Positions 1-64,000 of a stretch of 64,000 nucleotides of DNA are shown piece after piece. The stretch spans positions 588,364-652,363 of the forward strand of contig KK106984.1 in NCBI GenBank assembly GCA_000611775.1, given 5' to 3'. Below the pieces are notes generated by a model. That model was not told where the DNA came from. It ran no database searches and saw nothing but the letters and a program-made list of their open reading frames with translations. The position numbers were made by a program, and so were the translations under genes. This DNA is from Umbilicaria muhlenbergii (taxonomy: Eukaryota > Ascomycota > Lecanoromycetes > Umbilicariales > Umbilicariaceae). Each line of letters begins with the position of its first letter. The first letter of the stretch is position 1.

Positions 1-577
1 ATCATCTTCATCAGTTTATTCATGATGTCATACAGTTAAGATAAAGTACTTTTATGTTTTTCTGCTCTTCTTGAGTTCTCTGAGAGCTGCATTTAGTTTA
101 AGGTAAATTATTTTCATATTAAGAAGTGCTTCTTCTGCTTCATTCCTCTGCTCATGTTGATGAAATGAACTTGCTTCAGCAGCTTTTTTTTTCTGAGCCT
201 GACTCAGTGAAATCATGCTCTCATGTGTCATGTTGATGATGATGTGTTGATGATTCAGTGTTGAAGATGTCTATTTTACAGCATCTTGCATTTAATGTCT
301 TTCTTAACCTCTGTTTAATATTCAGTTCAGTGATTTCTTTTGATTCAGCTCTTTCACAAGAGCAAAGTGAACACAAGTTATTTAAATTCAGCTTAACTGC
401 CTCATAAGTGTTTAATGATGATGATGATTGCACACTTATCATAACAGGTTCTTTTAACTCAACTGCTTCATGAGCTTTCAGATTTTTATATGACTTACGT
501 TAACTGATACACTTCTATATGACTTAAGAGGTGTAGTTGCAGAAAGTAATGTTATCAGTGTTTTTTAATATTGTTAA

Positions 578-742
578 TGTTAAGAGCATGACAATATTCA
601 GTGATGCACACTAGCACTCAGTTAAGTCTAATGCGCACTCAGTCAGCTTTTATATAAGCAGCTTCACTCATCACTTCATAACTTCCTACAATTGATATCT
701 TGATCATCATATCTGCATGATGAGCTCTGCATGATCCTGATA
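578..742 (+). repeat. 5' LTR of D3
   Basis: 165 bp, starting TGTTAAGAGC and ending CCTGATA. By hand alignment it differs from the 3' copy at 14 positions, all of them transitions. No indel separates the two. Confidence 0.88.
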
Positions 743-970
743 TTATATCAATTGTCACACTCATTATGTTCATGAAACAGTTGAACTGAAATAACCTGTT
801 CAAAAAGGCATTAAGTTGTGTGTGTTGATGACTCTGAAAGACACTGATAACACAACCCTTTGCAATTACACCTCTTAAGTCATATGAACATGTATCAGTC
901 TACTCAAGTCATATGAAAAACTAAAAGCTCATGAAGCAGTTGAGTTTAAATAACCTGTGTCACTTAAGTG

Positions 971-986
971 AGCGGCCGCCGCCGTC
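971..986. repeat. CpG-rich CCG patch inside D3
   Basis: A run of CGGCCGCCGCCG type with several CpG dinucleotides and a NotI-type site (GCGGCCGC). It stands out because CpG is almost missing from the surrounding tens of kilobases. It lies in the D3 interior, outside the LTRs. Confidence 0.8.
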
Positions 987-1034
987 ACTGATAACTCATG
1001 AAGCAGTTGAGCGGATTTAAAATAACCTGCATCA

Positions 1035-1235
1035 TCATTCAAAGTTGATCTCTTTGATGAGCCTGTTCAACACAGTGAGCCTGCTTCAATGACGTTCCCT
1101 CAGTGAGCCTGCTTCAATGATGTTGTCAAAGTTGACCTCTTTGATGAGCATGGTTAACACCTCAGTGAGCCTGCTTCAATGACATTATCAAAGTTGACCT
1201 CTTCAGTGAACCTGTTCAACAGTGAGCCTGCTTTA
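1035..1235. repeat. Tandem repeat in D3 interior
   Basis: Three to four imperfect copies of a unit built from AAAGTTGACCTCTTTGATGA followed by CAGTGAGCCTGCTTCAATGA. Unit lengths vary (about 45-80 bp) because the halves are repeated unequally. No D1 or D2 counterpart is visible here. Confidence 0.75.
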
Positions 1236-1414
1236 ATGATATTTAATTTTCAACACCTCTTCCTTCCTTCCTTCTACACACATCTACAACAGTGAAGGCA
1301 TCATTGTGAATGTTTAAAAATAAGAGAGGGAGGTGAACATTTTAGTAACAACAGTCAAAGGTTGAAGTGATGAATTTTACATGCCTGTGTTGATTTTATA
1401 TGTGTTGATTTCAT

Positions 1415-1651
1415 TTAATTCTCAACATTCTCCTCTGTCTCTGCTGCCTCTGCCTTCACCTCAGCTGCCTTCACTGCAGCTGCCTCTGCTGCAGCTGATG
1501 CCTTCACTGCTGCCTCAGCTACCTTCACTGCTGCCTCTGCTGCCTCTGCATCAGCTGCCTCTGCTGCTGCATCAGCTGCCTCCGCCGCAAATACCTCAGC
1601 AAGCCGCAGTAGGTTTGAATCATTCAGATCATTCAGACAGTTTGAACTCAA
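1415..1651 (-). other. Alanine-rich low-complexity open frame in D3
   Basis: An open frame of 78 codons on the minus strand is made almost wholly of Ala, Glu, Lys, Asp and Val (AAEAADAAAEAAD-type runs). It is the translation of a CTG/CTC trinucleotide-like repeat at about 1430-1600. The opposite strand is also open, reading Leu/Pro-rich. Because both frames follow from the repeat, coding is doubtful. If translated, the minus-strand product would be a charged helical or coiled segment. I recognise no domain. Confidence 0.3.
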
Positions 1652-1754
1652 AGGTGCAACTGAGAAGGATGCTCCTACATGATGAGAACAGTCAAATGAG
1701 ATGAATGATAACTGACAAGTGTTGTGAACAACACTTTTTCAGAGAAGGGGGTAA

Positions 1755-1919
1755 TGTTAAAAGCATGATAATATTCAGTGATGCGCATTAACACTCAGTT
1801 AAGTTTAGCGTGCACTCAGTCAGCCTTTATATAAGCAGCTTCACTCATCACTTTATAACTTTTTACAATTAATATCTTGATCATCATATCTGCATGATGA
1901 GCTCTGCATGATCCTGATA
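1755..1919 (+). repeat. 3' LTR of D3
   Basis: 165 bp, starting TGTTAAAAGC and ending CCTGATA, followed directly by the target duplication ATTAA (1920-1924). Confidence 0.88.
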
Positions 1920-2006
1920 ATTAATACACATCACTTAAGGCCTTTCTGAACAGATTATTTCAGTTCAACTGTCTCATGAACATTAAGAGAATGAGAATTA
2001 ATTTAA

Positions 2007-2177
2007 TATTAAAATCATGCAGAGCTCATCATGCAGATATGATGATCAAGAGATTAATTTTAAAGAGTCATTAAATGATAAATAAAACTACATATGTGAG
2101 TGTTACAGAATTAACTGAATGTGTTAAGCTCAATCAGAAGTTAATATAAGTTGCTTAATCTTATCATGCTTTTAACA
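2007..2177 (-). repeat. LTR of D2
   Basis: About 171 bp, matching the D1 LTRs (8573-8741 and 13045-13213) and, in reverse complement, the D3 LTRs. It ends in TTTTAACA on the plus strand, the complement of the TGTTAAAA start of family D. The partner LTR lies outside the window. Confidence 0.85.
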
Positions 2178-2226
2178 TTATTTAGAAAAAAGTATAATCA
2201 AAGTATATAATAATATAAAATATATA

Positions 2227-2366
2227 TGTTACAGTCATATCATGATTTCTATGATTATATTATGACTTAATTAGGATTAATGTAGTTTAAATCATATATA
2301 ACAAGCTTCAAGACTGCTAAAAAGAATCAACCTTCTTATAATTTAATAATCAGAACATATTCAACA
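2227..2366 (+). repeat. Left LTR of E
   Basis: 140 bp, starting TGTTACAGTC and ending TTCAACA, preceded by ATATA (2222-2226). Confidence 0.82.
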
Positions 2367-4431
2367 ATTTGATAATAATATCAATTTAAGCATTATAAAC
2401 TGCTTGATCAAATCAAGCCTTCTTATATCATTTAATATAAGTTAATTAATCAGCTTATTACAAGCATCAGTTCTTTCTTGAATAAATTATGATGTCACTG
2501 TTGATCAGCTTAAAATTATACAACTTTTAAGTTTTTAAGTCTTTTCATCATCAGTTCACTGTCCGCCTCTCATTGACTGCTGATTATATGACAAGCCTCT
2601 CAAATCATTGAACTTTTTATTAAATTGAAGTTATTAATAATTAAGAGCTTCTACTTCAGTTCATGATTTTTTCATAATTAAACTGACTTCTTCATCTTTC
2701 TCTACAAGCCGGCAGGCCTCTTTCACTTTAATGAATGATTTTATATTAACTCTTGCTTATTAAGCTCAGGATTTCTTTGATTCAGAACATTCTTAAAATC
2801 AAGAAATCTTCACCTCTTGAAAGCAAATCATTACTCAGTACCTCTGAGTCACAGTTTAATCAAGACAAAATCAGTTAAGCTGTTGAATTAAACTGTTTTA
2901 AAACTCATGATTCAATCACATCTGATGCTGAATGAGATCATCACTTTTTTACAAGACAACATTTTAACTCTTTAACAACTTCAAGCTTCTCAGATCAGAA
3001 AGAGAGGCTTAAAAGATCATAATAAATAATGAAAAAGCAGGTTAAATGAGTTAAGAAATAAGAGAAGATCAGAGTTTCATTAATACATAATGATAAGAGC
3101 TTGCAGACTTCATAACTTAAGCTGTTATAATAATTATGTTCATTCAATAATCTGACAATGCTGAAAGAGGAGGCAATAACAATGATAATAATGAAAATGA
3201 CAGTGATGCAGTTGAAAGTTTCAGTAATTTTATAAATTCTATCAACTCTTCTACAGTCTTACTGCAGTTTACTCATTGAAAAGTGAATGAGATCAGTTTC
3301 TTCAACCCTTACCTTAATAAGTCTTATGAAGATGATGAAATCATCACTGTCAGAAAAAATATTTATTATTGAAGTATAATGTTGTTCATTAAACACATTT
3401 AAGATATGATTATTATCAAGGGAGCTTAATTAATGAGGATTAATTTTAATACCTGTCTTTAAAATACTTCTCTGATGTAATACACCTCTGAACTCTTCAA
3501 CTTAAAGAGGGTCAGCTTTCAGAATGATGAAAATGATGTTAAAAAGTAATGCTGAGTTTTAAAGAATTAATTTAAGAAGTCAACTGTTGTTGTTCTTGTC
3601 AACCTCATCAGTATAAAGTATATCATGATTAACACACAGAGTCATTGAGAGTCTGCTACTTATATTTAAATGATCCTGCATCATGCTAAATCAGTTAATA
3701 TTAAGAATTAACAGTTCTTTTTTCCTTTCTCAGACTGTTCTGTTCAGAGTTCTCTTCAAAATACCTTTCCTCTTTACTTAATAAATCAGAACCCTTCATT
3801 TACTAATTATCAGCAGTGACTTATCAGTACAGTCATGATTTCACTGCAGGTTTTAAATAATAATCAACATCAGCCTCTGCAGCTTCTGCTCACAACTCTG
3901 AATGAGGTGCTTTATGATTTTCAATCAAGTGAAGCACTCAACTTATTTTAAATGAGTCACTTTACTGAGAATGATCATGACTTCATTATAACAATTGAAA
4001 CTCATGAGCCTGATCATGATCTTATCACAGTTGAAGCACATCTTACACAAGAAGAACACAGCAAAGAAGAATGAATCTTTAAACATGTTATTAAATAAGT
4101 CACTGAATGAGCCTTCAAATGAGTAAAATTTTAAAAAACTCAGAAAAATAATCTTCTACTTATCATATTTAACTATCAGCAGCTTTCACCTGCTGTTAAG
4201 TTTATATTTACTGTTTAACTTTCATTTACTGTTCTGCTTTTGCTTATTGTCAAGTCTTTATTTGCTGTGCAGCCTTCATCAACTTTTCAGTTTCAGCAGT
4301 TTTCACCTTTACCTGTTCAGTGTTTATCACAATTTGCCGCTAGTGCCGCAAAAGGTATTGAGTAAGAAGAAGCATTACTTTAATAATGCATCATTCATCA
4401 GGATGATGACTTTTCTTTGTTATCAATAAAT

Positions 4432-4571
4432 TATTACAGTCATATCATGATTTCTATGATCATATTATGATTTAGTTAAAATTAGTGTAGTTTAAATCAT
4501 ATATAACAGGCTTCAAGGCTGTTAGAAAAAATTAATCTTCTTATAATTTAACAATCAGAACATGTTCAACA
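4432..4571 (+). repeat. Right LTR of E
   Basis: 140 bp, same length as the left copy, followed by ATATA (4572-4576). Confidence 0.82.
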
Positions 4572-4710
4572 ATATATATATATAAATTATATAATTTTAA
4601 CTATATAAAACTAATAACTAAAGAGTAAAAGAAAAGTGATGCAGAGTTTTATTATGTGTATCATCAGATTACTTAAAAAGCATTAATCTTGATATGTTAT
4701 TATATTATAA

Positions 4711-5529
4711 TAATTATCTTCTTCTTTGAATATTAATTTTTCAGTATTACTTGCCTTGTACTGTAATACATAATGTAACAGTGTATAATTATCATCCTGA
4801 TAATACTCAGTTATTGATATATTGTAAATATCTCAATCTTAATTCAGGCTGATATATTATTAATAACAAATAAAATTATTAATATGTGTGTTATGAATGC
4901 TTCAGTATTAATTCAGGCTGATAATTTACTGTTGATAAATAAATTTACTGATGTGAAACTTCTTAATTTTAATAACTTTTATATCTTTTTTTCTCTGACG
5001 TGTTAATAATAATATTTTATTATTAACAATATCTTAAATTATCTTCATCAACCTTTTATAATAAATTTAAATACTTTGAATTATATATAATATATTTAAT
5101 TTATTTAATAATAATACAACTTGTGAATTTCACCTGATACTTATTTAATATTATTAATATATTCATAAGCTCCTCTGTCTTTGATTATTAAGCACAGTAT
5201 AAGTTCAGCATTTTATTAAAAAAAATCATAATGTCTTTGTTATTTAAAGCAGATTTTTAATAAATCAGCTTTAATTTATGATATCAGAGAGAATTAATAT
5301 TATTTGCATTATTTAAAGAAATAAAAATATTATAAATCAGTAAATTATATATTTAAAGATATTAAATAAATACTGATAAGTTTAAGTGCCTGTAAAGTTT
5401 TTTTTAAAAATAATTAATCTTCAAAATCTGTTGATCTTTACTTAAAATCTCAAGTTTGATAATGAAACTTATCAAATATACATTAATAAGTTAATAAAAC
5501 ATCAACACATATATATAAAAGATGTAAAA
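4711..5529. other. AT-rich stretch without assignable element
   Basis: Extremely AT-rich DNA between the A-like remnant and C1. The only structure I see is a roughly 70-bp imperfect direct repeat (AATTCAGGCTGATA at about 4841 and again at about 4911). There is no open frame of note and no match to families A-G. Confidence 0.6.
4835..4980. repeat. Two-copy 70-bp direct repeat
   Basis: The shared core TTAATTCAGGCTGATA is followed by similar ATAAATAAATT-type sequence in each unit. Its function is unknown. Confidence 0.5.
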
Positions 5530-5759
5530 TGTCAGGTTTACATCTGAACATTGAACTGAACTGAATAATTCAAATGATGTACTAAACTGAATGACTGAAT
5601 GAGTTAGCAGTGATTAAATTAATGAGTTTAATGTATACATAAAAGTTTTAATCTTCATGCTCTTTCTTTCTTTTGCTTCTTAGACTAAAATTCTTCTCTG
5701 TAGTTAAATGTCAATTATTAAAACACATGCATTAATTCATAATTTGTATAATTTTAATA
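5530..5759 (+). repeat. 5' LTR of C1
   Basis: 230 bp, starting TGTCAGGTTTA. The family-C ends are TGTCAGG and CCTGACA, best seen in C3. It has one copy of the 24-bp GAATGACTGAATGAGTTAGC-type unit, whereas the other C LTRs have two. Confidence 0.82.
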
Positions 5760-6299
5760 TTATTTTAATCTCTTTTTTTATCTCCTGCTGTAAAGCATCT
5801 TGAATGAATTCTGAATCAGATTGAAACTGAAGTAGGATGATCAACACATCAGAATTAAAATTAAAATCAGAATTAAAATCAGAATCAAAACTTAAATTAA
5901 AATTAAAATCAGAAATCAATTATGATGATCAGAGAAATTAATAATGTAATTTACTTATAAATTAAAGAGTCTTTGTTGACTTCTGTAAATGATGAACAAT
6001 TCATTTTAAATGAAAACTTGATTGATCAGATCTTGACAACTTTGACTGCAGAGACTTTAATTAATCTTTTATAAGAACATTTCTCTGAAGCAATGATTAC
6101 TCTTTAATAATTAATTATCAATCATGAGCAGTCTTTGAATGAAATCAACATCATTATCAAGGCACATGAAGAGCTACAAGTGAATTATGAAAAAATGAAG
6201 AATAAGAACAAGAAATTGAAGAAAAAAGTTATTAAATAAACTGATGTGATAACATATTTTAAATAAAGAATCACAGTCATAAGCACTTCCTGACTTGAT

Positions 6300-6890
6300 T
6301 TTCCTTAACTCACAGTTGAAGAATCATTCAAATTATTAAAGCTCTCTGATTCACTGATGTTCTCAGATGACTGTTTAAAATATGATGAATAAGTAGTGAA
6401 GATCAAAAACTACTTATTAACAATGAATGAATAATATCTCATTAAATAGATAAAAATAACATATGTGAAAACAAGAGTTGAGAATGACTCTGTTAAACAC
6501 ATAAAACTTTAAATGAATTCAGCATCTTGAATAGTTTATTTAAATGTTAATGAACTGCTAAAACATTTAACTCAGATCTACAGAGACTCAGATAAAAAAT
6601 GTATCATCATTAATAAATTTTATAAACTTTATTAAGAATTCAAAGACTTCTCATTCTTCTGAGTTAATTTTCAGTGATATGTTATTAAATTGAATGAGTT
6701 TTTTAATTTATACTGAATAGGAAAACTTCTGAACAAGATGAATAATATTATTCAACAACAGTTAAATACTGATGATGACAGACTTAAAGATCTTTACAAA
6801 CTCATTAAGTGCTGTTAATGAATCAATCAGACTTTATGACTGCTTGATGCAAAGAAGATTATTAAACTGAATTAAACATTCTTCTTCACA
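6300..6890 (+). pseudogene. gag: gag trace of C1
   Basis: Plus-strand matches to a Gypsy capsid region: an IYRDSDK-type segment, a KFYKLY segment and a later LNKMNNIIQQQL segment occur in the order usual for fungal Gypsy Gag. The same region in C2 is at about 48600-49250. Gag would form the virus-like particle around the element RNA. It is a fossil and broken; no continuous frame remains. Confidence 0.6.
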
Positions 6891-7149
6891 AGTTAAACTC
6901 ATACAAGGACTGAACATTTCATTAAAATCTTAAAATCAATTACTTAAATGATCACTGAGTCAGTCCCCTGAACACTGAACTGAACATCACACTCAGACAT
7001 CATCAAAGAACAACAGATAAAGAAAGAATGATGTTTTAAATATAATAAATAAAAACACCTTGCCTTAAACTGTTCAAATAAAGACAAAAAGAAAGAGACT
7101 TCAGCATTAAGACATGTGCAACAAATCATATTCAACTCTGACTTTGATT

Positions 7150-8572
7150 TTGAATTAAATTCAGGAAAAGATGTTCTTTTATTAAAATCATGATAAAAAA
7201 TGATGATAATCCTCTTGTGATATTAATGTTGATGATTAATGAAGACATGCTGTTCACTTGAACATCATTTGAAGTGAATTGCAAGCTCACTCTGAATAAA
7301 GTTAAGTTATGAGTCAAGGTCTTACTTAATATTGAGTCAATTGAATATGCATTCATTAATGCTAACTTGATAAAGACTCTGATTGAATGATCTGAAATTA
7401 AGGTAGTATCATTGTCAAAGTCTTGAACTCTACATGATTTTCAGAAGAAGACAGTGAGATGAGTTATATACATGATTTATTTAATTATAAAGGTTTATAA
7501 TCATTCTCAGTGACTCATCCTCATGATAATTATAAACATGAAAGATTTTAACATTATATTAAGACTTCCTTGAATAAATCACACCTGAATTTTAATTAAT
7601 CCTGTGAATCAGGTAGTGATTTTCTCACTGAACAACTGAATAAAACTGAATGAATGAATTGAACTGAACTGCAGAACTGAACACTGAATAAATGAATAAA
7701 CTGAACAATTAAACCTGAATTAAATGACTGAACTGAATCATTGAAAACTTATCAGATCTTGAAGAAATTCATTATAAAAGCAGATCCTGAATCAACCTCT
7801 GCATTAAAAAGTAATAATCCCTCACATGCAGTTAATATCAAGATGATTGATGCAGCACTGTTCACATTAAATATAAAGAAAGATAATGAGATCTTTGTTA
7901 TCTTTATTCAACAGATTGAGGAAGCATTAAACTTTAAATTAAAATTAAATGAATTAAATATCAAGATGATTCTTTCTTTTAAATATTATGACCTGATTGA
8001 TGTCTTTTCTAAAAAGGCTGCAAATAAACTTCATTCACATCAACTTTATGATCACAAAATTGTCTTAAAGGGTGAGTAAAAGCTCAGATACACACTTTTT
8101 TATAATATATCACATGAAGAACTGATAGCAGTGAAGAATTATATAAAAGACAACTTGCAAATTTTTTTTATTGAAGTCAGTCAGTCATCAGTAGCCTCAC
8201 TGATTCTGTTTATATGAAAGAAAAATGAGTCTTTATGACTGTGCATTAACTACTGAAAGCTGAATTCAATTATGAAGAAAAACTGATACTCATTGTCTTT
8301 AATTGAGGAAACTCTGACTCAGATTTTAAAAACAAAATACTTCATCAAGATTAATATACAACAAGCATTTCACTGCATATGAATGAATCTTGATTCTGAA
8401 GATCTGATAACCTTTCAAATAAAGCATGATTTTTACAAATATAAGATCTTGCCTTTTAAACTCATTAACAAATCAGTCACCTTTCAGCATTTTATTAATG
8501 ATGTATTATTCAACTTATTGAACACATGTTGCATAACATATTTGAATGATATCTTGATTTATTTAAAGTTTT
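7150..8572 (+). pseudogene. pol: pol of C1, first part: protease to reverse transcriptase
   Basis: The 7741-8079 segment carries the linker motif YYDLIDVFSKKAANKLHSHQ followed by YDHKIVLK, which in Gypsy Pol precedes the reverse transcriptase (compare YHDFLDVFSEEKAD...YDHKIEL). The 8383-8572 segment carries the palm region with FKLINKSVTFQHFIND and the catalytic-box region YLNDILIY. Protease-region similarity lies upstream (about 7150-7560). The domain is split by D1 exactly after the catalytic box. It is a fossil with several breaks. Confidence 0.8.
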
Positions 8573-8741
8573 TATCAGGATCATGCAGAGCTCATCATGC
8601 AGATATGATAATCAAGAGATTAATTTTAAAGAGTCATTAAGTGATGAGCAAAACTACATATGTGAGTTGCAGAATTAACTGAACACGCTAAGCTCAATCA
8701 GAAGTTAATGTAAGTTGCTTAATTTTATCATGCTTTTAACA
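8573..8741 (-). repeat. 3' LTR of D1
   Basis: 169 bp; reads TATCAGGATCATGC at its left end and TTTTAACA at its right end. A purine tract on the minus strand (complement of 8742-8756) adjoins it. Confidence 0.88.
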
Positions 8742-8889
8742 TTATTCTTCTCTTTGAAAAAGCATCATCTGTGATGCTGTTGTAAAAATCACATCAAAAT
8801 GTGACATCCTTGCTCAGCTGCCCTGAATGATTTGAATAATCACTTTGAACAGTTTTTAAACAGTGACTTCAAACAGTCCCTGAATGATT

Positions 8890-11800
8890 TAAACTTAGCA
8901 TGACTTGTTGAGGTATTTGCAGTGAAATTTCTTCAGCACTTCTGTTAAGCTGTTAAATTCACCTTTGTCTGCATAATATCACTCATTGTTGCAGTTAATT
9001 TCATGTCATTTGATCTTGTATTAAAGCCTGTCATGATATCATCTTGAGTTTAAAATGTCATCAACTTCTCAATGCTCCTCCTCATCTTTCATTACAATGA
9101 GGACTGATGAAGATGTATGCTGATCTGAAAGAAGGTCTGTGACACATGAGTAAAGCAGCTTGAGGCTGAAGACATCATAAATTCACATGATAACAAGTAG
9201 CTTTAGTTGATAAGTGACTCTCACTCATTTTTTAACATGAAATGATCTCAGCTGCTTGTCTTTCAAGTCATGACTTAATCATGTGATTTTGATATTACAG
9301 CCTGACAGTTATATCATGTTTTTCACCTCATAGCTGACATTCTTCTGATGTTTATTCACTTGTGCTTTCATAAATTCCCTGCTCTTCTTCAACTGCTGTC
9401 TACTGAAATTAAGGATTTTTTACATGTGAGTCATTATGTCCTTCACCTTCACTGACTGAAGTCATTCACGGGTGAACTCATAGGTAGTAGTGTCAGGGCT
9501 GAAACTCATGCATGAGTGAAAGCTTTTGTTAAGGTAAAATGATGAGAGTGAGGTTGCTGAGGAGCAGTTATTATTATCATTAAACTTAATCATAAACAGT
9601 CACTTTACTCAGTCATCTTGCATGTAGTTGCAGTATGTTCATAAACTTTATTCAACATCTTGATTGACTTGTTCAGTTTGATCATCAGTCTCTGAGTGAT
9701 AAGCTGTTGATAGGTTAATCTTGATTTTTAATCATTTACACATGCTTCATCATAGGTTGAAGATAAACTGAGGGCCTCAGTCTGAGGTAATAAAGCTTAA
9801 CAGGTCATGTAAATGATAAATGTTTTATAACATAAATTATATTAACTCATCTGTTGAGGTTCCTTCATTTCTTGAATGACAGAGAACATAATGCCTTTCT
9901 TTAAATAACCTGTCAATAAGAGTGCAGATGATGTTATAGCTCTTTGATATTAACAATTTAATTATAAAGTTCATGATAATGTCCTGTCAGCATTGTTGTG
10001 AGATAGGAAGTGAAATCAGGAGTTCATTAATAACATCATGAAAAAACTTGCTTCACTGACAGTGACAGCAATTTTGAATATATTACTTCATGATGATCAC
10101 ATGTCCTGATCAGTAGTAATGCTGATGAACAAGTTTTACTGTTCAGTTTATGCTCAGATGTTCAGAAGATGACTGATCATGTATTTTCTGAAGAAGCTCA
10201 GTATGTAAAGATTCAGGTACTCATAAAAGATTGTTTTTAAATAAAGTGTCATTCATTATCTGACATTCATGAAGGTGAGTGTCATGTAACTTAATGACAT
10301 TCTTTATTATGATTAAATGATATTCATCACATAGCTCATCTGTTTTATTAACTGCATGCACATGTTTACAAAGACCTTCTTTCACTTCTCTGACTCAGAT
10401 TTTCACACAGTTCAGAGTAAGAATGATCTGATAAGTCAGGTTCTTGTCCTCAGAGTTGAAAATCTGAGTAAAAGTGTCAGCTTTGCTGTTGATCTTGCTT
10501 GATTGAAAGATCACCTGAAAGTTGAACTTTGACAGAATGTTTAAATACTTGACCTGTCAACATGTCAACTTCTTGTTCTTCATAAAGGTCTTCAAGGCTT
10601 GATGATCAGTGAAGACTTGTATGAACAAGTCAATGTGTTCAAGTTCAGGATGTCAGTGTTTAAAACAGTGAATAATGATCAGGAGTTCCTTATCATAAAT
10701 GTGATAATTACATTTCACTGATATCATGCTCTTGTTGTAGAACATCATCAGGTGAAGAACTCCTTCATCATCATATTGAGAGAGGATTTCACCTGTCACA
10801 AGGTTGAAAGCATTCATCTTCAGTATGATCTGACAGTTGAGATTAAAATACTTCAATACTGAGGCTTCTGTCATGACTTGTTTCAGGCTTTTAAAAGCCT
10901 TTATGCAGTCATCAGTTCATGTGAATAAAACCTCTTTCCTAATATGTTTAATGAGAGGTTTAATGATTTTAAAGAAGTCTCATATGAATTGATGATAAAA
11001 GTTAATAAAACTTATGAAACCTTAAACCTCTTTTAGATTGATTGATTTAACTTAATTTATGACTGCTTTAATTTTCTGAAGATTCATATGTAGCTCTTCT
11101 CCTGATATGATGACTTTTAAGAAGATGATCTCAAAGACATTAAATTCACACTTCTTAATGTCAACTTGTAAGTTAGTCTCACAGAGATAATTAAGAACTT
11201 TTTTAACATGAATTTAATGCCCCTTTCTGATCTTGCTGTAGATAAGGATGTCATTCAGATAAACTTAACAGAAGTCATTAAGAAAGTCTCATAAAATATC
11301 ATTAATGTACTGCTGAAAGATACTCAGCCTGTTGGTTAATCTGAATGATAGAACTCAGTATTTGTAGAAGTTTAACATAATGATGAACATGATCAGGTCC
11401 TCACTGTCTGAATGCATATATAACTTATTGAAGGTGATGATGATGTTCAGATGAGTTAAATGTTTATATTTTAAAATCTTTTCTATGACCTCTTCTATTA
11501 GTGAAAAAGGGTATTAATTTCATTTAATGAGAGCATTGAGCTTCTGATAATTCATGCAGAATTGTAAATCATTATTCACCTTCAGAGTGAACAACATCAG
11601 TGAGGAGTAAGCTGCCTTGCTTGAGGTAATGAAGTCTTTGAAGAGGTTCTCATTAAGGTACTTTTTAACCTTTTAAAGCTTGTAAAGCGACATGCAGTAA
11701 GCCTGACTTTAAGGCAGAGCAGCATCACTCATCAGCTTAATTTTGTGATTATATGATTAATGAGGCAGGAGCTTGCTGACCTCAGAGTGATTAAAAACAT

Positions 11801-12510
11801 CAAGGTACTCATGATATTCTGAAGATAACTTTTGATGTATCTCCTCAAGGTGTTCAGATGTGTTTACTTTTAAACTTATTTCCTTTAAATGACACTCTCA
11901 ATTCAACATCAATTGTCTGTTAATGTCTTTTATTAACATAATGAATATGTGTACCTCCTCTTGATGAGTTAGCACTGCATATAAAGCTACTCTCACACTG
12001 TGAACAGAGAATGCATCATCATCAGCAGTCAGAGAAGGTTAAGACAGGATTTTAAGTGTTGTTTAAACAGTTCAGGAAACTGTTCAAGAAGATGAGATGA
12101 AAGGCAGAAATAAAGAAGTAAAATATTTAATAAAAGTTAAACATTCTCCTTCTGCTCCTACCTTTTCTGTAATTAAAGAAGGGAAATTTTCTTTAAAGAT
12201 AATGAAGTCATCCTTTAGATTCAGAAGAAGCTGATTTCAGTTCATTCATGATTTTCTCAGAATGATATCATGTTGCCTTAAGTCAATTATCAACATAAAG
12301 ATGATAATCTCTTTATACTTCTTTTTCATAAGCAGACTTGAGTAGATGATGTGAGTGATTTTCTCTTTGATGAGGTTCTCATTAAACTCATGTACACTTT
12401 TCAGTTTGAACAATGAAATTGACTTCAGCCTGAGCCTGTCACAGATCATGAGAATCAGTTGAGTATGAATGAGTGCATATGTTATACAATCAGTGTCTAT
12501 CAATGCCTGA
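8890..12510 (-). pseudogene. pol: pol of D1
   Basis: Minus-strand traces in Gypsy order. Protease region 12246-12503 shows MIDTDCITYALI (the retropepsin D-T-x-C/G surroundings) and ends in the HDIILRKS segment usual before the linker. Reverse transcriptase similarity spans about 10950-11850. RNase H is clear at 10653-10874 (SQYDDEGVLHLMMFYNKSM, then [17 protein letters not shown]). Integrase similarity fills about 8890-10400. Each enzyme would serve reverse transcription and integration of the element. Fossil; several breaks. Confidence 0.8.
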
Positions 12511-13044
12511 AAGGGTATGAGAAAGCCTTGAGAGTAAAGTGAGCAGACTGTAATGAATGATCATAATGTGAAGAGCTCAGAGTCATCATTCAGAATATTT
12601 AAATTATTCAAACAGTGTTTATTGCATTGTTCAATGTGTGATTTAAACAGTTCAGTGATTTCTTTCAATTCAAAGTGCTGTCCCTTTTAAGATCTTTATG
12701 AGGTGTTCAGCTCAGTGATTTCTTTTAATTCAGCTCTTTCACAAGAGCAAGGTGAATGCAGGTTATTTAAATTCAACTCAACTGCTTCATGAGTGTTCAG
12801 TGATGACAGTAATCATGCACTTATCATAACAGGTTCTTTTGTTTCAACTGCTTCATGAGCTTTCAGAGTTCTGTATGACTTGAGTAAATTGATACACTTT
12901 CATATGACTTGAAAGGTGTAATTGCAGAGAGTAGTGTTATCAGTGTTTTTCAGTGTCATTAATACACATCACTCAAGGCTTTTCTGAACAGGTTATTTTA
13001 GTTCAACTATCTCATGAATGTAAAGAGAATGAGAATTAATTTAA

Positions 13045-13213
13045 TATCAGAATCATGCAGAGCTCATCATGCAGATATGATGATTAAGAGATTAATTCTA
13101 AAGAGTCATTAAATGATGAGCAAAACTACATATGTGAGTTGCAGAATTAACTGAACACGTTAAGCTCAATCAGAAGTTAATGTAAGTTGCTTAATCTTAT
13201 CATACTTTTAACA
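13045..13213 (-). repeat. 5' LTR of D1
   Basis: 169 bp, same ends as the left copy, followed by the duplicated GTTTT. Confidence 0.88.
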
Positions 13214-15402
13214 GTTTTTATCTGAATATTAAACTCATGTCTGAATCATTCTAAAATGACTGAGAAAGACAAACTTACAAGTTAAAATTAAAAAGTGTGA
13301 ATTTTACAAGACTGAAACTTAATACTTAAAATTAATCATAAGATGTCATGACATCTGAGTGAATCTTGAAAAGATCACAGTCATTAAGACTTAAGAGGTA
13401 TTAATTAATTTAAAACAGCTGCAAGTATTCTTAAGTTTTTGTAACTTTTACTGACAATTCATAAAGAGATATTTCAAAATCACAAAGCCTTTAATCAGAT
13501 TGACAGGCAAGAACATACTCTTTAATATATAAATTAAATAATGTCTTCAAGCCTTTAATGAACTAAAGAACTGATTAATTAATGTGTTAATATTATAACA
13601 CTTTAACTGAATTTGAACATATTATCTTAAATGTAATTCATCTAATCTGATATTCACAGGAGTATTATCTCAGAAAGATGATTAAAAATTAATACATTCA
13701 GTGACATTTTTCTTTAAGAAACTCATATCAGCTGAATGCAATTACAAGATTTATGATAAAGAATTGTTGATCATCATTTAAAGTTCAAAAGAATGACGTG
13801 CTGAATGAATAAAAACAGAGGATTCAATTTAAATTTTAACAGATTATAAAGCCTTGAAGTACTTTATAACAATCAAGAAACTGATTCACAGATAAGTCAA
13901 ATGAGCTGAATTTCTTTCATAATTCAACTTTGTGATTACATACTGAACAGGCAAGGAAAATGAAAAGGCAGATGCACTCATTAAACACTTAAGTAATCAA
14001 TTAAAAAAGAATGAAGATAATGAATGATTATGATATTAATCTTAAATCATACTACTGAGCTGCTACTTAAACTCATGCATTATTATTAAATAAAAGAAAA
14101 AGGCTTCTCATTTTTTAAAATCAACTGAACAGACTCTGAATGAATCAACTGAACAGGTCTTGAATGAAACTTTAAATGAGTTGATTACTTATTATGTGAA
14201 AGCAGATGATTTCTGTTAAGAAATTTTAAACTTATTATGAATTAAAACAAGATATTCAACAAAGATCTCTCTCAATGACTGCATTAAGAACACAGGTTGA
14301 CTGCTTTATTAAAAATAAATATGAATCTTAAAAGTTAATAATAATTTAAATAAAAATGAACTACAATTTCAATTAATTCAAGAAGCATATGAACAATCAG
14401 TCACTGAACATATAAAACATCAAAAGACATTAAAAATACTTACATAATTTTATTATTAACCTTAAATAAACTGAACAGTCAGTTGTTTTATTTGAAATTG
14501 TCACATCTGTCACTGAACAAAGAACATGAATGAGCAGTATTAAAAAGTCCTGAAATCACTCTTAATTTCAAGTCACTCATGACAAGATATTTCACTTAAC
14601 TTGATTATTAAATTATTTGAAAATGAAAATGTTAAATGCTATCTTAAAGCATTTGTGAATTATCAGCAAGATGATTGAACTAAATGACTGTTAATAATTA
14701 AGTTTACAGTCAACAATGCAGATTCTGACAAGAACATGAATGAGCAGTATCAAGAAGTCCTGAAATCACTCTTAATTTCAAGTCACTCATGACAAGATAT
14801 TTCACTTAACTTGATTATTAAATTATTTGAAAATGAAGGGTTCAATGCAATCCTGATAATCATTTGCAGACTGATCAAGAAAAGACATTATATCTTTTAT
14901 TTAATAAATAAGAATGAGAGAACATCAGTGAAATACATCATAAAATTATTACTTCACAATGTATAAAGATTTCATGAGTTATCACAAACAATAACATCAG
15001 ACTGAGGATCACAATTTGTAACATTACTCTGAAAATACTTATGTGAATAACTCTGAATCAGACTGAAACCTTCAATCACTTTTTATTCAGAGACAGACAG
15101 GCAGTCTGAAAATGTAAATGTAAATGTTAAATGCTATCTTAAAGCATTTGTGAATTATCAGCAAGATGATTGAACTAAATGACTGTTAATAATTAAGTTT
15201 ACAGTCAACAATGCAGATTCTGACTTCATCAAAGTTTCATTATTTTTTGTGAATAAAGGATATTACTCTTAAATGAGTTTCAATCTTGAATAATTGATCA
15301 CTTCACTGCTGACAAGAGAATGAATTTTAAAGGAAAAAGCTAATTTCATAATGAATCATATGAAGGTTCTACATGTGATGTTATAAAAAAACATGACAGC
15401 AG
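13214..15402 (+). pseudogene. pol: pol of C1, second part: RT thumb, RNase H, integrase
   Basis: Resumes after D1 with the GTTTT duplication (13214-13218). RNase H-type similarity is at about 13700-13900 ([15 protein letters not shown]-like) and integrase-type similarity at about 14860-15250 (an SQTITSD...GSQFVTLL segment, then FYSETDRQSENVN). A repeated block lies in the integrase part (14521-15224). F interrupts it at 15403. It corresponds to C2 at about 50960-52980. Fossil. Confidence 0.78.
14521..15224. repeat. Partial duplication inside C1 integrase region
   Basis: A block starting AGAACATGAATGAGCAG occurs at 14521 and again at 14731 (about 105 bp each, only a couple of transition differences). 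A second block starting AATGTTAAATGCTATC occurs at 14628 and again near 15123 (about 100 bp, identical as far as I can read). C2 has each block once (about 52320 and 52710). The block order shows a tandem-type duplication specific to C1 and younger than most of the mutations around it. Confidence 0.85.
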
Positions 15403-15552
15403 TGTGATAATCATACTCAGAGTTTAACATCAGCTTTATGCTTAAGTGAGCTGTTTATTTATATTGCACAAATCCTGTATCTTCTTCATTCTTTAATTTA
15501 AAATTCTAGTTTACTCATATTTATATGACTCACTTTATGTTTAATCTTAACA
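15403..15552 (+). repeat. 5' LTR of F
   Basis: 150 bp, TGTGATAATC at the left end; the pair has equal length. Confidence 0.88.
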
Positions 15553-16019
15553 TAATTCTAAACTCACTCAATCTCTTGTCATCAGCAGATGACGTTAAAT
15601 AACTGTTATCAGAAACTCAGAACTCAAATGAATCAGAAGTAATAAATCATGACTGACAGAAGAAATAACACATGAATCAACAACTTAATAATTCAAATAT
15701 TAACTAAAATCAGAACCAGAACAAGTAATTTAATAATTAAATATTTACAATAATATTAAAACATGAAGTTCAGTACAATCAGAATCAGAATCATTAAAAC
15801 AAGAAGTTTAATATTATCTGAATCAAAATCTGAATGAATAAAACTGAAGTGAAGCATGACACCCTCTTCAACTGAAACTGAAACAAACAAAATAAACCTC
15901 TGAGAATTAAATTAAATCATAAACATGACTCATCTGAGCAAGATAAATCAACCTTTCATGATATCAAAATGAACAAATGAAAACAAAGATCAGATTACTG
16001 AAGTAGTGATGAACATCAC

Positions 16020-17220
16020 AACTCTGAAAGACTTACAGTATTGAGCTCAACATAATTCTCAGAAACTGCTTGATGAAATCATCTGAATACATCAGTATCA
16101 TGATGATACAGTGACATCACACAATGAATTAATGAATCAACTTCAAGCTTCTGTCAAGAGAGTTGAGATGCTGAAGTGTGAACTTTAAGACCTTGACAAT
16201 GATCATGAGAAGCAGACTGATGACTTACTTTAAACTCAAGCACATCTTGATCAGGCTTGAAAGCAGGTCTGAGCCTTAAAAGCTGAAAATGTCATTGAGA
16301 TGACATGTCATCAAGCACTCAAAAATGACATAAAAAGATTAAAATTATCATTAAGAAGACTGAATTCTCCTGTTAACTTCAATGACACTCTCAGGTTTCA
16401 GAGCTGAATGAATAAATTTTTAAAATTATCAGACTCTTTGATGTTTACAGATGAAAAGAACTCAACCTGAGAGGTGTAAAAGATTAAGATTCAGAACAAG
16501 CTGAAAGTTAATGCTGATTATTACTCAATAACTTTATCTCAGATTGCTTATGTCATGAGTCATGTTGAAGATGACACTGCTGAGCATATTCATATCAAGC
16601 GCTGTGATGAAGCAGTAAATTCATACACTTCAATTAATGCATTTTTAAAACACCTCACTGACATCTATGAAGATCAGGATGTGAAACTGACTGCATGTAA
16701 CATATATAAGAACCTTCATATGAGAATCACTGAATCATTTTTAATTTTTTACTTGAACTTCACTCAGATAATCAGTGTGCTTCTGTATGATGAACACACC
16801 TTGATGAATGATTTAAAAAACAGATTAATTTAACATCTTCAGAATGCTTTAATCCTGTGTGAAGCTGAATTTGAAGATATGACCTCTCTCAAAGCATATT
16901 TACAGTGAATTGATAAAACACAACACTCATTATATCTTCAGTGATAGAATGATCAGAAGGAATCTTCTTTCAATATTAATAAATTTAAAAATTTTATGAA
17001 CACCTCTTAAACTGTTTCAGTTACACACTCAACTCTTATGATCACACTTGCAGTCTCAGTCACTCAATCAAACTCTTTTTCATGAGTTATCATGAACATC
17101 ACTGCTGCAGAATGTGAGCAATTGTGAGTTCAAGAAAAATGTTTTCTGTGTAAACAGATAAAATATATATCAATCACCTGCTTAAACAATCAAGAAGCTC
17201 AAGCCTCAAGCTCAACATGA
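16020..17220 (+). pseudogene. gag: gag trace of F
   Basis: An open 92-codon segment at 16555-16833 reads AEHIHIKRC...YTSINAFLKHLTDIYEDQD, matching the capsid region of ascomycete Gypsy elements (AEH...LLKHL..IYEDP). A zinc-knuckle-like CFLCKQIKYISITC segment follows at 17140-17181, the usual nucleocapsid position. Upstream, 16020-16400 reads as a polar, probably coiled segment. Gag would package the element RNA. Fossil. Confidence 0.75.
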
Positions 17221-17276
17221 ATTTAAAAACTTGACATGACTGAGTTATCAAAAAAGGAGTAACCTTCATCAAAGTC

Positions 17277-20200
17277 ATGATGAAAGATTCATTGTTGATT
17301 TCATCTTCTTTAAGTATGACAGATGACTCATTTACCTTAAAATCTTTAATTTCATCTTGTATTTTATTTAATGATAACAAGAGAAATGTAATTAAAGCTT
17401 TTATAAATACTGATGCTACTAAATATACTTTTATTGATGAAATAACTGTGCATATTATTTATGAAAATCTTAAGATAAGTTTTATCTTCCTTTTAAAATT
17501 AAAGCTGATCAAAGGCTTTGACAGACACCTGATGAAACAACTGATTACTCATATTATTTATTCAAGTCTGATGATTCAAGATCACTCTGAATTAACTGCT
17601 TTAATATTAATCACTTCATTAAAACAACATCTCATAATCCTCAGAAAGTCTTGACTTAATTGACATGAAATTATTCTTGACATGAAGTTAAACAGTTTTA
17701 TCTTTGTACTCAGCTGATGCTCTCACTTCAGAGCGTCAAAGGAAATCAGAATTTAAAAATCAGAATCACTTAAGAAATCATACAGAAATGATTTAAATAA
17801 AGAAGATGTTCTTATTTTAAAGATGATAAAGATATTGAAACTGCTGACAAACCTGATCACTTTGAACTGAATTGAATCACTGAAACTCTGAGAGTTTATG
17901 AATTAAATTGAGAAATCAAGCCTCAGAGAATCCTTTATAATCATGAAGTTTAAGAAATTCAGCATAATGATGATAAAAGCTGCTGCCTTTCAGACAGTCA
18001 TCTGTCAGAAGAAGACTCAACTATTTTTAATAATGATGTTAAAACTTAACAAGCAGTTGAGTGAATTGAAAGATGACATTCAACTGAATGAAATAAAAAA
18101 AATAACTGAAGATAAAAGAAGATACTTGAGGATTAAAGTGCTCAAGAAATTTCATGACTTCTTAAATGTATTTAACAGGAAAGCTGTTGAAGTACTTTCA
18201 TTAAACTGAACTTATGATCATAAGATTGAGATCAACTCAGATGAACTTTTACTTAAAAATCAACTGTACCCTTTATCACAGTTCAAGCTGAAAAAAATGA
18301 AGGAATACCTTGAGGAGAACTTATGAAAAGATTTTATTACCTCAAGTAACACTCTTTATGCCTCACTTATTCTGTTTGCTTAAAAGTTCAATGATGACTT
18401 ATGATTCTGCATTAATTATTGAAAGCTTAATATTTTTACAAAGAAGGACTGATATTTGTTATCATTAATTAATGAAACACTGACTCACATGTCAGGTTGC
18501 AAATTCATTACAAAGTTTAATATCATTGCAGCCTTTAATAAACTTCACATGAACTTTAAAAGTGAAGATCTTATGACCTTCATTACATTAATGAGATCAT
18601 ATAAGTATCATGTGCTGTTTTTTGATCTTATGAATGAACCTGCATTATATTAATATTACATGAATGACACCTTCTTGTCATTCTTGAATGATTTTGTGCA
18701 AGCATACCTTGATAACATCATCATCTACAGTAAGACCTGAAAGGAACATGTTAAGCATGTTTAAATAATACTTATGAGGCTTCATGAAGCTGACTTGCAA
18801 GTGAATATAAAGAAGAGTGAATTCTTTATACAGAAAACAATCTTCTTAAACTTATTAATGTTTATTGAAGGATTGAAGATGAATTCACAGAAGATTAAAA
18901 TCATTTTGACATGAACAGTCTTAATTAAACTTGTGAAAGTTCAGTTCTTCATTGAATTTTGTAACTTTTATCACAGGTTTATCAAGGAATCCTTGAAGAT
19001 TATATGATCTTTAACACAGCTGATGCAGAAAGATATGCTGTTTAAATGAAATAAAACATGTTAAATCACTTTTAACTCATTGAAAAAATGAATGACTGAA
19101 GCTTTTATGCTTAAACATTTTAATTGAAATCATGAATCATATCTTGAAACTGACTTTTTTAATTACATCAATGATGATGTACTCTCACAGAAGGATGATG
19201 ATGATGTTTTATATTTAATTATATTTTATAACAAGAACTTATTACCTGCTGAATGTAATTATGAGATCTATAATAAGGAATTATTGACAATAATTCACTG
19301 CTTTAAATACTGAAAACTGAAGCTTGAGTTCTCTGACATATCAATTAAGGTCTTCACTGATCATAAAAGTCTTCAGCACTTTATGACAATTAAGAAATTA
19401 ACATGATGTTAAGTATAATGAGCTGAGAAACTTTTTGAATTCAATTTCATAATAATCCTCTGACTTGAAAAATAAAACAGTAAAGTGAATACTTTAATCT
19501 GAATGACTGACTTCAAGCTGTTAAATGCTCAAGATGAATGAAAACAGTTTCAGCAGATAATTCTGTTAACTTTAAAAAAGTTCTTTATATCATGTATTGA
19601 TGCACTTAAGAAATCAGTTGAGGTTAAGAATGAACTTGATGATGTTATTCAATCTCTCTTCAAATGAATTTAATAAGTCAACATAACTGATGAATTATGT
19701 TCTGAACTATGAACTGCCAAATTGAAAGGCAAAGAAAAGTGTCATGAGATCACACTTTAAAACTGCTTCATTCATGAAGAGGCCTTGTATCAACATGAAG
19801 ACTTATGAGTTTCAGTGAATAATGAACTGATTCTGAAATTAATTCAGAAAGTGCATGTTCCCCTGTCAGATGAACATAAAAGCATTAACTGAACAGTGAA
19901 ATTAATCAAGCAGTATTATCACTGATCAGGTATGTAAAAGACAGTGAATTAATATATTCAAAATTGTTATGAGTGCAAATGTTCAAAATTTTTAAAGAAT
20001 CAGAAGAACAGGCTGCTTAATTCACTTTTCATTTTAAAACAACAGTGACTTAACATTTTAATGAATTTCATCACAGGATTACTTATGATAAAGACTGAAA
20101 AGAATGTGATACTCAACATCATAAACAAATTATTAAAGAAATGTCATTACATCACTTATACATCTGACAACAATGATACAACAACTGAGGAGACTCTGAA

Positions 20201-20800
20201 TATGCTGATTTATTAAATATATTAATTGCATGAAATGCCAGCTTCAATTGTTTTTAATCATGAATCACAGTTTATCTCAACAATGTGAAAATCCTTTTGC
20301 AAGTGCATGAGAATACAGATTAATTTATTAACTGCATTTTATTCTGAAATGAATAATTAAATGAAATGAGTGAATCAGGATGTTGAGACCTTCTTGCAAG
20401 TTTACATTAATGAGATGCAGAATAACTGAGACACATGATTACTGATGATTGAATTCATGAATAATAATGTTGATTTCACTGCAATCACATTGTCACTCTT
20501 TTTTATGAATCATGAATTTCACTCATGAATGAGTTTTGAACCTGACTTGATAACATATGAAATGACTCATCAACATCTACAGGCATGAAGTGCTGAAGAG
20601 TTGATCATGAAAATGAATGAAATACTTGCATTTATAAAGCAGCATCTCATAGAGGCCTGTGAAGCAATGTTAAAATAAATGAATCAACATTGAAAGAATG
20701 TAAATTATAAAATTGAAGACATGATGTTCTTGAGCTCAAAGAACATTAAGACTCAGAGATCATTAAAGAAGTTAAATGACAAAATGCTTAAATCATTCAA
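17277..20800 (+). pseudogene. pol: pol of F
   Basis: Protease region 17380-17654 contains FINTDATKYTFIDE, the retropepsin active-site surroundings, and ends in LKQHLIILRKS. The linker (17943-18209) has FHDFLNVFNRKAVEVLSLN. Reverse transcriptase covers about 18220-19050, with TGCKFITKFNI-type sequence at 18456-18653 and the catalytic-box region at about 18705-18735. RNase H spans about 19080-19560 and integrase about 19780-20800. The order protease-RT-RNase H-integrase marks Ty3/Gypsy. Fossil; multiple breaks. Confidence 0.82.
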
Positions 20801-21190
20801 GATTGTCAAAAAAGTAAAGAGAGCATTTCATTTAAAACTTTTAAAAACAATGTTGATTCATAATGTGTTTCACTCAAGCCTTCTGTGAAGAGCCGTCATG
20901 GATTTACTGTCAGAGCAGAAGCAAACTTCATCATCATTAATAATTATGAAGAATTAAAAAGAATGAGAAGTTGATGAAATCTTAAATTTAAAACTCTTTA
21001 AATGAGGGAAACACTTGCAATATTAAATGAAATGACATAACTGAGATAAAGACCTTGAATGATACAACACAGATGATAATCAGTTTAAAAACTGCAAGGA
21101 TCTCATACAGGAATATCATCAGAAAAATTTAATAAAGTTAAACTCATAACACAAGTGATGTGAGCATCACTTTAAAAAAGAAGAAGATAA

Positions 21191-21340
21191 TGTGATGATC
21201 ATACTTAAAGTTTAACATCAACTTTATGTTTAAATAAGTTGTTTATTTATATTGTACAAATCTTGTATCTTCTTCATTCTTTAATTTAGAATTTTAGTTT
21301 ACTCATATTCATATAACTCACTTTATGTTTGATCTTGACA
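21191..21340 (+). repeat. 3' LTR of F
   Basis: 150 bp, TGTGATGATC to GATCTTGACA, followed by AGCAG. Confidence 0.88.
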
Positions 21341-21402
21341 AGCAGCACAACTTCAGCAGAAAGACTTCATGAACAGAATTTAAATATTAACTTCAACATA
21401 TC

Positions 21403-21630
21403 TGTGAGACTATAGCGTCCCTTACTAAAAAGGGAAGTATAGTTGAGGTTCATGACAGTATGAGATATAAATGTATAAAGGTTATATGATCTTAATTATA
21501 TAAAATTAATAATTAAGGAATGAAGGTGAGATCAAGCAGTACAGAGTTTTCATGTGACTCATTAACACTGTTAAGTCACTTACAGAATGTATATTTTATG
21601 CTAATCTTGAATTATCATTAACTCATGACA
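21403..21630 (-). repeat. 3' LTR of A1
   Basis: 228 bp. On the plus strand it begins TGTGAGAC and ends CTCATGACA. The adjoining 21631-21645 is pyrimidine-rich on the plus strand, that is AAAGGGGAGGCAAT on the coding strand: the polypurine tract. Confidence 0.9.
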
Positions 21631-21644
21631 ATTGCCTCCCCTTT
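21631..21644 (-). other. Polypurine tract of A1
   Basis: Coding-strand AAAGGGGAGGCAAT directly against the 3' LTR, the plus-strand primer site of LTR retrotransposons. A2 has the same tract at about 59100-59113. Confidence 0.75.
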
Positions 21645-21895
21645 ATGCGTCAGCCCTCTGGCGCAGACAGTTGAATGACAGGTAGAAAACTCAATTAACA
21701 GTTGAGATGATAACACAGTGTTGATGATGATTAAGCAAGATTAAAGTGAAGTGAGTTAATCACATGACAGCAAAAACCCTGAGAAGTGAAGAGATAACAG
21801 TGAAGTCATGACAGCATAAATATGACAGCATTATGATAACATAATCAAGACTGTGAGTGATGATATCATAATAAAGATTTCAGAGTATAAATATT

Positions 21896-22750
21896 ATCAA
21901 CTCCTTAATCTTCTGTCATCAACTTTTGCAAGAGCTCTGATTCATCACTTTAACATCAACACAATTCATTCTCTTTGTCAGCTCATCAACTGCATCACAA
22001 CTCTCATCATGCCTGTAAGTCAGAGAAACTGACTCTGCATATATGCTTTTAATGTGAGTCATCATATAATGCTCATCAATTGTTAAGTGCTTTATTAAAC
22101 TTCATGCATGACTCATCAAACCCTTCTGCCTCTGTTGCAGCCGTCATTTCATGAATGACACAACTCAGGTATGTGATGCTTGATTAAATGTTAAATGCAC
22201 ATATTATGCAAACCTGCACAAAGCTTGTCTTTTAATAAGTTTAACTTGCTCATCTGTTGCATTTTACTGATGATTTAAAGTTCCTCTGTGATTTACCTGC
22301 AAGATAAACACTCTCATTCATTTGATTAATAAAGTTAATATTAACACTCCTTCATCTGCCCTCCTGATCACTCTCAAGGTGCATCAAAAGTGTTATAATA
22401 AGAAGATTACAGCACATCTTCATGTTACTGACTGTCATCAGAAGCTGTTGAAATTGAAGTTTATTATCAAGATCAATCTTCTGCTCTTTAAACAAATCAA
22501 GTGCATCAACAATGCACTTGAAGATATCTTAAATATCATGTGATATTTAATTTGATCCCCTTTTCTTCATCACTGACATGACAGTCATGATCAGTTAACA
22601 TGCATCTTATTTTAAAAGTGTTTGCCTGTCATTGTCAACAATGATGATGATGATGATGATGATGAGGATTTTTCTCCCTTCAGGGAGTCAGAGGAGTCAA
22701 AGGAGAATGAAGATGATAAAAAGAAAAATAATGATAATAAAGAGAAGTAA
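21896..22750 (+). other. Candidate antisense transcription unit in A1
   Basis: Opposite to pol. A TATAAATA box (21896-21903) is followed by pyrimidine-rich DNA and a start codon (22009-22011) directly against a GTAAGT donor-like site (22015-22020). An acceptor-like pyrimidine tract plus CAG ends at 22140, and a second donor-like GTATGT is at 22169-22174. An open segment (22322-22543) follows, ending in NNALEDILNIM. A separate acidic open segment, about 22618-22750, has a poly-Asp run and ends in TAA. All these landmarks recur in A2. I recognise no domain. The sites are seen; a spliced gene is inference. Confidence 0.45.
22641..22668. repeat. GAT microsatellite in A1
   Basis: Eight GAT-type units encoding the poly-Asp run of the antisense segment; A2 has a shorter, interrupted version near 60108-60130. 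Confidence 0.85.
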
Positions 22751-23089
22751 ATAATGTTTTGCTGATGTTTTATTAATCTTATATGATAATTTCTTTTTCC
22801 TGCTTTTGTCTGCTGTTGTGACAGAAATAATACTGTGATTCTTTTATGCTTTCTTGATGATTCATCTTTTTTAATGAACTTATCACTCTTAACCTTTGCT
22901 GTAGATCATTTATAAGATTTTAATAAAATTTATAAAACCTCTTGAGGAAAATCAGGAAAGAGTGTTTTTATGATGTTAATTAAATCTTTTTAAATCACTT
23001 TCTTCTGTGCTCTTTTAATTTATTATTAAAGGCTGCATGCATTTTCTGCACACTTTTTAAGTTCTTTTTTATCACTCATTGATCATATT

Positions 23090-25756
23090 CTTCTGATCAA
23101 CTCTTTCATTTCACTTTGTATAAGATTTCATTCCTGTATTTCTGACAGTTTAAAATCTCTTCAACTTTATATTCTTCTTCATCATCAATTAACTCTGAAG
23201 GTGACAGTAATGATTTTAAGTCATCATCAGCTCTGCACTGATATGACTTCAGATAAGAAACATGAAAGATATTATGAATTTAATAAATGAGTGATAAAGT
23301 TAACTTGTAAGCTTCAAGTTGCTTCTTTATTAAGTTTTCAATTTGAAATGATTTAATGAATTTGTGAGACAGTTTCCTGCTTGAGCACTTCTGTCATAAG
23401 GTTTTCATGAATAACATTATCAAGTTTCTCACATTATAGGTCTTGAGTTTATGTTTAATATCATAATATTTTGTCTGAGAATTAATTACATTTTCTCATC
23501 ATTACAATAGTGCTTCTTGTATGTCATGAAATTATTTCATTTAATTTTTAACTGCAGGTACCTCTTTTTTCCTGAAGTCATCTTCAACTTCAAATCTTAC
23601 TTCTGAATAATAAGTATACATGACATAGAAAGGGCTGCATCTTATTAATACTTACATTTCATTATTGTAAGTGAATTCTGTCAAAGGTAAAAGATTTATT
23701 CAGTTGTCTTGTTCATCTGAGCAATAACAGTGAAGATAATGTTTTAAGGTTTAATTCTGTCATTCTGTCTGTTCATCTGTCTGCAGATGAAAGGCAGTGC
23801 TTAATTGATGCTTCATTCTTAAATAATAGCACATTTCTGATCAGAAAGCACTTGTGAAAACTGATTCATAATCAAAGACAACCTCTTTTAATATATTAAA
23901 TCAACATATTATTTTCTTATAAAATAAGTCAGTCAACTCTGTTGCTGTAATCATTTTCATGATTTAAATATATTGAGTCATTTTCATATACTAATTCATA
24001 ATTATTAAGATCACATCATAGATGCAACTCTTGCACTTACTCAACAGCAAGTCAGTGATAAAATTTATTATGACTTGCTGTCATGATTCTTCTGACTGAG
24101 GCAGCGCTTGTAGCTCATTATAAAAATGATGTTTAAGCACTTTCATCTTTTAACAGATGTCACATGATGCAACATAATCTTTAACATCTTAACTCATATC
24201 AATTTAATAATATTTATGATTAAATAATTTAAGAGTTCTTTCTATCCTGAAATGTTCTGTCAAGGCATCATCATGATGATGTTTCAAGATCTCTGCTCTT
24301 ACTGACTTTTCTTTCAGAATGTATATTTGTTTCTCATGAAATAAAAAACCTTCAGAGTTAAATCTTCAGAGACTTTCAACTTTAATCTTATATTTCATTA
24401 ATGTATAATCAGTGTTGCATGTCACTTCTATAAATGAATCATCATTTTGTAGAGTTCAAATCAAATTTTTTAAAGATAAACTTAAACTTTCATCAACTGT
24501 TTCATGAATGACAAGATCTCTTATCATCACATGTGAAATGAATTATTTGCAATCAACAGTTTCAGTGACAGAGTTAAACTGTTTCACAGTTACATCATAG
24601 TTGTTAAAAACAAATGATTTATTATCACTTCTTCAATATTTTTTCTGAAGTTTAAGATTTTTAATTTCAGTTATTCTCCTCACCTCTGCAAGTAATTACC
24701 TCACAATAAGAGCATATCTGAGTGAGAATACATTCACAAGAGTGATTAACTTTCTCTGAAGTGTTGAGAATAATTTCTTCATGATTTTACTCATCTCTTC
24801 AACATTCCTGTAGTCTGATCATCTTAATGATGCATCAGCAGGGTTGATCTTTCTGAACTGATGCAAAATATTAAAATTAAAAGCAGTGAACTTCATTGCT
24901 CATCATGCTTGCCTGTCATTTAATTCCTTCATGTTCATAAATCCTCATAAATTGTTATGATCAGTTAATACCTTTATGATATGACAACTGCCCTCAAGGT
25001 AATGTCATCAGTGTTTAAACATCATAACAATGATAAGAAGCTTCTGATCATGAGTTTTATATTAAATCTCTGAAGGAGACAGCTTTCTTAATGAAAACAT
25101 AATTAAATATCACTCTCTGTTATTTAACAGCTGAGACAGGATGTCAGCAAGCTTAATAATTAACACATCAATTTCTATCTGTATTCATAACTTTGAATTA
25201 AAGTGAATCAGGATAAGTGCTATTATAAAGGCTTCACAGAGGCAGTTAAACACCTCTTTTACATCATTTAAGAATTTAAAAGACTTAAACTTCTTTTCAT
25301 TCTTGTTATCTTTTATAAGGTTTGTCAAGGGGGCTGCAACTTATGAATAACACTTAATAAAGCATTTATAAAAGTTCACAAAGCTCAGGAAGACTTGTAC
25401 TTCCTGAAAAGTTTTTAATACTAATCAGTCTCATATAATGTTCACTTATTATGAGTTCATTGATACACCTTCAGTGATGATAATAAACTTTAGAAATTTC
25501 ACCTTGATAATGAAGAATTCACACTTCTTAAGGTTTATGTAAAGTTGAAATCAACAGAGTCAGTTTAACACCTGCTTAACATGCTCTTAATGTTTTATCA
25601 GTGATCCTGAATATATAAGGATATCATTTAAATAAACAACACAAAAAACATTCACAAGTTCTGTTAATGCTCAGTTGATGTAAGCCTGAAACATAACTGA
25701 AGTGCTGATTAATTCAAAAAGCATGATCATATACTCAAAGTGATTGTAATGCATGT
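23090..25756 (-). pseudogene. pol: pol of A1, distal part: RT to chromodomain-like tail
   Basis: From right to left: the rest of the reverse transcriptase (thumb and connection, about 25300-25756), RNase H (about 24850-25250), integrase (about 23400-24700) and a tail at about 23090-23200 reading LIDDEEEYKVEEILNCQKYR, the start of a fungal chromodomain (E-V-E-x-I-L-D). The region matches A2 60560-63108 throughout. Fossil; multiple breaks. Confidence 0.78.
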
Positions 25757-25761
25757 GAAAT

Positions 25762-26054
25762 TGTAAGAGGCAGGTTATGACGGGTATGACAGAATTAACA
25801 TCATAATCATTATACAATTATAGAACAGGGTATTTAAGCAATATAATCACATATGAAAGTAATAAATAATAGGTCTTCTATTTGATGAGGAAATTAATCA
25901 TTAAGAAAGCAGGTTTTTAAATCTTCTTGTGAAGAGTTTTCACTTGATGTCAAGGTGTTACTCATTAAGTCATCATATAAGTGAGTTATAATAATGTACT
26001 GTCATACTGTCATACTGTTGTACTGTTGTACTATTATATATGATGACTTTGACA
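25762..26054 (-). repeat. 3' LTR of B1
   Basis: 293 bp; TGTAAGAGGC to TTTGACA on the plus strand. It contains a short ACTGTYGT/ACTGTCAT minisatellite (about 25997-26035). The complement of the next bases (26055-26075) is a purine tract. Confidence 0.9.
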
Positions 26055-26946
26055 CAGCATTTCTCTTCTCATGATGTCATCCCTGGTGTCAATTGATTCT
26101 GAATTCATCACCATAGACATCATCATGATAATATGATAAGTAATTGATCATGTAAAGTGAGTGTGTAAAACTGCATCAAGCTCTTGCTGTAGATCACTTA
26201 TAAGATCTTAATAAAACCTGTAAAACCTCTTGAGGAAAATCAGGAAAAAGTGTTCTTATTGCATTAATTAAATTCTGTTTGAGCTGTTCAGATTGTTCAG
26301 CATGTTCAGAATCATTCAGACTGTTTAAACTGTTTAAATTATTCAGCATGTTTGATGTTCTGCAAGGCTTTAATAAAACCTGTAAAGCCTCTTGAGGAAA
26401 ATCAGGAAAAAGTGTTCTTATGACACTGATTAAATCCTGTTTGAGCTGTTTGAATTATTCAGCATGTTCAGAACTGTTTAAGTGTAAGTCTGCCTTTTCT
26501 ACTCCTCTTTCATTTTTGTTTAGTATGACAAAATGTCATAATAATTGTCATACTTTTGTCATACTCATGTTTATTCATTATATTAATATATTCATCATGA
26601 CTTGCTTCTTGAGCATGTAGGTTCTGAACTGCTGATGTTTCAGTTCACTCATGATATCTCTCATAAAGAGTAATATAATTGTCATAGCCTCTGTTGTATT
26701 CTTGTCATAGGGAACAGGCTTCATCATAAAAGATCAAGTTAACAAAGCTGACAAAGTTTTCAGTTCTTAAGACTCATGACTTTTGTGACAGCTTCTCAAT
26801 TGATCTTGAAGAATCATGTTGTACAACTCATCTGAATTTCAGTTTATCAGAATTGTCAGCATGAAACTTTCACATTTTTGCCTTTGCATTGCAGATGAAG
26901 TGTGTTGATTCTCATGTGTCATCTCACACCTGGTCTGTCAGCTTTC

Positions 26947-27008
26947 ATTTGATGAGGTATTGAAGCCTGTCATCATGAACACAGTTATTCACAATTGCTT
27001 TAACTTCT
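26947..27008 (-). pseudogene. Chromodomain-like segment of B1
   Basis: The open segment EVKAIVNNCVHDDRLQYLIK has the E-V-x-x-I-x-x-x...LQYLIK pattern of fungal chromovirus chromodomains, at the expected place after integrase. The homologous part of B3 is at 53840-53930. Confidence 0.6.
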
Positions 27009-27199
27009 CACTCATCATTTTAATTAAGTAGTAGGTCTTTTCCTGCTAATGCAGAGAACACATGACATGTGCCTTAAAATGACTTCAATAAAGTGATGTT
27101 AAACATGTTATAAATATTTTGATCCTCTGAGAGGTTGAGTTTGTATGAGGACTGATTTATCATATGTTATATTTTAAATAAGTTGAGCTTTTTTCAATG

Positions 27200-28150
27200 C
27201 AGTTTCTTCATCTGCTTGTTCATTAACACATTCTTTTCATTAATCAGTATTAAATCACCTTCTTTGAACATTATCTTCATTCAGTGCTGATTGTAATAAT
27301 TTGTATACATTTCATTAACCTGTCATAGCTGCTCCTGAGCTGTTGCAATTTAATCTTGAAGCTGCTGTGCATCTGCATAAAGTCTTATTTGTTCATATGA
27401 GTGCTGTATAAGTGACCTACTTAGGCTCATCTGAGGGTTTCACTTTAAATTAAGCTGAAAGGGGCTCTTTTCTGTAGCAGCATGTATGAAGTTGTTATAT
27501 GAGAACTCAGTGCAGAGTAAAAGTTTTACTCAGTTCTCTTGCTGTTCATTAATGAATATGTGTAAATATGTTTTCAGGGACTGATTCTGCCTCTTTGTTT
27601 AATCATCAGTTTGCAGGTGAAAAGTCATTGACATGTTACAATGACACTGCATGTGAAAGCAGAAGCTGATTCACTGCTCTGATGTAAATAACTTATCTCT
27701 GTCTGTGATTAAAACTTTTGACACATCATGATGCTTAATTATGTCTTGAACAAACACCTTAATGAAGTCAGCAACTGATATTGTCTTCTGTACTGAAATA
27801 TAATGAGTCATTTTGATCAATTTATTGATTATAATAAGAATTAAATCTCATGTCATACTCCTGTATGTGCTGCTCAGAGGCAGGTTCATAATGAAGTTCA
27901 TGATTACTGTATATCACAGCTCAGATGAGACAGGTAATGAGTTTAATAACTTAAATGATTTATGATGTGAAGGCTTAACTTTTTAACACTTAATGCAGTC
28001 ATGACAGTAACATCATACATCTTGAACTGCACTTGATCAGTCATAACTTCACTGCATCAACTTAATTGTTCTTGCTTTGCTGAAGTGACTTGTGAAGATG
28101 TCATCATGAAATCAGCTGATCACTGCTTTGCGGAGGGCAGGGTTCTGTAA
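27200..28150 (-). pseudogene. Integrase of B1
   Basis: Minus-strand similarity to the Gypsy integrase core, matched block by block with B3 (37550-38720), for example the shared AAAGAGCCCCTTTCAGCTTA block at 27453 and 38361. Integrase would join the cDNA to host DNA. Fossil. Confidence 0.65.
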
Positions 28151-28169
28151 AACATAAATTTTATCATTG

Positions 28170-29110
28170 TAATATATGACATTATCAATTTCTTGTCATC
28201 TTGCTTGTATTGCTGTCATGATTGCTGCTGTAACCCTCTCAGGCGTTTTCATAATTGTCATCATGTCAAGCATTTCTGTAATTGCCTTCATGTTAAGTGT
28301 TGTCATAATTGCCTCTGTATTAAGTGTTGTCATGATTGCTTTTATATTAAGTGTTGCCATGATTGTCTCTGTATTAGATGTTGCCTTTGTATTAAGCTTG
28401 ATCAAGTTGTTTTTATCCTCAATAAAGGTAGTTAATCTCTGTTGTACTCATCATACTGAATCATTGTTAGACTGTTCAGTATGAATAATATGTTTAAGTT
28501 GTTTAATAAACATCCTTGTATAAGCTGTTATCTCATCATCAATTGATGTGTGAGTAGACATGAGTTGAAGTGCTTCAACAGTGTCAGCAGAAGCGCCTTC
28601 ATTGAATTAAAAGTTAATAAGATCATTATTGACTGTGTCTTCAATGTTCATAGCTGCAGAGCTTGCTGAGTTATCTTTAATTGAATGACACTGAGGCTCT
28701 GCATACCTGGCCTCATTTGTAATTAATTAATTCATATTGCTATGACTTGCTTCTTGAGCAGATAGATGCTGTCATCACTGCTTTAAGTGTGCTTGAGTGA
28801 CACTGCTAATAACATGTTTCATATTAGCATTCATTATTATGCTATTTTTCATACTGACATCTGTAGTTATGTCTTTCATACTGACATTCATAATTATGTC
28901 TTTTATACTGACATCTGTAGTTATACCTTCTGTATGTATGATACTTGTTTATCATAATGATTGTATTTGATGTTGTGATTACACTTCATTACAGCTTGCT
29001 TCTTCTTGAGTTGATAAGTTTCACATTGCTGATGTTTCAATGAGATCATCATCTTCAGTATTCATCATATCAGTAGTATTCATTGCAGTAGATATGACAT
29101 TCTTTTGTTG
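28170..29110 (-). repeat. Tandem arrays in the RNase H-integrase linker of B1
   Basis: Two separate roughly 30-bp arrays. 28200-28390 (about six units of TTAAGTGTTGTCATRATTGC type) encodes a repeated TLNTEAIMT pattern on the minus strand. 28820-28930 (four units of CATACTGACATCTGTAGTTATG type) follows. A single copy of the longer unit seen many times in B4 (CACTGCTGATGTTTYAATGA...) lies at about 29025-29090. The arrays sit between RNase H and integrase. Confidence 0.78.
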
Positions 29111-29299
29111 TAACTCCTGTCATACTGATTGTCTTGACTGCAGTGTCATCACAGCAAGCATGTACAGTTGCTTTTACACTGACTTATAATTCTCACTTTC
29201 TAAGTGGAAGGACTGTCACATTATTTCAGCAGCAGTTGAGGTTGTTGCAGTCTTCAGCAATTCATAATCAAGTCTTCTTGATAAGTCATCAGCAGAGTT

Positions 29300-30660
29300 C
29301 TTTTTGCCTTCTTGATACATGACATTAAAGTCATACTCAGTGAGCTTTTCAGCTCATTTAAGCTACCTTCTCATGAGATTTGAGGTGATCATAAATCAGA
29401 TCAGGTTTGCATGATTGATTAATATGACAATTGAGTGTCTGACGTCTCAGCAGTAATGATGTCAATGATGCATTATCTTCATGATAACAAGGAGTTCTTG
29501 TTCATCTGTATCATATCATGTCTCTGCATTTAGTAGCTTTCTACTGTAGTATGCAACTGATAATCAATGAAATTGCTCATTAATTTTAAAGCGCTGAGTC
29601 AATATTCTGTCAATGATGAATGCAGAGGTGTTTATTTCAACTTGTATAAACTTATTCTCATCAAAATATTATAATAAAGAAGTGCTCATGAAGGCTTCCT
29701 TTAAAGCCTTGAACACTTTCATTGCAGCTTCTGAAAGTGAAAGTGAAGAAGGTATGACATCTATAATGTTTATTTATTGTAATTATTGTGATTTTAATGA
29801 TACCTCAGTCTTCTTTTGATTTTTTCCTGTTTTCAGAAGTTTTATAAGAGGTGCTGTGATTCATGAATAATTCTTAATAAACCTCTGAAAGAAGTTAACA
29901 AAGCCTAGAAAGACCTGCAATTGATGAACATTCTCTGAAAGTAGTCATTTCTTGATGATGTGTATCCTTTCAGAGTTCATGAATATGCCTTCAATATTGA
30001 TTTTAAAGTCAAGAAAGTTAACCTCTGAAGTGTTGAATGAGCACTTGTTAATCTTAAGGTGAAGATCATGACCTTGAAGTGCAGTAAGAACTTGTTGTAC
30101 ATGCTCTTCATACTTAAACTCATCTTTGCTGAAGATCAGGATGTCATCTAGGTAAATTACACAAGTGATGTCAAGAAACTCATTAAGTGTCTTGTTCATG
30201 AAGACTTAAAACATAGCAGGAGCATTAATAAGGCTGAAAAACATGATGAAATATTTAAATAACTTGAATCATGTTTGAAATGCAGTCTTTCATTCATCAT
30301 CACTTTTAATGCATATTCAGTTATATGTGTTCTTGCAGTTCAGCTTCATAAACCTTCTTGCTCTCTGAAGATAATCAAGCATGTCTGATATCAGTGACAG
30401 TGAATAGCAGTTTTTGATGATGATGTTATTGAGGCGCTTATAATTAATGATTAATCATAAGCTTTCATCTGATTTAAGTATGAACATAACAGATGATGCT
30501 GCAAGTGATATTAATTTACAAATGATGCCTGCTTCAACAGCATTATTGAAGTACACCTTTAATGTGTTGAGCTCAGCTGAAGACATCAAGTATAACTTTT
30601 TAAATAAGAGTTGCTGCTCTGATTTTAAGTCAATGACATGATCATGAGGACCTCTCTTTG
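29300..30660 (-). pseudogene. pol: Reverse transcriptase and RNase H of B1
   Basis: The best-preserved RT segment of the window is 29945-30199: MNKTLNEFLD, then the catalytic box VIYLDDILIFS, then HVQQVLTALQGHDLHLKINK and VNFLDFKI, all diagnostic of Ty3/Gypsy RT palm and thumb. RNase H similarity follows to the left, to about 29300. Fossil, although this segment keeps an unbroken frame. Confidence 0.85.
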
Positions 30661-31199
30661 ACAGAGATTATGTCTTCATCACTTGAAAGATATTCATGAA
30701 GTCATGATACTCAGGTGATAAAGTGTCATAAACATTATCATACTTTTTGTCATAATGTATGAAATTCATTTGCAGAGCTTTCATATCAGCCATTAAATCT
30801 GCTGAGCTTATGAAGTGTTTCATAATGAAGAGATTACTCAAGTGTAGAACATCTTTTAATGTCTTTCTTTTATTAACTGTGAATATCTGTTGTGCTTTAA
30901 TATGCTTCTTTTTTCTTCATAAGAATCTTCTGATTTTGTAGTCATGATTGAGATTTGCATTGACTAGAAATGATAATCTGAGGATAAAGAATGCTGATGC
31001 ATCATTTAAGCTGATGTAAAAGCAGTGATTATAATGATAAAATTAATCATCACTGTCATATGTGATAATCAACAGTATGATGAACTCTGATAAGTTCATT
31101 ACATTGCCTCATGTGTTGCCTTGAGCTTCATATCACTCTGTATGTAGAGACAGCTCATCAACAACATTTCATGTGATTGTATTACCTTGACTGTCATTA

Positions 31200-32650
31200 T
31201 TAATAATATATCAATAAGTTGACCTATGAGTCAGCTCATCTTTTATTATAATTAAAAAGTTCACCTTTAGCTGCTCTGCTATCAGTGATGACATCTCATC
31301 AGTGATAAGTAATGAGGCAAGCTGAAGGTTGACTGTGAATCATTGATTAATGTTAACTGTGATGATGACTGCTGTTGATTATCTCATTTAACATTCATTG
31401 ATTCAGTGGCCTGTGACTTCACACTTGATGCAGAGGTTTGCAGCTTTTCATGCAGTTATTTCATTCATCAATACATGATCCTCTTTCTTACATGACTTTA
31501 TGACTTTATGAGTGATTGTCATCATGATTTTCTCAGCAACTGAAAGGTGATTTGAGTTAATATCTTTTGATTGATCATGCTTGCCTCCTCAGTGAATTCC
31601 TCCCTTGTCATAACTGAAAGGTTGATCATGAAGTATAAGGTCTTCAGTGATAATTTCAGTCTTGTCATAGTCTCAGCTCTTGTTGTAGTATGATGTACAT
31701 GTTATAGTTTTTTCAAAATTATTCATTATGTATTGACGCTCCTTTTTGCCTTCAGTGCAGCTTCAGAATGATTCATTATTAATGATAACATCAAGCTGTG
31801 TAAAGATTTCACTCACTGATTATATCATCATTTACTTTTAATCTCAACATCATAGTTCTGTCAGGACATGATGAGGAAGCCTTAATTTTTAATGATTTTA
31901 AATGAGTATTTCACTGATCTCTTTATATGTATTTAATAGAAAGTGATATAGGTCTGACAGCCTGTCATGTCAAAATGTAATGATGTCATTGCTGCATGAT
32001 TCAATTGTGTTGAAGATAATGATGTTTCACTCATTAATGTTCTCACCTGATGATAAGTTCTTCTTAAGCACCTTAAGATAACTTTTATAAGTTATTTAAG
32101 CAGAGTCATGCTGTTTTTTTTTCTTGCATCAATCACTTAATGTGATCTTCTCTAGGAAGATGACTGATTAGAGAATAAAGTTCAACTCAGTAAAGAACTG
32201 CTCTGACATTATTTTTCTATTTTAATTAATTTCATTTAAGTAGTTCTGCAGCTTCTGTCTGTCACATTTAATGTCACCTGCATACAGGTGAGGTGATCAT
32301 GACTTAATGAGATAATGAAAAAGAAATGAAGTGATGTCTGTCATAACTCAACATTATACTTCAGAATTAAGGCTTGTGTTTTCTGAATTCATCATAATCT
32401 GAGACTCTTGTCATAAGTGTAAGTTGAGTTCATCAAGCTTTTTTTAATTATTGTCATATTCAATCTCTTATTGAGCACGTCAGATTTGTGCTCTCTGAAG
32501 CTCAAGAGCTCATTGATTATGAGCAGTAATCACCTCAACATCTTTTATGTAGTCATTAGAGCAGTCTGTATTAATGTTATCATCATTGATGTTGTTCTCA
32601 AAGAGGATATTAACTGTCAGCAGTGTAAATCTGCTCATTGATGAGCCTGT
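31200..32650 (-). pseudogene. Probable gag/leader region of B1
   Basis: Position between the 5' LTR and protease/RT makes this the gag region. I see no zinc knuckle or capsid motif that I can name. Fossil; assignment is by position only. Confidence 0.4.
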
Positions 32651-32760
32651 TGTGACTTAATTATCAACTGCTTCACTGACCTGATGAGATCAAAGTGTTG
32701 ACGTCATCATGTTATTACTCTGATGTGGCCGTTCACCTGGTGAGTGCAGAATGATCAGTA

Positions 32761-33053
32761 TGTAAGAGGCAGGTTACAACAGATATGACAGAATTAACAT
32801 CATAATTATTATATAATTATAGAATGAGGTATTTAAGCAATATAATCATGTATGAAAGTAATAGATAATAAGTCTTTTATTTGATGAGGAAACTGATCAT
32901 TAAGGAAGTAAATTTCTGAACCTCTTTATGAAGAGTTTTCACTTGATGTCAAGGTGCTACTCACTAAGTCATCATATAAATGAGTTATAATGACATACTG
33001 TCATACTGTTGTATTGTCATATTGTCATACTACTATATATGATGACCTTGACA
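32761..33053 (-). repeat. 5' LTR of B1
   Basis: 293 bp, same length and ends as its partner, followed by GAAAT. Confidence 0.9.
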
Positions 33054-33086
33054 GAAATACTGTTTTCCACTCATCACTCTTCTTTA

Positions 33087-33531
33087 ACATAACTCACGGG
33101 GCAACACTGCACTATAAGCAACACTGCACCCCCCCCCCCCCCACTCAAGGGAAAAAAATCAGAATTTCACCAATTGAGCTGTAAATTTTGATCTAAATAA
33201 GAAACTTTGAAGCTCTACATTGTAGTTTATAACAGAGTTGTAGTATTTATGCATTTTAACATCTTTAAGACTGCTTTTGCTGTGATAATTGCAGTCTTCA
33301 CAGTCTGCTTCTCCTCTTTATCCTGCAGCTGTTTTAACTTCTTAACTTGTGTCTCTAGCTGCTTTCTGAATTTGTAAAAGCATTATTATAAGCCTTAATG
33401 ATCTTCAGAATACACACTTCTTTCTTTGTTGAATGCATGCAATTATGGTGGAGAAATGGGTAATTTCAATAGTTGAGGAGGGGGGGGGGTGCAGTGTTAC
33501 TTATAATACAGTGTTGCCTCATGAACTATGT
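33087..33531. mobile_element. MITE with TA target duplication (Tc1/mariner-like)
   Basis: 445 bp, flanked by TA (33085-33086 and 33532-33533). The terminal inverted repeats run about 50 bp: ACATAACTCACGGGGCAACA on the left matches, in complement, ACATAGTTCATGAGGCAACA on the right, and both continue through CACTGCACCCCC. A 14-base C run (33129-33142) and a 10-base G run (33480-33489) lie at the inner ends of the arms. There is no transposase. The centre keeps TGG and is less skewed than its surroundings, so it is probably a recent arrival. Confidence 0.85.
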
Positions 33532-35700
33532 TATGCAAATACAGTGATAAGTGTTCTTTAAATTTAACTTCATAAATAACTTAGCTTCATTAAGCTGATT
33601 CAACATTTCATTTATAAGAGGTAACAGATGCCTGTTCTTGATGATCATCTTATTCAACCTCTGATAATCAATGCATAAGTGCAGCTCTTCATCTTTTTTT
33701 AAAATAAAAAGAATGAGTGCTCCTGCAGAGCTCACAGAATGATGAATTTAATCTTTTATTAAAATATTATTCAGATATTCTCATAGCACCTTTAACTCAG
33801 TATTAAAGAGATTATATAAAAGATCATAAAATGAATCTGTGCTGTTTAAGTTAATTATATGATCACTGATCTTGTAAGATGAAAGGAGGTCAGCATTCTT
33901 CATTAAAAATATATTCACATAATCAGCATATTCCTCAAGTAAAGCTTATATTATATTAATGCTTTATATGCGCACCTCTGATGCAGCATCATCACTCAGA
34001 CTGACTCATATCATGATGTAAACAGCAGAATAATCTTGAATCTCTTTTATAAATTCATCAGATGACTGTAACTCAATAAACTGCTTTTTAATGTTGAAGT
34101 GTCACACCTTTATTCTGCAGTTGATTCACACATGCTCAGTCTTTAATGTAAAGAGTTCAAGGATAAGAGGTGATTCTGACTTATTTAAAACATAAAATAC
34201 ATATTCACATTCATGAGATTGTCCTCAACTGTCAGTAAGCTGATAACACATATGATAAGCACTGAAACAGTAAGCCTTCTGATCATTCAAGAATTAAGAT
34301 TGAGGCAATAAGCCTTTTATATGAGTCAATTGATGCTTAATAATAAAGTGTTGCAAAATTACATTGACTTCAGCTCCTGTGTTCAATAAGACTTGCATGA
34401 GTATGACATCATCATTGTGAAGAACTTGTTCATCAACAATTAAACTGAACTTCAAGGCTACTTTTGTTCAGCACTTCAGCAGTGTGAAGTCTTCACTGAA
34501 GTGTTTTCATTTTTTGATGCTGAAACAGCTGCAATTAAAATCTTATTCAGGTCTGAGTTCTTCACAGGCTGTGAATAATCAAGGGAATAATATCTCTTCT
34601 GATTATAATTTTAAAAAGTCATATGTGATAAGTTTTTTATTTCAGGAGTCTTTATTAATCTGCTTTTATATTTATTATCTCACTTGCTCTTCATTTTCTT
34701 TTCATCAGGCTTATGATCCTTATTCTCAGCAGGCTTCAACAGCAGCTCAGGTTTATAACTGAAGATGATTATCATATTAAAATTTACTTTCAATTTCATA
34801 ACATCTCTCAATCATAAGTTATTCTTTAAGCATGTGATCAAGATGATGATTCCTTTTTAAATTATGAGTAAGTCTTGATAATTCATCAAGGCTGCATGAA
34901 TTTCAGACTTCAATTTTGTGAAGAAGTGAGTCCTCATGTGCTCTTCACTGTAAGAAGGTAACTGAGCTTTCAAGGTGCTTAAATAGCTATTAAAAGCTTA
35001 AACTGATTAATGAAGTAATTGAACAGCATCATTATTATACAGCTGAGTGATGTAAAGCTGATGATTCACAGAGTTCTTAATAATGTTGAGCAGAAATTTC
35101 ATAAAATCATTTCAGATAACAGTGAAATAATTTCTTATCTCATTATCTTGCAGTCACACCTTCTTTGATTCACTTTTTAAGTATTACATGACATAAATCA
35201 TCTTATTCTCCTCATGAGGGAAATCAGCTGAGTTAAAATGAAAGGTAATTCTTGCATCTTGCATTTAATTCAAGTGCTTTTTCATGTTCTTATCATGATA
35301 TAACAGCAACTCCTTTGCCTGAATTCTTGATCATACATTTCATATTGACAGCATTTCATCAGTGCGGCGCTTGCTTATTACAGATTCAGCATTCATCAAG
35401 TTGAGGAATTTATCAATTGAGGTATCAACATGAGTAGCAGAATCTTTGAGTAAGTTGATTTTTAATGTTAAAACTTTCATTCAGAGCTGTTGCAGCTCTT
35501 GTTACTTTAAGAGTTCATCTCACTGTCATTTCACTTGTGTGATTTTATTATTAATGTTGTGCACTGTTTCTCCTGAGGATTCTTCACTCATGAGGTTCAC
35601 TTCACTGATGTCAGAGGAAATGAGTGATGTTTTATAATCATTTTATTGATTCTTCATCATCATGTCTCATTCTGCTTCAGAAGTTTGACATAATTGATTT
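33532..35700 (-). pseudogene. gag/pol of A1, proximal part
   Basis: 33535-33735 on the minus strand is a clear Gypsy reverse transcriptase N-terminus: SSAGALILFILKKDEELHLC, then IDYQRLNKM and LLPLINEMLNQL. This is the region before the first catalytic Asp. Linker and protease similarity lies at about 33800-34500, and the rest to about 35700 should be gag by position, though I cannot name motifs there. The MITE sits directly beyond the RT segment. Fossil. Confidence 0.75.
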
Positions 35701-35755
35701 TAAATTTACATCTTATCTCAGGTCATCATCCTTTGAAAGATAAAATTATTAAAAC

Positions 35756-35983
35756 TGTGAGATTATAACATCCCTTATTAAAAAGAGAAGTATAGTTGAG
35801 GTTCATGACAGCATGAAATATAAATGTATAAAGGTTATATGATCCTAATTATATAAAATTAATAATTAAGAAATGAAGGTGAGATTGAGCAGTGCAGAGT
35901 TTTCATATGATTTATTAATGCTGTCAAGTCATTTACAGGATGCATACTTTATATTAATCTTAAATTGTCATTAACTTGTGACA
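35756..35983 (-). repeat. 5' LTR of A1
   Basis: 228 bp, begins TGTGAGAT and ends CTTGTGACA on the plus strand; followed by ATATC. Confidence 0.9.
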
Positions 35984-36495
35984 ATATCAAGTGAAAGACC
36001 TGATATGATTACTAATAAAAAATATTTAAACAACTCACTTGTTCAAAAAGTTAAATCACAAGAATGAAGGACCTTTTTGAATCAAGAAGAAAATATCAAC
36101 TTAAATATATAAACTTGAACTGCTTAAATTAATGAAAATACACTCTGTCTTTCATATCTTCTTATTACAACTCACTGCAAATGATTTTTTACTTAAATAA
36201 ATTAAGTCATCATTATCACCTGTAATAACTGAACAGGCTGAACTGAAATGAGAAGTTGAATAAATTAATGATAATCATTAATGAAAAATCAGATTATAAT
36301 ACAGAGTGACATAAAAAAGTTATTCACTTGATAAGACTTGATACAACATTAATGAATTTAAACACTCACCTGAACTGAAAGAGGCATTTCATGAAAGGTA
36401 CTTAAATAAGCTGACTGAGTCACTGAATACATTAATGATGAAGCAGAAAAGTAGATGATTATTTCATGAAGCTCATTAAATAAAGAAGAGAATAA
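35984..36495 (+). pseudogene. C1 integrase tail with chromodomain-like end
   Basis: Continues C1 after A1 (target duplication ATATC at 35984-35988). The segment matches C2 53040-53550, where NEFKHSPELKKAFHRRYLNK (53409-53468) resembles the end of the fungal chromovirus chromodomain (FKNAP...FH..YP). Chromodomains guide integration to marked chromatin in known chromoviruses; here this is inference from similarity. Fossil. Confidence 0.65.
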
Positions 36496-36749
36496 TGTCA
36501 GGTTTATACTTAAATATTAAACTGAATTGAATGATTCAAATGATGTACTGAACTGAACAACTGAATGAGTTAACACTGAATAACTAAATGAGTTAGCAGT
36601 GATTTAAATTAATGAGTTTAACATGCATATAAAAACTTTAATCTTCATGCTCTTTCTTTCTTTCACTTCTTAAACTAAAATTCTTCTCTGTAGCTAAATG
36701 TCAACTGTTAAAACACATGTATTAATTCATAATCTGCATAGTTCTGATA
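36496..36749 (+). repeat. 3' LTR of C1
   Basis: 254 bp with two copies of the 24-bp unit, preceded by a purine-rich tract (36478-36495). The DNA beyond it is B3. Confidence 0.82.
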
Positions 36750-36899
36750 ATTGCTACTGAAATAATGTAACAGTCCTTTCATTTAGGAAGCAAGAATTAT
36801 AAATTAATGCAGAAGAAATTATACATGCTTGCTGTAATAACACTGCAGTTAAGACACTCAGTATGATAAAGGTTATGACAAAAGAATGTCATATTTATC

Positions 36900-37265
36900 A
36901 TAATGAATAATATCAGTATAATGAATACTGAAGCTGATGATATAATTAAAACATCAGCAGCTCATGATTTATATACTTAAAAAACAAGTCATGATGAATA
37001 TGTTAATATGACAAATATTGAAGTTGACAGCATAATTAAAACATCAGCAACCTGTAACCTACATGCTTAAGAAGCAAGTCATGATGAATATGTTAATATG
37101 ATGAATACTGAAGCTGACAGCATGATTAAAACATCAGCAGTTCATGATCTACATGCTTAAGAAGCAAGCTGTGATGAACATATCAATATAATAAATACTG
37201 AAGCTGATGATATGATTAAAATATCAGCAGTTCATGACTTATATGTTTAAGAAGCAAGCCGTGAC
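36900..37265 (+). repeat. Four-copy 92-bp tandem array in the B3 linker
   Basis: Units begin AATACTGAAGCTGATGATAT, end with AAGAAGCAAG...GTGATGAA and start at about 36915, 37013, 37105 and 37197. It is the same unit as in B4, in the opposite orientation, and lies between RNase H and integrase. Confidence 0.8.
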
Positions 37266-37549
37266 TAAATAAAAGAACTTAAGTATGCAGAATTTAAACA
37301 ACACTTAATCAAGAATAATGCAGCAAGCACTGTAATTATGAATGATGATGCAAGTCATATTTTTATTAATTTTTAAATTAAGGATATCACTTCTTCTGCT
37401 GACATTGTTGAAGTGCTTCAGCTCATGTTTACTCACTCACCTTTAAGTGAGGAGATAACAGCTTATATAAGAATATTTATTAAACAACTTGAACATATGA
37501 TTCATACTAAACAGTCAGAAGATGATTTAATATGATGAGTATGACAAGA

Positions 37550-38760
37550 GTTAACTACCCCTCTTGAGGATAAAAACAACTTGACTGAGTCAGAAATAAC
37601 AAATATAATGATAATACTCTCTGACATAATGAAACACTGAGAGGAAATTGAGGATGTCATATATTATGATAATAAAATTTACATTTCACAGAACTCTGCC
37701 CTTCATAATGTAATGATTAATTGATTTCATGATGATGTCTTTGCAGGTCATTTTGAGAAGTCAAGAATTATAAAGTTAATGTGATGATCTTATGACTGAC
37801 TTGACACTGTCAGAGATATATGATGTTACTGTCATGATTATGTTGAATGTTAAAAGATGAAGTCAGCTCATCACAAATTATATAAGTTATTAAACTCATT
37901 ATCAGTCTTAAAAGTGTCATGACATATAATGATAATGAACTTCATTACAGACCTGTCACTGAGTAGCATTTATAAAAGTATGACATGAAATTTAATCCTC
38001 ATTGTAGTTGATAAATTAATTAAAATGATTCATTATATTCTTGTACAAAAGACAATGTCAGTTGCTGACTTTATTGAAGTGTTTATTCAGGACATTATTA
38101 AGCATCATGACATGTTAAAAGTCTTAATCACAGACAGAGATAAACTTTTTACATCAGAGTAATAAATTAACTTCTACTTTCACATGCAGTGCTGTTGTAA
38201 CATATCAACAGTTTTTCATCTGTAAACTGACAGTCAAACAGAGAGACAGAATCAGTCTTTAAAAACATATTTACACATATTCATTAATGAGCAGTAAGAG
38301 AACTGAGTGAAGCTTTTACTCTGCATGAAGTTTTCATATAACAACTTCATACATGCTGTTATGAGAAAGAGCCCCTTTCAGCTTAATTTAAAGTGAAACC
38401 CTCAGATGAGCTTAAATAAATCATTTATACAACACTCACATGAATAAATAAGACTTTATGCAGATGCACAGCAGCTTCAAGATTAAATTATAACAACTCA
38501 GAAGTAATTATGACAGGTTAACAAGACATATATAAATTATTATAATTAATGCTGAACAGAGATAACATTCAAAGAAGGTGATTTAATACTGATTAATAAA
38601 AAAATGTGTCAGTGAATAAGCAAATGAAGAAACTGCATTAAAAAAAGCTCAGCTCATTCAAGATATGATGTGTAATAAATTAATCATCATATGAACTTAA
38701 CCTCTCAGAGGATTAAAATATTTATAACATGTTCAACATCATCTTATTAAAGTCATTTCA
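37550..38760 (+). pseudogene. Integrase of B3
   Basis: Matches the integrase part of B1 on the plus strand, with a recognisable core region around 38070-38250 and the AAAGAGCCCCTTTCAGCTTA block at 38361. G interrupts it at 38761. Fossil. Confidence 0.65.
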
Positions 38761-38902
38761 TGATATGAGTGATAAAAAGATGTCATATCTTATTTATTAA
38801 AAAGTCAGCTTTTATGCTGACTTCATTAAGTTATATTAAGTTAAGGTAAAATAAGAGATGATGAAACTCTGATAAAGTTGAGATCTTGATAAAGTCACAA
38901 CA
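38761..38902 (-). repeat. 3' LTR of G
   Basis: 142 bp; TGATATGAGT to GTCACAACA on the plus strand. Confidence 0.87.
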
Positions 38903-38959
38903 AGTGCTCTTTTTCAAACATGCTCATAACCTTTATGAGCTTTTTACTTCTTTAAAAGC

Positions 38960-39480
38960 GCTTGTCATCCTATTTAAATGTATGTCATCAGGGATAATGC
39001 ATGATAATATCATGCAAATTGTGAAGACTCACTTGTTAATATAAGAAAAAAGAAGATAAAAAGAAGAGTGTTATAATGTTTAAAAATCAAAATGAAGAAA
39101 AAGAAGAGAGTTGAAGTTCATAATTTTAAATAATGATTAAATTTCATCTTTCACTGACTTCCTTGCAACAGTTCTTCATCAGTGTTGATGAAGAATGCTC
39201 AATGATGCCTTCAGTGATTATTACTGATGACAGCATGATTAAGTCAAGAATGTGTCATCAGAGGTTATGCTTGATAATATCATGTCATTAAAAAAGCAAT
39301 CACTGATTACATAGAAAATTTAAGGCAGAAGAGGAAGAGAAGTCTTAAGAATAAAAAGAGTAAATAAAGAAAAAATCAATAATGTTAAATGATACTTAAA
39401 TTTCATTCCTCACTGACTGTCATTGCTGATGACTGCATGATTAAATTAAGAATAAATTATTAAGTTTATGCTCATTCTTC
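38960..39480. repeat. Imperfect long repeats in G tail
   Basis: Two and a half diverged units of about 220-250 bp. Each has a GTCATCAG...TATGC..GATAATATCATG segment, an AG-rich stretch and a TAAATTTCAT...CACTGACT segment. The function is unknown; they adjoin the 3' LTR. Confidence 0.55.
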
Positions 39481-40496
39481 TTAAAGATTCTTGCTGCTCT
39501 GCTTTAATAATCAAGCTTGTCTGATGTGCAGGTGTTGACATTAACATTGATTACATTACTGAGAAACTTTACTCAGCAGAGACTTACATTTTACTTTCTC
39601 TGCATCAAGTTTCATTCTCACATCATTCACATTTTGATAAACGTGATTCAGTCTCATCATCACTTTGTGTAGGCTTGATAAAGTTATGTGCAGTGATTGT
39701 TGCACATCTGTACAGCATGAGCAGTGTGCATATTCTTGATTTGAAAGCTTATAAGTTAAATAACTTTATTCTTCATGATGAGTGATCCTGACATGTTTAA
39801 TATATAATACTTGCATGTGATCTGCAAGTCTCATGTTGAATTCTTGAATTCATTAATGATCTTAAAGCCTGTATCTCTTATCATCAGGTAAGTTATATGA
39901 CTGATGAGAATTTAATATTTTATAGCTTTTTTATTTCCTTTCTTCAGCTTCTTTCACTGCTTATGAATTTGCTTGTCATGAATGATGTCACATGAAATTC
40001 TTAAGATCACTACATTTTTTTCTGATTTCATCAGAAGAGACCTCAGAGCATTTTCTGTTATAATTAACAGCAGACTGAGCAGGAGAAAGAGTGTCATGAT
40101 TATAAATTTATATACATCAAGTAGATATTAAATTATTCACTCACACTCATATTTTTTTATATTCATGTGTAATCATTCTTCTTCCTTTGAGTTCATTCTT
40201 CAGAATGAATTTGTTAAGATTTAAATAATTTTCTTTATATTCTCATCTGTTATTTGCATCATTTCATTAATGTTGAAATTCTCCTTCCTGTGTTTATTTG
40301 CCCTCAATCAGGCTTTATGTTGATTAATTTTATCATAAGTGATGTTGAGTGACATCTTGATTAATTTCAGAGGCTTGTTGTTGTCATCATCATCATTGAT
40401 GTTTTCTATGATTTAATCAGCTGTGATCAGCTTTGTTGTCATCTTTATAAAAGCACTCATGATAGCTTTCTGTGAATTAATCATGATTTCATCAGG

Positions 40497-40811
40497 TCAG
40501 TTAATCTTGATGAGCTCACTATCTTCATCATAAAGATTACATGAGCCTTCATCTTCATCTGCATAATATTGAATTTTGTTGTCAGGATTTACTTCATCTT
40601 CATCATTATAATAAAGGTTCTTGAAGTTATGTCTGCTTAATGTGCTCATGTGATAAATGCATGCTGTGAGTTGATCTCTCATCACAATATTCTGTGATTT
40701 CATCATGATTATTTCTTTCTTATGAGTGATGAGTAATGATAAGTAACTGATGATTGATTTGAGACTCACTGTAAAATGTTGAGTGATGACTTTATGATAA
40801 TGCTGTATCAT
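40497..40811 (-). other. Acidic open frame in the 3' tail of G
   Basis: 104 codons, open, on the same strand as pol but downstream of integrase. The C-terminal half is rich in Asp/Glu and Tyr (YNDEDEVNPD, YADEDEGS, YDEDSE). I recognise no domain. Its place after integrase fits an additional 3' frame of an unusually long element. It could be chance, as the window is poor in stops on some frames. Confidence 0.35.
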
Positions 40812-40837
40812 TCATAAACAAGAAGAGGTTCACTGAA

Positions 40838-41020
40838 TTAATTATAACAAGAGAAGTGACTTGATGTAATGTTTAAAATCAAGAGAAGATTCTCTGACAT
40901 AATATTTAAAAACAAGAGGAGGTTCTTTGATGTAACATTTAAAAACAAGAGAAGATTCTCTGATGTAACATTTAAAAACAAGAGGAAGTTCACTGTCATA
41001 ATTATGAAAAAAGAAGTGAA
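40838..41020. repeat. 36-bp minisatellite in G tail
   Basis: Four to five units of AACAAGAGAAGATTCTCTGA followed by YRTAAYATTTAAAA. On the minus strand they read as a repeated SENLLLFLNVT pattern. It lies just right of the acidic frame. Confidence 0.8.
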
Positions 41021-41699
41021 ATTCTCTGACATAATGTGTTGAGTGATGAGAAAAGTAATGCAGAGCTCACTGTTCAATAATAAAGCAGTGAATTATTCTG
41101 ACTCTGCACATCATTCAATGAGAGATTTCTCTGAGCATGTCATGTATGATACTTCATAATATGATAAGTATGCTTCATTAAGTGTTATTCATAGCATGTG
41201 AAGTAATCAGAATCATGTGATGAGAATTTAAAAGATTTTAAAGAATCTTTTATTGATTTCCTCTTAAAGGTGTCAACTTTCATCACTGACTGTCAGTGCT
41301 TTAACTTGAGCTTTCACATGTGTGTCATCATATGTTTTTATGAGATCTCTTGCGCTTCTCAGATTCTTGATGTTATATCATACATTATGTTCAGAGCTGT
41401 AGCCTTTTCATCATATAAGGTATTCAGTGATTATTTCATGATCACTGCATTTAAAGTACCTTGTTCTCTTCTTGAGCAGATGTTTAATTTCATAATGATT
41501 TAAATTGCTGTTCATCATCACTGACAGCAGGTAATTTGACCTCAGCTGATTATATGAGTCAGCTGTGATTACACCTTTCAGGTGAGTTATTGATATGACA
41601 TCATGAATTCATCAGTGAGGGGAGAGATTTAACTTATAAGTCAAGCATCTGATTCTCTTGATAACTTTAAATAAGTTTATAAACTGCTGTTTAATCTTC

Positions 41700-44600
41700 T
41701 TGTTCTGAAGGCTTGATATAATGTACCCTCAGTGTAATTATAAGTTGATCATGTTGTTGATCTTGAAGAATTTTAATGTATGTCTGCTGTTATAGTACTT
41801 CTTCATGTGTATGACAGCAAAGGTAATGATGTTTTTTACATTAACTGCAGTTGATCTGTATTTCATCATTACTGTCATTGAGTCTGCAGGATTGACATCT
41901 TAAATATCACTTAAAATTACTTCATTTGTAAGCTCACTGTTCTCATTAATTCATAAAAAGTCAAGTGCTTCTCTGATTTAAAATTCATAAAGGACTTCAG
42001 TTGAGGTTTTAATGATGTTGAAATACTTCATAAAGTTATTCAGGGCCACCTGTATTCTTGATAATATTATGACTCAACTGCTGATGTTCTTTAATGTCAT
42101 CATGAAGTATTATAAAGTGATCTCTGCTGTTTAATTTGTAATTTCAGAGTTATCATCTGTCTGAGGGTGATATGCTGTTGAAAGTAATGATTTAACTTTC
42201 AACTGCTCAAAGATGTTTTTTTTGCATTCTCATCATGAAAATTGAGTTCCTGTCTGTCAGGATTACCATGAGGAGGCCTCAGTTCATAAGAATTAAACAG
42301 TTGAAGAACTTTATGACTCATTATGCACTCTTTCATGTGATTTTGTCATGAATAAAGCTTATCACTTTGCTGAATTTGTCTGTTAAAGACATTATACAGT
42401 TATATTCTTTCAGCAGGGGTGTTACAGGCAGTCTCAGTATGAAGTTTAATGAAATAATGTGAAAAGGCTGTGAAGGCATCAGAATTAATTGAAGAGCACT
42501 GTATGATTTATGCTTAAGTATTTGACATAGCTGGCATTGAGGGCATGAGTGAATAAACTCATGAAACTTTTTTGAGAGGTTGAAGAAGTATAATTTCTCA
42601 GTGAGATGCTCATGTATTCTTGCATATTCAGAGTGTTTTAACTCATCATGTGCTTACTGAAACAGTTCCTTTTTCAAGTCATTTATTGATGAAATGTTTA
42701 ACTGAAGGCTGATTTTCAGATTCTTGTAGTAAATCAAGCTGTTTATTATTTTATATGATAAAGCTGAGGTGTTCTCTTTTAATCTGATGTTTGTTTTTAT
42801 CATGATCTTGACTCTGATTCACTGAGTGTTCTGATCATATTCAGTAATCAGGTGCTCTCAAAACTCTGAGTTTAACTTCATCAGTGAAATCAGGTATGCC
42901 ACTGTGTTGCAGGTTAACAACATGTAAAAAATGTCAAGAGTTGAGGTATCTGACTCTTGATGATAATTTCACTCTGTCAATTTAAATAACACGTCTGGTA
43001 TCACATTGAATTTATCAGGCTTGTAGTGAACATTAAGTCAGAAGCATTGAAGGTATTCAGATGCTTAAATGAACTGTGAGTTCATCTTTTCTGTTAATAT
43101 TGTTGACAGACTTAATTAACATATGATCTTGACTGTTGCTGCATGATCAATATATATGATAATGACCTTGATAACTGATTCAATCATATGTCATATTTTT
43201 TAAACAACTCATATTAAACCTGTCACTTTCAGTTCTGTGAATCAGTATTTAATCTCTGCATCTGTTAGCAGCCTGCTGAGGAAACATATAAGCTTCATGT
43301 TTTTCTATTTCACCTCTGAAGCTGATTCTCCCTTGATTTCACTGTCACTTCAACAGTGATACATGTGAGCACTGAACCTGAATTCTTTCAACACATTTAA
43401 ATCAATGTACAGCTGATGAGTTAAGTTAAAATGTGTTAATATGATTGACCTGAAGAACATTACTTGTAATTAATTAAATGCTTGAAGCTCTTATGAAGTT
43501 GACATGTTTACTTTTACTCTTTTAATGATTTTTTTTTTCACTGTGTCTTTGATTAACTTACCTGACTGCTTTTTAATGATTTTGTTTAGCAGTGTTTTTT
43601 ATTCTTGAAGTGACTTCAAAATAACTGTGTACTTCAGTATGTACTGTCAAAGATACTCAGTAAGATCAAGGTATTTCTCAAGAGTGTTCAGTGATTTCAA
43701 GAATTTCAGACATGTTATGACTGCAAGTTTCTTCACTGCTGTGATTAATTTCAGAGCATCAACTCTCTGATCAAGAAGTTTTATTGAGGGATAATTAAGA
43801 AATGACTTCTTAAGAAAAAGGTAAATATTCTTCTTCATTAACACCCTGAATACACTGTTTAGATGATGCGGGTGCTCATTCAGTGTGTTGAAGAATATAA
43901 TAATGTCATTCATGTAAACTCATGTGAATTTGTGTTGTTCTTAAAGAACTTTATTTATCATTCTTTGTACATAAGCTGATGATTTTTTATATTTCATCAC
44001 TGTCACTTTAAATACTTCCTGATCTCAGTGAGAGGACATGATAAGCTTGTGATATGTCTTTGATTTTATCCTTCATTGATGAAAGAAGCTGCTACAATTT
44101 ACTGTTGATATGTAGTTGAATTCATGTACTGCTGTGAGGATCTCAGCTTGAGATGACATTAAATAAACATTCAACATTGTGATCTTGTTTAAAGCTCATA
44201 TGTTGATTATTACTCTGCTTTTACAGTCATCCTGAGTGTCTCTTCATATGATGAAACAGGGATATGTGAATGAAGTGATAATTAATGCTCATTTCAAGCA
44301 GTTCTCAGTATGTAGTTTGTTGAATGTTTTATTAATTAACTTTTTATTTTACTTTCTTAATGAGTATATCTTGACTTGCTCAGCCTTGTAAAGCTCTCTT
44401 TAGTTATTCAAGAGTGATATGTTCATTCACTTTAATTCAAGAATATTAATGATGTTGTTTTAATCTTTTCATAATTGAGGGTATTAGTTGATGACTTCAG
44501 TGATTTGATGTAAGGTGCTTGTGTTACTACATATCATGATTTCATTCAGCAGCAGGGTCTCTGTGAGTGATTATAATGAAAATGAAAAGTTTCCTGTGAA

Positions 44601-45500
44601 TAAGCTGTTCATGATTATGTTGAATGCTGTGACTGCAGTTAAAATGTTTTAAAAACTTCAGCATGCTCAGTTCTCATTATCTCTTGAGCAGGTCTTTTAA
44701 GCAGCAAGCATTAAAATGTTTAAGTGAATTAAGTAACAACTGTCTGCTTCATATTTCATTACCTGATTTAAATAAGTCTTCTGAAGTAGGATCATGAGCT
44801 TTTCAGACTTATTATAAATCAGTACTTCAAACATCATGTGATTGATAATGTAAGTATACATCATGAGTTTAATGTTAATATCATTAAGTTCAAATAAGAG
44901 GTCTCTGTCCTTGAGGAGTTCAATTTCATGAAATGATGTAATGAGTACTGCAATTTGAGCCTGTGATGAAATCACAGTGTACTCATTAAACGTCACTGTT
45001 TTATTCATTCAGGTGTTAAATTTAGTTGTTACATGTAATGAAATGATGATGTTTTGACAGCTTTTTATCACAGTCACTGAGTTTTTTAATTACAACTTAA
45101 CTGTGACCTCCTCTGCTGTCAGTATATTCATCTCAATAAGCATGTTTGCTTTGAGGTTGTTAATTAAGTGAAATTCATCACTGATGTGAGCTGTCCTGTC
45201 ATCAGTGCCTGAGAGGTAAATATTCAGAGTGACATACTCATTCACTTGATGAGTTGCAGTCTCAAGGCTGCAGATTGAAATTAATGATGCTGTTCACTTC
45301 ATCTTGTGAATCTCATTTAATGTTAATCTGTGAAAGAACTGCCTGTCAATGAGGCTCATAATGCATTTATTATCAATGCAGACTGACTCTGTGAGTGTAT
45401 TCAGCTTTTCACTGAATCTCATCTTCACTGTGATGTATCATCAATTCTGAAAAGTGTATCTCTGTGTAGGCTGCTTTGACTTGATCAAGCTCATTATGAT
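41700..45500 (-). pseudogene. pol: pol of G
   Basis: Segment 43647-43913 reads MNDIIIFFNTLNEHPHHLNS, then KNIYLFLKKSFLNYPSIKLL and DQRVDALKL. This is the RT catalytic-box-to-thumb region of the ascomycete Gypsy lineage with the KKSF.GYPS..LLGQRVDALGL signature. The open segment 44697-45008 lies between protease and RT and includes RDLLFELNDINIKLMMYTYI, a known pre-RT linker pattern. RNase H and integrase follow to the left, with an integrase-core TDR-type segment near 42250. Fossil. Confidence 0.82.
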
Positions 45501-45549
45501 AAGGTGATTAAGTAAGTTCTTAATAAACTTATGATTATCTGCTGATAGA

Positions 45550-45605
45550 CAGCCTTTCTGTATATGCTTATGCAGTTTATTGTTTGACTGAAATTCCTCA
45601 TGACA
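45550..45605 (-). other. C2H2-like finger in G
   Basis: CHEEFQSNNKLHKHIQKGC has the C...F..N..L..H...C spacing of the single zinc finger found before the protease in this Gypsy lineage. It probably belongs to Gag or the Gag-Pol junction and would bind nucleic acid. Part of a fossil element. Confidence 0.6.
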
Positions 45606-47599
45606 GTTTCAGCAGGAAAGGGAGAATGTATAATGATTTATGTTTAAATTTTCTGATTCTCCTCTTGATTTTTTCACAGCTTGACTGTCTTGCTCATTAT
45701 ATTCATTGAAACTTAATATGTAAGCGTCCTCAGCATCTTGCTGATAAGCTTGTTCATAAAAATCATTTTTTCATTTTTGATAAGTTGTCTGCTCATCTTT
45801 ATCAGGCTTCTTATGATAAGTTTAAAGATGATTAAGCTGTCAGTGCTGAAAGAGGTTCTTGTTTTCAGCATTTTAATTCAGTGATTGATTTACATCAGTG
45901 AATGGTTTTTCATTTTCATTTGTGATCATGAGTGATTGATGTATCTCTTTAAATTGAAATGTGACTGTGATTTGATCTTGTGCTTGTGCATTATTAGAAT
46001 TTCTCTGATCTTAATATACAGAATAGCAGTCATATCCTTTGTTGAATCACTCAGCATTATGAAAGAAAGGGTTATTGACAGAATAATCAGTATTAAACAA
46101 CAGAGAATGATTGTTCCCTTGAAATTGAAATTAAGATGAATGATTGAAATGTTGCTTATTTTATTAATTGACTGGCCGGCGTTCTCATCAATCATTGAAG
46201 ATATTATCATGACTAAACTCTTGATCTTTAATGTACATGTTAAATTAAATATCTTTCTGATAATTGACGTCCTTGATAAGGGTCACTATGATAGAGTTTA
46301 ATGTGAAGTGAGGTAAGTGTAAATGTAACTTAATGTTTAAATACTCATAAGTGTTTAAAATTTGAACTGCTTTTGTTGTGATGATTTCAGTGTTCTTCTC
46401 ATGCAGAATGATGAACTGTATATAGAAGGCTGAATCTCAATGATGTTTAATATTTTAAACAGTGTACTGTAAAGCCTTTAAAGCTATCAGAGCTCTACTG
46501 AGGTTATTCTGAAATTTAACTTTCAAGACATTACATCATTTGAATACCTCATTATTGTCATTCCTCAAGCTTATATGAGAAAGGTGAGTGAGTTTTTTTA
46601 TGTATTAAGTGTTCATCTTTTTTAACAGACATGCATTCAGGTTTTGCTTAAATAAAACTGCATTCATGATGAGTGCTTTAACATGTAGATGATTGATGAA
46701 GTTGAACACATTATGATAAATTTAATGATTCTCTTTGACTTCAACTGGTTCAACATCTGAATTGAAGTCAAAGTAATTAATATTTTAAAACTTGAACACT
46801 GAGTTACTCCTGATTTCATCATCTACTGAATTAACAAAGTTAAGAAGTTCAGCTTCATCTGATGATTCTGATGAGTCTTGTGAGCCTGCTTATATGTTAA
46901 TCATGACTGCTGTTACTGCTGCTTAAACATTAACTTAAATAAGCTGCTGCATCTCTTCTTGAGAGATTTCTTCATCATTGTTTATCATGCCTGAATCATG
47001 AGATGACCTTCATTCATCATGTATTAACTCAGTTTTATTTATGATTTGTTGATTAATGAGCTCATTAAATGATTCTGATGTGAATGAGTTATAAGTAAAG
47101 AAGTCAGAATAATGTTCTGTTGAGAAATGATGTTCTCATTCTCATGAGCTCTGATGTTATGTATGAGAGAGTGCAGCAGCTAAAATAACTCTTAAAAGCT
47201 TGCAGATATCATGATTTAACTGTGATTTATCTGTGATTCACTTAAATGATTAAGTGAGTGATTCTCAAGATACTGCTTTGATGAATTAATTAAATTACTT
47301 TAATTGAGCATCTGCTGATCTGATGTTTTCTTAAACAACACAGGTGATGACTTGTTTCCTGATGATTAAAATGTTTTCAGCTTAATGATGATTTAAGTTG
47401 ATGAAGTCTTAAAGTTGATAACTGAGTGCTATCATAGTCTGATTTAAAGTCAGTCAGTTGATATCTGATGTGAACATCAGATTGATGATTTATGTGATAA
47501 AGTTAAAACTTTACTGAGACTGATGCTAAGTAAGAAGATTTAACTGTTAAAGCAGTTTATGATGCTTTAATGATCATTTATGATGATGTTGCTATCATT

Positions 47600-47741
47600 T
47601 AATATGAGTAATAAAAAGATGTTGTATTTTATTTATTAAGAAGTCAGCTTTTATGCTGACTTCATTAAGTTACATTAAGTTAAAGTAAAGTAAGAAGTGA
47701 TGAGGCTCTGATAAAGCTGAAATCTTGATAAAGTCACAACA
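47600..47741 (-). repeat. 5' LTR of G
   Basis: 142 bp, ends in GTCACAACA and is followed by TTTTA. Only 27 bp of B3 separate it from C2. Confidence 0.87.
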
Positions 47742-47768
47742 TTTTAAAACACATGTCATGTGTCTTCT

Positions 47769-48015
47769 TGTCAAGTTTATGTTTAAACGTTGAATCAAAT
47801 GATCTGAATGATGTATCAAACTGAATGACTGAATGAGTTAATGCTGAATGACTGAATGAATTAATGATAATTAAATTAATGAGTTTAACATGCATATAAA
47901 AGCTTTAATCTTCATGTTTCTTTTTTTTGCTTCTTAGATTAAACTTCTTCTCTGTAATTAAATGTCAACCTGTTAAAACACATGCATTACTTCATAATTT
48001 GCATAATCTTGATAT
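47769..48015 (+). repeat. 5' LTR of C2
   Basis: About 247 bp, TGTCAAGTTT to ATCTTGATA, with two 24-bp GAATGACTGAATGARTTA units. A roughly 115-bp copy of the LTR end plus leader is repeated directly after it (48070-48185). Confidence 0.85.
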
Positions 48016-48599
48016 TAATTTAATCTCTTTCTTTATTCTCTGTCATGAGGCACCCTGAATGAATTCTGAATTAAATTGTAATTAAATGTCAACCTGTTAA
48101 AACACATATATTAATTCATAATTTGTATAATCTTGATATTAATTTAATCTCTTTCTTTATTCTCTGTCATGAGGCACCCTGAATGAATTCTGAATCAGAT
48201 TGAAATTGAATCAGAATCAGAACTTGAATCAGAATTAAAACTCAATCATGATGATTAAAGAAATCAGTAGCATAATTTACTTATGAATTAAAGAATTTTT
48301 GTTGACTTCTGTGAATGATGAATAATTCTTCACTTTGAATAAAAATCTGATTAATCAGATCTTGACAGCTTCAACTGCAGAGACTTTAATTAATTTTTTA
48401 CAGGAACATTCCTTCAAAGTAATGATTACTTTTTAACAATTAATCATCAATTATGAGCAGTCTTTGAATGAAATCAACATCATTATAAAGGCTCATGAAG
48501 AAATACAAGTAGACTATGAATGAATAAAGAATAAAAACAAGAAACTGAAGAAAAAAGTTATTAAATAAACTAATATGATAACATATTTTGAATGAAGAA

Positions 48600-51500
48600 T
48601 CATGATCATTTTTATAAACATTCTCTGACCTGATTCTCCTTGATTCACAGTTGAAGGATTATTTAACTTCAGATTATTAAAGTTTCCTGATTTACTGATG
48701 TTCTTCAGTGATCATTCAAAATATGATAAATAAGTAATGAAGATCAGAAACTACTTATTAATAATGAATGAATAATATCTCATCAAACAGATGAAGATAA
48801 CATATGTGAAAATAAAAGTTGAAGATGATCCTGTCAAATACATAAGATCTTAAATGAATTCAGCATTCTGAACAGCTTATTTAAATATTAATGAACTGCT
48901 AAAACATTTGACCTGAATTTATAAAGACTCAGATTAAAAACATATCATCATTGATGAATTCTGTAAACTTTATTAAGAATTTAAAAATTTCCTGTTCTTC
49001 TGAGCTGATTTTCAGTGATATGTTACTGAACTGAATGAGTTTTTTAATTTATACTGAATAGGAGAACTTCTGAACAAGGTGAACAACATCATTCAACAAC
49101 AGTTAAACATTGATGATGACAGACTTGAAGATCTTTACAAACTCATTAAGTGCTGTCAGTGAATCAATCAGACCTTATGACTGCTTGATGTAAAGAAAAT
49201 TATTAAATTGAATCAAACACCCCTCTCTGCAAGTTAAACTCATATAAGGATTGAACATTTTATTAAAATCTTAAAATCAATTACTTGAATGATCACTGAG
49301 TCAGTTCCCTGAACACTGAACTGAACATCACACTCAGACGCCATCAAAGAACAACAGATGAAGAAAGAATGTTATTTTAAATATCAGTTCCCTGAACACT
49401 GAACTGAACATCACACTCAGACGCCATCAAAGAACAACAGATGAAGAAAGAATGTTATTTTAAATATAATAAACAAAAGCACCTTATCTTAAATTATTTA
49501 AACAAGAACAAAAAGAAAGAGACTTTCACATTAAAATATATATAATAAATTGATTTCAATTTTAATTTTGAATTAAATTCAGGAAAAGGTGTTTCTCTAT
49601 TAAAGTCATGATAAAGAATGATGATAATTCTCTGATGATATTAATATTAATGATTAATGAAGACATTCTGTTCACTTGAACATCATTTGAAGTGAATTGC
49701 AAGCTCATTCTGAATGAAGTTAAATTATGAGTCAAAGCTCTACTTGATATTGAGTTAATTGAATATGCATTCATTAATGTTAACCTGACAAAGACTCTGA
49801 TTGAATAATTTAAAATTAAAGCAGTATCACTGTCAAAGCTCTGAACTTTACATGATTTTCAGAAGAAGACAGTGAGATGAGTTATACATGTAATTTATTC
49901 AATTATGAAGATTTATGATCATTCTCAGCAACTCATTCTCATGATGATTGTAAACATGAAAGATCTTAACATTATATTAAGACTCTCTTGAATGAATCAC
50001 ATCTGAATTTTAATCAACCCTGTGAATCAGGTAGTGATTTTCTCACTGAATGAATAAACTGAACTGAAACTGAATGAACTGAAGAACTGAACACTGAACA
50101 AATGAACTGAATTAAAGAACTGAACACTAAATGAACAAATAAAACTGAATGAATGAATGAACTGAATGATTGAACTTGAACTGCTGAAAACTTATCAGAT
50201 CTTAAAGAAATTCATTATAAAGACAGATCTCAAATCAGCAGTTAATATTAAAATGATTAATGCAGCATTATTCACATTGAATATAAAGAAAAGTAATGAA
50301 ATCTTTGTTATCTTTATTTGACAGATCAAGGAAGCATTGAACTTTAAATTAAAATTAAGTGAATTAAATATTAAGATAATTCTCCCTTCTGAACATCATG
50401 ACTTGATTGATGTTTTTTTTAAAAAGACTGCAAATAAACTCCCTTCACATCAACTTTATGATCACAAGATCATCTTAAAAGATGAATAAAAGCTTAAATA
50501 CACACCTCTTTATAATATGTCACATGAGGAACTGATAGTGATGAAGAATTACATAAAAGACAACTTGCAAAAAAGATTCATTGAAGTCAGTCAGTCATCA
50601 GTAGCCTCACTGATTCTGTTTATATGAAAGAAAGATGAGTCTTTATGATTGTGCATTAACTATTGAAAGCTGAATTCAATTATGAAGAAAGATTGATACT
50701 CATTATCTTTAATTGAGGAAATCCTGACTCAGATTTTAAAGATAAAATACTTCATCAAGATCAATATACAACAGGCATTTCATTACATATGAATGAATCT
50801 TGATTCTGAAGATCTGATAACCTTTCAAACAAGACATGATTTTTACAAATATAAGGTCTTGACTTTCAGACTCATTAACAAATCAGTCACCTTTCAGCAT
50901 TTTATTAACAATGTATTATTCAATTTATTGAACATTTATTATACAACATATTTGAATGATATTCTGATCTATTCAGAGTCTCTGTCTGAACACTGAACTC
51001 ATGTTTAAACTGTTTTAAAACAACTGAAGAAGGCAAATTTACAAGCTGAAATCAAGAAGTATGAATTTCACAAGACTGAAACTCAATACTTAAAACTGAT
51101 CATAAGATGTCATGACATTCAAGTGAATTCTGAAAAAATCACAGTCATTAAGACTTGAGAAGTACTAATCAACTTAAAACAGCTGCAAGTATTCTTAAGT
51201 TTTTGTAACTTTTATCAACAATTCATAAAGGAATATTCTAAAATCACAAAACCTTTAATCAGATTAACAGGCAAGAACATACTTTTTAATATATAAATTA
51301 AACAGTGTCTTCAAGCGTTTAGTGAATTAAAGAACTGACTGATTAACATATTAATATTACAACACTTCAACTGAATCTGAACATGTTACCTTGAATGTAA
51401 CTCTTCAGATTTAATATCAGTGAGTGTCTTATCTTAAAAAGATGATTAAGAATTACTGCATCTTGTAATATTCTTTTTAAAGAAGTTTATATCAACTGAA

Positions 51501-53470
51501 TGCAATTATGAAATTTATGACAAAGAATTATTGATCATTATTTAAAGTTTAAAGAAATGATGTGCTGAATTAACAGAAACAAAGGATCTGATTTAAATCT
51601 TAACAAATTATAAAATCTTGAAGTACTTTATAATAATCAAGAAACTGACTCACAGACAAGTTAAATGAGTTGAATTTTTTTTATAATTCAACTTTATGAT
51701 CACCTACTGAACAGGCAAGCAGAATGAAAAGATAAACACATTCATTAAATGCTTAAGTAATCAATTAAAGAAGAATGAGGATGATGAGTGATTATGATAT
51801 TAATCTTAAATCATGTTACTGAGCTACTGCTTAAACTTATGTATTATTACTGAATAAAAAGAAAAAGCTTCTCATTTTTTAAAATCAGTTGAACAGACTT
51901 TGAATAAACAGACTTTAAACAAATCACCTTTAAATGAATCAGTTAAACAGGCTCTGAATGAAACTTTAAATGAGTTGATTACTCATTATGTGAAAGCAGA
52001 TGATTTCTGTCAAGAAATTCTAAGCTTATTATGAACTGAGATAAGACATTCAATTAAGATCTCTCTTAATGACTGTATTGAAGATGCAAACAGTCAATTA
52101 CTGTATCAGGAACAGGTATGAGTCTCAGAAGTTAATAATGATTCAAATAAAAATGAGTTACAACTCTGACTGATTCAAGAAGCACATGAACAATCAGTTA
52201 CAAAACATATAAAATATCAAAAGACATTAAAAATACTTACATGATTTTATTATTAACTTTGAATAAATTGAACAGTCAGTCATTTTATTTAAAACTGTAA
52301 CATCTGCTGCTGAACAAAGAACATGAATGAGCAGTATTAAAAAGCTTTAAAATCACTTTCAATTTCAAATCATTCATGACAAGATATTTCACTTGATTTG
52401 ATTATCAGATTATTTAAAAATAAAGGATTCAATATAATTCTGACAGTCATTTACAGATTGATTAAGAAAAGACATTATATCTCTTGCTCAACAGATAAAG
52501 AAGAGAGAACATCAGTTGAATACATTATTAAACTCTTGCTTCAAAATGTGTGAAGATTTCATGAATTATCACAGACAATTACATCAGACTGAGGATCACA
52601 GTTTGTAGCATTATTTTAAAAACACTTATGCAAATGACTCTGAATCAAATTGAAACCTTCAATCACTTTTCATTTAGAGACAGACAGGCAGTCTGAAAAT
52701 ATAAATGCAAATGTTAAACATTATCTTAAAACATTTGTGAATTATCAGCAAGATGACTGAACTAAATGACTGTCAATGATTAAGTTCACAGTGAACAATG
52801 CAGATTTTGACTTCATTAAAGTTTCATCATTTTTTGCAAATAAAGAATATCACTTCTGAATGAGCTTCAACCTTGAATAATTAGTCATTTCACTGCTGAC
52901 AAGAGAATGAATTCTGAAGGAAAAAGTTAATTTCATAACAAATCATATGAAGGTTCTACATGCAATGTTATAAGAGAATATGACAGCAGCACAACTTCAG
53001 CAGAAAAACTTTACAAACTGAATTTAAATATTAACATCAACATATCAAATGAGAGACCTGGTATGATTGTTAATAAAAAACATTTAAACAACTCACTTGT
53101 TCAAAAAGTTGAATCACAAGAATGAAGGACCTTTTTGAATCAAGAAGAAAGTATCAACTCAAGCATATAAACTTAAACTGCTTAAATTGATGAAAATACA
53201 CTCTGTATTTCACATCTTCTTACTTTAACTTGCTGTGAATAATTTTTTATTTAAATAAATTGAGCCACCTCTGTCACCTGTAATAACTGAACAGGCTGAA
53301 CTGAAATGAGAAGTTAAACAGATTGATGACAGCTGTTAATAAAGAAATAAACTACAATATAAAGTAACATGAAAAAAATACTCATCTGACAAGACCTGAT
53401 ACAACATTAATGAATTTAAACATTCACCTGAACTAAAGAAGGCATTTCACAGGAGGTACTTAAATAAGCT
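48600..53470 (+). pseudogene. gag-pol: gag and pol of C2
   Basis: Domains occur in the same order as in C1. The RT palm (50793-50996) keeps FQTRHDFYKYKVLTFRLINK and the catalytic-box region YLNDILIYS. The integrase core is near 52440-52860. The last part, 53409-53468, reads NEFKHSPELKKAFHRRYLNK, like the end of a chromovirus chromodomain. Fossil; many breaks. Confidence 0.78.
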
Positions 53471-53550
53471 GATTAAATTATTAATATTAATGACAAGGCA
53501 GAAAAGCAGATGATCAGCTCATAAAGTTCATTAAATAAAAAAAGAGGTAA

Positions 53551-53799
53551 TGTCAAGTTTATATTTAAACATTGAACTGAATGATCTGAATGATGTATCA
53601 AACTGAATGACTGAATGAGTTAGCACTGAATGACTAAATGAGTTAACAGTGATTAAATTAATGAGTTTAATATGCATATAAGAACTTTAATTTTCATGCT
53701 TCTTCTTTCTTTTACTTCTTAGACTAAACTTCTTCTCTGTAGCTAAATGTTAATCTGTTAAAACACATGCATTAATTCATAATCTGCATAGTCTTGATA
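53551..53799 (+). repeat. 3' LTR of C2
   Basis: About 249 bp, TGTCAAGTTT to GTCTTGATA, preceded by a purine tract (53537-53550). Confidence 0.85.
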
Positions 53800-53804
53800 T
53801 TTCT

Positions 53805-55702
53805 GCATTGACAGGAAAAGACCTACTACTCAACTGAAATAATAAGTGAGAAGTTGAGGTAATTATGAATAATCACATTCATGACAGCAGGCTTCAATAC
53901 CTCATTAAATGAAAGCTGACAGATCAGGTGTGAGATGACACATGAAAGTTAATACACTTCATTTGTAATATAAAGGCAAAAATGCAGAAATCTCATGCTG
54001 ACAACTTTAACAAGCTGAAATTCAGGTGAGCTGTATGACATGATTATTAAAAATTTTATTAATTTTGTTAATTTAATCTTCTATGACAGAGACTATACTC
54101 TACAACAAGAATATGACAGAGGTTATGATAATTATATTACTTCTTATGAGAAACATTATGAGTCACATGTGCATGATACATATGTTAAAATGAAAAAACA
54201 ATTTCATTATTAATTATTACTTCATTATTTTATCTTCTTTTTCACTGTTTGATGAAGCCTCTGATCTCATCTTTTTAACATGATGTTATTCACAGAGTTT
54301 GATATACTCCTGATGATGACAAGATTAATGAGTGTTGAGGACATGAAAAGCATGAGCAGTGTTTTTTAATAAGACAGCAAGAGTTTAAATGAGCTTCTTA
54401 AAATTACTGAATTAACACATTTCAACCTCAAGGAAGTTAAAAAACTCATATTAAGAAATGATTATAAAGAGTGCAGAGGATGTCAGTAATGATTAATAAA
54501 AAATGATGACATGAGAATCTGATAATTAATTGTTAAACATTATGACTAATTAACAATGCAAAAGTATGACATAAAGTATGACATAAAGTAAGACAATAAT
54601 ATGACATAAAGTATGACAATTATTATGACACTTTTTCATACTGAACAAAATAAAAGAGGATTAAAAAAGACAAACTTATGATGTACTGTCACTTCTCTGA
54701 TTATTATAAACATGCATGTGCAAGACAACAACATCAGAGCTCTTAAAAGTCAAGGCAGTGATGATTAAAAACTTCATCATGCATTAATCATGAGGGTTGT
54801 GAAGTGATGTGCAATGAGCACAGGCTGAATTAACTTATGACATGAAGCATTAATCAACCTTAGCTTTTCTGCAAGAGTCACAGTGAGCAGTATTTAACAA
54901 TGTGTGACTGAAGTTCTTTTAAATCACATGCTCATGATGATGAGCCTGCTGCACATAAGCTGATAGCAAGGTATCATCATGACATCATATAAAATAAAAC
55001 TCCTCATCAGAGATGTCATCTGAAGATAAATGTCAAGCTCTTTTTAAATATTAAATAAATTATTTTTATTTTTCTTTCCTGCTTCCTCATCTCTTTCTGA
55101 AGGTGTTGATTATCATGAGCTCATTTATTAATGATGACACCTCAGAGCCCTCCTCATCACATTGAGCATGAAGACTGACAGGCTTGCTTAATGAAGATGA
55201 GTCTTCACTGTTGTTCATGATCATGAGTTCAAGAGTTCAGATATTGATTGCTTATATATCATGTTAACATTCACACATGTACAACAGGAAGTATAACATC
55301 ACAAGAATATTAAACTGTGAGTTATGAGCTTCATGATGCTCTCTTCATGAGGTGATCACCTCTGCAATGAGAATGACATCATGAAGTCATTAAATTACTC
55401 AACAAGCTGTGAAAAAAGTCATGAGAGGTATGACAATATGTCATAAGACAAATGATGAAGAATAAACACAAAGGGAAGAATGTTTTGAACTTATAATAAA
55501 CATGATGAATTTAATATTTATGTTATGAAGAAAGCTTACTGCCAGGTGTGATATCATCATAATTAAATGAAAACACATGTTCAACCTTATTTTAATGCAG
55601 TCTCATGTGATCACCCTACAACCTCAACTGTTATGACATCATAATAAGGTTTATGAGCGGTCAGTTGACCTCAGGGACAGCGTCATGAGAAGGGAAATAT
55701 TA
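53805..55702 (+). other. 3' region of B3: chromodomain-like tail and untranslated part
   Basis: 53805-54110 matches the end of pol in B1 (26800-27060), including the chromodomain-like segment. 54110-55680 matches the B1 region next to its 3' LTR (26070-26720). A short ACATAAAGTATG repeat lies at 54550-54620. No other coding trace. Fossil. Confidence 0.65.
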
Positions 55703-56103
55703 TGTCAAAGTCATCATATAATGATATAACAGTACAACAGTACAACAGTATGACAGTACAACAATATAACAGTACAACAATATAACAGTACAACAATATG
55801 ACAGTACAACAATATGACAGTACAACAATATGATAGTACAACAATATGACAGTACAACAATATGACAGTATAATAATATAACAATACATCATTATAACTT
55901 AAATATGATGACTCAGCATTTAGTGTCTTAATATTAAATGAAAACTCTTTACAAGAAGATGCAGAATTCTGCTTTTTCAATGATCAGTTTTATCACTGAA
56001 TAAAATATATATAATCATTGCATTGACTTTATCATGATTATATTGCTTATGATACCCTGTTCAAACATCATTATAATGATCATCATACACTCAGCCTCTT
56101 ACA
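55703..56103 (+). repeat. 3' LTR of B3 with expanded minisatellite
   Basis: 401 bp against 293 bp in B1. The excess is an array of TATGACAGTACAACAA-type units at 55728-55885 (about nine). Outside the array it aligns with the B1 LTR. It is followed by ATTTC (56104-56108), the probable target duplication, whose partner is not present. Confidence 0.82.
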
Positions 56104-57246
56104 ATTTCACACTGTTGATGTTTTAATGAAATTGTTAATTTTTTTTAACATGACACAGCTTGCTTCTTAAGCAGGTAAATTTCACACTGCTGATGTTTTA
56201 ATGAAATCACTGTCTTCAGTATTCATTGTATCAGTAGTATTCATTATAATAAATATAATATTCTTTTGTTATAACCTCTGTCATACTGAGCATTTTAATC
56301 ACAGTTCATTACAGCTTGCTTCTTCTTAAATTAATAAATTCTGCACTGCTGATGTTTTAATGAGATTATCATCTTTGGTATTCATTGTACTGATAGTATT
56401 TATTATGACAGATATGACATTCTTTTTTTGTAACCTCTGTTATATTGATATGATACTTTTATCATTTTTATTACAGTTTACTTCTTCTTAAGTTGATAAA
56501 TTCTGCACTGCTGATGTTCTGATGAGATCATTATTTTCAGTATTCATCATACTGAATAAATTCCTCACTGCTGATGTTTCAGTGATATTATTAATTTTAT
56601 TTTTATTACAGCTTACTTCTTCTTGAGTTAATAAATTTCACACTGTTGATGTTCTGATGAGACTGCTGTCTTCAGTATTCATCATACTGAATAAATTTCT
56701 CACTGCTGATGTTTTAGTGATATTGTTAATTTTATTTTCATTATGACTTGCTTTATGAGTAGATAAATTCCTCATCACTGATGTTCTGATGAGATCATTA
56801 TCTTCAGTAATCATCATACTGAGTAAATGATGCACTGTTAATGTTTCAATGATATTTATCATACTGAATAAGTGATGCACTGTTGATGTTTCAGTGATAT
56901 TAATGACTTCATTTTCATTACAACTTGCTTCATGAGCAGGTAAGTTTCTCACTACTGATGTTTTAATGAGATGATCATCTTCAGTATTCATTATATCAGT
57001 AATATTCATTATGATAAGTATGACATTCTCTTGTCATAACTTCTGTCATACTGATTGTCTTGACTGCAGTGTCATTGCAGTAAGTGTATATAAATTCTTT
57101 TGTATTAACTTATAATTCTTACTTCTCAAGTGAAAGGACTGTCACATTATTTCAGTGACAGTTGAAGTATTAACAGTTTTCAGTAATTCATAATCAGGCT
57201 GTCTTGATAAATTATTAATAAGATTCTTCTTGCCTTCTTGATATGT
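56104..57246 (-). mobile_element. B4: family-B copy, partial
   Basis: Minus-strand B DNA to the right of B3, covering the RNase H-integrase linker and the RNase H end (57010-57246 matches B1 29100-29320). Most of it (56104-56990) is a tandem array of about ten units, 60-160 bp apart, each with CACTGCTGATGTTTTAATGA-type and TTCAGTATTCATCATACTGA-type halves. C3 interrupts it at 57247 with flank TATGT. The rest lies outside the window. Fossil. Confidence 0.78.
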
Positions 57247-57517
57247 TGTCAGGACTATGCAGATTATAAATTAATGCATATATTTTAACAGCTGACATTT
57301 AGCTACAGAGAAGAATTTTAATTTAAGAAGTAAAAGAAAGAAAGAGCATGAAGATTAAAACTTTTATATGCATATTAAGCTCATTAATTTAATTGCTGTT
57401 AACTCATTCAGTCATTCAGTGTTAACTCATTCAGTCATTCAGTTTAATACATTATTCAGATCATTCAGATCATTTAAATCATTCAAATCAATTTAATGTT
57501 TAAATGTAAACCTGACA
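57247..57517 (-). repeat. 3' LTR of C3
   Basis: 271 bp with two 24-bp units (GTTAACTCATTCAGTCATTC, complement) plus a short ATCATTCAGATCATT repeat at about 57455-57490 that makes it longer than other C LTRs. Confidence 0.85.
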
Positions 57518-58871
57518 CTACCTCTTCTTTTATTTAATGAGCTTCATGAGCTGATCATTTACTTTTCTGCTTTGTCATTAATGTATTCAGTGATTCAGCT
57601 GACTTGTTTAAGTACTTTTCATGAAATGCCTTTTTCAGTTCAGGTGAGTGTTTGAATCTGTCAGTATTATATCAGATCTTATCAGATGAATATTCTTTTC
57701 ATGTTACTTTATACTGTAATTTATTTCTTCATCAACAGCTGTCATTAATCTGTTCAACTTCTCATTTCAGTTCAGCCTGTTCAGTTATTACAGGTGGCGG
57801 TGATGACTCAATTTAATTAAACAGAGAATCATTCACAGTGAGTTGTAATAAAAAGATGTGAAATACAGAGTGTATTTTCATTAACTTAAGCAGTTTAAGT
57901 TTATATGTTTAAGTTAATATTTTCTTCTTGATTTAAAAAGGTCCTTCATTCTTGTGATTCAACTTTTTAAATGAGTGAGTCATTTAAATGTTTTTTGTTA
58001 ACAATCATATCAAGTCTTTCACTTGATATGTTGAAGTTAATGTTTAAATTCTGTTCATGAAGTCTTCTTGTTGAAGTTATGCTGCTGTCATGTTTTTTTT
58101 GTAACATCACATGTAAAACTTTTATGTGATTCATTATGAAATTAATCTTTTCCTTCAGAATTTATTCTCTTGTCAGCAACAGTGAAATGATCAATTATTT
58201 AAAATTGAAGCTCATTCAGAAGTGATATCCCTTATTTACAAAAAATGATGAAACTTTGATGAAGTCAGAATCTGCATTGTTGACTGTAAACTTAATCATT
58301 AATAATCATTTAACTCAGTCATCTTACTGATAATTCACAAACACTCTGAGGTAGCATTTAATATTTGCATTTGCATTTTCAGACTGCCTGTCTGTCTCTG
58401 AATGAAAAGTGATTGAAGGTTTTAATCTGATTTGAAGTTGTTCACATAAGTATTTTTAAAGTAATGCTACAAATTATGATCCTCAGTCTGATGTAATTGT
58501 CTGTGATAATTCATGAAATCTTCATATATTTTAAAGCAAGAGTTTAATAATATATTCAGCTGATGTTTCCTCATTCTTATTTATTAAATAAAAGATATAA
58601 TATTTCTTCTTGATTAATCTGCAAATGACTGTTAAGATTATGTTGAACTCTTTGCTTTCAAGTAACTTAATAATCAAGTTAAGTGAAATATCTTATCATG
58701 AATGATTTAAAATTAAAAGTGATTTTAAGACTTCTTGATACTGCTCATTCATGTTCTTCATTCAGCAGCAGATGTGACAATTTTAAATAAATCAACTTAT
58801 TGTTCAGTTCATTCAAGGTCAATAGTAGAAGCATGTAAGTAATTTCAGAGTCTTTCAGTGTTTAATATGTT
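57247..58871 (-). mobile_element. C3: family-C copy, partial
   Basis: Minus-strand C element inserted in B4. Its 3' LTR (57247-57517) shows the least altered family ends, TGTCAGG...CCTGACA. The interior matches, in reverse, C2 from about 53540 back to about 52250 (chromodomain-like tail and integrase). A2 interrupts it at 58872 with flank ATGTT (58867-58871). Its remainder is outside the window. Fossil. Confidence 0.85.
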
Positions 58872-59099
58872 TATAAGATTATAATGTTCCTTATTAAAAA
58901 GAGAAGTATAATTGAGGTTCATGATAACATGAGATATAAATGTATAAAGGTTATATGATCTTAATTATATAAAATTAATAATTAAGAAATGAAGGTGAGA
59001 TTAAGCAGTGCAGAGTTTTCATATGACTCATTAACATTGTTAAGCTGCTTGTAGAGTGCATGCTTTATGTGAGTCTGAAATTATTATTAACTCATGATA
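58872..59099 (-). repeat. 3' LTR of A2
   Basis: 228 bp, same length as both A1 LTRs; ends CTCATGATA. Confidence 0.87.
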
Positions 59100-59354
59100 A
59101 TTACCTCCCCTTTATGCAGCGGCCCTTCAGCGCAGAAAGGTGAGTGACTGATAAAAAGCTCAATTAACAGTTGAATCAGTGACATGACATCAACACTGAT
59201 TAAGTGAGATAATAATGAAATGAGCTTATCACATGACAATGAAAACCCTGAGAAGTGAAGAGACAGCAGTGAAGTCATGACAGTGAAGATGTGACAGCAT
59301 TATGATAATATTATTAAGGCTGCAGATGATGATATCATAATAAGAGCTTCAAAG

Positions 59355-60216
59355 TATAAATACTGTCAACTTCTCAACCTTCTGTCATCAACTTTTGTCA
59401 GAGCAGTGACACATCATTAACACATCATCAACACACCCTCAAAATGCATCATTTTCATCATCACAACATCAGTCATTATGCTTATAAGTCAAAGAAGCTG
59501 GCTCTGCAGATGCACTTTTAATGTGAGTCATTATATAACATTCACTCATTGTTAAGTGCTTCTTTAAACTTCATGCATGACTTATCAAACCCTTCTGTCT
59601 CTGATGCAGTCATCATTTTACAGATGACATGACTCAGGTATGTGATATCTGATTGAATGTTAAGTGCGCATATTGTGTAAATCTGTATAAAGCTTATCTT
59701 CTTATAAGTTTAACCTGCTCATTTGTTGTACTTCATTAATGATTTAAAGTTCTTGTGTGCTTCATCTGCAAGATTAACACCTTGATACACTTGATAAATA
59801 AAATTAATATTAACACTTTCTCACCTACCCTCCTGATCACTCTCAAGGCGTGTCAAAAGTGTTATAATAAGAAGATTACAGCACATCTTTGTGTTATTGA
59901 CTGTCATCAGAAGCTGTTGAAATTGAAGTTTACTGTTGAAGTCAACCTCCTGCTCCTTAAGCAGATCAAGCATATCAACAATGCACTTAAAAATATCCTG
60001 AATATCATGTGATATTCAGTTTAATCCCTTTCTCTTCACCCTTGATGCAACAGTTATGATCAGTTAACATGCATCTTATTTTAAAAGCATTTGCCTGCCA
60101 TTGTCAACAATGATGATAATGATGATGATGAGGATTTTTCTCCCTTCAGGGAATCAGAGGAGTCAGAGAAGAATAATGATGATGAAAAGAAGAATGATGA
60201 TGATGAAGATGAATAA
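59355..60216 (+). other. Candidate antisense transcription unit in A2
   Basis: Counterpart of 21896-22750. TATAAATA is at 59355-59362, the start-codon position at 59478, an acceptor-like CAG ends at 59609, and GTATGT is at 59638-59643. The open segment 59755-60012 ends NNALKNILNIM against NNALEDILNIM in A1. The acidic segment, about 60094-60216, shares DEDFSPFRESEES with A1 and ends in TAA. Conservation of frame and end in two independently mutated copies is the main argument for function. No known domain; the first donor-like site is weaker than in A1. Confidence 0.45.
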
Positions 60217-60229
60217 ATAATGTTTTGCT

Positions 60230-63108
60230 GATGTTTTGTTGATCTTGTATGATAATTTCTTTTTTCTTTGATCCTGATCAAGTATGTTGTTATGATGATA
60301 ATAATATTATGTTTCTCTTGTGTCTTGCTGATGATTCACCTTCTTTAGTGAACTTGTCACTCTTAACTTTTTTCATAAATCACTTATAAGATCTTAATAA
60401 AACCTGTAAAACCTCTTGAGGAAAATCAGGAAAAAGTATTTTAATGATGTCAATTAAATCTTTTTAAATCACTTCTTCCTTCATTCTTTTAATTTATTAT
60501 CAAAGGCTTCATGCATTTTCTGCACATTTTTTAAGTTCTTTTTTAACACTCATTGATCATATTCTTCTGATCAACCCTTTCATTTCACTTTGTACAGGAT
60601 TTTATTCTTGAATTTTCAGTAATTTAAAATTTCTTCAACTTCATATTCTTCTTCATCATCAATTAACTTCAGAGGTGATAATAATGATTTGAAATCATCA
60701 TCAGCTCTGCACTGATATGACTTCAGGTAAAAAACATGAAAGATGTTATAAATTTAATAAATGAGTGATAAAGTTAACTTGTAAGCCTGCTTCTTTATTA
60801 AGTCTTCAACCTGAAATGATTTAATGAATTTGTGAAATAGTTTTCTGTTTAAGTGCTTCTGTCATAAGTTCTTCATGAATAACATTATCAAGTTTTTTAT
60901 ATTATAAGTCTTGAGTTTATGTTTGACATCATAATATTTTGCTTGAGATTTAATTACATTTTTTCATCATTGTGACAGTGCTTTCTGTATGTCATGAAAT
61001 CATTTCACTTGATTTTTAACTGTGAGTACTTCTTTTTTTCTGAAGTCATCTTCAACTTTGAATCTTACTTCTGAATGATAAGCATACATGACATAAAAAG
61101 AGCTGCACTTTATTAATGCTTATGTTTCATTATTGTAAGTGAATTCTGTCAAAGGTAAAAGATTCATTCAGTTGTTTTGTTCATCTGAGCAATAACAATG
61201 AAGGTAGTGTTTTAAGATTTAATTTTATCATTTTATCTACTCATTCATCTGCAGATGAAAGGCAGTGCTTAATTAATGCTTCATTCTTAAATAGTAGCAC
61301 ATTTCTGATCAGAAAGCACTTGTGAAAACTGATTCATAATCAAAGACAACCTCTTTCAATATATTAAATCAACATATTATTTTCTTATAAAATAAGTCAG
61401 TCAACTCTGTTGCTGTAATCATTTTCATGATTTAAATATATTGAGTCATTTTCATATACTGATTCATAATCATTAAGATCATGTCATAAATGCAATTCTT
61501 GCACTTACTTAACAGCAAGTTGATAATAAAATTTATTATGACTTGCTGTCATGATTCTTCTGACTGAGGCAGCGCCTGTAGCTTATCATAAGAATGATGT
61601 TTAAGCACTTTCACCCTTTGACAGATGTCACATGATGCAACATAATCTTTAACATCTTGACTCATATCAATTTAATAATATTTACAGTTAATTAATTCAA
61701 GGGTTCTTTCTATCCTAAAATGTCTTGTTAAGGCATCATCATGATGACATTTCAAGATCTCTGCTTTTATTAACTTTTCTTTCAGAATGTATATTTGTTC
61801 CTCATGAAATAAAAGGCCTTCAGAGTTAAATCTTCAGAAACTTTCAGCTTTAGTCTTGCATTTCATTAATGTATAATCAATGTTGCATGTTGCTTCTACA
61901 AATGAATTATCATTTTGTAAAGTTCAAATTAAATCTCTTAAAGATAAACTTAAGCTTTCATCAGCTGTTTCATGAATGACAAGATTTCTTATCATCACAT
62001 GTGAAATGAGTTGTTTGCAATCAACAGTTTTAATGACAGAGTTAAGCTGTTTCACAGTTATATCATAATCATTATAAGTAAATGTTTTGTCATCACTTCT
62101 TCAGCATTTTTTTTAAAGTTTAAGATCTTTAATCTCAATCATTCTTCCTGCCTCTGTGAGTAACTGCCTCACAATAAAGGCATATCTGAGTGAGAATATA
62201 TTCACAAGAGTGATTAACTTTCTTTGAAGTGTTGAGAGTAATTTCTTCATGATTTCACTTACCTCTTTAACATCTCTGTAGTCTGATCACCTTAATGATA
62301 TGTCAGCTGAGTTGATCTTTTCAGACTGATGCAGAATATTGAAATTAAAAGCAATGAGCTTCATTACTCATCATGCTTGCCTGTCATTCAATTCCTTCAT
62401 ATTCATAAATCCTCATAAATTATTATGATCAGTCAATACCTTTATGATATGACAACTGCCTTCAAGGTAGTATTGTCAGTGTTTAAATATCATAATGATG
62501 ACAAGAAGCTCTTGATCATGAGTTTCATATTAAATCTCTGAAGAAGACAGCTTTCTTAATTAAAACACAACTGAATATCACTCTTCATTATTCAACAGCT
62601 GAGACAGGATGTCACTGAGTTTAATGATTAACACATCAATTTTCACCTGTATTCATAACTTTAAGTCAAAGTGAATCAGGATGAGTGCTGTCATAAAAGT
62701 CTCATGAAGATGATTAAACATCATCTTTGCATCACTTGAGAATTTAAAAGGCTTAAACTTCTTTTCATCCTTGCTACCTTTCATAAGATTTGTCAAGGGG
62801 GCTGCAACTTGTGAATAACACTTAATGAAGCATCTATAAAAGTTTGCAAAGCTCAAGAAGACTTATACTTCTTGAAAAGTTCTTAATATTGATCAGTTTT
62901 GTATGATGTTCACTCATCATAAGTTCATTGATACACCTTCAGTGATGATAATAAACTCTAGAAATTTCATCTTGATAATGAAGAATTCACACTTCTTAAG
63001 GTTTATGTAAAGTTGAAATAAATGAAGTCAGTTTAACACCTACTTAACATGCTTTCAGTGTTGCACTCATGATTTTAAATATATAAGGATGTCATTTAAA
63101 TAAACAAT
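60230..63108 (-). pseudogene. pol: pol of A2, distal part
   Basis: Matches A1 22750-25650 block by block: chromodomain-like tail, integrase, RNase H. The segment 62653-62856 reads MSFANFYRCFIKCYSQVAAP then LTNLMKGSKDEKKFKPF, the Gypsy RT connection (NFYR.FI..YS.IA.PLT.L), ahead of RNase H. Fossil; multiple breaks. Confidence 0.78.
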
Positions 63109-64000
63109 ATCTGCAACTTGGCAGCCCGCTCAAAAATAAGATTTTAGTTAATAGTACTTTATGCGCTCAAAGCACTCTCTGAGCAGTAAATGAGCTCATA
63201 CAAATCTTACACTTTAAATAACTATTATACCTTCATGAATAATAAAAAACTTTTTTTGAAAAGTTTTAGATCTCTTTATTCTGTACACTTTACAAACTAA
63301 AGATTTCTTCATAAGTTTTAATTTGCAATAGTTATGAATTAAAAAACTTTTAACTAATTATAAATATATTAGCATATTAAATAACTATTGCGCTTTTATA
63401 CTTATAATATAACTTTCAGTTTATAAGTTGTAGAGAATAAGCTGTTTAAGAGTTTTCTTATACAAAGTTTCTTTTTATGTGTTGTTGTTGTTGAGTTATT
63501 CAAAAAGTCATTAAAAGTCTATTTATTAATATTGTGATTTTCATCACTGAAAGTTTAAAATCAATGTAACTTTTTAACAACAACAGTTATAAAAAAACTT
63601 TAAGTTATAGAACTGTTTAATAGCTTCTTCTCTACAACTTATAAACTAAAAGTTATATCATAAGTATAAAAGCGCAATAGTTATTCAATATGCTAATATA
63701 CTTATAATTAGTTAAAAGTTTTTTAATTCATAACTATTGCAAATTAAAACTTATGAAGAAATCATTAGTTTGTAAAGTTTTACTTATTATAAGTTTTACT
63801 GTTATTATAACACTGTGTGTGTACTTGTTTAAACAATTGTTTTAATAATTATTTTTTTATCACAAAATTTTGATGTTCTGCTCAAGATTTAAGGTTGAGC
63901 TCAAAGTGCTCAGAGGATGCTAAGAGCGGCTGTTAGCTGAGATATGAGATCAGAAGCTCAGAGCGCTCAAAGTGCTAAAAATTAACTCAGAGCTAACTTG
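63109..64000. mobile_element. Unclassified insertion with long hairpin, right end outside window
   Basis: A2 sequence, aligned with A1 up to TTTAAATAAACAA (A1 about 25640), stops at about 63108. The DNA that follows has no match elsewhere in the window and a different base texture (CpG present, TCA/TGA excess gone). It contains a 210-bp-arm hairpin (63287-63778) and scattered GCTCAAAGTGCTC-type motifs near its edges (63154, 63897, 63962). No open frame. It may be a foldback or other non-autonomous DNA element. Class and target duplication cannot be judged because one end is missing. Confidence 0.6.
63287..63778. repeat. Large inverted repeat (hairpin)
   Basis: Left arm 63287-63497 and right arm 63576-63778 are reverse complements. 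The outer 150 bp of each arm (ACTTTACAAACTAA... to ...TTATAAGTTGTAGAG) differ at only about six positions. The inner 60 bp are looser, and a spacer of about 78 bp separates the arms. Confidence 0.9.

Follow-up and report, generated by a model that had tools for sequence, protein, structure and literature searches.

A probable antisense gene, decayed and apparently spliced, between pol and the 3' LTR of chromoviruses in Umbilicaria muhlenbergii

The window analysed here, a 64,000-nt stretch of the Umbilicaria muhlenbergii genome, carries two copies of a Ty3/gypsy chromovirus family (family A) with pol on the minus strand. The body of copy A1 lies in two parts, 21402-25751 and 33538-35985, separated by a 7.8 kb stretch (25752-33537) that has repeats in common with the window at 53-57 kb and 37-39 kb. 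Its LTRs, both on the minus strand, were located by self-match and by mapping both LTRs of L067, a full copy, on the window; the 3' LTR is at 21402-21632 and matches 35755-35985, and the 5' LTR is at 35754-35985. In the full copy the LTRs are about 230 bp each (340-572 and 6942-7174) and the whole element measures 6.8 kb. In A1 the 3' end of pol, comprising the integrase C-terminus and the start of the chromodomain, is found at 23145-23267 on the minus strand (match to C4:611508-611630, minus strand). The match of copy A2 spans 58876 to 63108, less than the full element length. Here the 3' LTR is at 58876-59104 and the 3' end of pol (integrase tail and chromodomain) at 60622-60741, both on the minus strand, the latter matching C4:648985-649104 (minus strand).

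Both copies have a unit on the plus strand, antisense to pol and situated between the end of pol and the 3' LTR. The initial annotation had described it as a conserved arrangement of a promoter-like box, a start codon, splice-like signals and segments leading to a TAA, and this description is confirmed in both copies. In A1 the box, TATAAATA, is at 21886-21893, and all eight letters are kept in 40/40 copies of the family; in the full copy it lies about 250 bp inward of the 3' LTR. The predicted exon 1 is ATGCCT (22009-22014; ATG in 39/40 copies), followed by putative intron 1 (22015-22087) with donor GTAAGT, a CTRAY-like branch site and an acceptor AG. Exon 2 (22088-22234, 49 codons) encodes a six-cysteine domain and is decayed, with two stops in A1. 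Putative intron 2 (22235-22279, 45 nt) has a donor that in A1 has decayed to ATAAGT. Exon 3 (22280-22549) includes the ...NNALEDILNIM segment and is followed by putative intron 3 (22550-22618, 69 nt), with branch site CTAAY, acceptor AAG and a donor that is the least certain junction of the model. Exon 4 (22619-22750) encodes an acidic tail, DEDFSPFRESEES..., and has the stop TAA at its end. In A2 the window map places the box at 59355-59362, exon 1 at 59478-59483, exon 2 at 59557-59703 (decayed, three stops), exon 3 at 59749-60018, and exon 4 with its stop at 60088-60216, all on the plus strand. A third plus-strand antisense unit (5193-5528), very decayed, is of the type of a sister family, B, with exon 2 at about 5193-5339 and a piece of exon 3 at 5361-5528; its ends are approximate.

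A DNA search of the genome (34.8 Mb, 7 contigs) scored at least 40 copies of family A, namely A1 and 39 others with 77-83% identity to it, and all 40 were aligned. Their antisense units are decayed, with a G+C content of 0.33-0.45 and a CpG observed/expected ratio of 0.04-0.38. C/T polymorphism among the copies is most frequent at CpG, but a C followed by T, C or A is also affected. The window copies are dead, and their mutations are mainly C-to-T, most often at CpG. Across the whole window CpG observed/expected is 0.05, CpA and TpG being enriched and CC/GG depleted. Classical RIP targets CpA; unlike this, the decay of repeats in the window seems to be aimed mainly at CpG. Some copies occur in matching pairs. 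L047 (C3:1903114-1906174) and L048 (C2:5773620-5776680), on different contigs, have equal identity, coordinates and base composition, and further pairs, with equal scores, are C3:2565563/C4:1863607 and C3:1902163/C3:4570432. Such pairs suggest the duplication of blocks already mutated, both within and between chromosomes.

In the aligned copies, most fixed or near-fixed stops of the antisense frame fall in three gaps (919-991, 1139-1183 and 1454-1522), each of which contains splice signals, with branch sites CTGAT, CTGAT and CTAAY, respectively. Intron-like signals, as initially annotated, are present, and in three gaps. Judged by sequence, the segments are compatible with a gene of four exons and three introns that has the TATAAATA box and an ATG. 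The first donor, which had been thought to be kept in both copies, is GTAAGT at 22015 in A1 and a decayed site, ATAAGT, in A2. Its acceptor had been set at 22140 (junction 22015-22140) and is better placed at 22086-22087, because that AG is kept in 40/40 copies; the one at 22139-22140, by contrast, belongs to a TCN/AGY serine codon that reads TCN in 25/40 copies. For intron 3, a start at GGTATCC was rejected, no frame-keeping acceptor having been found; the donor adopted lies 26 nt further on and fits family B too, and is weak (GTTTAA-like). A weak point of the model is a TGA at 1445, within exon 3, in 37/40 A copies (AGA, CAA and AAA in the other three). It could be a product of early decay, and is read as such since exon 4 runs on in the same frame and family B is open there; the segment in A could instead end at ILNIM.

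As the decay proceeds by transitions, transversions should mostly date from the active life of the element, and the coding test was based on them. Columns were counted in the antisense frame where at least two copies were on the minor side. The pol side is divergent in L015, L025, L027, L033 and L046; the codon count used 39/40 copies, excluding L046, and the pol control excluded all five. The check by synonymous excess in further family-A copies, put forward in the initial annotation, gave a clear outcome with the 40 copies collected: in the three main antisense segments the transversions at codon positions 1/2/3 number 6/2/32 (39 copies; p 1.8e-9), although the columns are few (40). By segment the counts are 4/1/15 in exon 2, 1/1/9 in exon 3 and 1/0/8 in exon 4. 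No significant third-position excess was found in the control regions, that is, in the introns (2/4/7, p 0.10), the 5' part (11/7/12, p 0.28) and the LTR side (5/5/9, p 0.15); the positive control, pol read in its own frame, had 11/15 at third positions (p 0.002). A comparison of four-fold with two-fold third positions showed a trend only (15/62 vs 17/121, p 0.068). The length of exon 2 is constant in the 40 copies and that of exon 3 is changed in 1/40; exon 4 is a multiple of three in 38/40, which its GAT repeat would favour anyway.

All 40 copies have serine at codon 1043-1045 (L039 numbering), as TCT in 19, TCC in 6, AGT in 14 and AGC in 1. A switch between TCN and AGY requires two steps and makes sense only under protein coding. 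This bears on the idea that it is the antisense RNA, not a protein, that matters, by pairing with the genomic RNA and feeding silencing or self-limitation, with the frame as a relic. The promoter-like TATA box in 40/40 A copies would suit such an RNA, and roles of double-stranded RNA are discussed for plant elements in passages of PMC7264820, but the codon-position pattern and the serine switch require a translated product, and we regard the RNA reading as very unlikely.

The retention of open segments, which had been considered remarkable initially, proved to be of little use, openness being common on both strands; the proof lies in the codon-position pattern. Exon 2 is open in 19/40 copies, the exon-3 piece 1196-1444 in 33/40 and exon 4 in 38/40, and all three main segments are open in only 5/40 A copies, with exon 3 trimmed before the TGA. 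Of the ten A copies listed, several have open frames, reaching 98 codons, on both strands, and since the sense strand is open too, frame openness was rejected as evidence of coding. The open sense frames, and an overlap of the 3' ends of pol and the antisense frame in a related locus (L074, below), might suggest an env-like sense gene here, or a pol that extends into the region, with the antisense frames as a shadow of it. The sole minus-strand frame that shares the wobble positions, however, is stopped in 37-40/40 copies at 1288, 1297, 1339 and 1342, which together with the codon-position pattern makes this reading extremely improbable for A.

A search of the genome with the exon-3 peptide gave 102 matches, of which the last ten, at 34-40% identity, represent sister family B. 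In the long translated matches, among those listed, pol of B is mostly 72-77% identical to that of A; the families have the same LTR piece, and the unit is likewise opposite to pol in B. Thirteen B copies were aligned. Exon 2 of B has 147 nt, as in A, exon 3 has 94 codons (90 in A) and exon 4 is longer, with 155 codons; all three introns are in phase 0 in both models. The ungapped score of exon 2 between A and B was 43.5, against a maximum of -3.3 in 200 shuffles (40 A copies, 12/13 B copies). In B copy L066, intron 2 reads GTAAGT...CTGAC...CAG at the same place as in A. As far as sequence goes, the shared layout speaks for a common ancestor that would have been spliced. The TATA box is absent at the expected place in B, and transversions in B are too few to show any codon periodicity. 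A TGA stands inside model exon 2 in 12/12 B copies and another inside exon 3 in 13/13. As other stop positions in B vary between copies, with TGA in some and CAA or CAG in the rest, the near-fixed TGAs are taken for early decay, and the B gene may have been dead already when B spread. Fixed TGA stops in model exons slightly lower our confidence in the antisense-gene reading.

Antisense genes are found beside pol throughout this genome. In 101/106 related pol matches the unit is opposite to pol. Beside another chromodomain family, locus L073 (C-type) encodes an antisense peptide with six cysteines at Zn2Cys6 spacing; its 61-residue peptide gave 168 candidate matches, 150 of which were scored. 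The A/B exon profiles did not retrieve the C-type locus. Among 150 scored chromodomain matches (of 508 candidates; a few, with long frames, resemble ordinary host genes), 124 are followed within 2 kb by a unit on the opposite strand, compared with 1/150 on the same strand, and 114 of these 124 units lie 200-257 bp from the chromodomain match. Some of the 26 matches lacking a unit are probably host genes, and others may be chromoviruses without an antisense gene. That the unit in the window is due to chance, its frames being open at random in AT-rich DNA with C-to-T mutations, would agree with the openness of both strands, but in the face of the codon-position statistics, the exon-2 shuffles and the opposite-strand placement in 124/150 matches it is barely conceivable.

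In the less mutated D-type loci L074 and L075 (CpG 0.89 and 0.97) the antisense frames are open, with 153 and 142 codons, respectively, from an ATG before the cysteines. In L074, where the pol chromodomain scores 63.1 bits, the antisense frame and pol overlap at their 3' ends. Differences between L074 and L075 are distributed 6/5/22 by codon position outside the overlap with pol (p 9e-5) and 5/4/5 inside it, without third-position excess. The two loci also differ by one in-frame 33-nt stretch resembling a repeat unit, and L075 is located some 3 kb from the end of a contig. The C- and D-type antisense proteins align at 52/99 residues. Their cysteines are spaced C-x2-C-x6-C-x7/8-C-x2-C-x6-C and are followed by a charged stretch that by eye is coiled-coil-like, with weak matches to coiled-coil models.

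The six-cysteine domain in exon 2 of family A has the layout C-x2-C-x11-C-x7-C-x2-C-x6-C. The spacing of the Zn2Cys6 domain (PF00172) is C-x2-C-x6-C-x5-12-C-x2-C-x6-8-C. The A/B cysteines fall outside it, the second gap being 11 and not 6, whereas the C- and D-type proteins share their cysteine spacing with fungal Zn2Cys6 proteins, with Pfam scores below the cut-off. PF00172 scored 13.0 and 15.0 bits on D-type sequences (cut-off 21) and found no match among 19 A members, and the C-type peptide matched 0 Pfam families. A profile comparison of the A-type with the D-type domain gave a probability of 0.3%, and common ancestry of the two is unsupported by it. That no domain could be recognised, as reported initially, agrees with our searches: with exon pieces of A, B, C, D and L056 (a related locus considered below), Pfam, NCBIfam and PDB gave none over cut-off, and Chromo was matched in a D-type pol piece only. 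Rows for ROR-gamma (E 0.9-1.6) and a deaminase row for L056 (E 0.0044, residues 26-85, partly over the cysteines) were taken for chance.

Fungal DNA-binding regulators typically combine a cysteine cluster at Zn2Cys6 spacing with a helical stretch and an acidic tail. The C-/D-type gene, with Zn2Cys6 spacing and a coiled-coil-like stretch, points to a role as a regulator. For the unit in the window, the most likely role would be that of a small element-encoded regulator acting on the element's own DNA or chromatin, a proposal that we make tentatively. A distinctly possible alternative is a real antisense protein gene with another role, its product being an RNA-binding, anti-silencing or particle protein and its cysteines belonging to another fold. 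This would accord with the A/B departure from Zn2Cys6 spacing, with the lack of any domain model over cut-off and with the D-type scores of 13.0 and 15.0 against 21 bits, but the layout of the unit and the D-type spacing resemble those of the fungal DNA-binding regulators.

The proposed origin of the gene by capture from the host is partly supported by L056, a locus with no detected pol. L056 is GC-normal (G+C 0.44-0.51 in full 500-base windows, CpG 0.91). At about 3038-3300 it has a single exon-2 domain, in which five cysteines out of six keep the A spacing, and a donor, GTAAAT, where intron 2 begins. Compared with shuffles, this locus scored 70.5 against A (shuffle maximum 4.1) and 78.0 against B (maximum 5.8). 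In translated comparisons of L056 with six element loci, the cysteine domain was the sole match and pol gave none. Downstream there is exon-3-like similarity that by eye is shifted by one base where the next exon begins, and L056 may be a pseudogene or reflect an assembly slip. The domain and the donor at the same position partially support a host-gene origin; the direction of transfer is unsettled, for the sequence could be donor or descendant of the element gene. A captured host gene might also be a mere passenger with no role in the element, as a GC-normal locus sharing this domain, and this domain only, with the element loci would allow. The presence of the unit at 101/106 pol matches and the selection during the evolution of the element argue for use by the element, however, and L056, which looks frameshifted, could itself be a relic of an element gene. 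We consider the passenger reading unlikely.

The unit is very probably a decayed copy of a genuine accessory gene that belongs to a Ty3/gypsy chromovirus and runs antisense to gag-pol. Its sequence is that of a gene with past coding selection, a frame broken by intron-like gaps, the same exon layout in B, a place beside nearly all of the related pol matches examined and a six-cysteine domain. An accessory gene of the element had been among the initial suggestions, and it is supported by the codon bias, the serine switch and the opposite unit at 101/106 pol matches. We suggest that the TATA box would act as the gene's own promoter, that the intron-like gaps would be spliced and that the cysteines would bind zinc. 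The small protein, with its cysteine cluster, helical middle and acidic tail, might then enter the nucleus, bind DNA or chromatin and regulate the element. Owing to their antisense direction, the introns would stay in the sense genomic RNA and so persist through every cycle of reverse transcription. A wider scheme, which is rather doubtful as a whole, is that nearly every chromovirus lineage of this fungus has a self-promoted antisense zinc-cluster DNA-binding regulator, that of A/B having come from a host gene by uptake of unspliced genomic DNA, with introns kept because the antisense orientation hides them from the splicing of genomic RNA. Throughout one genome, an antisense gene adjoins chromovirus pol, with past selection on its protein, intron positions shared by A and B, a recognisable cysteine layout and open frames in less mutated relatives. 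The idea arising from this is zinc-dependent DNA binding by an antisense protein. Unnamed fungal hypothetical proteins of the same layout may be genes of elements and not of the host.

Antisense genes of this placement have precedents. The initial annotation knew of none in fungal chromoviruses, but Boty of Botrytis cinerea (also in Sclerotinia) has an antisense gene, brtn, between pol and the 3' LTR, according to passages of PMC7264820 that cite Zhao et al. (2011, Virology), and a passage of PMC4227169 gives Boty-like elements a CHROMO domain. By these passages brtn resembles the unit here as the extra antisense gene, at the same place and on the same strand, of a fungal Ty3/gypsy element with a CHROMO domain. 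According to a passage of PMC8365987, it was left out of the last B05.10 genome annotation. Introns, a six-cysteine domain and a GC-normal relative are found here and go unmentioned for brtn in the relevant passages of the citing papers, the comparison being one of descriptions. In PMC3248453, on fungal LTR elements, 'antisense' does not occur.

In plants, gene23 of Grande, RIRE2, TRP28 of Retand and PvRetro13 share place and strand with our unit, as described in parts of PMC7264820 and PMC11963269. The same parts report an own promoter for Grande and propose a nuclear or DNA-binding role for plant antisense genes. For Retand, the sections of PMC11963269 concerned report that 97% of clusters have antisense frames encoding a TRP28 domain, propose DNA binding, and assign the element to a non-chromovirus lineage, unlike the chromovirus here. 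The plant genes, as far as these sections describe them, encode TRP28, SMC and other domains, in contrast to the six-cysteine cluster, and the word 'intron' is absent from the main texts of both papers. Genes classed as aORF-3R lie between pol and the 3' LTR, are antisense to gag-pol and occur in most copies with a conserved protein, and the same was found for the unit here; for an own promoter such as that reported for Grande, TATAAATA in 40/40 A copies is only a sign. Antisense genes placed between pol and the 3' LTR are thus a known kind in fungi and plants; judged by gene structure and cysteine layout, and as far as the literature passages go, the apparently spliced, cysteine-rich form is new.

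If the wider scheme is true, a fungal retroelement would encode, through a spliced gene, a nuclear regulator of itself, with a role comparable to that of retroviral antisense regulators. HBZ of HTLV-1, which is spliced and nuclear and has a different fold (bZIP), and asp of HIV-1 are also antisense genes of retroelements, and no relationship to them is claimed. In HTLV the 3' LTR contains the antisense promoter, according to a passage of PMC7264820, as opposed to the putative internal promoter here.

DUF3716 (PF12511) was considered as a candidate domain and rejected: by eye, none of its 7 genome matches lies on a unit, and there was no match among the 19 A members. Five of its genome matches are over cut-off, four of these five with stops, and DUF3716 may represent another decayed repeat-borne gene.
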